Shown here one piece after another: positions 1-42,468 of a stretch of DNA of 42,468 nt; position 1 is the stretch's first letter, and each line of letters opens with the position of its first letter. This stretch comes from a virus. The position numbers were made by a program, and so were the translations under genes. The notes beneath the pieces were generated by a model. The model saw only the letters and a program-made list of their open reading frames with translations, made no database searches and was not told the origin of the DNA. The stretch covers positions 1 through 42,468 of IMG/VR virus record IMGVR_UViG_3300042988_000401; one strand, given 5' to 3'.

Positions 1-761
1 CCGAACATCTTGGAGGACGCCAGCTGGGACCGTGCCTCTTCGACGTCAAGCAGTCCGAGTTTGTCACGGATGCCTTCCAGCTGCTTGCGCTTGAGGTCCT
101 CTGCCTCTACCAGCGTGTTCTCAAGGAGGTCCATGTCGCAGTACAGCTGCGGGTACACGATCATCCGCGCAGTCATGTCGCTGATCGCCAGCTCTTTCTT
201 CCACGAGCGCAGGGCCTTGGACAGGTCGCGCACGTCATCGCCCACATGCTCCACGTACTTGGCGCGAAAGCGCCTGAACAGCTCATACGTGTTGTCCGTG
301 TCGCCCTTGTTGTAGATGCGCATCTCTGCAATCTCGTGGGCAGTGAAGTCCATGAGTCGCTTGCCCTTGGTGCTCAGCAGCACGGCGTTGTTCTTGTCCT
401 GAAGCCCGTACTCCTTGGACAGCTTCGCCAAACTGCCGCCCACACTGGATTGGTGGAACGGGCGCGCCATGCACAGGGTGTCAATGAACATCTTGGGGTG
501 CACGTCGTACTTCCACACCAGCAGCGGGTGGTCGAACTCATTGCCGTTGTGCGCGATAGCTGCGGAGTTGGCCCAGTCCAGTGACTTCAGGTATGGCTCA
601 ACTTCGTGCCCCACTTTCACAACAGTATCTTCGTCGTTGATCTTCACCGCCACGGAGATCACCTCTGCCTCGGGGGACATGATGTACTCCATGAAGCTGA
701 TCTTCGACAGGCTGAAGTCGGTGGACCAGAATGTTTCTATGTCATACGTAATCGTTTGCAT
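1..761 (-). CDS. DNA polymerase, family A, N-terminal 3'-5' exonuclease part (partial)
   Basis: The reading frame runs off the left window edge; 253 codons are visible. The N-terminus has the three DnaQ-like proofreading exonuclease motifs: DIE at residues 7-9 (Exo I), HNGNEFD at 71-77 (Exo II) and YNKGD at 150-154 (Exo III, YxxxD). The last visible residues (QLASSKMF) resemble the stretch linking exonuclease and polymerase domains in phage family A polymerases. The start is an ATG that shares one base with the stop of the upstream gene (TAATG), so the two are translationally coupled. Expected role is phage genome replication; the palm and fingers lie outside the window, so the polymerase family is inferred from the exonuclease part and its context. 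Confidence 0.82.
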   Translation of the reverse strand, partial: MQTITYDIETFWSTDFSLSKISFMEYIMSPEAEVISVAVKINDEDTVVKVGHEVEPYLKSLDWANSAAIAHNGNEFDHPLLVWKYDVHPKMFIDTLCMARPFHQSSVGGSLAKLSKEYGLQDKNNAVLLSTKGKRLMDFTAHEIAEMRIYNKGDTDNTYELFRRFRAKYVEHVGDDVRDLSKALRSWKKELAISDMTARMIVYPQLYCDMDLLENTLVEAEDLKRKQLEGIRDKLGLLDVEEARSQLASSKMF

Positions 762-1120
762 TACTTCTCCAGCCTGTTGGCAACAACAGCGCCTATCACG
801 GCTTCGCCTACCGCAGCCATATCCGCACAGATAATCTGCTCAAAGCGCTCTCCCTCTGTTCTGGCGAAAGTGACGATGTATCCGTTGGTAGCCTTGACTA
901 CCCTGAAAATCCCAAGGACGTTAGGGTCGAGGCCGTACTGCTTCATAGCCGAACCGGGCACGGTCCACGCGGTGTTGATAGCGCTCATCTGTTGATACCC
1001 TCCGCTGTGCTGCATTTGGTTCTTGGCTTGTTCGTACCGCATCTGTGCATCCAGTGCGTAGCGTTCTGCTTCTTCCCCCGTCGTGTCTTTGTTCCCAAAA
1101 ACATTGCCTAATAGACTCAT
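761..1120 (-). CDS. hypothetical protein, 119 aa
   Basis: Not recognised. The first 20 residues are glycine/asparagine-rich (MSLLGNVFGNKDTT), followed by a short charged helix and a compact alpha/beta-looking C-terminal half ending VVANRLEK. It lies directly upstream of the DNA polymerase and shares its last base with the polymerase start, so it could be a replication accessory protein, but nothing in the sequence proves this. Its own start overlaps the stop of the upstream gene (ATGA). Confidence 0.75.
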   Translation of the reverse strand: MSLLGNVFGNKDTTGEEAERYALDAQMRYEQAKNQMQHSGGYQQMSAINTAWTVPGSAMKQYGLDPNVLGIFRVVKATNGYIVTFARTEGERFEQIICADMAAVGEAVIGAVVANRLEK

Positions 1121-1299
1121 TTCCAGTCGTCCTTATTGGTTAACAGCTGCCGTAGCTGCTTGGATAAATCCTTGTTGTCCAGCCGCAGCTGCTCGTTGGC
1201 AGTGCGCAGGTTCTGGTTGTCGTCCCACAGGTCGTGGGTCAGCTCTTCAAGCACAGGCCGATCCCACAGGTGGAACGCTGGCTTCTTGCTCGCCTCCAT
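1117..1299 (-). CDS. hypothetical small coiled-coil protein, 60 aa
   Basis: Highly charged, helical protein with a heptad-like pattern from about residue 17 to 52 (LEELTHDLWDDNQNL, then repeated L/D/N/Q). No family recognised. The start is supported by a strong Shine-Dalgarno AGGAGGG six bases upstream, even though this makes the gene overlap the 3' end of the upstream gene by 53 bases. The stop overlaps the next start by ATGA. Confidence 0.65.
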   Translation of the reverse strand: MEASKKPAFHLWDRPVLEELTHDLWDDNQNLRTANEQLRLDNKDLSKQLRQLLTNKDDWK

Positions 1300-1780
1300 A
1301 CTTGCCCTCCTGATTAACTGATACGAAGTAGTTCTGTTTGCGGTTGGCCTCGTTCACTACGTCGAGCGCCTGCTCCATCTGGATGATGGTTGCCACCTCA
1401 AGCTGTGCTTCATGGATTTCGATGGCGCCGTTCACGTCTTGCAGCTCGGTGCCGCTGTAGCCGAACTTGTCGTGCTTCTTGAACCTGCGTCCGCACATGG
1501 CGTGCGCGATCATCGCCTTCTGAATCTCGGGCACGAACTCCTTGCCCACACCCATCTCCGCAAGCGCAACGGTTACGTTCAGCATCTCGCAGATGTCGTT
1601 CCAGTCGGCCATGTCTGCCTTACCGTGCACCAGCCTGTCCATCGCTCCGTGGTGCGCAATCGCTAGACGCAGCTTCACATCCGCTGTCGGCGGTCGTATA
1701 CCCGTAAGCACGTACGTCAAGTTGTCCGGGCGTATCGGCTTCGGTCTGTACTTCTTCCGTGGTTTTTTGTTTGCGGCCAT
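1247..1780 (-). CDS. hypothetical phage protein with basic N-terminus, 177 aa
   Basis: Begins with a lysine/arginine/proline tract (MAANKKPRKKYRPKPI), then a largely helical body (LRLAIAHHGAMDRLV, ICEMLNVTVALAEMGVG). Similar basic-start proteins are common in early regions of proteobacterial phages; the function is unknown to me, and the basic tail would suit nucleic-acid contact. The start has only a distant GGAG (13 bases upstream) and lies 161 bases inside the upstream gene in another frame. An A6 run follows the start, so a ribosomal frameshift from the upstream frame or a homopolymer sequencing error is possible. Confidence 0.7.
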   Translation of the reverse strand: MAANKKPRKKYRPKPIRPDNLTYVLTGIRPPTADVKLRLAIAHHGAMDRLVHGKADMADWNDICEMLNVTVALAEMGVGKEFVPEIQKAMIAHAMCGRRFKKHDKFGYSGTELQDVNGAIEIHEAQLEVATIIQMEQALDVVNEANRKQNYFVSVNQEGKYGGEQEASVPPVGSACA

Positions 1781-1964
1781 GTTTCTTAATCTGCTCCATA
1801 GCGTTGTGGATGATGTGTGCGTGCAGGGTCTTGCCGTGGCGCTGGTAGTTCTTGCGCAGCTTGGTCAGCACATCAAGCGGGGTGTCGATGTCAATGTGGT
1901 CTTTATCAACCCGGTCGTCAAGGCAAGCGCATCCGCGCTCGTAGCACCCACGGTCTAGTATCAT
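1620..1964 (-). CDS. hypothetical protein, 114 aa; C-terminal half overlaps the next gene
   Basis: The first 65 residues look like a real protein (cysteine pair CYERGCAC near the N-terminus, then DIDTPLDVLTKLRKNYQRHGK). The last 50 residues are low in pattern and lie over the start of the 177-residue gene in another frame. The start forms an ATGA overlap with the upstream gene, as nearly everywhere in this arm, which supports translation. The first part may be fused to the following gene by slippage at the A6 run, or the true protein may end earlier if the run is a sequencing error. Function unknown. Confidence 0.5.
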   Translation of the reverse strand: MILDRGCYERGCACLDDRVDKDHIDIDTPLDVLTKLRKNYQRHGKTLHAHIIHNAMEQIKKHGRKQKTTEEVQTEADTPGQLDVRAYGYTTADSGCEAASSDCAPRSDGQAGAR

Positions 1965-2143
1965 GTCAGCACCATCCCAACCACAGGAACAGTCATAGCG
2001 ATAGACACCAGCATGGAGTACACCAAGTATCCCTGCAACGCGCCGCCGCGCTCAAAGTTATTACCACCGGCCCAGTAGATCAGTGTGCAGAACGCCCACG
2101 ACAGGATGAACACAAGTGGTGGGAAAAAGTATTTGAGTTTCAT
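1961..2143 (-). CDS. small membrane protein, 60 aa, two TM segments
   Basis: Two hydrophobic helices are visible: about residues 5-25 (YFFPPLVFILSWAFCTLIYWA) and 39-59 (LVYSMLVSIAMTVPVVGMVL), joined by a short polar loop. No family recognised. It overlaps both neighbours by ATGA (stop of the 156-residue gene upstream, start of the 114-residue gene downstream). Small inner-membrane proteins in early phage operons often affect host membrane functions or superinfection, but this is only a possibility here. Confidence 0.65.
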   Translation of the reverse strand: MKLKYFFPPLVFILSWAFCTLIYWAGGNNFERGGALQGYLVYSMLVSIAMTVPVVGMVLT

Positions 2144-2610
2144 TTCCTTGGCTCCTTGTCTTTCCAGACGTTGTATTCGCCACCGGCATCAACGTGCAAG
2201 CCGTACCATTCTTGTGCACGTCCAGCGCCATCTGCTAACTTTTCGCCGTTTTCTGTGCATGACCACAGTGCTTCCCGTGCAATAGTTCCAACTTGTGTCG
2301 GGTACTCTCCAGAATACTGCTCTGATAAACGCAACAACGTCTCCAACGCCTCAAGCGTCATCCTAAGCACAGCGTCCTTGTCACGGTTTGACTCCACCCT
2401 GATGTCTGCGTTGCAGTTGCCGCACTTCACGATGTCGAAGTCTTTGCTGTGCGGGAATCGCATCGCCACCGGCTCCACCTTGGTCACTGGTGCTGCATAT
2501 AGCGGCATGGGATCAACCTTCACGGTCACAGGCACAGGGCCGTGGACAACATTGTTTGCCCAGTAGAACCCGCGCTCTTGGAAGTCGTAGTACGCGATAG
2601 GTTCAGTCAT
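2140..2610 (-). CDS. hypothetical phage protein with CxxC, 156 aa
   Basis: The N-terminal half resembles a frequent phage pattern, MTEPIAYY followed later by MPLYAAP. The centre has a CGNC motif (about residues 63-66) that could bind a metal, followed by a helical stretch (LRMTLEALETLLRLSEQY). Phage proteins of this kind are probably modular; the function is unknown. It starts right after the stop of the upstream 68-residue gene (ATGA). Confidence 0.7.
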   Translation of the reverse strand: MTEPIAYYDFQERGFYWANNVVHGPVPVTVKVDPMPLYAAPVTKVEPVAMRFPHSKDFDIVKCGNCNADIRVESNRDKDAVLRMTLEALETLLRLSEQYSGEYPTQVGTIAREALWSCTENGEKLADGAGRAQEWYGLHVDAGGEYNVWKDKEPRK

Positions 2611-2813
2611 GGCTTCTCCAGTGCTGCACGGGCAGCGTCAACGTATTCCCTAGCCAGCTTTTCGGCGTAAGCGCGGTCATGCGTGTAACCGGCGTGGTAG
2701 TAGCCAGCAATCCATGCGTCCATCAGTGCTGTCTCTTGTTCAGGTTCGTCCCACCAGATGCACCGTGACTTCGGTTCCTCTTTGCAGTTGCAGGTTTTCT
2801 TTGAGCAATTCAT
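2607..2813 (-). CDS. hypothetical protein, 68 aa, cysteine-rich N-terminus
   Basis: The N-terminus has a cluster of cysteines (CSKKTCNCKEE and later RCIWW) that could form a small metal site. The C-terminus, YVDAARAALEKP, resembles the end of the 249-residue gene at 3269-4018 (EDAARAALGEGK), hinting at shared small modules. Overlaps both neighbours by ATGA. Function not recognised. Confidence 0.6.
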   Translation of the reverse strand: MNCSKKTCNCKEEPKSRCIWWDEPEQETALMDAWIAGYYHAGYTHDRAYAEKLAREYVDAARAALEKP

Positions 2814-3109
2814 GTCTTTGGCTCCCGTTTTGTACGGGTAGTGTCGATGGCGGCTTGTAGGTCGTGCTTTTTGTGTAGATACTCAGACGCATAGCTTCCC
2901 CACTCTTCGATGTCTTTCGCCAACGCCCCCCGCAGCCGCTCGTTCTCTGCGACAAGCGCATCGACTTCCTTCTCAATGCGTAGCAGTCGCTGGACATGCT
3001 CTTTCTCCAGCGCATCAATAGCAGCAGCGAGTGCGGCACGTATTGTCTGATGCCCTGTCTCAATTTTGTAGAGCGCTGCGTATGTATCAGCCAGTTCCAT
3101 GATGTTCAT
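2810..3109 (-). CDS. hypothetical coiled-coil protein, 99 aa, paralogue of 3269-4018
   Basis: An earlier TTG is possible, but the ATG at 3109 is preferred. It follows a GGAGAG Shine-Dalgarno and gives an N-terminus (MNIMELADTYA) matching that of the 249-residue gene (MSKILELADAYA). Both continue with RAALAAAIDALEKE-like text and then a leucine/glutamate coiled coil with ENERLR. The shared N-terminal module plus variable coiled coil suggests duplication and divergence. Function unknown. Confidence 0.65.
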   Translation of the reverse strand: MNIMELADTYAALYKIETGHQTIRAALAAAIDALEKEHVQRLLRIEKEVDALVAENERLRGALAKDIEEWGSYASEYLHKKHDLQAAIDTTRTKREPKT

Positions 3110-3147
3110 GTCTTCTCTCCCCAAATTGCGGCGTGTGCTTCAATCAT
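3106..3147 (-). CDS. possible 13-codon minigene
   Basis: A 13-residue frame (MIEAHAAIWGEKT) starts in an ATGA overlap with the stop of the 42-residue gene upstream and ends in an ATGA overlap with the start of the 99-residue gene. It therefore fills exactly the gap in an otherwise unbroken chain of coupled genes. It could be a leader that carries ribosomes across, or a chance frame. No function can be read from its sequence. Confidence 0.25.
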   Translation of the reverse strand: MIEAHAAIWGEKT

Positions 3148-3272
3148 GTCAGCACCTCTATAACAATCGCCAGTACCATCAACAAGAGTCCGAACGCAAC
3201 CGATACATTCGGGTGAATGTGTGGAGCCGCATACACAGCCCCGACAATCAAGAGTAGTTGTGTGGATTTCAT
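3144..3272 (-). CDS. small membrane protein, 42 aa
   Basis: A short frame with two hydrophobic stretches: LLLIVGAVYAA near the N-terminus and VAFGLLLMVLAIVIEVL at the C-terminus, with a histidine-containing turn between (PHIHPN). The start forms ATGA with the stop of the 249-residue gene. It is likely a membrane-inserted hairpin. No family recognised. Confidence 0.5.
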   Translation of the reverse strand: MKSTQLLLIVGAVYAAPHIHPNVSVAFGLLLMVLAIVIEVLT

Positions 3273-4018
3273 TTACCTTCCCCCAGTGCTGCTCTGGCAG
3301 CGTCTTCGCTTAATGCAATGTCGACCGGATTGTTTTTGCACCCTATAGCGTGTCCATGCTGGTAGTTGCACAATGGGCAGCGTCTATTCAGTGCTGATTG
3401 CGCAAGAACTGCGCGAATGTCCTTGATGATTTCAGGAGCGGTTCCACCAACACGCAAATCTTCCATCGCGTTAGCCGCTTCCCTCGCAAGATCCCGCAGC
3501 CGCTCGTTCTCTGCCATGAGTCGGTCACGTTCGACACCAGTTCCCGTGGCGGCTATCCACTTTTGCGCGTTGTCTAGCTGTGCTGTCAGCCGCTCTACCT
3601 CTGCGTAGGGATTGTGGGTATCAGGCACCTTGCCGTCAGCATAGCTCTTGGTGATGGCGGTTATTGCAGGGTGGTGCTGAATGCAGCTAAGTGCCTGCTC
3701 TGCCGTCATGTGTGGTTTTGTTCCGTGATGTACGGCCCAACGCTCCACGAATTGCAGCGTGTCCTTCAGCCGCTCGTTCTCTGCGCGGAGTGTCAACGCA
3801 TCATTGAAATACAGGTCGCAGTTTTGTGTGGCAAAGTCCCTTTCCCCTGTCAGCGCCTCGTTCTCTTTCTCCAGCAACCCAGCGTGTTTCGATAGCACGT
3901 CAAGCTCTTTCTCCATCGCAGCCACAGCAGCAGCTAGGTCTGCGCGGCATTCATTGGGTTCTCCGAATGGTTTGTATGTGCAGGCATACGCATCAGCCAG
4001 TTCAAGAATCTTGCTCAT
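3269..4018 (-). CDS. hypothetical long coiled-coil protein, 249 aa
   Basis: Begins with the MSKILELADAYA module shared with the 99-residue protein. Several coiled-coil stretches follow, rich in ENE/ERL repeats (LLEKENEALTGERD, LRAENERLKD, LMAENERLRD). Near the C-terminus RRCPLCNYQHGHAIGC gives a CxxC plus histidine/cysteine pattern that could bind zinc. The ERL-type repeats suggest growth by internal duplication. It starts in an ATGA overlap with the upstream 62-residue gene. Function unknown; such proteins are frequent in early arms of siphoviruses and podoviruses of proteobacteria. Confidence 0.72.
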   Translation of the reverse strand: MSKILELADAYACTYKPFGEPNECRADLAAAVAAMEKELDVLSKHAGLLEKENEALTGERDFATQNCDLYFNDALTLRAENERLKDTLQFVERWAVHHGTKPHMTAEQALSCIQHHPAITAITKSYADGKVPDTHNPYAEVERLTAQLDNAQKWIAATGTGVERDRLMAENERLRDLAREAANAMEDLRVGGTAPEIIKDIRAVLAQSALNRRCPLCNYQHGHAIGCKNNPVDIALSEDAARAALGEGK

Positions 4019-4203
4019 GTTTCCTCCTTCTCAAGCGGCACATCGCGCCATTGTTCGTCGGGCACAATCATCTGTTTTTCAACATCCCATCGTGGCGCAT
4101 TGTTTGTCCACTTCTGCTGCAAGACGCGGATTGTTTTGCGCTCCCACTTGTCGTCACCGAATACTTCGCGCTCCACAAAGCGCAGTTCGTTTGTTGGTGT
4201 CAT
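4015..4203 (-). CDS. hypothetical protein, 62 aa
   Basis: A small charged protein with tryptophans spaced through its length (DKWERKTIRVLQQKW, PRWDVEKQ, DEQWRDVPLEKEE), consistent with a compact beta-rich fold. Family not recognised. Its start lies in a 25-base direct repeat that recurs at the next upstream gene start. Coupled by ATGA to both neighbours. Confidence 0.65.
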   Translation of the reverse strand: MTPTNELRFVEREVFGDDKWERKTIRVLQQKWTNNAPRWDVEKQMIVPDEQWRDVPLEKEET

Positions 4204-4222
4204 GCTGTCCCCCTGTTGCGTA
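4198..4222. repeat. 25-base gene-junction repeat, copy 1
   Basis: Identical to 4374-4398. It covers the start codon and Shine-Dalgarno of the 62-aa gene plus the last codons (RGTA) of the 59-aa gene, so a whole gene junction is repeated. The two copies frame the 59-residue gene. Confidence 0.75.
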
Positions 4223-4379
4223 CCTGCGCTGCCAAGTACGGCGCATCTGCGTAGTCTTCAAACCACTTAGCTATTGCCTCTCGCTCTGATTCCACAGCAG
4301 CGTTCCACGCTATTTCGCAGCACCGCTTAAAGTCTTCGTTGCCCCAGATGGCATCGCTCCACCATTCTTCAAATGTCAT
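4200..4379 (-). CDS. hypothetical phage protein, TFEEWW family, 59 aa
   Basis: The ATG at 4379 is chosen over a longer frame because it follows a GGGGGA Shine-Dalgarno and overlaps the upstream stop by ATGA. The protein matches a pattern seen in many phage early proteins: MTFEEWW at the start, a central AWNAA, and a C-terminal RNRGTA. This family is widespread but uncharacterised. Its last residues (RNRGTA) are identical to those of the neighbouring upstream protein, part of a junction repeat. Confidence 0.65.
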   Translation of the reverse strand: MTFEEWWSDAIWGNEDFKRCCEIAWNAAVESEREAIAKWFEDYADAPYLAAQVRNRGTA

Positions 4380-4398
4380 GCTGTCCCCCTGTTGCGTA
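4374..4398. repeat. 25-base gene-junction repeat, copy 2
   Basis: Second copy, at the junction of the 59- and 80-residue genes. Homologous exchange between the copies would delete or duplicate the 59-residue gene precisely and in frame. Confidence 0.75.
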
Positions 4399-4618
4399 TG
4401 GCTGCTGCGCACTCTTGAGCGCCTTTCCTGTACGCGTACCACGATCCGTCGTACGTCTCACACACCTTCGCACAAGCCTCTCGCTCTTTAAGAGCAGCGG
4501 CCTCGGCTACCAGTGCTGCGAAGCGTTCAAGGTCATTCAAGTTGCACTGGAAAAACACACCGTTGCGCGAGTTGTTGATACCGGCTTCACGCGCCCATGC
4601 AATGATCTGTTCGTTCAT
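4376..4618 (-). CDS. hypothetical phage protein, REAxAKVCE family, 80 aa
   Basis: The ATG at 4618 is chosen: it follows GGAG and removes an unlikely cysteine-rich extension. The sequence has the hallmarks of a very common phage family: IIAWAREAG near the N-terminus, LERFAALVAEAAALKEREACAKVCE in the middle and CAAAIRNRG at the end. Its function is unknown; it is helical and probably soluble. Coupled to its neighbours by ATGA at both ends. Confidence 0.72.
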   Translation of the reverse strand: MNEQIIAWAREAGINNSRNGVFFQCNLNDLERFAALVAEAAALKEREACAKVCETYDGSWYAYRKGAQECAAAIRNRGTA

Positions 4619-4722
4619 GTCAACTCCACCAGCAGCATCCCCACAACAACGCCCGCCAAAAACACAGAGACTGTGTTGAAGACGCGAGAAGGATCGCTCA
4701 TCCATTCAAGTAGTGTGTTCAT
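4615..4722 (-). CDS. small single-pass membrane peptide, 35 aa
   Basis: Short frame with a polar N-terminus (MNTLLEWMSDPSR) and one hydrophobic helix (VFNTVSVFLAGVVVGMLLVEL). It starts in ATGA with the stop of the upstream 95-residue gene and ends in ATGA with the start of the 80-residue gene, so it fits the coupled chain exactly. Probably an inner-membrane peptide. Function unknown. Confidence 0.5.
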   Translation of the reverse strand: MNTLLEWMSDPSRVFNTVSVFLAGVVVGMLLVELT

Positions 4723-5006
4723 CGCTTCGCTCCCTGAATCACCGCCATAGCAATGGCCTTCTGCGGGGTGTCAAAGTATTTAAGACAAAACTGATCGGTT
4801 ACCCATTTCCCGTCCTGAGACTGGTATGGAAAGCAGTCATACCGAGCAGCAATCGGCCCGATCACGTCCCAGTCGCGGTAGTCGAAGATGCGCCAGTTAG
4901 CATAGATGCCAGCCCCGTACCACACGGCAACCGTATCGTCATAAATGTCCAACTCTTTCCACCCAATCGCAAGCGCGAGGGCTTTGTTTATTTCGAGGTC
5001 TGTCAT
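4719..5006 (-). CDS. hypothetical phage protein, 95 aa
   Basis: Soluble protein rich in aromatic residues: the N-terminus TDLEINKALALAIGW is followed by WRIFDYRDWDVIGPIAARYDCFPYQ and a C-terminal helix KAIAMAVIQGAKR. Proteins with the pattern NKALALAIGW...DWDVIGPI...A.A..I are found next to NinX-type genes in proteobacterial phages; their role is unknown. Overlaps the NinX-like gene stop by ATGA. Confidence 0.75.
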   Translation of the reverse strand: MTDLEINKALALAIGWKELDIYDDTVAVWYGAGIYANWRIFDYRDWDVIGPIAARYDCFPYQSQDGKWVTDQFCLKYFDTPQKAIAMAVIQGAKR

Positions 5007-5368
5007 AGCAACTCCTTCGGCACGTCAATCTCATCGCCCAACTTGGACGCCACATAGCAGCGCATGGCTGCGATCAGTGGTGTGGGGCCGGTAAGAGTTA
5101 GTCCGCTACTAAACGCCCAGCCGCCAGCTTGTGCGTTCCACACTTGGTCTCCGCGTGTGTTCGTCTGCCGCAAGTACGTGGCGATTACCTCACGCTCAAT
5201 GATCGGGCCACCTTGGGCCCAGTCGGTTGAGTAGTTCATGTCGCCTTCCCCGTGCATCAGTGCGAACTCAGACTCAAATGTGCGGTCAGCCGGTTGCCCA
5301 ATCTGCACCCCTTCACACTTCGCCACCGCCCAGTCAAGGGCGGGGCCTATCAGTTCGGATGTCTTCAT
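5003..5368 (-). CDS. NinX-like protein (DUF2591)
   Basis: Matches the phage P22 NinX / DUF2591 family along its whole 121 residues: ALDWAVAKCEG near the N-terminus, YSTDWAQGGPIIERE in the middle, and GPTPLIAAMRCYVASKLGDE at the C-terminus. NinX belongs to the nin-type accessory genes of lambdoid phages; its molecular role is not established. The Shine-Dalgarno AGGAGG is part of an ACTACTAGG nonamer that recurs elsewhere in this genome. The 3' end overlaps the next gene by ATGA. Confidence 0.88.
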   Translation of the reverse strand: MKTSELIGPALDWAVAKCEGVQIGQPADRTFESEFALMHGEGDMNYSTDWAQGGPIIEREVIATYLRQTNTRGDQVWNAQAGGWAFSSGLTLTGPTPLIAAMRCYVASKLGDEIDVPKELL

Positions 5369-5375
5369 CGCGCCT

Positions 5376-5384
5376 CCTAGTAGT
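5376..5384 (-). repeat. ACTACTAGG nonamer (first of seven copies)
   Basis: The nonamer reads in the direction of transcription. Other copies: 7332-7340, 8682-8690, 10332-10340, 11669-11677 and 11683-11691 (all minus) and 39186-39194 (plus). Here it contributes to the Shine-Dalgarno of the NinX-like gene. In genes it appears in different reading frames (TTR and LLG), so it is not simply a shared peptide. Confidence 0.6.
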
Positions 5385-5575
5385 TAGTTGCTGGACAGGT
5401 AGTGCTGCAAGCGTGCGATGCGGTCGCTCTCATACTGAACCATCGCGGTGCAGAACTCCTGATGTGACTGGTAGTGCAGCAGCATGCGCTGCGCGTCGGC
5501 TAGTTCCCGGCATGCCAGCTCCTTGGCTGTGGGGGGTGTGAACGCGTTACGCCATATCTCGGTGAGTGCCTTCAT
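5384..5575 (-). CDS. hypothetical phage protein, 63 aa
   Basis: The ATG at 5575 is preferred because it overlaps the upstream stop (ATGA) and yields MKALTEIWRNAFTPPTAKEL, a start seen in many small phage proteins of this type. The rest is an amphipathic helix (ARLQHYL near the end) with regular Glu/Arg/Gln spacing, probably a helical hairpin. Function unknown. Confidence 0.68.
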   Translation of the reverse strand: MKALTEIWRNAFTPPTAKELACRELADAQRMLLHYQSHQEFCTAMVQYESDRIARLQHYLSSN

Positions 5576-5766
5576 GCCAAGTCCTCCTGTTTGTCGATCC
5601 ACGCGCCAAGTGCAGCAACCGCGCCCATCAGGCTGGGGTAACGTGCGGCGAACGTCGCGTGCGCTACATTGTTCGAGTTGTGCGAACCCGTCTCAAGGTC
5701 TGCGCTGATGGCTGCGATGATGTCCTGCTCCAAGTCGCGCAGGGTTTCGATTTCTTCCTTGATCAT
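5572..5766 (-). CDS. hypothetical protein, 64 aa
   Basis: Small, mostly helical acidic protein (IKEEIETLRDLEQDIIAAISADLE, then YPSLMGAVAALGAWIDKQED). No family recognised. Coupled by ATGA both to the winged-helix candidate upstream and to the 63-residue gene downstream. Confidence 0.65.
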   Translation of the reverse strand: MIKEEIETLRDLEQDIIAAISADLETGSHNSNNVAHATFAARYPSLMGAVAALGAWIDKQEDLA

Positions 5767-6239
5767 TTCTTCATCTCCTTCATCAGGGCCTTGTACTCAA
5801 GGAACGCTGCGAACTTCTCCGCCTCAGTGAGACCCGGTGCTGGCGCTGGTGCCACCTCGATGCGCGGTGCGGCCTTGGCTTCGATGACACGCATGGCTGA
5901 GTCGAACACGCGTTGCGTCGCGATAGTCTTGACCTTCTTGGTCGTGCGCTTCTTGCGCAGTGGGGGCTCGTACTCCTGCGCGTTGGTCACGCTGTAACGC
6001 TTGATCTTGGGGTGCAGTCCGTGGATGGACGTCTTGCGGCTCACGTCGCCATACACCTTGAGGGTGTCAGCCTTAGTCATCTCATGCAGCACCTCGTAGG
6101 GCAGGTAGTTCAGACCCAGCGCCTTCTTGATGTCCTCGGCGGTCTTCTCAGGGTGATCCTTGAGCCAGTGCCAGATACGGAACTTCACGGTGGGCAGCTT
6201 CATACCGGCTTCAGTCATTGCGTTAGTCATTGCATTCAT
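5763..6239 (-). CDS. putative winged helix-turn-helix protein, 158 aa
   Basis: Residues about 15-85 look like a winged-helix DNA-binding domain: FRIWHWLKDHPEKTAEDIKKALG gives the first helices, YLPYEVLHEMTKADTLKV the recognition helix and wing approach, and IKRYSVT a closing strand. A basic stretch (LRKKRTTKKVK) and an Ala/Pro linker lead to a C-terminal helix ending KEMKK. It could bind the phage operators described here, but that is inference. Several in-frame Met codons lie at the N-terminus; the first one follows AAGGAT and overlaps the upstream stop. Confidence 0.65.
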   Translation of the reverse strand: MNAMTNAMTEAGMKLPTVKFRIWHWLKDHPEKTAEDIKKALGLNYLPYEVLHEMTKADTLKVYGDVSRKTSIHGLHPKIKRYSVTNAQEYEPPLRKKRTTKKVKTIATQRVFDSAMRVIEAKAAPRIEVAPAPAPGLTEAEKFAAFLEYKALMKEMKK

Positions 6240-6412
6240 TTTTCACATCCTTGGTGTCGAACAAACTTCGTCTTGCACTTACCTTCGCATGCACTGTTAA
6301 TGCAGCGAGCTTCTTTCTCGGTCTCCTGCTTCTTGCTCGCGTACCCGGCGATGAAGCCAGAGTTAGCCACGACCACAATCAGCAGCACGTAGAGGATCAG
6401 CCGGTGAATCAT
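6236..6412 (-). CDS. small membrane-anchored cysteine protein, 58 aa
   Basis: One N-terminal hydrophobic helix (LILYVLLIVVVANSGFIAGY, residues 5-24) is followed by a charged segment and four cysteines (RCINSACEGKCKT and a final GC). The cysteine part could be periplasmic and disulfide-bonded or bind metal. It starts in ATGA with the upstream stop and ends in ATGA with the downstream start. No family recognised. Confidence 0.55.
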   Translation of the reverse strand: MIHRLILYVLLIVVVANSGFIAGYASKKQETEKEARCINSACEGKCKTKFVRHQGCEK

Positions 6413-6711
6413 CCGATCCCCTTGCTCTTACACTTCATGAAGTCCATAGCGCCGGGTCGCACTGCTTGCGGCGTGTCCCCCATACCGGTGCGGTACGTGT
6501 CCGGGTTCCACAGCGTGTTGTGCTCCATCGGCAGCGCCTCGTTCTTCTTGCGCGCTCGCGGCACGTAGCCACCCGCTCGGCGCATCTCTTTCGGTGCGAG
6601 GTTGGACTCCACGGGCAGCACAGCCAAGTCCTTGGCGAACCTGTTGACCCGCGTCGCCTTCTTCTTCATGACGGCTAACTCGTTAGCCAACGCACTTGTT
6701 TCTTTCTTCAT
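6409..6711 (-). CDS. hypothetical basic protein, 100 aa
   Basis: The ATG at 6711 overlaps the upstream stop by ATGA and is preferred over longer starts. The protein is basic and rich in lysine and methionine (MKKETSALANELAVMKKKATR, then YVPRARKKNE). The second half (MEHNTLWNPDTYRTG, GDTPQAVRPGAMDF) looks extended. The coding sequence contains a perfect 16-base palindrome at 6673-6688 that matches the operator form found in phage promoters. Function not recognised. Confidence 0.65.
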   Translation of the reverse strand: MKKETSALANELAVMKKKATRVNRFAKDLAVLPVESNLAPKEMRRAGGYVPRARKKNEALPMEHNTLWNPDTYRTGMGDTPQAVRPGAMDFMKCKSKGIG

Positions 6712-6881
6712 AGTCCTGCATCCCACAATCGCCATTGATATTCCATGTCGCCGAACTCGCACTCGTCGGCGCTCTCAGGCACGGGGTCACGGCCCCGGCC
6801 TTCATACATCCACTGGTTGTGCGGGTTGTCCCGCTCCAGTTCTTCGGCTGTGTAGCCGCGTGGCACCTTCGGTTCGTTCAT
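6708..6881 (-). CDS. hypothetical acidic protein, 57 aa
   Basis: The ATG at 6881 overlaps the upstream stop (ATGA) and follows a GGGGG-type Shine-Dalgarno. Acidic small protein with many aromatic residues (NQWMYEGRGRD, then EYQWRLWDAGL). Family not recognised. Confidence 0.6.
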   Translation of the reverse strand: MNEPKVPRGYTAEELERDNPHNQWMYEGRGRDPVPESADECEFGDMEYQWRLWDAGL

Positions 6882-7042
6882 ATGACCCCCTTCTCTTGAA
6901 TCCAGTAGTGGTACTTGATTGCGTTGTCGCTGGACGACTTGAGCATCCGCATGTGGGCGAACGCTTCGTCTTCCTTGGCGTGGACAGCTTCGACCCATTT
7001 GTCTTTCCCGTCGCTGTACCAGAGCAGATATACGATCTTCAT
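6878..7042 (-). CDS. hypothetical protein, 54 aa
   Basis: The ATG at 7042 has a good Shine-Dalgarno (GGAGATTGAC), whereas the longer upstream frame would run into the structured intergenic stretch. Compact alpha/beta sequence: MKIVYLLWYSDGKDKWVEA, a helix KEDEAFAHMRML, then KYHYWIQEKG. It is the first gene after the amidotransferase gene and the intergenic stem-loop, so it may or may not belong to the same transcript. Function unknown. Confidence 0.65.
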   Translation of the reverse strand: MKIVYLLWYSDGKDKWVEAVHAKEDEAFAHMRMLKSSSDNAIKYHYWIQEKGVI

Positions 7043-7131
7043 GTCAATCTCCAAAAATGTTAGGGGTGCCGGGTTGTGCATTCCCTGCCCGGCGCAGGGT
7101 AAAGGAGGGGACGTCGGCAGAAGTACACACC

Positions 7132-7208
7132 ACCAGAGGGGCCGAGCGCCCACGAGCAATAAGCAGATGCACCCACTGTCTCGCTCGCATCGTTATGCAC
7201 CCTCTGGT
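7132..7208 (-). other. long stem-loop downstream of the amidotransferase gene
   Basis: ACCAGAGGG (7132-7140) pairs perfectly with CCCTCTGGT (7200-7208); inside it CGAGCG (7143-7148) pairs with CGCTCG (7182-7187). This nested structure begins at the stop codon of the amidotransferase gene and ends about 90 bases before the next start. There is no U-run, so it is not a classical intrinsic terminator. It may cap or stabilise the operon mRNA or reduce read-through. Confidence 0.35.
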
Positions 7209-8296
7209 TAGTGGATGCTTTCGACCTTGCGGTCGGGATACCAGTTGGACATGGGCTGGTCACGGAACCACTTCATCTCTGTGCGGTTGGTGCTCACGAT
7301 GTCCCACATCTTCTCGCTGATGAGCCCGTCACCTAGTAGTTCCACTGCCAAGTACGCCTTGGTCACGCCCATCTCTTCGATCATGCACTCGATCTGCTTG
7401 TTGGTCGTGCCGTTCTCGATGTAGAACGCATCCAGCATGGAGCGAATCTCCAGCACGTCGTCCAGATAGTCGCAGTCCACGCTCACGCCATTGACGGAGT
7501 TCTTCTCAGTCTTGGTCAAACCCGTAGGCTTCTTGCCACCATTGCTCGTACTCGCTCCATCCATGCTGGCGTACTGCTTGCGCTTCTTCCCGACCTTCGC
7601 CACCTTGGCCGGGCTCCCCGACTTTTTTGCTGCGGGCTCCTCGAACTTCTGCGTCGTCGGGTTCCAGTTGCCCCACTTGCTCGTCATGCTGGGGGTGTAG
7701 TACGTTGCCTTGCGGGGCAGGTACTTCTGAGCCGACCATGCGTACTCGTTGGACAGCCACGCGCCTTGGAACGTCACGCCTTGGTGCTTGTTGATCACAG
7801 CGATCTGCCCGGCATGGTTCATGATGGCGAACCGGTTGTTGCCGATGTGCTTGCCGATGATCTCGTTGAACTCAGGTGTGAACGCAAGCGAGGGGTCAGC
7901 AGCGAGCAACACGCGCAGGTAGTCCTTGATGTAGTGATACGTGTCGGACTTGCTGGTGTCGGCGTAGTTACCCGTGTGCAGCACGCCGTTGTGCATGAGC
8001 AGCATGGGCATCTCAGCTTCCTCGGTGAAGCCAAACACCTCGTAGGGGTGGCAGTTGTCGTAGTCGATGTCACCGTGGGTGCGCATGCGGTAGTGCACGC
8101 AAGCATCCCGACCACGAGCGTACGTGTTGTAGAAGTCCACAGCATCGTTCACATCGCGCGGGATGATCTTCTCTTGGTGCAGGTAGCCACCCTCTGCCCA
8201 CATCACACCGATACCATCACGGTTGCGGGTGTAGAAGTCAGCGAGGTGTTCGTTGGTGAACTCGGTGTCTTTCGACTGGACGATAAGCAAACACAT
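7208..8296 (-). CDS. class II glutamine amidotransferase-like protein
   Basis: An Ntn-type glutaminase: it would release ammonia from glutamine for a partner enzyme. The ATG at 8296 follows AAAGGAGAG and puts the nucleophile Cys at position 2 (MCLL), as this family requires. Further signatures are NRDGIGVMW (25-33), HYRMRTHG (68-75), HNG (102-104, oxyanion region), SDTYHY (117-122) and SNEYAW (182-187). A lysine/serine-rich linker follows around residues 215-240. The C-terminal part (about 255-362) is not recognised. It lies 22 bases downstream of the amidoligase gene, in the same operon, which suggests the ammonia or amine is passed to that ligase. Alternative: a stand-alone glutaminase-fold decoy. 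Confidence 0.85.
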   Translation of the reverse strand: MCLLIVQSKDTEFTNEHLADFYTRNRDGIGVMWAEGGYLHQEKIIPRDVNDAVDFYNTYARGRDACVHYRMRTHGDIDYDNCHPYEVFGFTEEAEMPMLLMHNGVLHTGNYADTSKSDTYHYIKDYLRVLLAADPSLAFTPEFNEIIGKHIGNNRFAIMNHAGQIAVINKHQGVTFQGAWLSNEYAWSAQKYLPRKATYYTPSMTSKWGNWNPTTQKFEEPAAKKSGSPAKVAKVGKKRKQYASMDGASTSNGGKKPTGLTKTEKNSVNGVSVDCDYLDDVLEIRSMLDAFYIENGTTNKQIECMIEEMGVTKAYLAVELLGDGLISEKMWDIVSTNRTEMKWFRDQPMSNWYPDRKVESIH

Positions 8297-8318
8297 AAGG
8301 TCTCTCCTTTGTTGGTTA

Positions 8319-10415
8319 TTAAACTGTTTCAGCCTGCTCTGGCACAGCGGCCACAGCCAGCTTGGGTTGCGCCTTGGGCACAGCCACATCGGCCCATCCC
8401 TTGCGAGACAGGTACAGACGCAAGTTGCGGGTGTCCTTGCGGTTATCGTTGCGGTTGATCCACGCAACGAAGTTGTCCACAGTCAGCGACGTTGCTGCCG
8501 TGTCCCGTGTGAAGCGCCACACTGCCTGAGTGAACTCAAGGCACGCCATCATGGACTGGTACACCACAGTGCCACGGAAGATGCGGAACTCCACCGTGTG
8601 CTGGTTCTGGAAGTTCAGCGCCTCGTAGCGGTTGCCCCCGTTGATGCGGGACAGCGCCATGCGCTCGTGGTTCGCCGTCGTCCTAGTAGTCGTGCCGTAC
8701 TTGACGTCCTTGACAGCCTGCACCGCCAGCTTCTGCGGCGTGCTACGGCACAGCGCATTGTCAATGCGAGCGAACCCGTCGTTGTAGCGACGTGCCACAT
8801 CAGACACCAGCTTCTGCGAGCCGGAGTGGTTGATGAAGTAGCGCATCTTGGATGCGTGCACCAGATGCTTGGGCTTCTGGATGTGGACGTGGATACCACA
8901 CGAACCACCCTTGGCATCGTGGCTGCGCAGCTTACCCTTCCACGGGCTGGTGCCGTCAGCGTTCTCGAACATCTGCTTGAGCAGTGCTGCATGCGTGCCC
9001 AAGTCGGTGAAGCCTGTCACCATCTCGAACCCACCGGGCCCAGTGCTGCCGTCTTCCTCGAAGTGCACGTACTTGCGACGTGTTGCCTCGTCGATCAGCG
9101 TGATGCGGTTGCGCAACTGGCGGGCAGTCATCTCCCGGTCAGTGCCGCCGAAGGCTTGCATCTCCAGCTCCATACCCAGTGTGATCATCTGATCACGCTT
9201 GGCCCCCACGAGGCTCGGCACGAAGCCCACGATGGACTTGCCTGAGTGGCGACCGTTGATAACGCCGGGCTCACGGATGACACGTTGTGTGCCATCACTC
9301 CATGTGTGCAGACGGTACGTCGGCGGCACCAGTATGGTCTCACCGTTACCAGTCAACGCGCTAACAGCGTTAGCTGCGCAGTGCGGGCAGTGCAGGCTCA
9401 CGCCATACACGCCTTGCATTTCCACGGAAGTGCCCGTGTGGTAGTGACCGCAGCCGTCGGCACGGCTAATCTCGACACCCGCCGCTGCGTTGATGCGGGC
9501 AATGATCTCGTCCAGCGTGGGCTGGTACTCGCTCTGGGTGTTGGCAAAGCCCGAAGCGATGCGCGTGATGTAGTAGCTCATGTTGGAGTCGTCGCGCTCC
9601 AACGCACACTCGATGGCCTTGCTGATGCTCTGACCAATGATGCGAGCCTGCTCGCGCCGATACTCACGACGACGGGGCCGGTAGTAGTCGAGGGACTTGG
9701 TCACACGGGTGTCCAGTGCAGCCATACGCTCAACCCACGAACCATACGCACGCTTCTTGGTCACGTTCCAGTGCGCCACGAACGCCATCGGGTTGACGTC
9801 TTCCACGTCGAACACCTGCTCGATAGAGCTAGCGCGGGCATACGAGTAGTCACTCAGGCTTTGGGCGCTATGGAACCCACGGCTCGTGTAGATGTGCTGA
9901 TTGACCACAGACTGCGTGACTGTGGCGTCGCCGTTCACATAGTTGCCGTAACCATCCCAGCGTCCGCCGGGGTTGTAGTTGAAGTCCCACGTATAGCCCG
10001 CACCCGTCATGCCCTGCACCAGATTGAACCGGTGCGTCGTGGTGTTGAAGAACGGGGACACCTTCAGGAACTTGCCGTCGGTGCTGACATCCACCACCAG
10101 ATACAGCGTGCCGCGACCGTAGTTCTGGGTGTAGCCCCAGCCGTTGGAGCCGAACATGCCCACGGGTACTCGGGTGCGGCGGGTCGCATGGAGGGTCACC
10201 AAGCTACCCACTACGGGCTTCTGCTTGGGCGTGGGGGTCACTGTGCCAGCCACGGGCACCATCTGCCCGTTCGAGAACACGTTAGTCTGCACCTTGGTGC
10301 GGCTAACAGCACTGAGCGAGCGCGTGACTCTCCTAGTAGTCCGGGCTACTGGCACCTCGTAGGCCGTGCCTTCTACCAAGCGACGTGCAGTCGCAGATGT
10401 GCGGCGTGTTGCCAT
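8319..10415 (-). CDS. amidoligase (COOH-NH2 ligase, Amidoligase_2-type), 698 aa
   Basis: The C-terminal half has the conserved blocks of the Amidoligase_2 family (ATP-grasp / glutamine-synthetase-like COOH-NH2 ligases): GMELEMQ at 414-420, EEDGSTGPGGFEMVT at 453-467, CGIHVHI at 506-512 and EFRIFRG at 609-615. Such enzymes join a carboxyl group to an amine using ATP. The first 400 residues are unusual: a basic N-terminus, an aromatic, glycine-rich beta region (about 70-165), a helical middle, and a possible zinc site (CGHYH 322-326, CPHC 343-346). Its neighbour encodes a glutamine amidotransferase, so the pair may make an amide on a peptide, protein or cell-wall substrate. The substrate is unknown. 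The leader contains a short GGGC/GCCC hairpin and AAGGAG before ATG. Confidence 0.85.
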   Translation of the reverse strand: MATRRTSATARRLVEGTAYEVPVARTTRRVTRSLSAVSRTKVQTNVFSNGQMVPVAGTVTPTPKQKPVVGSLVTLHATRRTRVPVGMFGSNGWGYTQNYGRGTLYLVVDVSTDGKFLKVSPFFNTTTHRFNLVQGMTGAGYTWDFNYNPGGRWDGYGNYVNGDATVTQSVVNQHIYTSRGFHSAQSLSDYSYARASSIEQVFDVEDVNPMAFVAHWNVTKKRAYGSWVERMAALDTRVTKSLDYYRPRRREYRREQARIIGQSISKAIECALERDDSNMSYYITRIASGFANTQSEYQPTLDEIIARINAAAGVEISRADGCGHYHTGTSVEMQGVYGVSLHCPHCAANAVSALTGNGETILVPPTYRLHTWSDGTQRVIREPGVINGRHSGKSIVGFVPSLVGAKRDQMITLGMELEMQAFGGTDREMTARQLRNRITLIDEATRRKYVHFEEDGSTGPGGFEMVTGFTDLGTHAALLKQMFENADGTSPWKGKLRSHDAKGGSCGIHVHIQKPKHLVHASKMRYFINHSGSQKLVSDVARRYNDGFARIDNALCRSTPQKLAVQAVKDVKYGTTTRTTANHERMALSRINGGNRYEALNFQNQHTVEFRIFRGTVVYQSMMACLEFTQAVWRFTRDTAATSLTVDNFVAWINRNDNRKDTRNLRLYLSRKGWADVAVPKAQPKLAVAAVPEQAETV

Positions 10416-10467
10416 GTCGATCTCCTTGTGGGCTGTACTGCCCTGTTAGTCAGTTGGGTTAACCTGA

Positions 10468-10496
10468 AGTATAACGTACTAACACGTCACATTCAG
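10468..10496 (-). promoter_or_regulatory. candidate promoter of the amidoligase-amidotransferase operon
   Basis: Reading leftwards, a good -10 (TATACT, 10473-10468) is preceded after 17 bases by a poor -35 (CTGAAT). The spacer contains the phage box GTTAG (10483-10479), as in the right-arm promoters. The predicted leader of about 45 bases includes another GTTAG-type box (CTAAC in the transcript) and a palindrome GGTTAACC. A weak -35 with an embedded box suggests control by a phage protein. Confidence 0.45.
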
Positions 10497-10503
10497 TGGA
10501 ATC

Positions 10504-10524
10504 AGCTAGGTATTTACCCTAGCT
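10504..10524. promoter_or_regulatory. palindromic operator-like site
   Basis: AGCTAGG (10504-10510) and CCTAGCT (10518-10524) form a 7-base inverted repeat around a 7-base centre. It sits just after the stop of the 76-residue gene and immediately upstream of the amidoligase promoter. There is no U-run, so a protein-binding site fits better than a terminator. Confidence 0.4.
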
Positions 10525-10526
10525 TG

Positions 10527-10757
10527 TCAGGTCGCTGCCCGCATTGTGGGGAATAGCGCATCAATCTTGGCAAGCGCGGCCCGAGCCGCCGCGTAGAACT
10601 GCTCGCGTGTCAGTGGGGTGAAGCCCTCGATGCGTGCCGTGTTGCAGTGGATGAGCCACTCAACATCGAACTCGAACTCCTCGGCGTCGCTTGCGTCGAG
10701 CAAGTATGTGTTGATCCAGTCCTGATGATGGGCATCGAGGTCGCTGAAATATCCCAT
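10527..10757 (-). CDS. hypothetical protein, 76 aa
   Basis: The ATG at 10757 has an AGGAGAAC Shine-Dalgarno; a longer frame would extend into the terminator and is rejected. Acidic N-terminal half (LDASDAEEFEFDVEWL), then a helix REQFYAAARAALAKIDALF. It stands alone between an intrinsic terminator upstream and the amidoligase promoter downstream, so it may be expressed only when the terminator is read through. Function unknown. Confidence 0.65.
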   Translation of the reverse strand: MGYFSDLDAHHQDWINTYLLDASDAEEFEFDVEWLIHCNTARIEGFTPLTREQFYAAARAALAKIDALFPTMRAAT

Positions 10758-10771
10758 GATGTTCTCCTGAG

Positions 10772-10799
10772 AAAAAAGACAGGGGCTAACGCGCCCCCG
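10772..10799 (-). terminator. leftward intrinsic terminator just upstream of the 76-aa gene
   Basis: In the leftward transcript GGGGC-GCGTTA-GCCCC forms a 5-base stem with a 6-base loop, followed by TGTC and six U. It ends only about 14 bases before the start codon of the 76-residue gene, so it can act as an attenuator between the small genes above and the amidoligase block below. The loop contains a GTTA(G) box. Confidence 0.6.
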
Positions 10800-10883
10800 G
10801 TGTACGTGCCTGTTACGCGGGCAGGTCGGGTTCGGTTTCGTGGATACACACGCAGGCGCGGAGTTCATCCCCCGCATTGGGCC

Positions 10884-10971
10884 CCGTAGGGCTTTACTAA
10901 CCTGACCAGTGGGGTCTTCAAGGGCCAGCTACTAACCAGTGGGGGTTGTTCGCCACACTGGAGCCCTACGG
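10884..10971. repeat. 10-base inverted repeat enclosing two direct repeats
   Basis: CCGTAGGGCT (10884-10893) and AGCCCTACGG (10962-10971) are perfect inverted copies. Between them two copies of an ACTAACC...AGTGGGG unit occur (10896-10914 and 10931-10945, the first with four extra bases). The element lies downstream of the 137-residue gene and upstream of the intrinsic terminator. It could fold into a large RNA hairpin or bind the same factor as the promoter boxes. Confidence 0.5.
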
Positions 10972-10999
10972 CTAACCATGAGCGCCGGATGCTCTCGTA

Positions 11000-11413
11000 T
11001 TAGATGCAGTGCGGGTGCCCATCTTCATAGGCCTCGAACGCCCGGTCTCTGAACTCGGACTCGAAGTACGCACTGGGCTTGTCAATGTGGTAGCGCACCG
11101 GCCCCTCGGCGCTAGCAAAGATGCCGTCAATGAACGCGTCCAGCGTCTTGGCATCGGCTGGCAGGACGTACCTGCTCGTGCCCTCGCACATGTCGCAGTC
11201 GCGTTGCCACACGATGAGCGCAATCTGGCCGTCCTCTTGGTCGTCGCGCAACTGGCGCAACCAGTCCTGTCTGGACTCGCGGCGTGCTCGGGCAGTGGCA
11301 AGCCACTGGTGCCGCTCCTCCCATTTGTTGAGCAGGCGCAGCGTCTCGGACTGGGTCAGGTGCTTGCCAATCTCGCGGCGCAGGTTGCGGGTGAAATCGT
11401 CGGGGCTCATCAT
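11000..11413 (-). CDS. hypothetical protein, 137 aa
   Basis: Mostly charged helices in the first 60 residues (NLRREIGKHLTQSETLRLLNKWEERHQWL, ARRESRQDWLRQLRDD), then a mixed region with CDMCEG (CxxC) and YVLPADAKTLDAFIDGIF. The C-terminus is rich in Asp/Glu/His. The CxxC might bind metal. No family recognised. The start has GGAG nine bases upstream. Confidence 0.65.
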   Translation of the reverse strand: MMSPDDFTRNLRREIGKHLTQSETLRLLNKWEERHQWLATARARRESRQDWLRQLRDDQEDGQIALIVWQRDCDMCEGTSRYVLPADAKTLDAFIDGIFASAEGPVRYHIDKPSAYFESEFRDRAFEAYEDGHPHCI

Positions 11414-11430
11414 GACGGGGGCTCCTGTGG

Positions 11431-11700
11431 TTAGTGGGCGCGCATTGTCTCACCTGTTAACAGGTTGACACGCATTCGTTGGTCGGGTTCTGTGCGCACC
11501 ACTATCGTGGTGTGGTGGCTGTGCTGCCTTGGGCCGTAGACTGCATCGCGCAGTCTGGCAAACACTTGCTTGCCCAGTGGCATGCAGCGCAGTTGCAGTG
11601 CGCACGTCTTGACGTGGTTGTGGTAGGCCACATCGGTTGCGTCTTGCAACTCGTGGGCCGCACGTTCGCCTAGTAGTGGCCTCCTAGTAGTCGTGGTCAC
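11431..11700 (-). CDS. hypothetical protein, 89 aa, GTG start
   Basis: The GTG start overlaps the upstream stop (GTGA), like other coupled genes here. The first codons contain two ACTACTAGG nonamers in different frames, encoding TTTRRPLLGE. The rest contains HELQDATDVAYHNHVKTCALQ and a closing beta-like stretch (TTIVVRTEPDQRMRVNLLTGE). Function not recognised. Confidence 0.6.
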   Translation of the reverse strand: MTTTTRRPLLGERAAHELQDATDVAYHNHVKTCALQLRCMPLGKQVFARLRDAVYGPRQHSHHTTIVVRTEPDQRMRVNLLTGETMRAH

Positions 11701-11828
11701 ACTACCTCCACGAAGTCGGCGAAGTCATCGGGCTCGGCAGCATCGAAGTCCCAGATGTGGCACCCGGTGTCGTCGCCCACGTAGGGCAGGTTGTACACAA
11801 GGGGCAGGGGCAGTTGGATTCCGGGCAT
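11697..11828 (-). CDS. hypothetical small acidic protein, 43 aa
   Basis: The ATG at 11828 follows GGAGGACTGAC and lies one base after the upstream stop. Hydrophobic/proline N-terminus (PGIQLPLPLVYNLPYVG), then a strongly acidic tail (FDAAEPDDFADFVEVV). Such short acidic proteins can mimic DNA or inhibit host enzymes, but this is only speculation for this one. Confidence 0.5.
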   Translation of the reverse strand: MPGIQLPLPLVYNLPYVGDDTGCHIWDFDAAEPDDFADFVEVV

Positions 11829-11829
11829 G

Positions 11830-12018
11830 TCAGTCCTCCAGTTGGGTTGAGTGGTACACGGTGAACAGGGATGCGGCACCCGCAACTACTGCCAAGGGCA
11901 GGGCAATCCACGGGTTGAGACCATAGCCAACCTCGACGTAGTCGATTGCCATTTTTATCAGAGTGGCTGCGGCGAACTGGTAACCGAGTGCGGCTAGGTA
12001 CAGGGAAAACTGCATCAT
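11830..12018 (-). CDS. small membrane protein, 62 aa, two TM segments
   Basis: Two hydrophobic helices: FSLYLAALGYQFAAATLIKMA (about 4-24) and NPWIALPLAVVAGAASLFTVY (about 35-55). Start has AAGGAAC upstream. It is the first gene leftwards of the repeat-rich gap. Family not recognised. Confidence 0.6.
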   Translation of the reverse strand: MMQFSLYLAALGYQFAAATLIKMAIDYVEVGYGLNPWIALPLAVVAGAASLFTVYHSTQLED

Positions 12019-12059
12019 GATGGGGTTCCTTAGATTGACAGTTGGAAAGGGGGCTTAGG

Positions 12060-12072
12060 CTAACAGACTAAC
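12060..12072 (-). promoter_or_regulatory. paired GTTAG boxes upstream of the 62-aa membrane gene
   Basis: The plus strand reads CTAACAGACTAAC, two direct boxes with an 8-base period, as at 20499 and 42002. Leftwards, a TTGACT (12086-12081) lies upstream at -35-like distance, but the -10 (TTAGCC) is poor. It is listed as a regulatory site, with the promoter itself uncertain. Confidence 0.4.
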
Positions 12073-12250
12073 ACGTCAACAGTCAATGTAATCAGGGGTA
12101 TAAAATTCCTACCCTTGACAGTTGTTCTCTTGATTCCTTACATTGACAGTTGGGGTTCTTCTCTGATTCTCTTGATTCTTATTACACCCCTTTTGGGAGA
12201 GAGGAACTATCAAGAGTAGAAAAGTGCAGCGGGGTGCAGTCCACCAGAAA

Positions 12251-12291
12251 ATAACACTCGGCTCGTGTATCTCATCGCCGGAGGGTGTTAT
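12251..12291. other. hairpin inside the iteron cluster
   Basis: ATAACAC..CGGC (12251-12262) pairs with GCCG....GTGTTAT (12277-12291), giving an imperfect stem with a 14-base loop. Stem-loops of this kind occur in phage origins and in structured leaders. No U-run follows on either strand. Confidence 0.45.
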
Positions 12292-12430
12292 ATGAATCTG
12301 GAGAATCAAAACAATCAAGAGTAGAAGGGAGTCAGGTTTTCTTCTCTTGACAGTTGACTGCCCCATACTCTTGACACTTGCACATTTATCACTTCACCCA
12401 TTGGTATGCAGTGAACCCACATACCGATGA

Positions 12431-12448
12431 GGGGGGCTTGCGCCCCCT
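12431..12448 (-). terminator. strong hairpin after the 158-aa gene, no U-tract
   Basis: In the leftward transcript GGGGGC-GCAA-GCCCCC forms a perfect 6-base GC stem capped by a GNRA tetraloop, about 15 bases after the stop codon. No U-run follows, so it may protect the mRNA 3' end or pause the polymerase rather than terminate alone. Confidence 0.4.
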
Positions 12449-12461
12449 GCACCCCGCCCGT

Positions 12462-12938
12462 TCAGGCAGTTGCACCCAGCAGAGCTGCGATCTTCTCGGC
12501 CAGCTCAGCGTGGCTGACCTTCACGCCCTTCTTGCTGTAAGACTCGGCGCGGTCGAGCTGCTTGCGGATTGCTTCCATCAGGTCGAACTCTTCGACCGCA
12601 GCCTTTTCCAGCTTGAAGGATTCCCAGTTGTTGCACACCTCGCGCAGGGTCTTCACGGTCTCAGCGTTCCAGTCCGGGGTCTTGGCATCGAAGAACTCGA
12701 ACTTCTTGTCAGCCTTGATCCAAGCCAGCTTGCCGTGCTTTTCCAGCAGGTCGAGGATTGCCTGCTGCTTGGTGGACTTGCGCAGGCACTTCACCAGTGC
12801 GTTAGCTGCGCCAGCATCCTTGTTCACGTTAGCGAAGTACAGCGCGGCCAGCAGAGCCTTGCCGATTTCGGTCGTGGCGCGGGCTTGAGCGCGGGCAATG
12901 TTAGCGATGATGGTGTTGAATTGTTCCAATGTAAACAT
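12462..12938 (-). CDS. hypothetical early phage protein, 158 aa
   Basis: The ATG at 12938 has a strong Shine-Dalgarno (AAGGAGAATCGT); a longer frame into the gene-free region lacks one. The protein is almost wholly helical (FNTIIANIARAQARATTEIGKALLAALYF, NALVKCLRKSTKQQAILDLLEKHG), with a central WIKADKKFEFFDAK and a charged C-terminus. As the first gene of the leftward arm it is probably strongly and early expressed. No family is recognised. Confidence 0.75.
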   Translation of the reverse strand: MFTLEQFNTIIANIARAQARATTEIGKALLAALYFANVNKDAGAANALVKCLRKSTKQQAILDLLEKHGKLAWIKADKKFEFFDAKTPDWNAETVKTLREVCNNWESFKLEKAAVEEFDLMEAIRKQLDRAESYSKKGVKVSHAELAEKIAALLGATA

Positions 12939-13739
12939 ACGATTCTCCTTGGTTGTTGAGGGTTGCCGGACACCGTCCGCCACTGCCCACCGCGTAGAGT
13001 GAACAGGAACTGACGTAGTCAGATTTGTGTAAGTGCTGGTATTACCGCGCCAGCGTCGCGGGCTTTGCCGTGCTTCAATCAGGGTATTACTGGCGCCCCC
13101 TGCGGCGCCTGCATAGTTCACGCTATGCCGTTCGATAGACCCTTGCAGCGCCATGCGCCGCTATATGCTTTTGGTTCGGGGGCTTGATGCGCTATCGACC
13201 GCTTTTCACTGATGAACCCGCGTATGTTGCCCGCCAGACGCTAACCCTCCCCGATTCAAGCCTTGCGACCATCGGTTCGTTTCGTGCATTCAGTACACTT
13301 GCTGTTGCCAGCCGTTCCACCGATTCACTCCGCGCCCTGCGAGCCCGCACTGCCACCAGCGTCAAGCCCCTACCCGCCACACTGAAGGGCGGGTGCCCTA
13401 TGACCGCCCGGCTCCTCCAGCCCGCGACTAATCAATCGGCCCACGTTGCACATCTTCCGTATCGCCACCTTTCGGCTTGCGTTGCAACGTTCGGTAGGTC
13501 TGGCAGTGCTATCTTTCAGCCTCGCTACACCACTCGCTTTTTGTTGAAAATCCGGCCTGCCGGGGGGTGGGACAAGGGCGGCTGGCCCCGCCCCCGAGCC
13601 TTATCTCTGGCTCTCAGTGGAAATCAGTTTTTGAGCCCCTGTTAAGTAAATGACACCTAGCTAGCTAACCCCACGAGGCGGCATCTGGTTAGCAAGGAGT
13701 GCGTTGCCCGGAGGTGTTAGTTGCGTTATCCTATGGGGC
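12939..13739. other. gene-free region between the divergent arms
   Basis: About 800 bases hold no gene that I can support. The region contains many potential stems: CATAG/CTATG around 13110-13125, CGATAG...CTATCG spanning about 13134-13194, GGGCGG/CCGCCC near 13390, a self-complementary CGTTGCAACG near 13482 and a GGGGG...CCCCC stem near 13562-13595. GGTATTAC occurs twice near 13040 and 13085. Near its right end lie CTAGCTAG and three GTTAG/CTAAC boxes next to the terminase promoter. It should hold the leftward early promoter, which I could not identify, and perhaps a packaging site or structured RNA. Confidence 0.5.
13704..13732 (+). promoter_or_regulatory. promoter of the packaging/head operon
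   Basis: TTGCCC (13704-13709), a 17-base spacer containing GTTAG, and TATCCT (13727-13732). The terminase gene ATG starts 8 bases after the -10, so the transcript would have almost no 5' leader. Confidence 0.6.
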
Positions 13740-14120
13740 ATGAGCACTCAAACAGCACGAGACCGGTTCAAAAAGAACTTGGAGGACGGTGGCGATCAGG
13801 TCATCGTCGAGTATTTCAAGCGGCTGGGCAACGAAGCCGAAGCCAGCATCGACGACCTGCGCAAAGCGGTCGAGCTGGTTGCCAAGGCGCACGGTCTCAA
13901 TCAGTCCGACAAGGTGGACTCCATGATGCAGGTGAGCTGGACCATCAACGGAGGCAACGTCACCATCGGCGTGACCAACCCCAGCGCTGCGCCAGAAGCG
14001 ACCGAAGTTATCGAAGATGCGACCATCAAAGAGGTCACTGGCTCACCAGATGAGCCACCTGCTCCCACCACCCCCGCTCTGGTCATTCCGCCACTCGAGA
14101 ACCTGCTGGACCAAGCATGA
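13740..14120 (+). CDS. putative terminase small subunit, 126 aa
   Basis: Assigned by position: it is directly upstream of the large terminase and overlaps it by ATGA. The N-terminal half is helical and charged (TARDRFKKNLEDGGDQVIVEYFKRL, IDDLRKAVELVAKAH), which suits a DNA-binding oligomer; the C-terminal part is Pro/Thr-rich and ends with a hydrophobic LENLLDQA, possibly the contact to TerL. The chosen ATG gives STQTARDRF; no Shine-Dalgarno is present and the promoter sits directly upstream, so translation may be leaderless. The starting TTG at 13704 would lie within the promoter. Confidence 0.65.
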   Translation: MSTQTARDRFKKNLEDGGDQVIVEYFKRLGNEAEASIDDLRKAVELVAKAHGLNQSDKVDSMMQVSWTINGGNVTIGVTNPSAAPEATEVIEDATIKEVTGSPDEPPAPTTPALVIPPLENLLDQA

Positions 14121-15550
14121 ACTACAACGCAAGCCCCACGGGCAACCTGTTCCTTGCCAGCCGCAAGTTCATCAAGATCATCATGGGCCCGGTGGGTGGG
14201 GGCAAGTCCACGGTGGCGTTCTTTGACCTGCTCGACCGCGCATTCAATCAGGTGCCGCACAACAACATCCGGCGCACCAAGTTCATCGTGCTGCGCAACA
14301 CTGCCGCTCAGTTGAAGGCAACCGTCAAGCCCCTCATTGACCAGTGGATGGTTACGATGCCGCCCCACCCGATGGGGCAGTGGAGGCTGACCGACAACAC
14401 GTTTGAGATCAAGGTGCGCATTCCTGATGGGACCGTCGTGCACACTGAGTTCGTCCTGATGGCCGCAGACACGCCAGATGACGTGCGACGCCTGCTCTCT
14501 GTGGAGTGCTCAGCCGCTTGGGTGGAGGAGTCCCGTGAGGTGGACCCCGAGGTGTTCGCTGGTCTCCAAGGCCGTACAGCCCGCTTCCCTAATATGGCGT
14601 CCGGCGGGGTTACCTACCCCGGAGTCATCTGCTCGACCAACCCGCCGCCTCTTGGGGGCTTCTGGCACGAGTTGATCACCAAGCCGCCCACGAACACCGA
14701 GGTGTTTATCCAGCCAAGCGCCATCCTCGCAGACGGCTCCATCAACCCCGACGCGGAAAACCTGTCCAACCTCGCTGCCGACTACTACGACAACCTACTG
14801 GCTGCGAACACCGAGGGGTGGATCGACGTCTACCTCAAGAACAACTTCGGGCCGGGCAACATGGGCCAGCCGGTGTACAAAGCGAGCTTCAGGCGCGACT
14901 TCCACGTAGCAAAAGACCCGCTCAAGGCCGTCTCGGCAAGCGTGAATCCGCTGATTGTGGGCATGGACAACGGGCTGCAAGCTGCGGCTGTGGTGGGGCA
15001 GCTCGATATGCGCGGGCGGGTCAACGTGCTGGCCGAGTGCTACGTGCCAGAGGAGCAGACGATGGGGGTGGAGAGCTACCTCGACAGGCTCCTAATACCC
15101 CTGCTGCGGAGCAAATTTCCCCAAATTCGGCCCGAAAGTATCGTTTTTGTGGTCGATCCGGCCTGTTTTCAGCGCTCTCAGGTCAACGAAATGACCATCG
15201 CGCAGGCCATCCAGAACCGGGGTTTCAGGGTCGTAAAGGCCTCCACAAACGACCCGGAGAGGCGAATTGACGCTGTTGAGGGCCTGTTTTCACGCCAAAT
15301 CGACGGTGGACCTGCCTTTTTGATCGACCCCGAGTGCCCGTACTTCATCGAGGCCTGTGAGTGGGGCTACCGGTACAAGAAGTCAGCCAGCGGTCAGACG
15401 ACGCTCACCCCCGACAAGAGCCACCACAGCCACATTTCGGACGCGGCGCAGTATCTGGCGCTGCACTACAACATCATCCACCACGGCGGCCCCAACATGG
15501 GACGAAGGGCGGCTCAGACACCCAAGCGCAGCTCGTACGTTTACAGCTAG
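14117..15550 (+). CDS. terL: terminase large subunit
   Basis: ATP-driven packaging motor and headful/cos nuclease. Walker A GPVGGGKS is at 24-31, Walker B AAWVEE at 133-138, and the coupling motif STN at 173-175. The RNase H-like nuclease acidic residues are D284 (GMDNG), D347 (VVDPA) and D442 (SDAAQY). At 477 residues it has normal size. It overlaps the small subunit gene by ATGA and is followed by a new promoter for the portal. Confidence 0.93.
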   Translation: MNYNASPTGNLFLASRKFIKIIMGPVGGGKSTVAFFDLLDRAFNQVPHNNIRRTKFIVLRNTAAQLKATVKPLIDQWMVTMPPHPMGQWRLTDNTFEIKVRIPDGTVVHTEFVLMAADTPDDVRRLLSVECSAAWVEESREVDPEVFAGLQGRTARFPNMASGGVTYPGVICSTNPPPLGGFWHELITKPPTNTEVFIQPSAILADGSINPDAENLSNLAADYYDNLLAANTEGWIDVYLKNNFGPGNMGQPVYKASFRRDFHVAKDPLKAVSASVNPLIVGMDNGLQAAAVVGQLDMRGRVNVLAECYVPEEQTMGVESYLDRLLIPLLRSKFPQIRPESIVFVVDPACFQRSQVNEMTIAQAIQNRGFRVVKASTNDPERRIDAVEGLFSRQIDGGPAFLIDPECPYFIEACEWGYRYKKSASGQTTLTPDKSHHSHISDAAQYLALHYNIIHHGGPNMGRRAAQTPKRSSYVYS

Positions 15551-15551
15551 G

Positions 15552-15580
15552 TTTGCAAACAGGTTAGCCTGTTATATACT
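15552..15580 (+). promoter_or_regulatory. promoter upstream of the portal gene
   Basis: TTTGCA (15552-15557), a 17-base spacer and TATACT (15575-15580). The spacer contains AACAGG-TTAG-CCTGTT, an inverted repeat with a GTTAG box in its centre, which looks like an operator. The start would lie near 15587; a two-codon frame (ATG GAC TAA, 15592-15600) sits right before the portal ATG. Confidence 0.55.
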
Positions 15581-15602
15581 CGGCCAACTTCATGGACTAA
15601 CT

Positions 15603-17747
15603 ATGGCGCTTGGTCTGACCCCTCCGACATCGTTCTCGTGGGCACCTCAACCCGAGGAAAGTCCAACCGTCGCTGCCCCGGCAGCTCCCACACCCAACAA
15701 TCTGGGTGGGCTCATGCCCGTCAAGTCTCTGGCCGCTATGCAGGCCGAGGACGCCACAGCCGCTGCGACGCAGCGTGCCATGCAGGAATCCAGCCAGCCG
15801 CTGGTGCAAGGACTCGTCGCTCAGTTGCAGAAGCACTGGAGCATTGCCAAGATCGCCAAGCTCGAACCCGAGCGCAAGATGCTCGAAGCAGTCCGCGCCA
15901 AGGCCGGGCGCTACTCCGCCGAGATGGAAGCCAAGCTCAACGCCAACGGCGGCTCCACCATCTACATGATGCTCTTCGCTACCAAGGCGCGGCAGGCCAA
16001 GGCGCTCTTGGCCGACGTCATGATCGGCTCGGGCGCTGAGAAACCTTGGACCATCTCTCCCTCACCCAAGCCAGACCTGCCGCAAGAAGACGTCACGCAG
16101 ATCATGCAGGCGGTGCAGCAGACGGTCATGCAAGCCGAGATGAGCGGCATGCCGATGGAAGTTCCCATCATCCGCCAGTTGTTGCGCGACGCACGCGACC
16201 GGGCCGAAGACCAGATCATGCAGACCGCACGGTTCGAGTCCAGCAAGGCCGAGGACGCGCTCGAAGACGCGCTGGTGGAGGGTAACTACCTCGAAGCGCT
16301 GAGCGAGTTTCTGGACGACCTCACGGTATTCAAGACTGCGTTCATGAAGGGGCCGGTGGTCAACATCGAGTCTCGCTTGCAGTGGGTGCAGCAGCCCGAC
16401 GGCTCCAGCAAGGCCGACGTGCAGGAGGTCAAGACCCTCAAGTGGGAGCGGGTTGATCCGTTCATGATTTATCCCGCCCCGTGGGCGAAGAACGTGCAGG
16501 ATGCGTTCCTGTTCCAGCGTCACCGGCTAAGCCGTGGCGAGCTGTCTGCCCTGATCGGTGTTGACGGCTACTCAGAGGATGCCATCCGTGCGGTGCTCGA
16601 CACCCACGGCCAAGGGGGCTTGCGCGAGTGGCTTGCCATCGACATCCAGAAACACCACGCCGAGGGGCGCTCAAGCGTCATGGCGATGGGCGGCGACGAC
16701 CTCATCGACGCGCTCCAGTATTGGGGCAACGTCTCGGGCAAGATGCTGCGCGAGTGGGGTATGAAGGACATCAAGGACGATGCCAAGGAGTACCCGGTGG
16801 AGGTCTGGCAGATTGGCGAGTACGCCATCAAGGCCGTGATCAACCCTGACCCGCTGGCGCGTCGTCCGTACTACGCCGACGGCTACAGCCGCATCCCCGG
16901 AGCGTTTTGGCATAACAGCCTGTACGACCTCATCGAGGACTGCCAGAGCATGTGCAACAGTGCCGCGCGGGCGCTGGCTAACAACATGGGCATCAGCTCG
17001 GGGCCGCAGGTGGGTGTCAACGTGGACCGCATCGCGCCGGGCGAGGACGTGACCGAGCTATACCCGTGGAAAATCTGGCAGTTCAACAACGACCCGATGG
17101 GTTCGAGCGCCAGCCCCATATCGTTCTTCCAGCCGGGCTCCAACGCCTCCGAGCTGATGGGCGTGTACGACAAGTTCAGCCTGATGGCCGACGAGTATTC
17201 GGGCATCCCGCGCTACATGACGGGCACCGAGGGCACGCCGGGGGCCGGGCGCACAGCGTCAGGCCTGTCCATGATGGTTGGCAACGCGAGCAAGGTCATC
17301 AAGTCGCTCGTCTCCAGCTTGGACATCCATGTGACGTCGCCAGTCCTGAAGCGCCTCTTCGACTGGAAGATGCAGTACGACACCAAGTTCAACTTCCGGG
17401 GCGACCTCAACATCGTGCCGCGCGGGGCGCTCTCGCTGCAAGTCAAGGACGCGGCTAACCAAGCTCGCATGCAGTTCCTCCAGATGACGTCCAACCCCAT
17501 CGACATGCAGATCATGGGACCGGAAGGCCGGGCGGCGCTACTGCGCGAGTCGGCCAAGAACCTCAACATGAACCCCGACGACGTGATCCCCTCGCTCTCG
17601 GCGCTTCGCTTGAAGCAGCTCGCTGCCTCCCAGATGCAGCAGCCCGAGGGACAGCCCGCACAGCAAGCGAGCGCCGGGCCACAGAGCGGACAGACACTGG
17701 CTGACGGCCAGCCCATCACAGACAACTTCAGCCCTCAACCGGCATAA
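15603..17747 (+). CDS. portal protein, 714 aa
   Basis: Forms the dodecameric DNA channel and head-tail connector. The length and composition match large podovirus portals. Recognisable stretches include WERVDPFMIYPAPWA in the middle, YADGYSRIPGAFWHNSLYDL, ARALANNMGISSGPQVGVN and the PRYMTGTEGTPGAGRTASG loop before the C-terminal helical part. The last 60 residues are Gln/Pro-rich (barrel-like tail). The ATG at 15603 starts a normal MALGLTPPTSF; an earlier in-frame start would overlap TerL by 190 bases and is rejected. No clear Shine-Dalgarno is seen. Confidence 0.88.
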   Translation: MALGLTPPTSFSWAPQPEESPTVAAPAAPTPNNLGGLMPVKSLAAMQAEDATAAATQRAMQESSQPLVQGLVAQLQKHWSIAKIAKLEPERKMLEAVRAKAGRYSAEMEAKLNANGGSTIYMMLFATKARQAKALLADVMIGSGAEKPWTISPSPKPDLPQEDVTQIMQAVQQTVMQAEMSGMPMEVPIIRQLLRDARDRAEDQIMQTARFESSKAEDALEDALVEGNYLEALSEFLDDLTVFKTAFMKGPVVNIESRLQWVQQPDGSSKADVQEVKTLKWERVDPFMIYPAPWAKNVQDAFLFQRHRLSRGELSALIGVDGYSEDAIRAVLDTHGQGGLREWLAIDIQKHHAEGRSSVMAMGGDDLIDALQYWGNVSGKMLREWGMKDIKDDAKEYPVEVWQIGEYAIKAVINPDPLARRPYYADGYSRIPGAFWHNSLYDLIEDCQSMCNSAARALANNMGISSGPQVGVNVDRIAPGEDVTELYPWKIWQFNNDPMGSSASPISFFQPGSNASELMGVYDKFSLMADEYSGIPRYMTGTEGTPGAGRTASGLSMMVGNASKVIKSLVSSLDIHVTSPVLKRLFDWKMQYDTKFNFRGDLNIVPRGALSLQVKDAANQARMQFLQMTSNPIDMQIMGPEGRAALLRESAKNLNMNPDDVIPSLSALRLKQLAASQMQQPEGQPAQQASAGPQSGQTLADGQPITDNFSPQPA

Positions 17748-17757
17748 GGAGCACACC

Positions 17758-17997
17758 ATGCCCATGACCCATCCCGCGTATAACTTCGCAACCGTCGCCC
17801 CCAACGACTCCACTGACCTGCCCGGCGGACAGGCCCGTGCGTTCTACGTCGGCACTGGCGGCACTCTGGCGCTCCAGAACAACGCAGGCGTCACTGTATC
17901 GTTCCCCTCGGTCAACGGGGGCTCCATCCTCCCGGTGAGTTCGCGTCGGGTGCTGGCGACCGGCACCACAGCGTCCAACATCATCGCACTGTTCTGA
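17758..17997 (+). CDS. head spike base protein, Rcc01079-like, 79 aa
   Basis: The whole sequence follows the pattern of the small spike-base family named after R. capsulatus GTA Rcc01079: NDSTDLPGGQARAFYVGTGG, then a beta strand (VTVSFPSVNGGSILPVS) and the closing RRVLATGTTASNIIALF. In gene transfer agents this protein is the base of capsid spikes and sits next to a fibre protein gene, exactly as here. Shine-Dalgarno AAGGAG precedes the ATG. Confidence 0.78.
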   Translation: MPMTHPAYNFATVAPNDSTDLPGGQARAFYVGTGGTLALQNNAGVTVSFPSVNGGSILPVSSRRVLATGTTASNIIALF

Positions 17998-17999
17998 TC

Positions 18000-20189
18000 A
18001 TGCACGTCGGCATCGGCTTCCCCCTCACTGGAGTGGCGCAGGCGCTGTATGCCGCGCTTAATCTCGACTTCCTCACAGGCACCCTCGACCCCCGCATCAC
18101 ATTCACACGAGCAGACGCAGCGCCTGCGGCAACGCGGTTCAACTCGTCTGGGTTGATGGAGGTGATGGGGGTGAATTTGGCCCTCAATAGCGATGACCTG
18201 ACAAACGCATACTGGGCGAAGACAAACTGCACAGTCACAGCCGCTTCTGCCTCGCCTATCGGAACTGCGTTCAAGCTGACTGAATCCGCGACAACCGGCG
18301 CACACAATGCCGGAAGAGCGTTCACTGCACTGACCGGAACCTACACATTTTCCATTTACGCCAAGGCTGGTGAGCGCCGCTACCTGCACCTGTGTGAGTC
18401 TGCAACGCTTGCGGGACGCGCAATCTTCGACTTGGTGGGCGGGACTATTGGGGCAACAGCAGGTTCCCCAAGTGCGGTGATGACAAGCATTGGCAGTGGT
18501 TGGTATCGCTGCTCAATCACTCTGACTGAGGCAGGGGCTGCGTTTGGCGCGACATTTGGAGTGTCGGACACGAACACAACCGGCATTCCTTCGCCTTCCT
18601 ACACTGGTGATGGTGTGAGCGGGTTGTATGTGTCTGCACCGCAGTTTGAGTTGAGTGCTTCTCCAAACGCCTACAGCCCCACGCAAGGCACGTCCACCAG
18701 CGGCCCGAGGTTCATGTACGACCCTGCAACGCCAGCGGGTGTGACGGGTGGGGAGTTGGTGACGAATGGCGGATGGACTACCCCCGCTGGGTACGACAAC
18801 GTAACAGTAAACTCAGGCTCTGGGTTCGTATCAACAGGTGTTGCTAGCTCTAACCGCGTATACCTGAATCTTGCCACTGTTCCCGGTAAGACGTACCGCG
18901 TTGATTGGACGGGGTATAGCCTATCAACTGGCACTGCGGCAATTTACGCAAGGGATGGCGGAGGCGGAGGCGGAACAATCCTAACCACCGTATCCAACGC
19001 CCAGAACGGCAATGGTTCGCTGTATTTCGTTGCGGTAACAACCGCGTCGAATATCCTGTTTGCTGCTGCTGCTGTAGCTTCAACTCAGTCCGTCGCCGCT
19101 GCGTCGATCAAAGAAGTCACCTTCACCCCCAGCGGCCTGTGGATCGAAGAACAAAGAACCAACCTGCTGCTGCATAGCCGTGACATGACGCAGGCGGCGT
19201 GGACGAAGACTGACGTTACCCCTGCGAGAACGCAAGTAGGCTTGGATGGGGTGGCTAATACGGCGTGTTTGATGACTGAGGGGACTGCTCTCACGGCGTA
19301 CACCTTCCAAAATCCTGCCACAGCTTTTACAGCAGGCGGAACAATAACGGTGTCGCAGGTTTTGAAGTACGGCAACTGCCCGTGGGTTCGGTTGGATGCT
19401 GCTGACTCTACCGCAGCGGCTGGCGGTTATAGCTGGTTCAATCTCCAAACAGGCGCGATAGGCGGGGCAACTGTTTTTGGTGTCGCCACTGCTGCGTCAA
19501 ACACGATGACACCGCTGGGCGGCGGATGGTATCGCTGCACTTTGACGGTGACGCTAAACGGTGGATTCACGCTGGGTCGGATGGCACTGTGCAGTGCATC
19601 TGCGAACCTTTCTGGAACGCGCGTATCCGGTGCCACCTACATCGTAGACTGCGCCCAACTCGAAGCCGCATCCACGGCGTCCACGATCATCGTGACTGGC
19701 GCTGCAAGTGCGACACGGGCGGCGGATGTTCCGCTGATGAACGGCACCAACTTCTCCAGTTGGTTCAACGGGACGGCAGGTACTTTTGTTGTCGAGTACG
19801 CGGTGAGCTACTTCAACTCGAACAGGAACCTCGCCTTCTCCGTGAGCGACACTGGGCTCAATCGACTGGCAATGCGGGCGACAGAGAGTTCACTCCCCGG
19901 CAACTTTGTTGTCGGCAATGGCACCGTGAACGCCAACCTAACAACAGGCGCGATTACCGCTGGTGTCGTGAAGAAAGCTGTGTTGGCGTATTCCACGACT
20001 GAGGCTCGGTCTTCTTACGCAGGGGCGCAGGCAAGCGTTGCGGCTACTGGATACACGGCTGCTGCACCGACAAGCATCTACCTTGGTTGCTCGGAGTCCG
20101 GCCTTCTTCAGTTGAATGGGCCGCTGCGCAGGCTGACGTACTACAACACGCGCCTGCCAAACGCGACAGAGGACGCCCTCTCGCTATGA
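18000..20189 (+). CDS. head spike fibre protein with two carbohydrate-binding-like repeats, 729 aa
   Basis: Follows the spike base gene by 2 bases. The N-terminal LDFLTGTLDPRITFTRA...ATRFNSSGL is a typical start of phage head-spike fibres. Two tandem jelly-roll-like modules follow: residues about 60-200 (NLALNSDDLTNAYWAKTN ... GSGWYRCSITL) and about 385-540 (NLLLHSRDMTQAAWTKTD ... GGGWYRCTLTV). The C-terminal third (about 575-729) resembles a LamG-like domain ending in LRRLTYYNTRLPNATE. It should bind surface glycans and help the virion adhere to cells. A glycine-rich stretch near 318-325 separates the modules. Confidence 0.72.
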   Translation: MHVGIGFPLTGVAQALYAALNLDFLTGTLDPRITFTRADAAPAATRFNSSGLMEVMGVNLALNSDDLTNAYWAKTNCTVTAASASPIGTAFKLTESATTGAHNAGRAFTALTGTYTFSIYAKAGERRYLHLCESATLAGRAIFDLVGGTIGATAGSPSAVMTSIGSGWYRCSITLTEAGAAFGATFGVSDTNTTGIPSPSYTGDGVSGLYVSAPQFELSASPNAYSPTQGTSTSGPRFMYDPATPAGVTGGELVTNGGWTTPAGYDNVTVNSGSGFVSTGVASSNRVYLNLATVPGKTYRVDWTGYSLSTGTAAIYARDGGGGGGTILTTVSNAQNGNGSLYFVAVTTASNILFAAAAVASTQSVAAASIKEVTFTPSGLWIEEQRTNLLLHSRDMTQAAWTKTDVTPARTQVGLDGVANTACLMTEGTALTAYTFQNPATAFTAGGTITVSQVLKYGNCPWVRLDAADSTAAAGGYSWFNLQTGAIGGATVFGVATAASNTMTPLGGGWYRCTLTVTLNGGFTLGRMALCSASANLSGTRVSGATYIVDCAQLEAASTASTIIVTGAASATRAADVPLMNGTNFSSWFNGTAGTFVVEYAVSYFNSNRNLAFSVSDTGLNRLAMRATESSLPGNFVVGNGTVNANLTTGAITAGVVKKAVLAYSTTEARSSYAGAQASVAATGYTAAAPTSIYLGCSESGLLQLNGPLRRLTYYNTRLPNATEDALSL

Positions 20190-20410
20190 AGCCCATCCTC
20201 CTAGCCCTCCTGCTCACCGGCTGCTCTGACATGGTACTGACCAACCCGCGCGAGACAACAACGATCACATGGGTAGACCGCAAGTGCGGCCACTCGGCAG
20301 GATGTGCTCTGGTGATGGCAGACAGGTGCTACGTTGCAATGGAGCGCGAAGCCCCCGACTGGCTGGTGGCTCACGAAATGAAGCACTGCTTCGGGTTTGA
20401 GCACAAATGA
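20186..20410 (+). CDS. small lipoprotein with metzincin-type zinc motif, 74 aa
   Basis: The ATG at 20186 overlaps the spike-fibre stop (ATGA). The N-terminus is a lipoprotein signal (MKPILLALLLTGC, lipobox LTGC). The C-terminus is HEMKHCFGFEH, which fits the HExxHxxGxxH zinc-binding consensus of metzincin proteases in every position. Two more cysteines (KCGHSAGC) may form a disulfide in the periplasm. It is very short for a protease, so it might be a minimal peptidase, a pseudoenzyme or a zinc-binding structural protein. Its location between spike and head genes is unusual. Confidence 0.7.
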   Translation: MKPILLALLLTGCSDMVLTNPRETTTITWVDRKCGHSAGCALVMADRCYVAMEREAPDWLVAHEMKHCFGFEHK

Positions 20411-20490
20411 GTCTCCTCACCATCCTCATGATCGTCTACGGCGTTCTGGCTTACTGGGGCTGGTCGATTGCTCGCATGGGCAAAGACTGA
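20407..20490 (+). CDS. single-pass membrane peptide, 27 aa
   Basis: A 27-residue frame with one hydrophobic helix (LLTILMIVYGVLAYWGWSIA) and a short basic tail (RMGKD). It overlaps the lipoprotein stop by ATGA, so the two are likely translated together. It may work with the lipoprotein at the membrane. Confidence 0.5.
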   Translation: MSLLTILMIVYGVLAYWGWSIARMGKD

Positions 20491-20492
20491 CC

Positions 20493-20521
20493 TGTACACT
20501 AACGCACTAACAGATTACAAT
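20493..20521 (+). promoter_or_regulatory. promoter upstream of the small basic protein genes
   Basis: TGTACA (20493-20498), a 17-base spacer that begins with CTAACGCACTAAC (two direct boxes), and TACAAT (20516-20521). The predicted start near 20528 leaves a short leader with AAGGAG before the next gene. Confidence 0.5.
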
Positions 20522-20539
20522 TTTCACCAAGGAGTCCGT

Positions 20540-20680
20540 ATGGCTACCAAGAAACCGCTCCCCTTCGAGAAGTCCAAGAAGGATAAGGAGCCCAAGGGCA
20601 TGAAAGAGGGTTCTCGTAAAGAGGAAGCTCTGGACCGCAAGCAGGCAAAGGGTAACCCCTTCGCCAAGTTCAAAAAGTAA
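20540..20680 (+). CDS. small lysine-rich protein, 46 aa
   Basis: A short, strongly basic protein (repeated KSKKDKEPKGMKEG, KEEALDRKQAKG, ending FAKFKK). A clear AAGGAG precedes the ATG. Basic peptides of this kind next to head genes may bind packaged DNA or scaffold. No family recognised. Confidence 0.65.
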   Translation: MATKKPLPFEKSKKDKEPKGMKEGSRKEEALDRKQAKGNPFAKFKK

Positions 20681-20690
20681 GGAGAAATCC

Positions 20691-20885
20691 ATGTCTATCG
20701 ACGTAAACAAACTCCGCGCCACCTCCAAATCGGTGGAATCCAACGGCGGCTACTGCGCTCCGAACCAGCTCGGTAACGGCAAGAGCCACCCCCACACTTC
20801 TGGCTCCATCAACGTGGACGCTCTGAAGACTACTGGCAAGTCGGTGTCCGCTATCAGTGGCTCTGTCGCCACCAACAAGAAATGA
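20691..20885 (+). CDS. hypothetical protein, 64 aa, internally repetitive
   Basis: Two similar halves: VNKLRATSKSVESNGG and VDALKTTGKSVSAISG, linked by a Gly/His/Ser stretch. AAGGAG precedes the ATG. It may be a minor head or cement-like component, but nothing confirms this. Its 3' end overlaps the next gene by ATGA. Confidence 0.62.
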   Translation: MSIDVNKLRATSKSVESNGGYCAPNQLGNGKSHPHTSGSINVDALKTTGKSVSAISGSVATNKK

Positions 20886-21124
20886 CCGACGAAGAACTGT
20901 TCCTGAGCGAGAAGGCCGAATACTTCGGCAACCGTCTGATCTGGCGTCACAAAGACGTCGGCATCAAGGTTCCCGGCGGCGCGATGATTCTGACCCCCGA
21001 GGGCGAAGAAGTGTTGGCGCAGCTCAAGGACATCACTGACGTGGAAGCTAAACCGGCCAAGAAAGCACGCAAGGCAGAAGTCACAGCGAATGTTGATGAT
21101 CTGCTCGGCGGCGATATTGCTTGA
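20882..21124 (+). CDS. hypothetical protein, 80 aa
   Basis: A small alpha/beta protein (MTDEELFLSEKAEYFGNRLIW, then VPGGAMILTPEGEEVLAQL) followed by a lysine-rich linker (KPAKKARKA) and an acidic end. Function unknown. Its stop codon lies within the -35 of the following promoter. Confidence 0.65.
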   Translation: MTDEELFLSEKAEYFGNRLIWRHKDVGIKVPGGAMILTPEGEEVLAQLKDITDVEAKPAKKARKAEVTANVDDLLGGDIA

Positions 21125-21149
21125 CGGTCTAACGCGTTAGTGTTATATA
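21121..21149 (+). promoter_or_regulatory. near-consensus promoter with palindromic operator in the spacer
   Basis: TTGACG (21121-21126), a 17-base spacer holding the perfect palindrome CTAACGCGTTAG (21129-21140), and TATATA (21144-21149). The next gene ATG lies 8 bases after the -10 and has no Shine-Dalgarno, so a leaderless mRNA is predicted. Confidence 0.65.
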
Positions 21150-21156
21150 TCCGCCA

Positions 21157-21366
21157 ATGACTAAGGACGAAGAGCTGGCGCTGTTTGATTACCTTGCCCG
21201 AAACAGCAAATTTCGGGACTGGCTTGAACAGAAGCTCTCGTTTGAAGTCGAGGCACTTATCCAAACACCGGATGTTGATCAGCTTCGCCGCGCTCAAGGG
21301 CGTGCCGGATTACTGCAACAGATGGTGAAGCTACTTGAAGTAGCACCGGGCGCGGTGAAACGCTGA
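21157..21366 (+). CDS. hypothetical protein, 69 aa, probably leaderless mRNA
   Basis: A helical, charged protein: MTKDEELALFDYLARNSKFRDW, a helix KLSFEVEALIQ and a second helix QLRRAQGRAGLLQQMVKLLE. Similar short proteins sit before scaffold genes in some podoviruses. The ATG is placed at the expected transcript start of its own promoter; there is no ribosome binding site. Confidence 0.62.
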   Translation: MTKDEELALFDYLARNSKFRDWLEQKLSFEVEALIQTPDVDQLRRAQGRAGLLQQMVKLLEVAPGAVKR

Positions 21367-21376
21367 TTTTTGTCCG

Positions 21377-21405
21377 TTGACGTGTTAGCACGTTAGCGTT
21401 GTGTT
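21377..21405 (+). promoter_or_regulatory. promoter candidate upstream of the scaffold gene
   Basis: TTGACG (21377-21382), a 17-base spacer TGTTAGCACGTTAGCGT with two direct GTTAG boxes at an 8-base period, and a weak -10 (TGTGTT, 21400-21405). A leader with GGAGAGAG follows. Confidence 0.4.
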
Positions 21406-21440
21406 TACCTAACACCGGAAAGACCGGCTAGGAGAGAGAA

Positions 21441-22403
21441 ATGGCATTGCCCAAACAGGTTCAAGCGCAAGTTGATGCAGCAGACGCGATGCTGGCCGAG
21501 GCCAACAAAGCCCCAGAGCCAAGCAGTCTGTCTTTACTGCCAGCCGAGAACGCGGAACCCCAACAGCAAGCCCAGCCACAACAGGTGGCGGAGCCCCAAG
21601 CAGCGCCCGCTGTACCGGACCCAGCACCCCAAGCCGATCCCTTCGAGGCGCGGTACAAGGTTCTGCAAGGAAAGTACAACGCTGAAGTCCCAGCCCTGCA
21701 CAAACAGGTCAAGGACTTGGAGAAGCAGCTCACAGACGCCGTGCAGCGTATGGAGCAGTTGTCCCGACAGCCCGAGCCGCAGCAGCAAGCACCGAAACAC
21801 GTTGTGGACCCCAAGGACGTCGATAACTTCGGCGAGGACTTGGTGGACATGGTGAACCGGGTAGCAAGCGGAGCGATCCGTAATGCCGCCCAAGCGTTTG
21901 AGACCAAGGCGTCGGCTTTGGAGGAGCAGATCAGAAAGTTGTCAGAGCAGATGACTGGGGTGACCCAACACACTGTGGTGACAGCCGAGGAGATGTTCTT
22001 CGACAAGCTGGCAAAGATGGTCCCAGACTGGGAGCAGATCAACGCCGACGAGCGATTCCTCGCTTGGCTGGCCGAAGCTGATCCTGTCTATGGTGTGCCG
22101 CGACAGAACGCTCTGACGCATGCACGCGAGACGCTTAACGCAGAACGGGCAGCAGCCGTGTTCCGCACCTTCGCCGGGCCCACTAAAGCCGCACCGCAGC
22201 CTGACCCCTTGGACAAGCAGGTAAGCCCGAAAAGCACAGGCGCTTCTCAGCCCGCCCCGCAAGAGGACCGGGTGATCTCGCAGGCCGACGTGAACAAGTT
22301 TTATGACGACGTTCGCCGAGGACTCTACCGGGGTCGTGAGCAAGAAGCCATGCAGATCGAGGCCGTGATTAACACAGCTCTCTCCGAAGGCCGCATCAGG
22401 TAA
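21441..22403 (+). CDS. putative scaffolding protein, 320 aa
   Basis: Placed just before the decoration and capsid genes. The first 70 residues are Pro/Gln/Ala-rich (disordered), followed by a long coiled coil (KYNAEVPALHKQVKDLEKQLTDAV), a helical middle (MFFDKLAKMVPDWEQI) and a basic C-terminal segment (YDDVRRGLYRGREQEAMQIEAVI). This acidic-to-basic helical layout is typical of podovirus scaffolds that bind coat protein through their C-terminus. Confidence 0.78.
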   Translation: MALPKQVQAQVDAADAMLAEANKAPEPSSLSLLPAENAEPQQQAQPQQVAEPQAAPAVPDPAPQADPFEARYKVLQGKYNAEVPALHKQVKDLEKQLTDAVQRMEQLSRQPEPQQQAPKHVVDPKDVDNFGEDLVDMVNRVASGAIRNAAQAFETKASALEEQIRKLSEQMTGVTQHTVVTAEEMFFDKLAKMVPDWEQINADERFLAWLAEADPVYGVPRQNALTHARETLNAERAAAVFRTFAGPTKAAPQPDPLDKQVSPKSTGASQPAPQEDRVISQADVNKFYDDVRRGLYRGREQEAMQIEAVINTALSEGRIR

Positions 22404-22440
22404 GTCGGCACTGGCGGGGGCGATTTTGGAGTAAACACAA

Positions 22441-22806
22441 ATGGCAAACGTCTCGTCTCCCGTCCAGTTCGTGGGCGGCGCGGAAAAGTCCGTGACTGTC
22501 CCTGCGTCTCTCACGACTCAGGCCCTCGCAATCGCATCCGGCACCCTGTCCGGCGGCTTGAACGTGCTCACCACGGTCAACGCTACCTCCGGCATGGCCC
22601 TGCCTGTGCTGCCCGCTGGCTCCATCGTGATCGTGACCAACACGGTTGCAACTGCCACGACTATCTATCCCCCGCTGGGCGGAACCATCTCGGCCATCGC
22701 CAGCGCCGGAACCCTGAATGCGGGTGTCACCTTGGCCGCTTCTGGTCAAGCCGTCTTCATCGCTGTTGGTAGCGCCAACGGTGCTGACTTCCACCGCGCC
22801 GTTTAA
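22441..22806 (+). CDS. putative head decoration protein, 121 aa
   Basis: A Ser/Thr/Ala/Gly-rich, beta-strand protein without charged stretches (VTVPASLTTQALAIASGTLSGG, LPAGSIVIVTNTVATATTIY). It lies between scaffold and major capsid, the usual place for a decoration or cement protein. The sequence does not identify a specific family. Confidence 0.6.
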   Translation: MANVSSPVQFVGGAEKSVTVPASLTTQALAIASGTLSGGLNVLTTVNATSGMALPVLPAGSIVIVTNTVATATTIYPPLGGTISAIASAGTLNAGVTLAASGQAVFIAVGSANGADFHRAV

Positions 22807-22830
22807 CCCACAGCCATTTAGGAGAAAATC

Positions 22831-23853
22831 ATGGCAGTAACTCGCAACTCTTCCGCCGTCTTCCCGACGTCCGCTCCGTTCAACACCGCTACCCCCTACT
22901 CGGGTAACTTCATCCCCGCCGTCTGGTCGGCCAAGCTGAACGCCAAGTTCTATGCCGCCACCGTCTTCGGCGAAATTGCCAACACCAACTGGCAAGGTGA
23001 AATCGGTTCGATGGGCGACAAGGTCATCATCAACACGGCTCCGACCATCACTGTGTCGGACTACGCCGTCGGTGGCTCCGGTCTGAACTACCAAGTTCCG
23101 ACTCCTGACACCCAAGAAATGGTGATCGACAAGGGCAAGGCCTTCGCCTTCCAGATCAACGACGTTCTGGACTTCCAAGCCAAGCCGAACCTGCTCGACA
23201 TGTTCTCGGCTGACGCTGGCGAGCAGATGAAGATCGCTATCGACTCGACGGTGATCTACAACACCATCTTCTCCGCCGCTGCCGCCAACCAAGGCGCAAC
23301 CGCTGGTGTGAAGTCTGGTTCCTACGATCTGGGCAGCTCCGGCACCCCCATCGCCATCAACGCAACCGCTGGCGACGCTGCCAACATCCTGACGAAGATT
23401 CTGCAACTGTCTTCGGTTCTGGACGAGCAGAACGTGCCTGAAGCTGACCGCTTCCTGCTGATCGACCCGGCCACCCGCGCCCTGTTGATGAACACCAATC
23501 TGGCACAAGCCCAATTCATGGGTGACAGCCAGTCTGTGGTTCGCAACGGCAAGATCGGCATGATCGACCGCTTCACGGTGTACGTGACTAACCAGCTCCC
23601 CTACGCTGCGGCTAACGCCACTGTGTGGACCTCGGGCGCTGGCAACGAGACCAGCATCACCGCTACCACCAACGCTAACAAGCGCCGCGTGGTTGTGGCT
23701 GGTCACAAGTCCGGTATCACCTTCGCCAGCCAGATCACCAAGATGGAAACCATCCGCAATCCTAACGATTTCGGTGACTACATCCGTGCTCTGAACATCT
23801 ACGGCTACAAGGTTGTGAAGCCCGAAGCCCTCGCTGTGCTGGTTGTGCGCTAA
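22831..23853 (+). CDS. major capsid protein, 340 aa
   Basis: HK97-fold coat protein, probably of the P22/N4 gp56-like group. Indicators are the N-terminal arm (NSSAVFPTSAPFNTATPYSGNFIPAVWSAKL), the Q/I-rich middle (GKAFAFQINDVLDFQAKPNLLDMF), RFLLIDPATRALLMN and the C-terminal DYIRALNIYGYKVVKPEALAVLVVR. It has an AGGAG Shine-Dalgarno and is followed by a strong terminator, as is usual for this most abundant protein. Confidence 0.9.
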   Translation: MAVTRNSSAVFPTSAPFNTATPYSGNFIPAVWSAKLNAKFYAATVFGEIANTNWQGEIGSMGDKVIINTAPTITVSDYAVGGSGLNYQVPTPDTQEMVIDKGKAFAFQINDVLDFQAKPNLLDMFSADAGEQMKIAIDSTVIYNTIFSAAAANQGATAGVKSGSYDLGSSGTPIAINATAGDAANILTKILQLSSVLDEQNVPEADRFLLIDPATRALLMNTNLAQAQFMGDSQSVVRNGKIGMIDRFTVYVTNQLPYAAANATVWTSGAGNETSITATTNANKRRVVVAGHKSGITFASQITKMETIRNPNDFGDYIRALNIYGYKVVKPEALAVLVVR

Positions 23854-23872
23854 GCACGTTAGCGTGTAAAAT
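23843..23872 (+). promoter_or_regulatory. promoter-like element between capsid gene and terminator
   Basis: TTGTGC (23843-23848), an 18-base spacer containing GCACGTTAGCGT, and an extended -10 TGTAAAAT (TAAAAT at 23867-23872). It shares AGCACGTTAGCGT with the scaffold promoter. A transcript would start a few bases before the terminator stem, so either read-through is controlled here or the box has another use. Confidence 0.35.
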
Positions 23873-23875
23873 GGG

Positions 23876-23907
23876 CCCCACTCGGCTAACCGGGTGGGGT
23901 CTTTTTC
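23876..23907 (+). terminator. intrinsic terminator after the major capsid gene
   Basis: CCCCACTCGG (23876-23885), loop CTAA, CCGGGTGGGG (23890-23899) form a 10-base stem with one GU pair, followed by T-C-TTTTT. It should reduce transcription downstream of the capsid gene. The loop again holds CTAA(C). Confidence 0.82.
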
Positions 23908-23920
23908 TTGGGGTATCTCA

Positions 23921-24610
23921 ATGGCAACCACTGCCCAAAGCGTCATCGACAAAGCTGCGTTCCTGCTCAACGACGTGGGCAACGTCCGCTGGACTGTCCC
24001 TGAAATGCTCGGCTGGCTCTCGGACGGCCAGCGAGAAGCTGTCATCATCTTCCCCGAGTTGAACCCCGTATCGGCTGCGTTCACTCTGGCGGCAGGCGCG
24101 TCGCAGGACGCATCGAGCGTAGCCACACTGCACCAAATCTTGCGCGTGGCGCGTAACCTCGGCTCCGATGGGGTAACCCCCGGTCGGGCCATGACGGTCG
24201 TGTCGTCTGACATGTTAGACACCTACGACCCAGACTGGCACAGCGGTGCCAAGTCGGCAACGATCAAGCACTACTGCTACGACCCGCGCTTCCCCAAGCT
24301 GTTTCAGGTCTACCCGCCAGCCGTGGCTGGGGCCAAGGTTCAGCTCCGCTACGCGGCTCTCCCCGCGCTCGTAGCAGCGACAACAGACAACATCACACTG
24401 GCCGACGCCACGGTCTCCGCTTTGGTGGACTACCTGTGCTACCGGGCGCTCACCAAGGACGCCGAGTTCGGCGACATCAGTGCCAAGGCCGCTGCCCACC
24501 GCGCTCTGTTCGAGGGCTCGATCAACGCGCTCAAGAACCAGCTCTTGGAGCAGAACCCGAACAACGAGCAGCTCCCATATTCACCCGCCAGTGTGGCGAC
24601 CGCTAAATGA
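23921..24610 (+). CDS. phage adaptor protein, DUF6682-like, 229 aa
   Basis: The ATG at 23921 gives MATTAQSVIDKAAFLLNDVGNVRWTVPEM, the typical start of the phage adaptor family (DUF6682) that bridges portal and tail nozzle. Further features are LGWLSDGQREAVIIFPELN and the C-terminal ALVDYLCYRALTKDAEFGD with helix KAAAHRALFEGSINALK. The start codon lies 13 bases after the terminator T-run; no strong Shine-Dalgarno is seen. It overlaps the next gene by ATGA. Confidence 0.75.
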   Translation: MATTAQSVIDKAAFLLNDVGNVRWTVPEMLGWLSDGQREAVIIFPELNPVSAAFTLAAGASQDASSVATLHQILRVARNLGSDGVTPGRAMTVVSSDMLDTYDPDWHSGAKSATIKHYCYDPRFPKLFQVYPPAVAGAKVQLRYAALPALVAATTDNITLADATVSALVDYLCYRALTKDAEFGDISAKAAAHRALFEGSINALKNQLLEQNPNNEQLPYSPASVATAK

Positions 24611-25257
24611 AAACACTCGACACCTTCATGTCCCGTCTGATGCCGTGGGTCGCGGGCTGTCCCGATCCGCTGGCGCGTCAGGCACTGGTTGACTCGGCCA
24701 TCGAGTTCTGCGAAGAGACTGGCATCACCCAGCTCACTGTGGACCCTCAGTCGGCAGTAGCAGGGCAGGGCACGTACGACATGAGCGTGCCTAGCGACCA
24801 CGCTGTCGTTGTGACCAAGAAGGTCTGGTACGGCACTCGACTTCTCGAACCCGCAGCCACCACTGAGATAGACACCGTTCTGGCGTACGTGGCAACCGCA
24901 GGGACCACGACTCCCATGACCGGCGCGCCTAGCGTGTATTACGAGATCACCCCCGGAGTCGTCGGCCTGTACCCAGTCCCCGACACGTCCGCCGATAACA
25001 TGATCTCCGCTCGTGTGGCTACCAAGCCCACCCGCAGCGCGACGTCGCTCGACGACATCCTGTTCAACGACTGGGTCGAAGCCATCGTGGCCGGGGCCCG
25101 CAAACGTCTTCACGCCATGCCCGCTCAGTTCTACAGCGACGACGGCAAGGCGATGGAGCAAGAGCGCGTGTTCCGCTATTACATCAACCGGGCCAAGGGC
25201 ATCTCCACACGCGGTCGCGTGCAGGGCAGCATCTCCGTCCGCTTCAACGAGTTCTAA
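24607..25257 (+). CDS. putative head-tail adaptor protein, 216 aa
   Basis: Coupled to the DUF6682-like gene by ATGA. The N-terminal helices (FMSRLMPWVAGCPDPLARQALVDSAIEFCEETGI) followed by beta sandwich-like text (GTYDMSVPSDHAVVVTKKVWY) and C-terminal helices (WVEAIVAGARKRLHAMP) match the general shape of tail tube/adaptor proteins of podoviruses. The family is not identified more precisely. Confidence 0.65.
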   Translation: MKTLDTFMSRLMPWVAGCPDPLARQALVDSAIEFCEETGITQLTVDPQSAVAGQGTYDMSVPSDHAVVVTKKVWYGTRLLEPAATTEIDTVLAYVATAGTTTPMTGAPSVYYEITPGVVGLYPVPDTSADNMISARVATKPTRSATSLDDILFNDWVEAIVAGARKRLHAMPAQFYSDDGKAMEQERVFRYYINRAKGISTRGRVQGSISVRFNEF

Positions 25258-25258
25258 C

Positions 25259-25609
25259 ATGGCAGCAGCACAAGCAGACTTGGTTATTGAGCAGGGCGCG
25301 ACCTTCAACCAGTCGTTCCAGTGGACTGACAGCGCCGGGGTTGCGATCAACCTCACTGGCTACACAGGCCGCATGCAGATTCGCCAGAGCATCACAGCGG
25401 CAACCACCATCGCAGACCTGACCACCGCCAACGGCGGCATCGTGATTACCCCGGCAACCGGGACTGTGCAGGCAGTCATCTCCGCAGCGTCCACTGCCGC
25501 CATGTCGTTCAGCAGCGCGGTCTATGACCTTGAGCTGGTGGCAGGCGATGGCACCGTGACCCGCCTTGTCCAAGGCTCCGTGACTCTGAGCAAAGAGGTG
25601 ACCCGATGA
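25259..25609 (+). CDS. putative structural protein, 116 aa
   Basis: The ATG at 25259 gives MAAAQADLVIEQGATFNQSFQW, a start common to a group of small beta-rich phage structural proteins (...LVIEQGATF...NLTGYTGRMQIR...). The rest is all beta (GTVQAVISAASTAAMSFSSAVYDLELV). It directly precedes and overlaps the collagen-like tail fibre gene, so it may be a fibre-attachment or baseplate-like protein. Confidence 0.65.
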   Translation: MAAAQADLVIEQGATFNQSFQWTDSAGVAINLTGYTGRMQIRQSITAATTIADLTTANGGIVITPATGTVQAVISAASTAAMSFSSAVYDLELVAGDGTVTRLVQGSVTLSKEVTR

Positions 25610-27375
25610 CCGACTTCGTCGTAGTCAGCCAGACTGCGGCATCGGTTGTTGTCCAGTCCTCCCAGTCGCTGGTAGCGGTACAGACCCCGGTTTCCACCAC
25701 GGTGTCGCTGGTAACGGCTGGCCCGATGGGTCCGCAGGGTCCGCAGGGCATCCAAGGCGCGCCCGGCAATGATGGCGCAGACGGCCCCGCGAACACACTG
25801 ACGATTGGCACTGTCAGCACCCTGACTCCGGGCAGCAGTGCAACGGCGACAGTCACGGGCACAGCACCGAACCAGACGCTGAACCTCGGCATCCCGCAGG
25901 GAGCTACTGGCGGCGCGTTCAGCTCGACAGACGACAACTCAACTGCTGCTGCCTACTACCCGCTGGTTGCAACAGCCGCAGCTGGGAACACCGTAAAAAC
26001 GTCCAGCACCAAGCTGAAGTACACGCCATCTTCTGGCAGGCTGGAGGCCAGCGAGTTCGTTGTCGGCAACTACGGGCTTGTGTATAACAGCGCCCTCAAC
26101 AGCAACTTCTACAGCGCCCCGAACAGCAACAACGCCATCAACATGTTTCCGCTACCGATGTATGTGTGGCATGACATGTTGGCCTTCAACCGTGCTTTTG
26201 GGACGCCAGCATTTGAGACATTCACAACTGTCTGGGCTGCTGACACACTAAACACATCCATCTTCGCCGGGAAAGAAGGCGCAGGGGCCAACATCATTGA
26301 CGGCGTCACAAAGACAGCCGCTCGGTGGACTTGGAGTACAGGCGTTGCTTGGTCTTCGGTTTCTTGGTTCCTGATCGGGTTCACCTACAACCCCGGTTCC
26401 ACCAAGGATGTTCTCATTGAGTCATCCGCCGACAACGTGAACTGGACGGTGCGCCACACATCAACTGGCAACCCAGTCAATTCGCTGCCGTGTGCTATTG
26501 CGATGAACCAGCCGTCTGGCGATCTGTACCTGCGGTTGACTATCACCATGACATCTGCGGTGCCGCTTGGCATCTCAACGATGAAGTGCCTGACAGCGCG
26601 TTGGGGGGATCAAGGTCTGGGGAGTGAGTACAGCGTCCCGTACGACTGGGATGCTGCCCGGAACATTGCGGTTGGTGCTGGTGCATTTGCGTCCGCATCT
26701 GCGGTGCTGCGGGTTGGCTCTAGCACTACCACCCAAGCTGGCGGGATGAGTTTCGGAACTGACACGTTCCTTTACCGCAGTGCTGTCAATACCCTGACCA
26801 TGTCTGGGACACTGATAGCCACCACGTTCTCTGGCGCTTCCACAACCCAAGCTGTAGACACCAACACCACGGCCCTTGCAACCACTGCATTCGTTCTTGG
26901 GCAGGCAGCGTCCGCCACGCCAGCCGCACTAGGAACTGCCGCCGTTGGAACGTCAACACGGTATGCACGCGCAGACCACGTTCACGCAGCACCGACATAC
27001 ACGACCCAAACCTACGGGGATGCCACAACCAACGTGGCGACCACTGCGTTCGTTGATCGACTGCGCGATGTCCCGTCGGTTGTGAAGTCTGCAACCTACA
27101 CGCTTGACGCCACTGATCGCGGGTCTTCCGTTGACACAACGGCTGGGGTGACTATCCCGTCCGACACGACGAAGCCAGCAATCGCTGTTGGAGCGACATT
27201 CACCATCACCAACACCTCGGCTGCGTCGATCACCATCACGCAGGATACTGGTTGCACGTTGCGTCAGGCTGGCACGGCAAACACCGGGAACCGCACCCTC
27301 GCTGCGTACGGGATGATGACTGTCCGCAAGCAGGCTGCAAACACTTGGTTCGCCTCTGGAGCGGGGCTGACGTAA
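25606..27375 (+). CDS. tail fibre protein with collagen-like repeat, 589 aa
   Basis: A short N-terminal attachment part is followed by a collagen-like Gly-X-Y run (GPMGPQGPQGIQGAPGNDG, residues about 39-60) and beta-rich segments. The middle (about 150-350) contains an F5/8-like or jelly-roll region (WFLIGFTYNPGSTKDVLIESS). The C-terminal part has two copies of TTxxAxTTAFV (TTALATTAFVLGQ, TTNVATTAFVDR), typical of phage fibre stalks. It recognises the host surface. Overlaps the previous gene by ATGA and abuts the glycine-rich gene. Confidence 0.78.
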   Translation: MTDFVVVSQTAASVVVQSSQSLVAVQTPVSTTVSLVTAGPMGPQGPQGIQGAPGNDGADGPANTLTIGTVSTLTPGSSATATVTGTAPNQTLNLGIPQGATGGAFSSTDDNSTAAAYYPLVATAAAGNTVKTSSTKLKYTPSSGRLEASEFVVGNYGLVYNSALNSNFYSAPNSNNAINMFPLPMYVWHDMLAFNRAFGTPAFETFTTVWAADTLNTSIFAGKEGAGANIIDGVTKTAARWTWSTGVAWSSVSWFLIGFTYNPGSTKDVLIESSADNVNWTVRHTSTGNPVNSLPCAIAMNQPSGDLYLRLTITMTSAVPLGISTMKCLTARWGDQGLGSEYSVPYDWDAARNIAVGAGAFASASAVLRVGSSTTTQAGGMSFGTDTFLYRSAVNTLTMSGTLIATTFSGASTTQAVDTNTTALATTAFVLGQAASATPAALGTAAVGTSTRYARADHVHAAPTYTTQTYGDATTNVATTAFVDRLRDVPSVVKSATYTLDATDRGSSVDTTAGVTIPSDTTKPAIAVGATFTITNTSAASITITQDTGCTLRQAGTANTGNRTLAAYGMMTVRKQAANTWFASGAGLT

Positions 27376-28167
27376 ATGGCTGGCATCCAACAGATGTTGC
27401 TTGGCGTTGGCACGTCCGACTTCACATTCAACCTGTCAGCCGCCAACAACGTAGATTTCCGCACCGCCGCGATTGCTGCTGGGTGGAACACATCTACATA
27501 CGTCATCGGCACACTCCCATCAGGGACCATCGGCTCAACCGCAGTCGGCACCCCGGCGCTCACGATTTCAGGCTCGTTCCCCAACGGCGTCAAGTTCGTC
27601 AACAACGGCACCGTATCAGGGGCTACTGGTGCGAACGGTACGGCGGTCAATGGCTCTGGCGGTGCTGGCGGTGCTGGTGGCGGCAATTTCACTGGCGGTT
27701 GGCCCGGAAGCCCCGGAGGTAGTTCGTACGGCACAAACGGCGGAACTGGCGGTACTGCGCTTGCTGTGTCTGTGGCCTGCACTGTTGACAACGTAGGCAC
27801 ACTCATTGGGGGCACTGGCGGCACTGGCGGTTCTGCTGGGTCGCCCGGAGCAGGTGGCGGCGGTGGCGGTGGCGGCGGTACGGGCGGCAAAGACACTGGC
27901 GGCGGCGGTGTCGGTGGGTATGGATGGCCCTCTTACGGCGGCGGCTCTCCGGGGTCCGGTACTGGCGGTGCTGGTGGCCCCGGCGGCGCATCTCCCGGCG
28001 CTACAGGCGGAACTGGTGGCTCCGGCCCCGGCGGCGCAGGGGGCTCGGGTGGCTCTGGCGGTGGAACTGGAGCAGGCGGCTCTGCTGGCGCGCGCGGCAA
28101 CTGGGGCACTGGAACCGCAAACATCACATGGGTCAGCACCGGAACACGAACGGGAACTTCAACATGA
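27376..28167 (+). CDS. glycine-rich tail adhesin, 263 aa
   Basis: After an N-terminal beta domain (residues 1-90, FTFNLSAANNVDFRTAAIAAGW ...) the protein becomes extremely glycine-rich (GGAGGAGGGNFTGGW, later long GG/GGS/GGT runs to the end), with a short interruption near 132-147. Such runs can form polyglycine II helical sandwiches, as in the T-even-type adhesin gp38, and place variable loops at the fibre tip. It follows the fibre gene directly and overlaps the DUF4376 gene by ATGA. Confidence 0.68.
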   Translation: MAGIQQMLLGVGTSDFTFNLSAANNVDFRTAAIAAGWNTSTYVIGTLPSGTIGSTAVGTPALTISGSFPNGVKFVNNGTVSGATGANGTAVNGSGGAGGAGGGNFTGGWPGSPGGSSYGTNGGTGGTALAVSVACTVDNVGTLIGGTGGTGGSAGSPGAGGGGGGGGGTGGKDTGGGGVGGYGWPSYGGGSPGSGTGGAGGPGGASPGATGGTGGSGPGGAGGSGGSGGGTGAGGSAGARGNWGTGTANITWVSTGTRTGTST

Positions 28168-28880
28168 ACCTGAAATACAAGTACATCTCTACGAACCCCG
28201 CAGAGAACTGCGTGGAAGTGCGCTTCTACACCGATCTTCTGACGGAGGCGTCTCTGGCGACCACCGTCGATGCCGACGGGAATATCCTGCGCTGCCGCAG
28301 CGATGTGAACATCATGCTGCCGTACCCAGCACCCACTGGCGCAGACCTCGAAGCCTACGTGCTGAAGTTCGCCCAGAAGGAATGGTTTGAACACATGGAG
28401 CGCAACCTGTCGTCCACTGCGGATCAGGTGTTCTCAACTGTTGCGTCTGTTGTCGGTCAGGAGATGACTCCGGGGCAGTCCACGGTTCCGCTGCCAGCAG
28501 ATTCGCTTGAGCGGGCCAAGACCCTGAAGAAGGCCGCTATCGCCAACTGGCGGTACTCCGTTGAGGTGGCTGGTATTGTTGTTGGCGGTGCTAAGGTGCG
28601 TACAGACCGCGAGTCTCAGGGCTTGATCACCGGGGCCATGCTGAGTTTGCAGAGCGGGGCGCTTCAGGCCATCGACTGGAAGGACGCGAATGGCGTGTTC
28701 GTTCAGCTTGATCTGGCTGCGGTGAGCGCCGTTGCAGCCGCAGTTGCCCAGCACGTTCAGTCCTGCTTCACACAGGAGAAGACTCTGGCGTCGATGGTTG
28801 ACGCATGCACAACGGTTGAAGAGGTGAACTCGGTGGTTGTCCCGGCCCTCGGATACGCGATCCCGGCGGTGACCCTGTGA
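28164..28880 (+). CDS. DUF4376-containing tail fibre-associated protein, 238 aa
   Basis: The ATG at 28164 overlaps the adhesin stop (ATGA). The N-terminal part (MNLKYKYISTNPAENCVEVRFYTD) is followed by a helical C-terminal DUF4376-type domain: WRYSVEVAGIVVGGAKVRTDRESQGLI, then AIDWKDANGVFVQLDL and a helix around AVAAAVAQHVQSCF. DUF4376 proteins accompany tail fibres and may act in assembly. Confidence 0.7.
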   Translation: MNLKYKYISTNPAENCVEVRFYTDLLTEASLATTVDADGNILRCRSDVNIMLPYPAPTGADLEAYVLKFAQKEWFEHMERNLSSTADQVFSTVASVVGQEMTPGQSTVPLPADSLERAKTLKKAAIANWRYSVEVAGIVVGGAKVRTDRESQGLITGAMLSLQSGALQAIDWKDANGVFVQLDLAAVSAVAAAVAQHVQSCFTQEKTLASMVDACTTVEEVNSVVVPALGYAIPAVTL

Positions 28881-29233
28881 GCGACCCAGTCATCCAGCTA
28901 GGCACCGTTGCCAACCTGTGGACAAGGCAGATGCACTTTGTCCGGGCCGGTGACGTTGAGCAGCCGCACGACCACCACTTTGACCACCTGACGCTGCTGG
29001 CGAAGGGTTCACTGCGTGTGGCAGTTGAGGGTGTGGAGAAGGTCTTCAAAGCCCCCCAGATGATCTACATTCGCGCCAGAAAGCTGCACACGCTGGTGGC
29101 CCTTGAGGACGACACGCTGGCGTACTGCATCCACGCCCTGCGCGACCCAGCCGGGGAACTGCTCGACCCGGACATGATCCCGCCGGGCGGCGACCCGATG
29201 GAGTATTCCCACCCACTGACAGCCAAGGAGTAA
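28877..29233 (+). CDS. cupin-fold protein, 118 aa, GTG start
   Basis: GTG overlaps the upstream stop (GTGA). The cupin motif is visible as HDHHFDHLTLLAKGSLRVAVEG (two histidines plus a later His) and a second part RKLHTLVALEDDTLAYCIHAL. Metal binding by HxH...H is likely. A sugar-modifying or small-molecule-binding role in fibre assembly is possible, but no substrate can be named. It is unusual within a tail fibre cluster. Confidence 0.7.
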   Translation: MSDPVIQLGTVANLWTRQMHFVRAGDVEQPHDHHFDHLTLLAKGSLRVAVEGVEKVFKAPQMIYIRARKLHTLVALEDDTLAYCIHALRDPAGELLDPDMIPPGGDPMEYSHPLTAKE

Positions 29234-29235
29234 AC

Positions 29236-29574
29236 ATGGAAATCCTGTACACCATCGCCGCCTACTACGTCCTGCTCTGCGTCCTGTGGATGTTCTTCTT
29301 GGCCGTCATGAGCCTTGACCGGGCCTACGCAGAAGACAAGCTGACGTGGGTCTGTAAGCCGTTTGCCTACTCCGTCCTGCTGCTGGGGCTGATGATCGAC
29401 TTCACAGCCAATGTGCTTGTCACCCTGCTGTTCCTTGACCTACCCAAGGAAATGACCGTGTCCGAGCGCCTGACCCGTTACAAGGACCACTACAGCGACT
29501 GGCGGCATACGGTGGCAGTCTGGTTCGCCAAGCACTTTCTGGACCCATTCGACCGGCGCGGCAAACACATCTGA
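29236..29574 (+). CDS. phage membrane protein, 112 aa
   Basis: Two hydrophobic segments: IAAYYVLLCVLWMFFLAVMSL (about 7-27) and AYSVLLLGLMIDFTANVLVTLLFL (about 44-67), followed by a basic C-terminal helix (ERLTRYKDHYSDWRHTVAVWFAKHFLDPFDR). Similar proteins are widespread in proteobacterial phages near fibre genes. Function unknown. Confidence 0.68.
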   Translation: MEILYTIAAYYVLLCVLWMFFLAVMSLDRAYAEDKLTWVCKPFAYSVLLLGLMIDFTANVLVTLLFLDLPKEMTVSERLTRYKDHYSDWRHTVAVWFAKHFLDPFDRRGKHI

Positions 29575-29575
29575 G

Positions 29576-29604
29576 TTGATGTAAGCGTGTTAGTCGGTTA
29601 AACT
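29576..29604 (+). promoter_or_regulatory. promoter upstream of the second tail fibre gene
   Basis: TTGATG (29576-29581), a 17-base spacer with GTGTTAGTCGGT (a GTTAG box and a degenerate second one at 8-base period), and TAAACT (29599-29604). The predicted leader contains GCAGGAG before the ATG at 29629. Confidence 0.55.
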
Positions 29605-29628
29605 AGCATAACTTCGCAGGAGTAGCCA

Positions 29629-30984
29629 ATGGCTCGCGCACAGCTTACAAATAACGCCGTCACGACCTTGGCGGCAGACATCACCAACGTAGCCACGTCC
29701 ATGACTGTGGCTGCCGGTACGGGCAGCAAGTTCCCATCCAGCGGGTACTTCTACGTCACCCTGCTCGACAGCGGCAACGTCCCAGAAGTTGTCAAGGTCA
29801 CCACCCGTGCTGTAGACGTGTTCACCATCGACCGGGCACAAGACGGCACTTCCGCTCGCGCGTTCGCCGCCTCCGGCGCTGGCACCCGCGTTTCCCTGAA
29901 CCTGACCGCCGCCGTGATCAACGAGCTGGCCCCGCTGGACAGCCCGACCTTCACCGGCCCTGTAACAGCATCGTCCTTCGTCGGTAACGTGACGGGCAAC
30001 GTCACTGGCAACGTCACCGGAAACCTGACGGGAACAGCGTCTTCGGCAACTGCTGCGACCACGGCGACCAACCTCGCTGCCGGGGCTATCGGCGCTTTGC
30101 CGTACCAGTCCGCTGTCGGAACCACAGGCTTCTTGGGCCTTGGCACCGCCGGGCAGGTTCTGGCTTCTCAGGGCGTTGACCTCCCACCCGCGTGGACTAC
30201 GACCACTCAGTACGCAGACATCAAGGCCGTTGGTGCCACTGTCGCCGCAAGCGCGATGACGGTCACTGCCCCGGCGCTCACGCTCGACTTCCGCAGCACC
30301 ACGGCCAACAGCGGCGCTGTCACCACTGTCAAGAGCACACCTGCCGATCTGGTTATCCCAAGCGGCGCGACCCTCGGCACATCCAACGCAGTCGCATCGC
30401 GCCTGTACGTCCTTGCGATCAACAACGCTGGGACCATCGAACTGGCTGTCATCAACCAGTACAACTCTGTCAGCACCACAACCGGCGGCATCACGTTGGA
30501 TGAGACCGGCTTGATCAGCACGACAGCCATATCCGCCGCCGCTGACTCCGCCAACGTAGCCTACTCGACCACCGCTCGCTCCAACGTGGCGTACCGAGTC
30601 ATTGGCTTCATCGACTCCACGCAGGCAACGGCTGGCACTTGGGCGTCCGCACCTTCTACGGTTCAGGGCGCTGGCGGGCAGGCAACCGCAGCAATGCTGG
30701 CTCTGGGCTACGGGCAGACGTGGCAGACAGCATCTCGCTCCGCAGGCACCACCTACTACAACACCACAGGGCGACCCATCTATGTTGTGGGGTTCATCGG
30801 CAACAACGTGGACTCCGCCGTGACGCTAGACCTGCGCGTGGCTGGAATAGGTGTTTCCGAGTGTGGATATGGGCGAGCCGGTTCTGGCTCTAACGGACGC
30901 GGGCACGCATCAGGGATTGTGCCTCCGGGGGCCAGCTATCTCTGGACAGGAACTATGTCTGGTGGCGCGGCTGAACTTCGATAA
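29629..30984 (+). CDS. tail fibre-like protein, 451 aa
   Basis: The N-terminal part (LTNNAVTTLAADITNVATSMTVAAGTG, VVKVTTRAVDVFTIDRAQDGT) is a frequent tail/fibre head module. A short VTGNVTGNVTGNLTGT repeat follows (about 122-137). The C-terminal half is a beta-rich, Thr/Ala-rich domain with a closing YLWTGTMSGG. It is probably another tail appendage or fibre tip. A small fibre-assembly type gene follows. Confidence 0.7.
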   Translation: MARAQLTNNAVTTLAADITNVATSMTVAAGTGSKFPSSGYFYVTLLDSGNVPEVVKVTTRAVDVFTIDRAQDGTSARAFAASGAGTRVSLNLTAAVINELAPLDSPTFTGPVTASSFVGNVTGNVTGNVTGNLTGTASSATAATTATNLAAGAIGALPYQSAVGTTGFLGLGTAGQVLASQGVDLPPAWTTTTQYADIKAVGATVAASAMTVTAPALTLDFRSTTANSGAVTTVKSTPADLVIPSGATLGTSNAVASRLYVLAINNAGTIELAVINQYNSVSTTTGGITLDETGLISTTAISAAADSANVAYSTTARSNVAYRVIGFIDSTQATAGTWASAPSTVQGAGGQATAAMLALGYGQTWQTASRSAGTTYYNTTGRPIYVVGFIGNNVDSAVTLDLRVAGIGVSECGYGRAGSGSNGRGHASGIVPPGASYLWTGTMSGGAAELR

Positions 30985-30993
30985 GGAATCACC

Positions 30994-31263
30994 ATGCACT
31001 ACAAGTCCCCCGACAACACCGTCCACTTTCTGGACGATGACAACTTCATCAACCTCCTCCCTGCTGGCTCCGTTGCCATCACCGACGAGGAAGCTGAAGC
31101 CCTCAAGCCCGTGCCACCTGCGCCCACCTACGCAGACCTGCGCCGCGCGGAGTACCCGCCGCTGATTGACCTGATCGACGGTCTGGTGAAGGACGATGCC
31201 GCCCAGATTCAGGCATACAAAGACGCCTGCTTGGCTGTCAAGGCCAAGTATCCGAAGCCATGA
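30994..31263 (+). CDS. tail fibre assembly-like protein, 89 aa
   Basis: The C-terminal half (YADLRRAEYPPLIDLIDGLVKDDAAQIQAYKDACLAVKAKYPKP) is the well-known end of small tail-fibre-associated proteins in phages. The N-terminal part (HYKSPDNTVHFLDDD) is short and polar. It lies directly after the fibre gene and overlaps the next gene by ATGA. Confidence 0.72.
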   Translation: MHYKSPDNTVHFLDDDNFINLLPAGSVAITDEEAEALKPVPPAPTYADLRRAEYPPLIDLIDGLVKDDAAQIQAYKDACLAVKAKYPKP

Positions 31264-31673
31264 TCCTTTCGCCCATTGAGCGCAAGATTGCCAGCATCGT
31301 TCTGGCCGACGTGACCGCAGTGCGGATCATGATGGCGATCATCGCCAGCTTGCTGTCCATTGGCTTCATCACTGCCCACACAGAGGGCGGTGCCTACGAC
31401 ACCATGCTCAAGTTCGCCAGCCCGGAGGCATGGGCGGCGATCTTCGGGTTCTACGCCTGCGCGAAGTTTCTGATCGCATTCCACCTCGCCAAGGGCATAC
31501 CGAAGCCCATCCTGTTCCTGTTCATTTTGTTTGGCCTGTCACTCTGGCTGTTCACGTTCTTCAGCTTCACAGGCAATCAGGTACGCCCCTCAGGCGCAGC
31601 AGACATCACCGTACTTGCCATGTGTATTGGCGAAGTATGGGTGGGGGCGCACACACTGGCGGATGCGGAATGA
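31260..31673 (+). CDS. phage membrane protein, 137 aa, about four TM segments
   Basis: Several hydrophobic stretches: VRIMMAIIASLLSIGFITA (about 21-39), AWAAIFGFYACAKFLIAF (about 57-74), LFLFILFGLSLWLFTFFSF (about 85-103) and a weaker one near 113-130. It opens the likely lysis region and could be a holin or antiholin, but it also resembles general phage membrane proteins. Coupled by ATGA on both sides. Confidence 0.6.
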   Translation: MILSPIERKIASIVLADVTAVRIMMAIIASLLSIGFITAHTEGGAYDTMLKFASPEAWAAIFGFYACAKFLIAFHLAKGIPKPILFLFILFGLSLWLFTFFSFTGNQVRPSGAADITVLAMCIGEVWVGAHTLADAE

Positions 31674-32077
31674 GCTTTGAAAACTTGAGTGTTCTAGAGA
31701 AGGTAGCCGCAGGAACTGGCACGTTGGGCCTGATCGCGGTCGCCGGGATGAAGGCTATCAGTTTCTTCCGGGCAGAGAAGGCCGGTCAGACGAGTTCTGC
31801 TGCCACAGCGGAGCAGTTTGAAGCATTCCGCCAGTCCATCAAGGCAATGTCGGTCGAGATGGAGCTTCTGCGCGGCGAGTTCCACAAGATGGACCGCAAG
31901 GTGCACATGCAGCAACGCACGATCACAAAGCTGGAGATGGCTGTCCACAAGCTGATGGACCTGCTAACCCTGCACGACATCAGCATCCCGGCACCGCTGC
32001 GCGAAGAGATCGAAGAACTCATCAAGCCGGAGCAGACGATGGGTCGTAGAGCAACAGACAAACAGACAGAGCAGTGA
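31670..32077 (+). CDS. TM plus coiled-coil protein, 135 aa; i-spanin-like layout
   Basis: The ATG at 31670 overlaps the upstream stop. A hydrophobic segment (about residues 12-32, AAGTGTLGLIAVAGMKAISFF) is followed by a long amphipathic helix/coiled coil (EAFRQSIKAMSVEMELLRGEFHKMDRKVHM, ITKLEMAVHKLMDLL). An N-terminal anchor plus periplasmic coiled coil is the usual build of inner-membrane spanins, but no o-spanin partner with a lipobox is adjacent. Function therefore stays open. Confidence 0.55.
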   Translation: MSFENLSVLEKVAAGTGTLGLIAVAGMKAISFFRAEKAGQTSSAATAEQFEAFRQSIKAMSVEMELLRGEFHKMDRKVHMQQRTITKLEMAVHKLMDLLTLHDISIPAPLREEIEELIKPEQTMGRRATDKQTEQ

Positions 32078-32109
32078 GTCGAAACCTAACCATATTCAAG
32101 GACAAACCC

Positions 32110-32517
32110 ATGCTTATCGAAGTCATCCGCGCCGCCTGTGGCAAGTCCTGCACGCTGGGGAAGATGTACATCGACGGCGTGGACATGTGCTACACGCTCG
32201 AAGACGTCGTGCGAGAGGAAAAAATCTATGGAGAAACTGCCATTCCTGCTGGCCGCTATCGTGTTGATATTACTTTCAGCAACCGCTTTCAGCGTGATCT
32301 TCCTCTCCTTATTGGTGTTGAAAACTTCACGGGGGTCAGGATTCACCCCGGAAATTCCGACAAGCAGACCCACGGCTGCATCCTCACAGGAACTGGAATC
32401 GGAAGCGACGGAAATTCTCTCACCGAGTCAAGAGCAGCGTTTGAACGAGTATTTTCTGAAATTAGGGATGCCATCGAGCATGGCGAAGAAGTCTGGATCG
32501 AAGTGAGGGACATGTGA
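32110..32517 (+). CDS. DUF5675 family protein
   Basis: Conserved DUF5675 blocks: LGKMYIDGVDMCYTLEDVVR, then IPAGRYRVDITFSNRFQRDLPLL and GVRIHPGNSDKQTHGCILTG. The family is found in phages and secretion loci near lysis genes and may act on cell-wall material, but its reaction is unknown. The ATG at 32110 follows AAGGAC; an in-frame GTG at 32074 (GTGA overlap with the upstream stop) would add 12 residues and cannot be excluded. Codon third positions are GC-rich up to about 32227 and then drop sharply, where a second frame opens inside the gene. Confidence 0.82.
   Translation: MLIEVIRAACGKSCTLGKMYIDGVDMCYTLEDVVREEKIYGETAIPAGRYRVDITFSNRFQRDLPLLIGVENFTGVRIHPGNSDKQTHGCILTGTGIGSDGNSLTESRAAFERVFSEIRDAIEHGEEVWIEVRDM
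32228..32506 (+). CDS. nested membrane protein in the +1 frame of the DUF5675 gene, 92 aa
   Basis: The frame starts with ATG after AGAGGA and encodes MEKLPFLLAAIVLILLSATA, a continuous hydrophobic segment to about residue 31, followed by a polar Ser/Glu-rich domain (TAASSQELESEATEILS) and a helical end. This is the layout of a signal-anchored periplasmic protein, as expected for spanin-like or antiholin proteins. The host frame loses its GC-rich third positions exactly from this start. It could be a chance frame; no homologue is known to me. Confidence 0.45.
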   Translation: MEKLPFLLAAIVLILLSATAFSVIFLSLLVLKTSRGSGFTPEIPTSRPTAASSQELESEATEILSPSQEQRLNEYFLKLGMPSSMAKKSGSK

Positions 32518-32585
32518 ACCTGTTTAACGGACTGCTGATCCTGTTGATCTTCATCGTGATCATCAGCACAACAATGAAGCTATGA
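32514..32585 (+). CDS. single-pass membrane peptide, 23 aa, GTG start
   Basis: GTG overlaps the DUF5675 stop (GTGA), and its own stop overlaps the next start (ATGA). Nearly the whole peptide is one hydrophobic helix (LLILLIFIVIISTT) with a lysine near the end. Position suggests a lysis or membrane role. Confidence 0.45.
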   Translation: MNLFNGLLILLIFIVIISTTMKL

Positions 32586-32809
32586 GCCGACTGGTCAACT
32601 TTGCCGACATCGACTTCAACGACCCACGTATCACACCGCTCATGGAACTGGCTATCAGACGAATGATGGACATCCGAGAGCGGTACGCATACGAAGGTCG
32701 TGACCTCGAAGCGCGTGGGGTTGGCGTCGGTATCTGGGTTACGTGGAACACGCTTGTGGAAGAGTACGACCCGCGCGACGGGTCATCTTTTGGAGGTCTA
32801 AATGGATGA
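32582..32809 (+). CDS. hypothetical protein, 75 aa
   Basis: A soluble, charged protein: FADIDFNDPRITPLMELAIRRMMDIRERY, then VGVGIWVTWNTLVEEYDPRDG. No family recognised. Its stop forms ATGA with the nested frame at 32806, while the holin start lies 4 bases earlier. Confidence 0.62.
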   Translation: MSRLVNFADIDFNDPRITPLMELAIRRMMDIRERYAYEGRDLEARGVGVGIWVTWNTLVEEYDPRDGSSFGGLNG

Positions 32810-33323
32810 TTGGAAGAAACTTCTCGGAACTGTTGCTCCTCTTGTTGGGACTGCTCTCGGTGGTCCTCTTGGCGGCGTTGCTGCTTCCTTTGTCGCTGAT
32901 AAACTGGGCTTATCTGAAAAGACAGTCTCGGCAGTCACGGATGCGATTCAGGGGGGAAAGCTCGACCCGGCCCAAGTGGCTCAACTGAAACTTGCGGAAA
33001 TCGAGTTCCAGAAGTTCCTCAAGCAGAACGACATCGACATTGAGAAAGTACACGCAGCGGATAGAAACTCTGCCCGTGACATGCTCAAGGCAACAGGCTC
33101 GTACGTCCCGGCGACGCTCACGTTCATGGTGACGGTGGGCTACTTCACGACGCTTTTCGGCATGCTGCAAGGCTGGTTCAAGGCGTCCGACTCGCAGGTG
33201 ATGCTCATCATGCTGGGCCAGCTCGGCACCGCTTGGGGCGTGACCATTGCGTTCTGGTTTGGCACCACCCGCAACAGCCAAGAGAAGACAACACTTCTGG
33301 CTAACAGCGCCCCGGCAAAATGA
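32802..33323 (+). CDS. GTA-type holin (3TM family), 173 aa
   Basis: Matches the holin family first named from gene transfer agents: a glycine-rich N-terminal hydrophobic segment (GTVAPLVGTALGGPLGGVAASFV), a helical linker (AEIEFQKFLKQNDIDIEKVHAADRNSARDM) and a C-terminal pair of TM helices (YVPATLTFMVTVGYFTTLFGML and VMLIMLGQLGTAWGVTIAFWFG). It would permeabilise the inner membrane at lysis. GGAGG precedes the ATG. A second frame starts 4 bases later in +1. Confidence 0.82.
   Translation: MDDWKKLLGTVAPLVGTALGGPLGGVAASFVADKLGLSEKTVSAVTDAIQGGKLDPAQVAQLKLAEIEFQKFLKQNDIDIEKVHAADRNSARDMLKATGSYVPATLTFMVTVGYFTTLFGMLQGWFKASDSQVMLIMLGQLGTAWGVTIAFWFGTTRNSQEKTTLLANSAPAK
32806..32988 (+). CDS. nested single-TM protein in the +1 frame of the holin gene, 60 aa
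   Basis: The ATG forms the usual ATGA overlap with the upstream 75-residue gene and shares its GGAGG. It encodes MIGRNFSELLLLLLGLLSVV..., an uninterrupted hydrophobic segment to about residue 35, then a strongly basic tail (KRQSRQSRMRFRG). In the overlap the holin frame uses mostly T- or A-ending codons (about 43% GC at third positions), unlike neighbouring genes. This could be a second holin, an antiholin or an unrelated membrane peptide; chance remains possible. Confidence 0.5.
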   Translation: MIGRNFSELLLLLLGLLSVVLLAALLLPLSLINWAYLKRQSRQSRMRFRGESSTRPKWLN

Positions 33324-35110
33324 AAATCAGCATCAGCTCGTTCAAGGGGATGGCTCCCAAGCTAGCCCCGAACCTCATCCCCGATGAGGCAGCACAGGTC
33401 GCCACGAACGTGCGCGTGACCTCTGGTTCGCTGCGGGCGCTGAACACGCCGTCCAAGGCGTCCTCCACCATTGTTACCAGCGCCAAGTCGATCTACTCGC
33501 TCGGGCCTGCTGGCGGCTCTTACATCCTGTCGTGGGCGACGGATACCGACGTGGCGCGTAGCCCGATCTCGGACTCCGAGTACCGCATCTACTACACCAA
33601 CGGCACGGCCCCGAAGAAGACAAACCTGACGATGGCCTCCGGCGCAGGCATCGGCCCGTTCCCCGTGGCCGAGTACGAGATGGGGGTTCCGGCTCCCACC
33701 GCTGCGCCGACCCTTGCCAACACTACAGGTAGCGTCCCGGCCGGAACCTACGTGTACGTCTTCACGTACGTGACCCAGTTCGGCACAGTCCTGCTGGAGG
33801 AGTCCGCTCCGTCGCCGTCAGCTACGACAACCCTCGGGGCCACAGGCGGCGTCACCGTCACATTCCCGACCAACCCAAGCACGACCGGGCGCAACTACGT
33901 CTACAAGCGGGTGTACCGCACGACGGGCACGACGTTCCAGCTCGTGGCGCAAGTCTCGTTTGCCACCGCCTCATACACTGACACACTGGCGTCCACCGCC
34001 ATCCCCGGCGACCCGCTGGCGACCGTAGGCTGGCTACCGCCGTCGGCTGATCTCAAAGGTATCGTCTCCCTGCCGTCGGGCACGATGGCCGCGTTCCGCG
34101 AGAACGAAATCTGGTTCTGCGAGCCGGGCTACCCCCACGCTTGGCCGGTGAAGTACATGCAGGCGCTGGAGTCGAAGATCGTGGCGATCTGGGCGTTCGG
34201 CAACAACTTGGCCGTGGCAACACAGACCAACCCATACGTCGGCTCCGGCGTCTACCCTGACTCCTTCACCTTCCAGAAGATTCCTCGCCTTGAGCCCTGC
34301 GTGTCCAAGCGTTCGATGGCGGGCGACGAGACAGGTGCGATCTACGCCAGCTCCAACGGTCTCGTGTCCATCGGGCTTGGTGGCGACAGCTTGATAACTG
34401 ACGCCGTGCTTACACGTCAAGAGTTCAACTCCTACTACCCGTACACCATCACCGGGGCGGTGTTCGAGGGGCGCTACTACGGTTTCTACGATACCGGCTC
34501 CAACAAACTGGGGTTCGTGTTCTCCCCGCGCGAGCAGAGCGGAATGCGGACCGTGAACATCGGCGTGTCTGCTGCAACCATCGAGCCGTTGAGCGGGCAG
34601 CTTCTGTATATCGACTCGACCAACAACGCCCTGTACTCGCTGGACCCGACCGGTACGGTGCCGATGACCTACACATGGAAGTCCAAGCTGTTCCGGGCCC
34701 CGCAGCCTGTGAACATGGGATACGTGCAGGTGCTTGGTCGTGAAGACTCCGCCGCCGACGTCCAGTACGCCGCTGCGGTTGCTGCGTCCAACGCAGCCAT
34801 CACCGCCACCAACGCCGCCACCTTTGCGACTGGGGCGCTGTACTCCGGCCTGAACGACCACGGGGCGCTCAACGAGATCGCCCTGAACGACTCCACCTTG
34901 CAGGCGCTGACACCCTCGGTGCTGTCCACGGTGACGTTGTACGTCTACGCCGGGTCGGAGCTGCGGTTCTCCAAAGAGCTGGACCTGAACACGGTGCACA
35001 CTCTGCCCGGAGGCTTCAAGTCGCTTGGCTGGGAGCTGATGATCGTCGGCCAGCGGGAAGTCATGGGCATTGAGCTGGCGAACTCCATCCAAGAACTGAA
35101 GGCAAGCTGA
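33320..35110 (+). CDS. tail nozzle-like protein, 596 aa
   Basis: The length, beta-rich repeats and position fit a podovirus tail nozzle with a propeller. The N-terminus (SSFKGMAPKLAPNLIPDEAAQVATNVRVTSGSL) is typical for this group, followed by a fibronectin-like insert (TYVYVFTYVTQFGTVLLEE ... YVYKRVYRTT, about 135-205) and propeller-like text (AFRENEIWFCEPGYPHAWP, IAIWAFGNNLAVATQ-like). It would close the tail tube and contact fibres. It overlaps the holin gene by ATGA. Confidence 0.68.
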   Translation: MKISISSFKGMAPKLAPNLIPDEAAQVATNVRVTSGSLRALNTPSKASSTIVTSAKSIYSLGPAGGSYILSWATDTDVARSPISDSEYRIYYTNGTAPKKTNLTMASGAGIGPFPVAEYEMGVPAPTAAPTLANTTGSVPAGTYVYVFTYVTQFGTVLLEESAPSPSATTTLGATGGVTVTFPTNPSTTGRNYVYKRVYRTTGTTFQLVAQVSFATASYTDTLASTAIPGDPLATVGWLPPSADLKGIVSLPSGTMAAFRENEIWFCEPGYPHAWPVKYMQALESKIVAIWAFGNNLAVATQTNPYVGSGVYPDSFTFQKIPRLEPCVSKRSMAGDETGAIYASSNGLVSIGLGGDSLITDAVLTRQEFNSYYPYTITGAVFEGRYYGFYDTGSNKLGFVFSPREQSGMRTVNIGVSAATIEPLSGQLLYIDSTNNALYSLDPTGTVPMTYTWKSKLFRAPQPVNMGYVQVLGREDSAADVQYAAAVAASNAAITATNAATFATGALYSGLNDHGALNEIALNDSTLQALTPSVLSTVTLYVYAGSELRFSKELDLNTVHTLPGGFKSLGWELMIVGQREVMGIELANSIQELKAS

Positions 35111-35310
35111 TGGCATCCCGCAAGTTCCAGACAGTCCCCCCGTACAACGGGAACAACGACGCCCAGCTACTGCGGGCGCTTCAGGACGTCACCAGCTACA
35201 TCACCGCGCAGGCCCAGCCAGTCATCAAGCCACTGGACAGCGCCGCCACAACCGCGCAGATCATCTCCAAGGTCAACGAAATCATCGCCCGCTTGCAGGG
35301 AACGACCTAG
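35110..35310 (+). CDS. small hypothetical virion-region protein, 66 aa
   Basis: A polar, helical protein (NDAQLLRALQDVTSYITAQAQPVI, TTAQIISKVNEIIARL) with no known family to me. The start shares one base with the nozzle gene stop. In podoviruses such small helical genes between nozzle and ejection proteins are common; their role is not defined. Confidence 0.6.
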   Translation: MASRKFQTVPPYNGNNDAQLLRALQDVTSYITAQAQPVIKPLDSAATTAQIISKVNEIIARLQGTT

Positions 35311-35336
35311 CCATGTCTAACGTGTTAGCTTACAAT
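35308..35336 (+). promoter_or_regulatory. promoter with palindromic operator upstream of the GNAT gene
   Basis: A good -10 (TACAAT, 35331-35336) with 17 bases to a poor -35 (TAGCCA). The spacer holds the near-palindrome CTAACGTGTTAG (35317-35328). The GNAT gene ATG lies 8 bases after the -10 without Shine-Dalgarno, so the mRNA should be leaderless. Confidence 0.5.
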
Positions 35337-35343
35337 CCCCGCG

Positions 35344-35763
35344 ATGGCTACACGTATTGTTTGGGACAATCCAGCACGGGTTTACGCGTTTGTAAGCCAG
35401 TACACCTCAGTCAACATGGTAGCCGGAATGCAGGCGCTCGGCTTGGAGCGAGACGGGGAGTTGATAGCCGGCGTGATCTACGAGGGCTACAACAAGCACA
35501 ACGTGTGGATGCACGTTGCCGCCGTTCCGGGCAAGCGCTGGATGACCAAAGAGTATCTGCGGGCCGCGTTTTTGTACCCGTTCGTGCAGCTTGGGTGCTC
35601 ACGCGTAAGCGGGTACGTGGAGGCATGGAATATGGACGCTCGGAAGTTTGATGAGCATCTCGGCTTCCGGCAGGAGGCCACCCTTCAAGGCGCAGCCAGC
35701 GACGGCGGCGATGTGATTTTGTACGTCATGCGACGCTCGGAGTGCAAGTATGTTAATCCCTAA
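35344..35763 (+). CDS. GNAT-type N-acetyltransferase-like protein, 139 aa
   Basis: Acetyl-CoA-dependent transferase fold: LGLERDGELIAGVIYEGYN for the central strands, VAAVPGKRWMTKEYLRAAFLYPF, then NMDARKFDEHLGFRQEAT, the typical GNAT C-terminal pattern. Genes of this type sit near tail/ejection genes in many podoviruses; the acceptor is unknown. Translation start is probably leaderless. Its 3' end overlaps the next gene by 14 bases. Confidence 0.75.
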   Translation: MATRIVWDNPARVYAFVSQYTSVNMVAGMQALGLERDGELIAGVIYEGYNKHNVWMHVAAVPGKRWMTKEYLRAAFLYPFVQLGCSRVSGYVEAWNMDARKFDEHLGFRQEATLQGAASDGGDVILYVMRRSECKYVNP

Positions 35764-36850
35764 CAAACACAGCGGTTACCAGTCAGGCATTCGCCTGTAC
35801 CCCGGCGGTGGCAAGGGCGGCAATTCGGCTCCTCCGCCAGACCCGCGTCTGGTTCAAGCACAGATCGACTCGATGGGCGTCCAGAACGACGCGATCAAAG
35901 AGATCATGTCCAACTCCCGCGACATGGCACCACTGCAACGGCAGCAGCTCCAGTTTGGATTGGACTCGTCGAAGACAGCGTGGGATCAATCTCAAGCTGA
36001 CCGCGAGTGGGCACTGGGCCGTCGTGGCGAACTCACCGGCATGCAAGACCGGATGATCTCCGACGCCAAGAGCTTCAACGAGGGCGACCGCGCCAACCAG
36101 CTTGGCGAAGAAGCAATGCAGGGTGTGAACGCCTCGTTCGCCAACGCCCAAGGCATGACGGCCCGCAATCTGGCCTCTCGCGGTATCAACATGAACTCCG
36201 GCGCGGCGCTCGCGTCGATGAATGACAACAGCCTGATGCAGGCCGTGGCCGCTGCCAACGCAGGAAACAAGGTTCGTGAAGCTGCTCGCCAAGAGGGCTA
36301 CGCACTGACCGACCGCGCCGCTGGCGCACTGAACGGCTACCCGACGATGGGCATGCAAGCCACTGGCGCTGGCGCTGGCTTCGGAGCCGCAGGCCTTGGC
36401 CTGACCAACTCCGGCCTCTCGGGCATGAACTCTGGCTGGAACACCGCTGGCGGTCTCGGTGGGGCTATGGGCTCCAACGCAACTGGCATGTATGGTGCCC
36501 AGTCCCAGTACAAGCTCGGCATGGACAAGCTCTCTCAGTCCGAGGCCGATCCGTTTGGGGCTATCTTGGGTCAAGGTGCCGGTGCGCTGGCTGCTGGGCT
36601 CGGAAAAGCCGCTGCAACGCAAGGCGGTATGGCGTCGATGGCAGCGTTCCTGTCCGACCGCCGACTGAAGACCAACGTGAAGCTGCTGGGCACCCGCCCA
36701 GACGGGCTCAATGTTTATTCGTACAACTTCATCGACGGCGGGCCAACAATCGTCGGCGTCATGGCTGATGAGGTTGCGGTGTTCCGCCCCGATGCGTACA
36801 TCGCTGGCGCATGGAACGGGTTTGACGGCGTGGACTACTCCAAGCTGTAA
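35750..36850 (+). CDS. internal virion protein with short C-terminal S74 chaperone domain, 366 aa
   Basis: The body (about 20-290) is helical and Ala/Gly/Asn/Met-rich, with a long Gly-rich stretch, and resembles proteins of podovirus ejection clusters. The C-terminus SDRRLKTNV...GVMADEV (from residue 302) is an intramolecular chaperone of the S74 peptidase family, with catalytic-type Ser302 and Lys307. At about 65 residues it is shorter than usual S74 domains and might be self-cleaved or degenerate. S74 domains normally fold trimeric fibres, so this placement is unusual. Confidence 0.75.
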   Translation: MLIPNKHSGYQSGIRLYPGGGKGGNSAPPPDPRLVQAQIDSMGVQNDAIKEIMSNSRDMAPLQRQQLQFGLDSSKTAWDQSQADREWALGRRGELTGMQDRMISDAKSFNEGDRANQLGEEAMQGVNASFANAQGMTARNLASRGINMNSGAALASMNDNSLMQAVAAANAGNKVREAARQEGYALTDRAAGALNGYPTMGMQATGAGAGFGAAGLGLTNSGLSGMNSGWNTAGGLGGAMGSNATGMYGAQSQYKLGMDKLSQSEADPFGAILGQGAGALAAGLGKAAATQGGMASMAAFLSDRRLKTNVKLLGTRPDGLNVYSYNFIDGGPTIVGVMADEVAVFRPDAYIAGAWNGFDGVDYSKL

Positions 36851-36859
36851 GGAGCTGAT

Positions 36860-38578
36860 ATGGGATTCGGCAATAGCTTTGTTCAGGGCTTCGACAGGGG
36901 CCAAGACGTCTACTTCAAGTTGCTGGAAGACGACCGCCGCGACGCAGCAGAGAAACGTGCGCAGGCGGAAGCTGACCGGCAGGCAATGGATTTTTCAAAC
37001 CGCATGCGCGACCGGGCCAACGAGGACGAGGCCTTTCGTGGCTTGACTGGTCTGCGTACCAACGGCGTGGTGGCCGGGAACACGTCCGGCATGAGCGACA
37101 AGTCCGTGCAGGTGTTGAACACGAGCGGCGGTAAAGGGTTGGTGGATGCAACAGCTCGTCTCGGAAACGAGGAAGCTGCGATGCTCGGCAAGTCTGCCAT
37201 GCCGGGCATGGCCCCCAAGTACAACGTGAGTGGGCAGGCCCCGACGCAGTACAACGACGCAGGGCAGGCTACGGGCCAAGGTGCAATGACAGGCCCCACG
37301 GTGCAGACGCGTGCGGCTAACCCCCGCGACAACCTGCAAGCCCTCTACACACTGGCAGCAGCCAAGCGGGCCGGGCCGGACGTATTTGCCGCGTTGGATG
37401 CGAAGTCCCGCGAGCTGGACAAGGAAGATGTGTACGGCAAGGTCGGCAAGATGACCGACGACCAGATTCGTGAGATGCTGCCCGGCCTCAACGCTTCGAG
37501 CATGTCCGGACTGCCTATCTACGACGCTGGTGACGTACTGGACGCCAAGGGCAAGCCGACAGGCTACCGGGAACTGAAGCTGGTGAAGAACGGCAAGTCT
37601 GAGTTCATTCAGGTAAGCCCCGCCCAGCTCCGCCAGATCGCCACGGCGCACGCGCTGATGGATGGCGGCTTTGCTCAAGATGGACTCACTATGCTGTCCG
37701 GGGTAAGCAAGGACATGGGCGAGCTGGTCAGCAAGTTCAACGCGTCTCTCAAAGGCACTGTGGACACCGGCAACAACACCAAGCACCAGAGCGTTACGGA
37801 TGAGAACGGGCGCATCACGGCCAACGCTGCGGCAACTAACGCCAAGACCAACGCCGACTACAAGAACGCGCAGATCGGGGTCATCGACGATCAGAAGGCC
37901 CGCCGCACGGAAGCTGCTGGTATCCAAGAGGAGTTGAGCAACCTCGACCCGTCTGATCCGAAGTACGCGGAAAAACGCCGCGCCCTCATCACGCGGTTCA
38001 ACGTGCTCAACGTGAAGGACGGCCAGCCGCTGAGCCTCAACGATGGAAGCAGTCGCGGCTCCGGTGGGTCTGTACTCAAGCGTGCAGTTATCCAGCAAAA
38101 GAACGACGACGGCACGTACACCTACGTCGATAAGGAAAACGGCCAGCCGCTGTACAACGGCTACAACGGCGAGAAGATGCCGCTTGGCATGGAGATCGGC
38201 GAGTACAAGACGCTCAAACAGGAAGCCGCGAAAGCAGGCGTGCAGATGGTCTTGCAGGAGAACGACGCAGGTGAACTGCGTTATGTCTACGTTGGCCCGA
38301 GCGGGGAACGCATGCTCAGCGTCAAAGAAGCTGGCATGTCCAAGCCCCAGAAGAAGCCCGCCGAGCCGAGCACCGCGAAGCCCGCAGCAATGGCTGGCCC
38401 AAAACTGCAAGGCACGCCGATTCGTGGTCGGGGCGGAGTGATCATCGGGTATGACGGCGCAGAGCCCACAGGCCCCCGAACTCTGGAAGAAGTAAACGGT
38501 ATGCGGGCTCGCAACAAGATGCCCCCGCTCACGCCCGCAGAAATCGCCCAAGGTAAGCAAGCTGGCTACATCCAATAA
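36860..38578 (+). CDS. putative internal virion (ejection) protein, 572 aa
   Basis: Mostly helical with strongly charged N-terminal coiled coil (YFKLLEDDRRDAAEKRAQAEADRQA) and many Asn/Gln/Gly stretches. No enzymatic motif is seen. The location between the S74 protein and the large last protein matches the ejection protein cluster of podoviruses, which are injected with DNA. A region of structured beta text (GTYTYVDKENGQPLYNGYNGEKMPLG) lies near 415-440. Confidence 0.62.
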   Translation: MGFGNSFVQGFDRGQDVYFKLLEDDRRDAAEKRAQAEADRQAMDFSNRMRDRANEDEAFRGLTGLRTNGVVAGNTSGMSDKSVQVLNTSGGKGLVDATARLGNEEAAMLGKSAMPGMAPKYNVSGQAPTQYNDAGQATGQGAMTGPTVQTRAANPRDNLQALYTLAAAKRAGPDVFAALDAKSRELDKEDVYGKVGKMTDDQIREMLPGLNASSMSGLPIYDAGDVLDAKGKPTGYRELKLVKNGKSEFIQVSPAQLRQIATAHALMDGGFAQDGLTMLSGVSKDMGELVSKFNASLKGTVDTGNNTKHQSVTDENGRITANAAATNAKTNADYKNAQIGVIDDQKARRTEAAGIQEELSNLDPSDPKYAEKRRALITRFNVLNVKDGQPLSLNDGSSRGSGGSVLKRAVIQQKNDDGTYTYVDKENGQPLYNGYNGEKMPLGMEIGEYKTLKQEAAKAGVQMVLQENDAGELRYVYVGPSGERMLSVKEAGMSKPQKKPAEPSTAKPAAMAGPKLQGTPIRGRGGVIIGYDGAEPTGPRTLEEVNGMRARNKMPPLTPAEIAQGKQAGYIQ

Positions 38579-38586
38579 GGCTTAAC

Positions 38587-41500
38587 ATGGCAGGAAACTG
38601 GAAAGATGTAACGAGCAGCGACTCGTGGCGCGACGTCCATGAGGTTCGCCTGCCGGAGCCGCAGAAGCGCAACGCCCTCGCGGCGGGCTTGTCGTCCGGG
38701 GTTGACGACTTCCAAGGGCTGATGTACTCAGCCGGTGCTGCTGCGTCGGATGCCGTTGGGGCCACAGGTGCGCGTGACTGGCTGAACCAACGCGCTGACG
38801 AGAACCAGTACGAGTCTCGGATCAACGGTCGCCCGGACCTTGAGCGTGTCGAGGATCAGTCCGTCGGCTCCATGCCTGCGTGGCTGATGTATCAAGTCGG
38901 TAAGCAGGTTCCCAATATCGCAGGGACCGTAGCCGCCAGTGCAGTGATGCCCGAAGTGGCTATACCGACAGCCTTGTCTCGTGGGCTGGCGTTCGCCCCC
39001 AAGTGGCTGGGTGGCGGTGCAATGGGTGCCGCAGAAGGCTACGCTGCCAAGAAAGCTGCCGTCCAAGCGGGGCGCGGCATGGCGTCCGACATCATGGGCG
39101 GCGCGGCGATGAATTACGCCCAAGGCGTAGGCTCCCTGTACCAAGAGTCGGTAGACGGTGGAAACCCTGACGGGGGCGGCGCGGCACTACTAGGTGGCGT
39201 TCCATACGGACTCACTGAAACCCTGCCCGAGGCTATGCTGCTAGGGCGTATCAAGCGCGGCACCGGTTTCAGCGGGAACCTCCTCACCCGCATGGGCAAG
39301 TCCGGGGCGTCTCAGGCGGCGACCGGGGCTACCAGTGAACTGCTCCAGAACGAAATGGAGATGGGGTACAACGGCAGTGTGTCGCCAGAAGAAGCCGCGT
39401 CTCGACGCCTTAACGCTGGCGTGGCCGGGGGTATGGTCGAGGGTCTGCTCGGTTCGTTCGGCGGCATACACGGTCGTCGCTCCAACACCCCCGCTGCGCT
39501 CGTAGAGGGTGGGGCGTCTACAAACGTCTTGACCGGGCAGAACCTCACACCCGCTGGGGCTCCGCCCGCCTCGCCTATCACCATTCCGCCACCGGCTCCG
39601 GTTCCGCAAGCTCCCCCTCCGACACCCGAGGAACAAGCTGCCGCAGCCGCCGCACAGGCCGAGTCAGAGAAGCGTGCCGCCAACGAGCAGGCATGGAAGC
39701 AAAAGCAGTCCGACGCTGAAGGCGTATTCCTGTCTCCCGGCAAGGACGGCAAGGTAAGCCCGGTGGACGGCAAGGGCAAGCGGCTGGTCACAGCCGAACT
39801 GGTCAAGCTGCACGAAGACCTGCGCTCCGGCGTAGCGAATGGTGTGCTGACTCAGGACAACTACGACGAGGCTACGGCCCGCATCCGCGTGGCGCTCCAA
39901 GAGGGCGACAAGTCCGGCGTTGCTGCTGTGCGCTCCGACATGCAAGAAGCCCAGCGTGCGTTCGACAAGGCGCAGGCCCAAGCAAAGCGTGACGCCGAGA
40001 AAGCCAAGCGAGATGCCGAGAAAGCCGCAAAGCAAAAGGCCGAAGACAAGCAAGTCACTACTCAGGCCGTGGCCGACAACGCCGCTGCCGCTCAAGCCGC
40101 CACCACAGCACCCGCTGCTCCGGTTGCGCCACCTGCCGTTCCGCATGTACAAGACCTCCAACAAGCCGCCGATGTCCTCCTCGGTAAAGACGCCCCGACT
40201 GACACGGGAGCAGCGCAGACTAGCGCAGCAGCTCCAAATACCGCCGCAGCAAGTGGCGTACCTGTATCAACTGGAACTGATGCACAAAGCGGGGTATCCA
40301 GCGCAGTCGTTCCCAGCAACGCAGGGCAAGGTGCAGTAGCAACACAAGCCCACGCCCCGGTGGTGTTCGGCAAGGACACCCAAGGCCGCGACCGCAAGGC
40401 GCTGGTCTCTATCCTGAACCCCGAGGGCGGGCTGGTTCCCGTCAACAATCTGGAAGGCGCGGACCCAAAGGTCACGACCGCCCTGCAAGAAGCCAAGACC
40501 GGACGCCACAGCGACCAGCTCATTCTGGTTCACGGGCAAGACGGAAGCATCAAGGCGCTGAAGAAGCAGTATTGGGACATCCTGCGCATGGCTCGCGGTC
40601 TGGACGAGGAAGGTCACTCTACCCGCCAGCCCATGAACGCCCAGCAGATCGCCGACGCTCTAGGTATGAAGAGCCGCTCGACCGTGACCAAGGCCCTCAA
40701 CGAGATGGGTGGCTTCGGTATGACTGCGGTCAAGCAGATGACCAAGCAGGGCAACCTCGCGGCCAAGGACGACGGCGTCACCGCGATGGAGTTCAACGAG
40801 GACGGCACCGGGCAGATGGTGCAAGCCACTCAGGCCAACTCTGTTGAGGACGCGGTTGACGAAAAGCGGTTCAACCAGATGGACGAGGTGGCTGCGGCCA
40901 TCCAAGCTGCGACACCCGACCAGCGTCGTCTGATGCTCAAGCACCACGTTGACCCCGACGTGATGAGCCAAGCTGCTGCCGACTGGGACGACATGCGCTC
41001 CTCGGGCACTGCTGAGTTCTCTCAACTCAACGATCTGGGCAAGCTGCTGTGGTACGCCGCTTACAAAAACTTGGCCGACCGTGGTATCGTGGATGTTGCC
41101 CCGTTCGAGGAACAACAACGTGCGGCTGAGCAGGCCGGAATAGGAATTGATGATGGGTACCTTCAAGGCAAGAGCGAGCGATCCACAGCCAGTGAAGCGG
41201 ATGCTGGCGGCACTAAACGCGTATCAGGACAGCCTGCAACAAACGTCGTTGAAGCAAGTCCAGCAGGAGATAGCGCAGCGACACAGCCGAAACCAGAAGG
41301 CGGAAGCACAGTCGAACAAGGAAATGGAAAGCCGGTCGGCAAACCAACCCCTGCCGTCAACAAAGGCTCCGAAGCCACTGACGTCGAAGTAAAGCAGCGG
41401 TACGAGTATCCGGCGGACCTCGGGTTTCCGCAAAAGATCGTAGCGGGCCAGCGGGCCATCGTTGACTTCATGAACGATGAGCTTAGCCGCGAAGAACTGA

Positions 41501-42000
41501 TCACCAAGCTCTCCAAGCTGGGTTTGCTGGAAGGCGAGTTGCGCTCAATCTCCAACCGAATGGGCGGCTTCAACGACCAAGAGACCGGGCGGATAACAGG
41601 CAGCGTAGCAGGCGTGCCAGCCAAGCCCGCCAAACCCGCGACCACTAGGGCCAAGAAGGTCGAGACGCCTGAGGAGCGTAAAGCGCGGGTGGATGCAAGT
41701 GAGCGCAAGGGTCAGCTCGTTCTGGCTGGCAACCAGTGGGGTACTTACGCAGATACCGCCAAGCAGGGTAAGTGGGCTGATCTGAAGCCAGAGCAGCAGG
41801 AGAAGTGGCGTCAGGCATATGTGGACGGCAAGCTGTCCATCGCCGCCACGCAGGAGATTTCCCCGATCCCGGTGCCCATCGAGGTGGAGCTGAAGAACTC
41901 GGATGGCTCGACCATCAAGATCAAGGACGCCGAGCTGGAGGTACGCCGCATCGAGTCCAAGATACAAAAACTTGAGGCGCTCGTGCAGTGTCTGGGGTAA
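38587..42000 (+). CDS. large internal virion (ejection) protein, 1137 aa
   Basis: The N-terminal 270 residues have Ala/Gly-rich amphipathic helices (WLMYQVGKQVPNIAGTVAASAV, GGGAMGAAEGYAAKKAA) suited to forming a channel after ejection. A Lys/Ala coiled coil follows (AKRDAEKAKRDAEKAAKQK, about 460-480), then Pro/Ala linkers. Residues about 683-710 (MNAQQIADALGMKSRSTVTKALNEMG) look like a helix-turn-helix. Two linker stretches have poor coding bias in this frame and host frames in +1 (at 40172 and 41150). No lysozyme motif is evident. Confidence 0.68.
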   Translation: MAGNWKDVTSSDSWRDVHEVRLPEPQKRNALAAGLSSGVDDFQGLMYSAGAAASDAVGATGARDWLNQRADENQYESRINGRPDLERVEDQSVGSMPAWLMYQVGKQVPNIAGTVAASAVMPEVAIPTALSRGLAFAPKWLGGGAMGAAEGYAAKKAAVQAGRGMASDIMGGAAMNYAQGVGSLYQESVDGGNPDGGGAALLGGVPYGLTETLPEAMLLGRIKRGTGFSGNLLTRMGKSGASQAATGATSELLQNEMEMGYNGSVSPEEAASRRLNAGVAGGMVEGLLGSFGGIHGRRSNTPAALVEGGASTNVLTGQNLTPAGAPPASPITIPPPAPVPQAPPPTPEEQAAAAAAQAESEKRAANEQAWKQKQSDAEGVFLSPGKDGKVSPVDGKGKRLVTAELVKLHEDLRSGVANGVLTQDNYDEATARIRVALQEGDKSGVAAVRSDMQEAQRAFDKAQAQAKRDAEKAKRDAEKAAKQKAEDKQVTTQAVADNAAAAQAATTAPAAPVAPPAVPHVQDLQQAADVLLGKDAPTDTGAAQTSAAAPNTAAASGVPVSTGTDAQSGVSSAVVPSNAGQGAVATQAHAPVVFGKDTQGRDRKALVSILNPEGGLVPVNNLEGADPKVTTALQEAKTGRHSDQLILVHGQDGSIKALKKQYWDILRMARGLDEEGHSTRQPMNAQQIADALGMKSRSTVTKALNEMGGFGMTAVKQMTKQGNLAAKDDGVTAMEFNEDGTGQMVQATQANSVEDAVDEKRFNQMDEVAAAIQAATPDQRRLMLKHHVDPDVMSQAAADWDDMRSSGTAEFSQLNDLGKLLWYAAYKNLADRGIVDVAPFEEQQRAAEQAGIGIDDGYLQGKSERSTASEADAGGTKRVSGQPATNVVEASPAGDSAATQPKPEGGSTVEQGNGKPVGKPTPAVNKGSEATDVEVKQRYEYPADLGFPQKIVAGQRAIVDFMNDELSREELITKLSKLGLLEGELRSISNRMGGFNDQETGRITGSVAGVPAKPAKPATTRAKKVETPEERKARVDASERKGQLVLAGNQWGTYADTAKQGKWADLKPEQQEKWRQAYVDGKLSIAATQEISPIPVPIEVELKNSDGSTIKIKDAELEVRRIESKIQKLEALVQCLG
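40172..40339 (+). CDS. possible nested protein in the +1 frame, 55 aa
   Basis: The frame reads MSSSVKTPRLTREQRRLAQQLQ, then PPQQVAYLYQLELMHKAGYPAQSF, which looks like a folded helical protein, while the host frame there is a plain Ala/Thr/Ser linker. By eye, third-position GC is about 71% here and about 41% in the host frame over the same codons. High third-position GC in +1 is partly expected from the first positions of the host frame, so this is only a hint. No Shine-Dalgarno is visible; a frame-switch in the host gene is an alternative. Confidence 0.3.
   Translation: MSSSVKTPRLTREQRRLAQQLQIPPQQVAYLYQLELMHKAGYPAQSFPATQGKVQ
41150..41392 (+). CDS. possible nested protein in the +1 frame, 80 aa
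   Basis: Starts with ATG ATG after TAGGAA and encodes helical, charged text (RMLAALNAYQDSLQQTSLKQVQQEIAQRH), ending in a Pro/Lys tail. The host frame is a Gly/Ser/Thr/Pro linker with about 44% third-position GC, compared with about 69% in this frame (by-eye counts). It could be an overprinted gene or a region where the host gene changed frame. No homologue known to me. Confidence 0.35.
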   Translation: MMGTFKARASDPQPVKRMLAALNAYQDSLQQTSLKQVQQEIAQRHSRNQKAEAQSNKEMESRSANQPLPSTKAPKPLTSK

Positions 42001-42001
42001 A

Positions 42002-42014
42002 CTAACGCACTAAC
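42002..42014 (+). promoter_or_regulatory. paired CTAAC boxes before the 117-aa gene
   Basis: CTAACGCACTAAC repeats the 13 bases found in the promoter at 20499. A TAAACT (41998-42003) could be a -10 but no -35 is seen at the right distance. The next ATG follows directly, without a Shine-Dalgarno. Confidence 0.4.
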
Positions 42015-42368
42015 ATGGCCGATCTGAATCTTGACCCGTCGATGCTGGAGGACTACGCCCTTGAGTCGGGGGCGGCGGTTCATCGCGCTAACGGAGAAGT
42101 GTTCAACGCCGCAGGGCGCACAGGGGTTTACCGCTTGCCCAAACGGGCGGCTCCCACGCCACCAGAAGACAACGGGCACGAAAAGCTGACCGCCGCTCTG
42201 GCCGACATGATGAGCAAGCTGCATGTGCAGCAGCCGTCCGCCCCGGTGGTCAATGTGCCGCCAGCGCAGGTAGTAGTTCAACCCCAGCAGCGTGTCCTTG
42301 ACTGGACGTTCACGTTTGAGCGCAACGCTGATGGAACCATCAAATCAATCCGGGCCAAGGCCAACTAA
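42015..42368 (+). CDS. hypothetical protein, 117 aa
   Basis: An acidic start (LNLDPSMLEDYALESGAAVHRANGEVFNAAG), a Pro-rich middle and a beta-type C-terminus (RVLDWTFTFERNADGTIKSIRAKAN). A similar C-terminal pattern occurs in several phage virion-region proteins. Function unknown. The start directly follows paired CTAAC boxes. Confidence 0.65.
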   Translation: MADLNLDPSMLEDYALESGAAVHRANGEVFNAAGRTGVYRLPKRAAPTPPEDNGHEKLTAALADMMSKLHVQQPSAPVVNVPPAQVVVQPQQRVLDWTFTFERNADGTIKSIRAKAN

Positions 42369-42378
42369 GGAGTAACCA

Positions 42379-42468
42379 ATGGCTTCAGTTAACTTCACCA
42401 ACCTCACGCGCAATCTGGCGCAGGCACGACACAACTTCAGCAGCGACACACTCAAGGTTTTGCTGGTG
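42379..42468 (+). CDS. structural-type protein, 5' part (partial)
   Basis: Only the first 30 residues are in the window (MASVNFTNLTRNLAQARHNF, then SSDTLKVLLV). Starts of this form belong to small phage proteins of virion regions. Shine-Dalgarno AAGGAG lies upstream. The gene continues past the right edge. Confidence 0.6.
   Translation, partial: MASVNFTNLTRNLAQARHNFSSDTLKVLLV

Follow-up and report, generated by a model that had tools for sequence, protein, structure and literature searches.

What do two adjacent phage genes, one for an amidoligase and one for a glutamine amidotransferase (GATase), do together? The question is raised by a locus in a stretch of viral DNA of 42,468 nucleotides (IMG/VR record IMGVR_UViG_3300042988_000401), here termed the window. 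An earlier note had seen there an Amidoligase_2-type ligase with a large N-terminal region beside a class II GATase, and had proposed that the pair amidates or cross-links a peptide, a host protein or cell-wall material. The observation mostly holds and the interpretation is partly supported. Phage amidoligase/GATase pairs themselves have already been published, together with the idea of a role at the cell wall or in superinfection. The available text of PMC10580990 cites a prediction made in 2009 that phage amidoligases with GATases modify host cell walls or peptides (Iyer and colleagues). No tested substrate of such a phage pair was found reported in the literature consulted.

Two enzyme genes and their products

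The two genes have the same orientation, with the amidoligase first and an intergenic gap of 22 bases (Table 1). This spacing agrees with the earlier reading, and each gene has a ribosome site of its own. The proposal that both stand under one promoter found no backing, since a scan of positions 6900-11500 gave 0 sigma-70 consensus sites (1.4 expected in shuffled sequence). In the same region a single terminator-like hairpin was found, upstream of the pair at 10799-10780 (2.8 expected by chance), and none lies between the two genes.

Table 1. Features of the amidoligase/GATase locus (window positions).
Feature	Position	Strand	Basis
Amidoligase_2-type ligase gene	8319..10415	(-)	698 aa, ATG start; ORF/translation; PF12224 E 1.7e-10; PHROG 2443
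Amidoligase ribosome site AAGGAG	10422..10427	(-)	sequence reading
Lineage-specific N-terminal extension, residues 1-204	9804..10415	(-)	pLDDT <50 nearly throughout; no confident model
Helical N-terminal region, residues 205-312	9480..9803	(-)	helices, low-to-middling model confidence; column occupancy
Probable zinc ribbon, residues 316-355	9351..9470	(-)	C322, C343, C346; model pLDDT 55-74
Conserved linker (H-S-S/G-K ... IP), residues 385-404	9204..9263	(-)	residue conservation
Ligase domain, residues 405-676	8388..9203	(-)	glutamine-synthetase/YbdK-like fold; conserved residues
Class II (Ntn) GATase gene	7208..8296	(-)	362 aa from ATG, N-terminus Met-Cys; fold EgtC/GlmS
GATase ribosome site AAGGAGAG	8302..8309	(-)	sequence reading
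GATase catalytic (Ntn) domain, residues 1-192	7721..8296	(-)	conserved residues; predicted fold
GATase C-terminal helical bundle, residues 278-352	7241..7465	(-)	pLDDT mostly 77-91

The amidoligase carries its motifs where they had been noted (GMELEMQ at residue 414, DGSTGPGGFEM at 455, CGIHVHI at 506, EFRIFRG at 609). The PF12224 profile matches residues 494-633 with positions 97-245 of its 245 (41.6 bits, Pfam cut-off 22), and PHROG 2443, "amidoligase enzyme", matches at 8e-11. All 40 aligned relatives match PF12224 as well (E <= 0.01) and keep E416, E418, E453, D455, E464, H499, H509, H511, R542, R543, R596, N601, E609 and R611 of the ligase. The predicted ligase fold resembles YbdK (VIA-align Z 11.9, rmsd 4.6, 227 aligned) and glutamine synthetase (Z 11.6, rmsd 3.6, 184 aligned), and plant glutamate-cysteine ligase shares this fold. 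Profile, residues and predicted fold together support the proposed membership in the Amidoligase_2 family. Sequence searches of the PDB with the amidoligase and GATase family profiles gave no match.

In the second protein, Cys2 and the motifs NRDGIG (25), RMRTHG (70) and HNG (102) are likewise in place, and C2, R70, T73, H74, N103, G104 and D118 are kept in 37 of 37 aligned sequences. By assignment from GlmS, we take the Arg, Thr-His, Asn-Gly and Asp positions to form the glutamine pocket. Foldseek with the predicted structure gave 26 matches at E <= 0.001. EgtC is the top structural match (Z 10.7, rmsd 3.5, 162 aligned), with GlmS level within Z 1 (Z 10.1, rmsd 4.2, 171 aligned), and PurF reaches Z 9.7. 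That other folds are missing from the structural match lists carries no weight. The GATase_4 profile (PF13230) scores the window protein at 12.3 bits (E 0.08), which is below the Pfam cut-off of 23; however, at E <= 0.01 it does match 27 of 37 aligned proteins of the family (best E 2e-5). Because the assignment is based on fold and residues, we call the protein a class II (Ntn) GATase and not a sequence member of GATase_4. To that extent the earlier identification is supported, and glutaminase activity is predicted. The C-terminal helical bundle is a candidate partner-docking domain. Since the key residues are kept in 40/40 ligases and 37/37 GATases, the pair is not a chance reading.

The part of the amidoligase ahead of the ligase domain had been regarded as large and novel, with a possible zinc site. 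Novelty is confined to the first ~200-240 residues, which were found in the window lineage and one other viral contig only; locus L009 shares the first 310 residues with the window protein at 28%. Residues ~241-405, including the zinc motif and the HSGK linker, are common to the amidoligase subfamily, and alignment column occupancy shows this region in most relatives from about residue 241 on. Within the linker, H390 is kept in 40/40, I399 in 39/40 (Val in the window) and P400 in 36/40 sequences. The possible zinc site itself is in place (CGHYH at 322 and CPHC at 343, as noted), with C322, C343 and C346 in all 40 aligned relatives, but it is subfamily-wide and no part of the novelty. The usual first Cys (C319) is present in 38 of the 40 sequences and is Ala in the window amidoligase and L009; in the window protein H324/H326 stand in for it. 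From this pattern we infer that residues 316-355 bind zinc. The N-terminal extension had no match among 50,697 phage records, and a free-standing copy was not found. A scan of viral contigs returned the near-identical record only, an absence that is weak because the scan also missed the known positive L009.

Linkage of the pair and its genomic setting

Because viral contigs scanned with one protein yielded just the near-identical record, relatives were collected by profile scans. The forward test covered the closest relatives, the best 80 of 253, plus MW202733, MEP401 and MEP402. When complete amidoligases are clustered, a GATase adjoins in 41 of 43 clusters, a count that leaves out partial amidoligase ORFs and the window duplicates L001, L006 and L007; in the two other clusters the sequence stops 12 and 42 bases past the amidoligase ORF. 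Likewise, 7 of the 86 amidoligase rows have no GATase, each with at most 135 bases of sequence left. For the reverse test the best 80 of 248 GATases were taken, 6 of them already collected. An amidoligase lies upstream in 73 of the 74 tested loci, and in the single exception the GATase begins 94 bases from the contig end. The forward and reverse sets have many contigs in common. No other neighbour family approached this constancy. Between the amidoligase and GATase distance matrices the correlation is r 0.93 (n=40), and 2000 permutations gave nothing this high (maximum 0.66); any adjacent, co-inherited gene pair is expected to show such a correlation anyway. No fused amidoligase-GATase protein was present among the ORFs of loci L001-L173 and L174-L284, and megablast of window positions 14000-36000 against phages gave no match.

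Distant relatives behave differently. At 68 of 80 bacterial genome loci of distant amidoligases the GATase is missing; in 65 of the 68 the sequence runs on downstream for 1 kb or more. Among the 25 phage records, regions of MW202733, Marvin, AR1086-1, My-WqHQDG, MEP401 and MEP402 were used (the 6.6-kb MT839723 was left out), and two of the three further records opened, AR1086-1 and My-WqHQDG, lack the GATase. The earlier note had named homologous phages in which the genes never occur together as a finding that would speak against the pair; this is not the case in the close family, although distant relatives are often without GATase. The two-way gene linkage in close relatives supports a functional coupling of amidoligase and GATase.

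Comparable pairs had been said to occur in phages, and the Methylophilales phages MEP401 and MEP402 bear this out: in the available text of PMC10580990 they have adjacent PF12224 and class II GATase genes, with annotated hypothetical proteins and replication genes as neighbours. Their amidoligases carry cysteine pairs ahead of the ligase domain, as in the window, but are only 23 and 21% identical to it and differ at the N-terminus, and the two genes overlap by 10 bases instead of being separated by 22. In podovirus ctgrD200 (MW202733, Manatee Spring) an amidoligase and a GATase, 5 bases apart, follow 0.8 kb after an integrase; local identity to the window pair is 30% and 37.5%, whereas its amidoligase has several zinc-type cysteine pairs and another N-terminus. 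Amidoligase_2 is also present in the "peptidoglycan modification cassette" of LUZ24/phiEco32/RIO-1-type phages, together with COOH-NH2 ligase, ATP-grasp and GGCT proteins and, in UFV-P2 and PSA-HP1, a nearby glutamine amidotransferase (available text of PMC3890496, PMC5498523, PMC11945000). The COOH-NH2_lig profile (PF14395) had no match here, and the control genomes and StenR_269 were equally without match.

A divergent large terminase gene lies 1.3-5.6 kb upstream of the pair in 27 of 34 groups; none was found upstream in the remaining 7. The gene block that faces this terminase usually has the pair close to its head, and this holds across four terminase groups. The block is probably an early one, and the pair would then be expressed early. 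In the freshwater bacterium Polynucleobacter the pair adjoins an integrase on a conjugation-type element, probably a mobile one, of which there are three copies. SIR2-HerA is next to the pair in two of them, and those two are closely related. We found no earlier report of the recurrent position facing a divergent terminase, nor of the Polynucleobacter arrangement with integrase and adjacent SIR2-HerA.

Possible functions of the pair

The reading that we prefer, tentatively, is a two-subunit, glutamine-dependent amide-forming enzyme of the phage that amidates a host carboxyl group, possibly in the cell wall. The Ntn subunit would hydrolyse glutamine at Cys2 to glutamate and ammonia, and the glutamine-synthetase-like subunit would activate a carboxyl group with ATP and join the ammonia to it. 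The helical and zinc-ribbon region ahead of the ligase domain may choose the target, in the window lineage with help of the extra ~200 N-terminal residues. The target would most likely be a cell-wall precursor in the cytoplasm, or else some other molecule of the host, and its amidation would favour the element resident there, for instance when other phages compete with it. MurT-GatD of Staphylococcus aureus, two co-transcribed genes whose products amidate peptidoglycan (available text of PMC3267633), resembles the pair in its working only, as the protein families are different. Nothing in the window favours the cell wall over another target. Against this reading are the presence of EgtC among the best structural matches of the GATase, the ligase relatives that occur without GATase and the lack of a fusion protein among the loci above.

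EgtC also points to a less likely alternative, in which the ligase would link a substrate through a gamma-glutamyl or isopeptide bond and the Ntn protein would act as an amidohydrolase on bonds of this kind, with no ammonia passed between them. Precedents are EgtA/EgtC and PuuA/PuuD. In ergothioneine synthesis EgtA is a ligase of the glutamate-cysteine-ligase type and EgtC a class II GATase-like Ntn protein, a combination like that of the window; EgtC is a hydrolase that cuts a gamma-glutamyl bond and donates no ammonia, and the two enzymes work at separate steps. That EgtC tops the structural matches and that the ligase fold is common to YbdK and plant glutamate-cysteine ligase fits this alternative, but the Z-scores of EgtC and GlmS are tied. 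Moreover, the two-gene form has no conserved third enzyme between making and breaking, so that a futile cycle would result unless host enzymes step in. In favour of the alternative, gamma-glutamyl cyclotransferase (GGCT) is found in the StenR_269 phage cassette, and 3 of 43 listed PF12224 places (25 genomes) lie 0.3-0.5 kb from a GGCT gene (E <1e-45), two of the three in one genome and copy-like. Against it, the other 40 listed places have no GGCT match on their contig, and GGCT (PF06094) was matched neither in the present phage nor in the near-identical record (G000, G001; both linear and possibly incomplete). A general replacement of the GATase by GGCT at lone clostridial amidoligases was considered and discarded: Pfam GGCT occurs in 3 of 25 genomes, in 2 of them beside the amidoligase, and one phage GGCT used as query gave no match beside clostridial amidoligases.

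Other targets can be imagined for the chemistry. It is rather improbable that a host protein, such as a ribosomal or transcription protein, receives an amide-linked group and is bound by the N-terminal part of the ligase with its zinc site. That this part is large and diverges would suit target binding, the pair stands close to the start of what is presumably the early block, and 12 related viral loci have a RimK-like ATP-grasp ligase downstream; a similar argument has been made for the R2K ATP-grasp ligases of jumbo phages (available text of PMC7824862). However, RimK-type ATP-grasp (PF08443) was not matched in G000 or G001, while the record of L016 and StenR_269 were positive. Very improbable is a modification of nucleic acids or nucleotides in which the zinc ribbon would attach to DNA or RNA. 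The ribbon and the presumed early location are compatible with it, and an RlaP-type RNA-repair nucleotidyltransferase follows the amidoligase of C. difficile phage AR1086-1, but this phage has no GATase, and the proteins scanned in the window and the larger near-identical record (part of the ORFs) include no recognisable nucleotide-modification gene.

The pair might also be cargo of mobile elements and serve, on its own, as a module for exclusion or defence. Phages with separate terminase types and, next to SIR2-HerA, integrase-borne conjugation-type elements would carry it, and by modifying a host carboxyl it would make phages or elements that arrive later fail. Its N-terminal region would then vary as the targets vary. 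We consider this unlikely. No PADLOC defence family was matched at E <= 0.01, either by the window pair or by that of locus L091.

The two-way linkage means that two genes suffice for testing the function of an amidoligase/GATase pair. The 43 clusters supply natural variants, and copies are to hand both in phages and, integrated, in named Polynucleobacter strains. Should the product prove to block other phages, exclusion would here rest on an unusual chemistry.

Conservation and layout of the amidoligase-amidotransferase pair

In close relatives, the amidoligase and the class II glutamine amidotransferase (GATase) form a unit. Among the best 80 of 253 amidoligase relatives from a profile scan of viral contigs, the GATase adjoins the amidoligase in 41 of 43 clusters of complete amidoligases; in the other two the sequence ends 12 and 42 bases past the amidoligase gene. 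The reverse search from the GATase (best 80 of 248) found the amidoligase upstream in 73 of 74 newly added loci, and the exceptional GATase begins 94 bases from a contig end. For the close family, both directions thus speak against the case considered in the earlier note, that the two genes never occur together. Their distance matrices correlate (r 0.93, 40 loci; none of 2000 permutations reached this value), for which adjacency alone could be sufficient. At the clustering used, no further neighbour family comes close to being constant; the most frequent, a terminase, occurs in 19 of 50 groups.

The proposed family assignment of the amidoligase was borne out by a match to PF12224 (E 1.7e-10, residues 494-633). 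Its AlphaFold2 model, built on a 40-sequence alignment, has a mean pLDDT of 63; of the 27 ten-residue blocks covering 411-680 in the ligase domain, 19 reach 81-95, and confidence is lower at 441-460, 501-510 and 541-590. The top structural match of residues 405-676 is YbdK (Z 11.9, 227 residues aligned at rmsd 4.6); also among the best are glutamine synthetases (4bax, Z 11.6, 184 residues aligned at rmsd 3.6). E416, E418, E453, D455, E464, H499, C506, H509, H511, R542, R543, R596, N601, E609 and R611 are invariant in all 40 amidoligases. The window GATase alone scores below the Pfam cut-off, but of its 37 family members 27 match GATase_4. With a mean pLDDT of 74, the model of the window GATase resembles EgtC (Z 10.7, 162 residues aligned at rmsd 3.5) and GlmS (Z 10.1, 171 residues aligned at rmsd 4.2) about equally well. 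C2, R70, T73, H74, N103, G104 and D118 are kept in 37 of 37 GATases, and by comparison with GlmS we take them to be the nucleophile, glutamine pocket and oxyanion residues.

The genes are separated by 22 bases (see table). A scan of 6900-11500, in which chance would give 2.8 terminator-like sites, found none between the genes and a sole one upstream of the pair. The interval also yielded no sigma-70-type promoter, and therefore the single promoter suggested for both genes is not shown. The pair sits in a leftward block, presumably of early genes, and the rightward block of this tailed phage carries terminase, portal/head-tail, capsid and tail genes; the virus record is linear, with 42,468 bases. 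An open frame mostly antisense to the amidoligase gene probably owes its existence to the high G+C content of the coding sequence.

Positions of the gene pair and of related features
Locus	Feature	Position	Strand	Details
Window	amidoligase	8319-10415	-	698 codons, ATG start, AAGGAG ahead
Window	GATase	7208-8296	-	362 codons, ATG-TGT start (Met-Cys), AAGGAGAG ahead
Window	terminator-like site	10799-10780		
Window	antisense open frame	9246-10556	+	436 codons
L090 (on G001)	tyrosine integrase	6210-7268		
L091 (Polynucleobacter)	element	7794-10126		integrase, amidoligase, GATase, different cargo, relaxase
L092 (Polynucleobacter)	element	7698-13499		integrase, amidoligase, GATase, SIR2, HerA, then relaxase
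L093 (Polynucleobacter)	element	7791-13565		integrase, amidoligase, GATase, SIR2, HerA, then relaxase
L016 (viral)	RimK-like ATP-grasp gene	8778-9551		
L171 (Mycobacterium phage Marvin)	gp105, gp106	3824-6164		
L172 (Clostridioides phage AR1086-1)	Amidoligase_2	3689-5878		no GATase, then RlaP-type RNA-repair nucleotidyltransferase

The amidoligase N-terminal region

The earlier note regarded some 400 N-terminal residues as novel. This holds for the first 200-240 residues, which appear lineage-specific; from about residue 241 the alignment with most relatives is unbroken by column occupancy, and this common stretch includes a probable zinc ribbon and an HSSK/HSGK linker with H390 in 40 of 40 sequences. 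The usual pattern in relatives is CxxC...CxxC, with C322, C343 and C346 in all 40 amidoligases and C319 in 38 of them, while the window and the relative L009 have Ala319 and His324/His326 in place of the usual first Cys. The proposed zinc site (C322, H324, H326, C343, C346) thus contains a conserved Cys motif and is an altered version of a feature shared by the subfamily rather than a new one. Of the aligned sequences, only L009 has the first 200-240 residues in full (28% over the N-terminal 310). These residues gave no match at E <= 1 in 50,697 phage records and no confident structure model. A viral-contig scan with the region returned only the near-identical record and also missed L009, so that rarity is suggested, not shown.

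Genomic settings

In 27 of the 34 groups whose sequence extends 5 kb or more upstream, a large terminase lies 1.3-5.6 kb from the pair, always on the opposite strand; no upstream terminase was found in the other seven. These 27 groups each match one of four queries (17, 4, 4 and 2 groups) none of which detects another at E 1e-3 or better; PHROG profiles assign all four to large terminases, three of them to the broad family phrog_2. Thus, the pair recurs near the block head across a divergent junction in several phage lineages. Further downstream, 12 viral loci (6 groups) carry a RimK-like ATP-grasp gene 34% identical to that of Stenotrophomonas phage StenR_269, whose cassette also has GGCT, Amidoligase_2 and two GATases, and this links the two-gene form with the longer cassettes described in the literature.

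Among bacteria, the nearest copies come from Polynucleobacter, in three of the 186 genomes of this genus that were searched. Order and phylum samples (399 and 398 genomes) gave only the centre genome itself at E <= 1e-15; in the family sample (398 genomes) two Polynucleobacter matched strongly and 91 others weakly, at 34.4 bits at most. A tyrosine integrase lies about 1 kb from the pair in all three, profiled in L091 and 62-63% identical to it in L092 and L093. Profiles identified relaxases in L091 and L092 and, in L091, a coupling protein; the L093 relaxase shares 78% identity with that of L092. Directly after the pair L092 encodes SIR2 (7e-85) and HerA (1e-183), 98% and 81% identical in L093, and L091 has an unrelated gene instead. 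Hence integrated conjugation-type elements carry the pair too, next to defence genes, an association and not proof of defence. Amidoligase identity across the three loci is 85-98%, with 97.5% between L092 and L093, and a single event may therefore account for the SIR2-HerA neighbourhood.

The larger viral record G001 has 68,137 bases and matches the window without a difference over at least 2466-18415, in a comparison limited to one piece of G001. In window 1-2466 the two diverge, except for 198 bases at 95% identity, reflecting two strains or an assembly fork. G001 additionally encodes a DNA polymerase, exonuclease, helicase, primase-like gene and a tyrosine integrase, and the phage may therefore be temperate.

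Possible function and known systems

Since only two genes are conserved, glutamine-fed amidation is the simplest reading: the pair would be a two-subunit enzyme acting on a putative carboxyl substrate, for which MurT-GatD (PMC3267633) is a working precedent. Close behind is a make-and-break pair in which the ligase forms a bond and the Ntn protein cuts it, because EgtC is the (tied) best match of the GATase model and GGCT adjoins some other PF12224 ligases. More distant PF12224 proteins have this GATase in 12 of 80 bacterial genome loci; among the other 68, the sequence continues for 1 kb or more downstream in 65 and ends within 100 bases in 3. In 25 of these genomes GGCT lies 0.3-0.5 kb from the three PF12224 places with E under 1e-45, out of 43; two of the three are in one genome and are copies by appearance. 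Phages AR1086-1 and My-WqHQDG carry the amidoligase without a GATase. Several records label Marvin gp105-type proteins 'glutamine amidotransferase domain'; family profiles identify gp105 as amidoligase (1.6e-9) and gp106 as GATase (1.6e-11), and Pfam scores agree, yet lie below cut-offs.

Both genes are reported for MEP401, MEP402 and over 30 related genomes (PMC10580990, which repeats the superinfection idea of Iyer 2009) and for phage tf (PMC3517423); the longer cassette is described in podoviruses of the LUZ24 and RIO-1 types (PMC3890496, PMC5498523, PMC11945000), and a Clostridium prophage paper lists an amidoligase with GGCT and the same superinfection idea (PMC11318856). No experimental substrate of the pair was found in searches of an open-licence collection of papers. 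Thus, the pair of the window is real, well-coupled and of a known kind, with an N-terminus that appears lineage-specific from its alignment. No report of its recurrent site facing the terminase, or of its presence as cargo of conjugation-type elements, was found in these papers.
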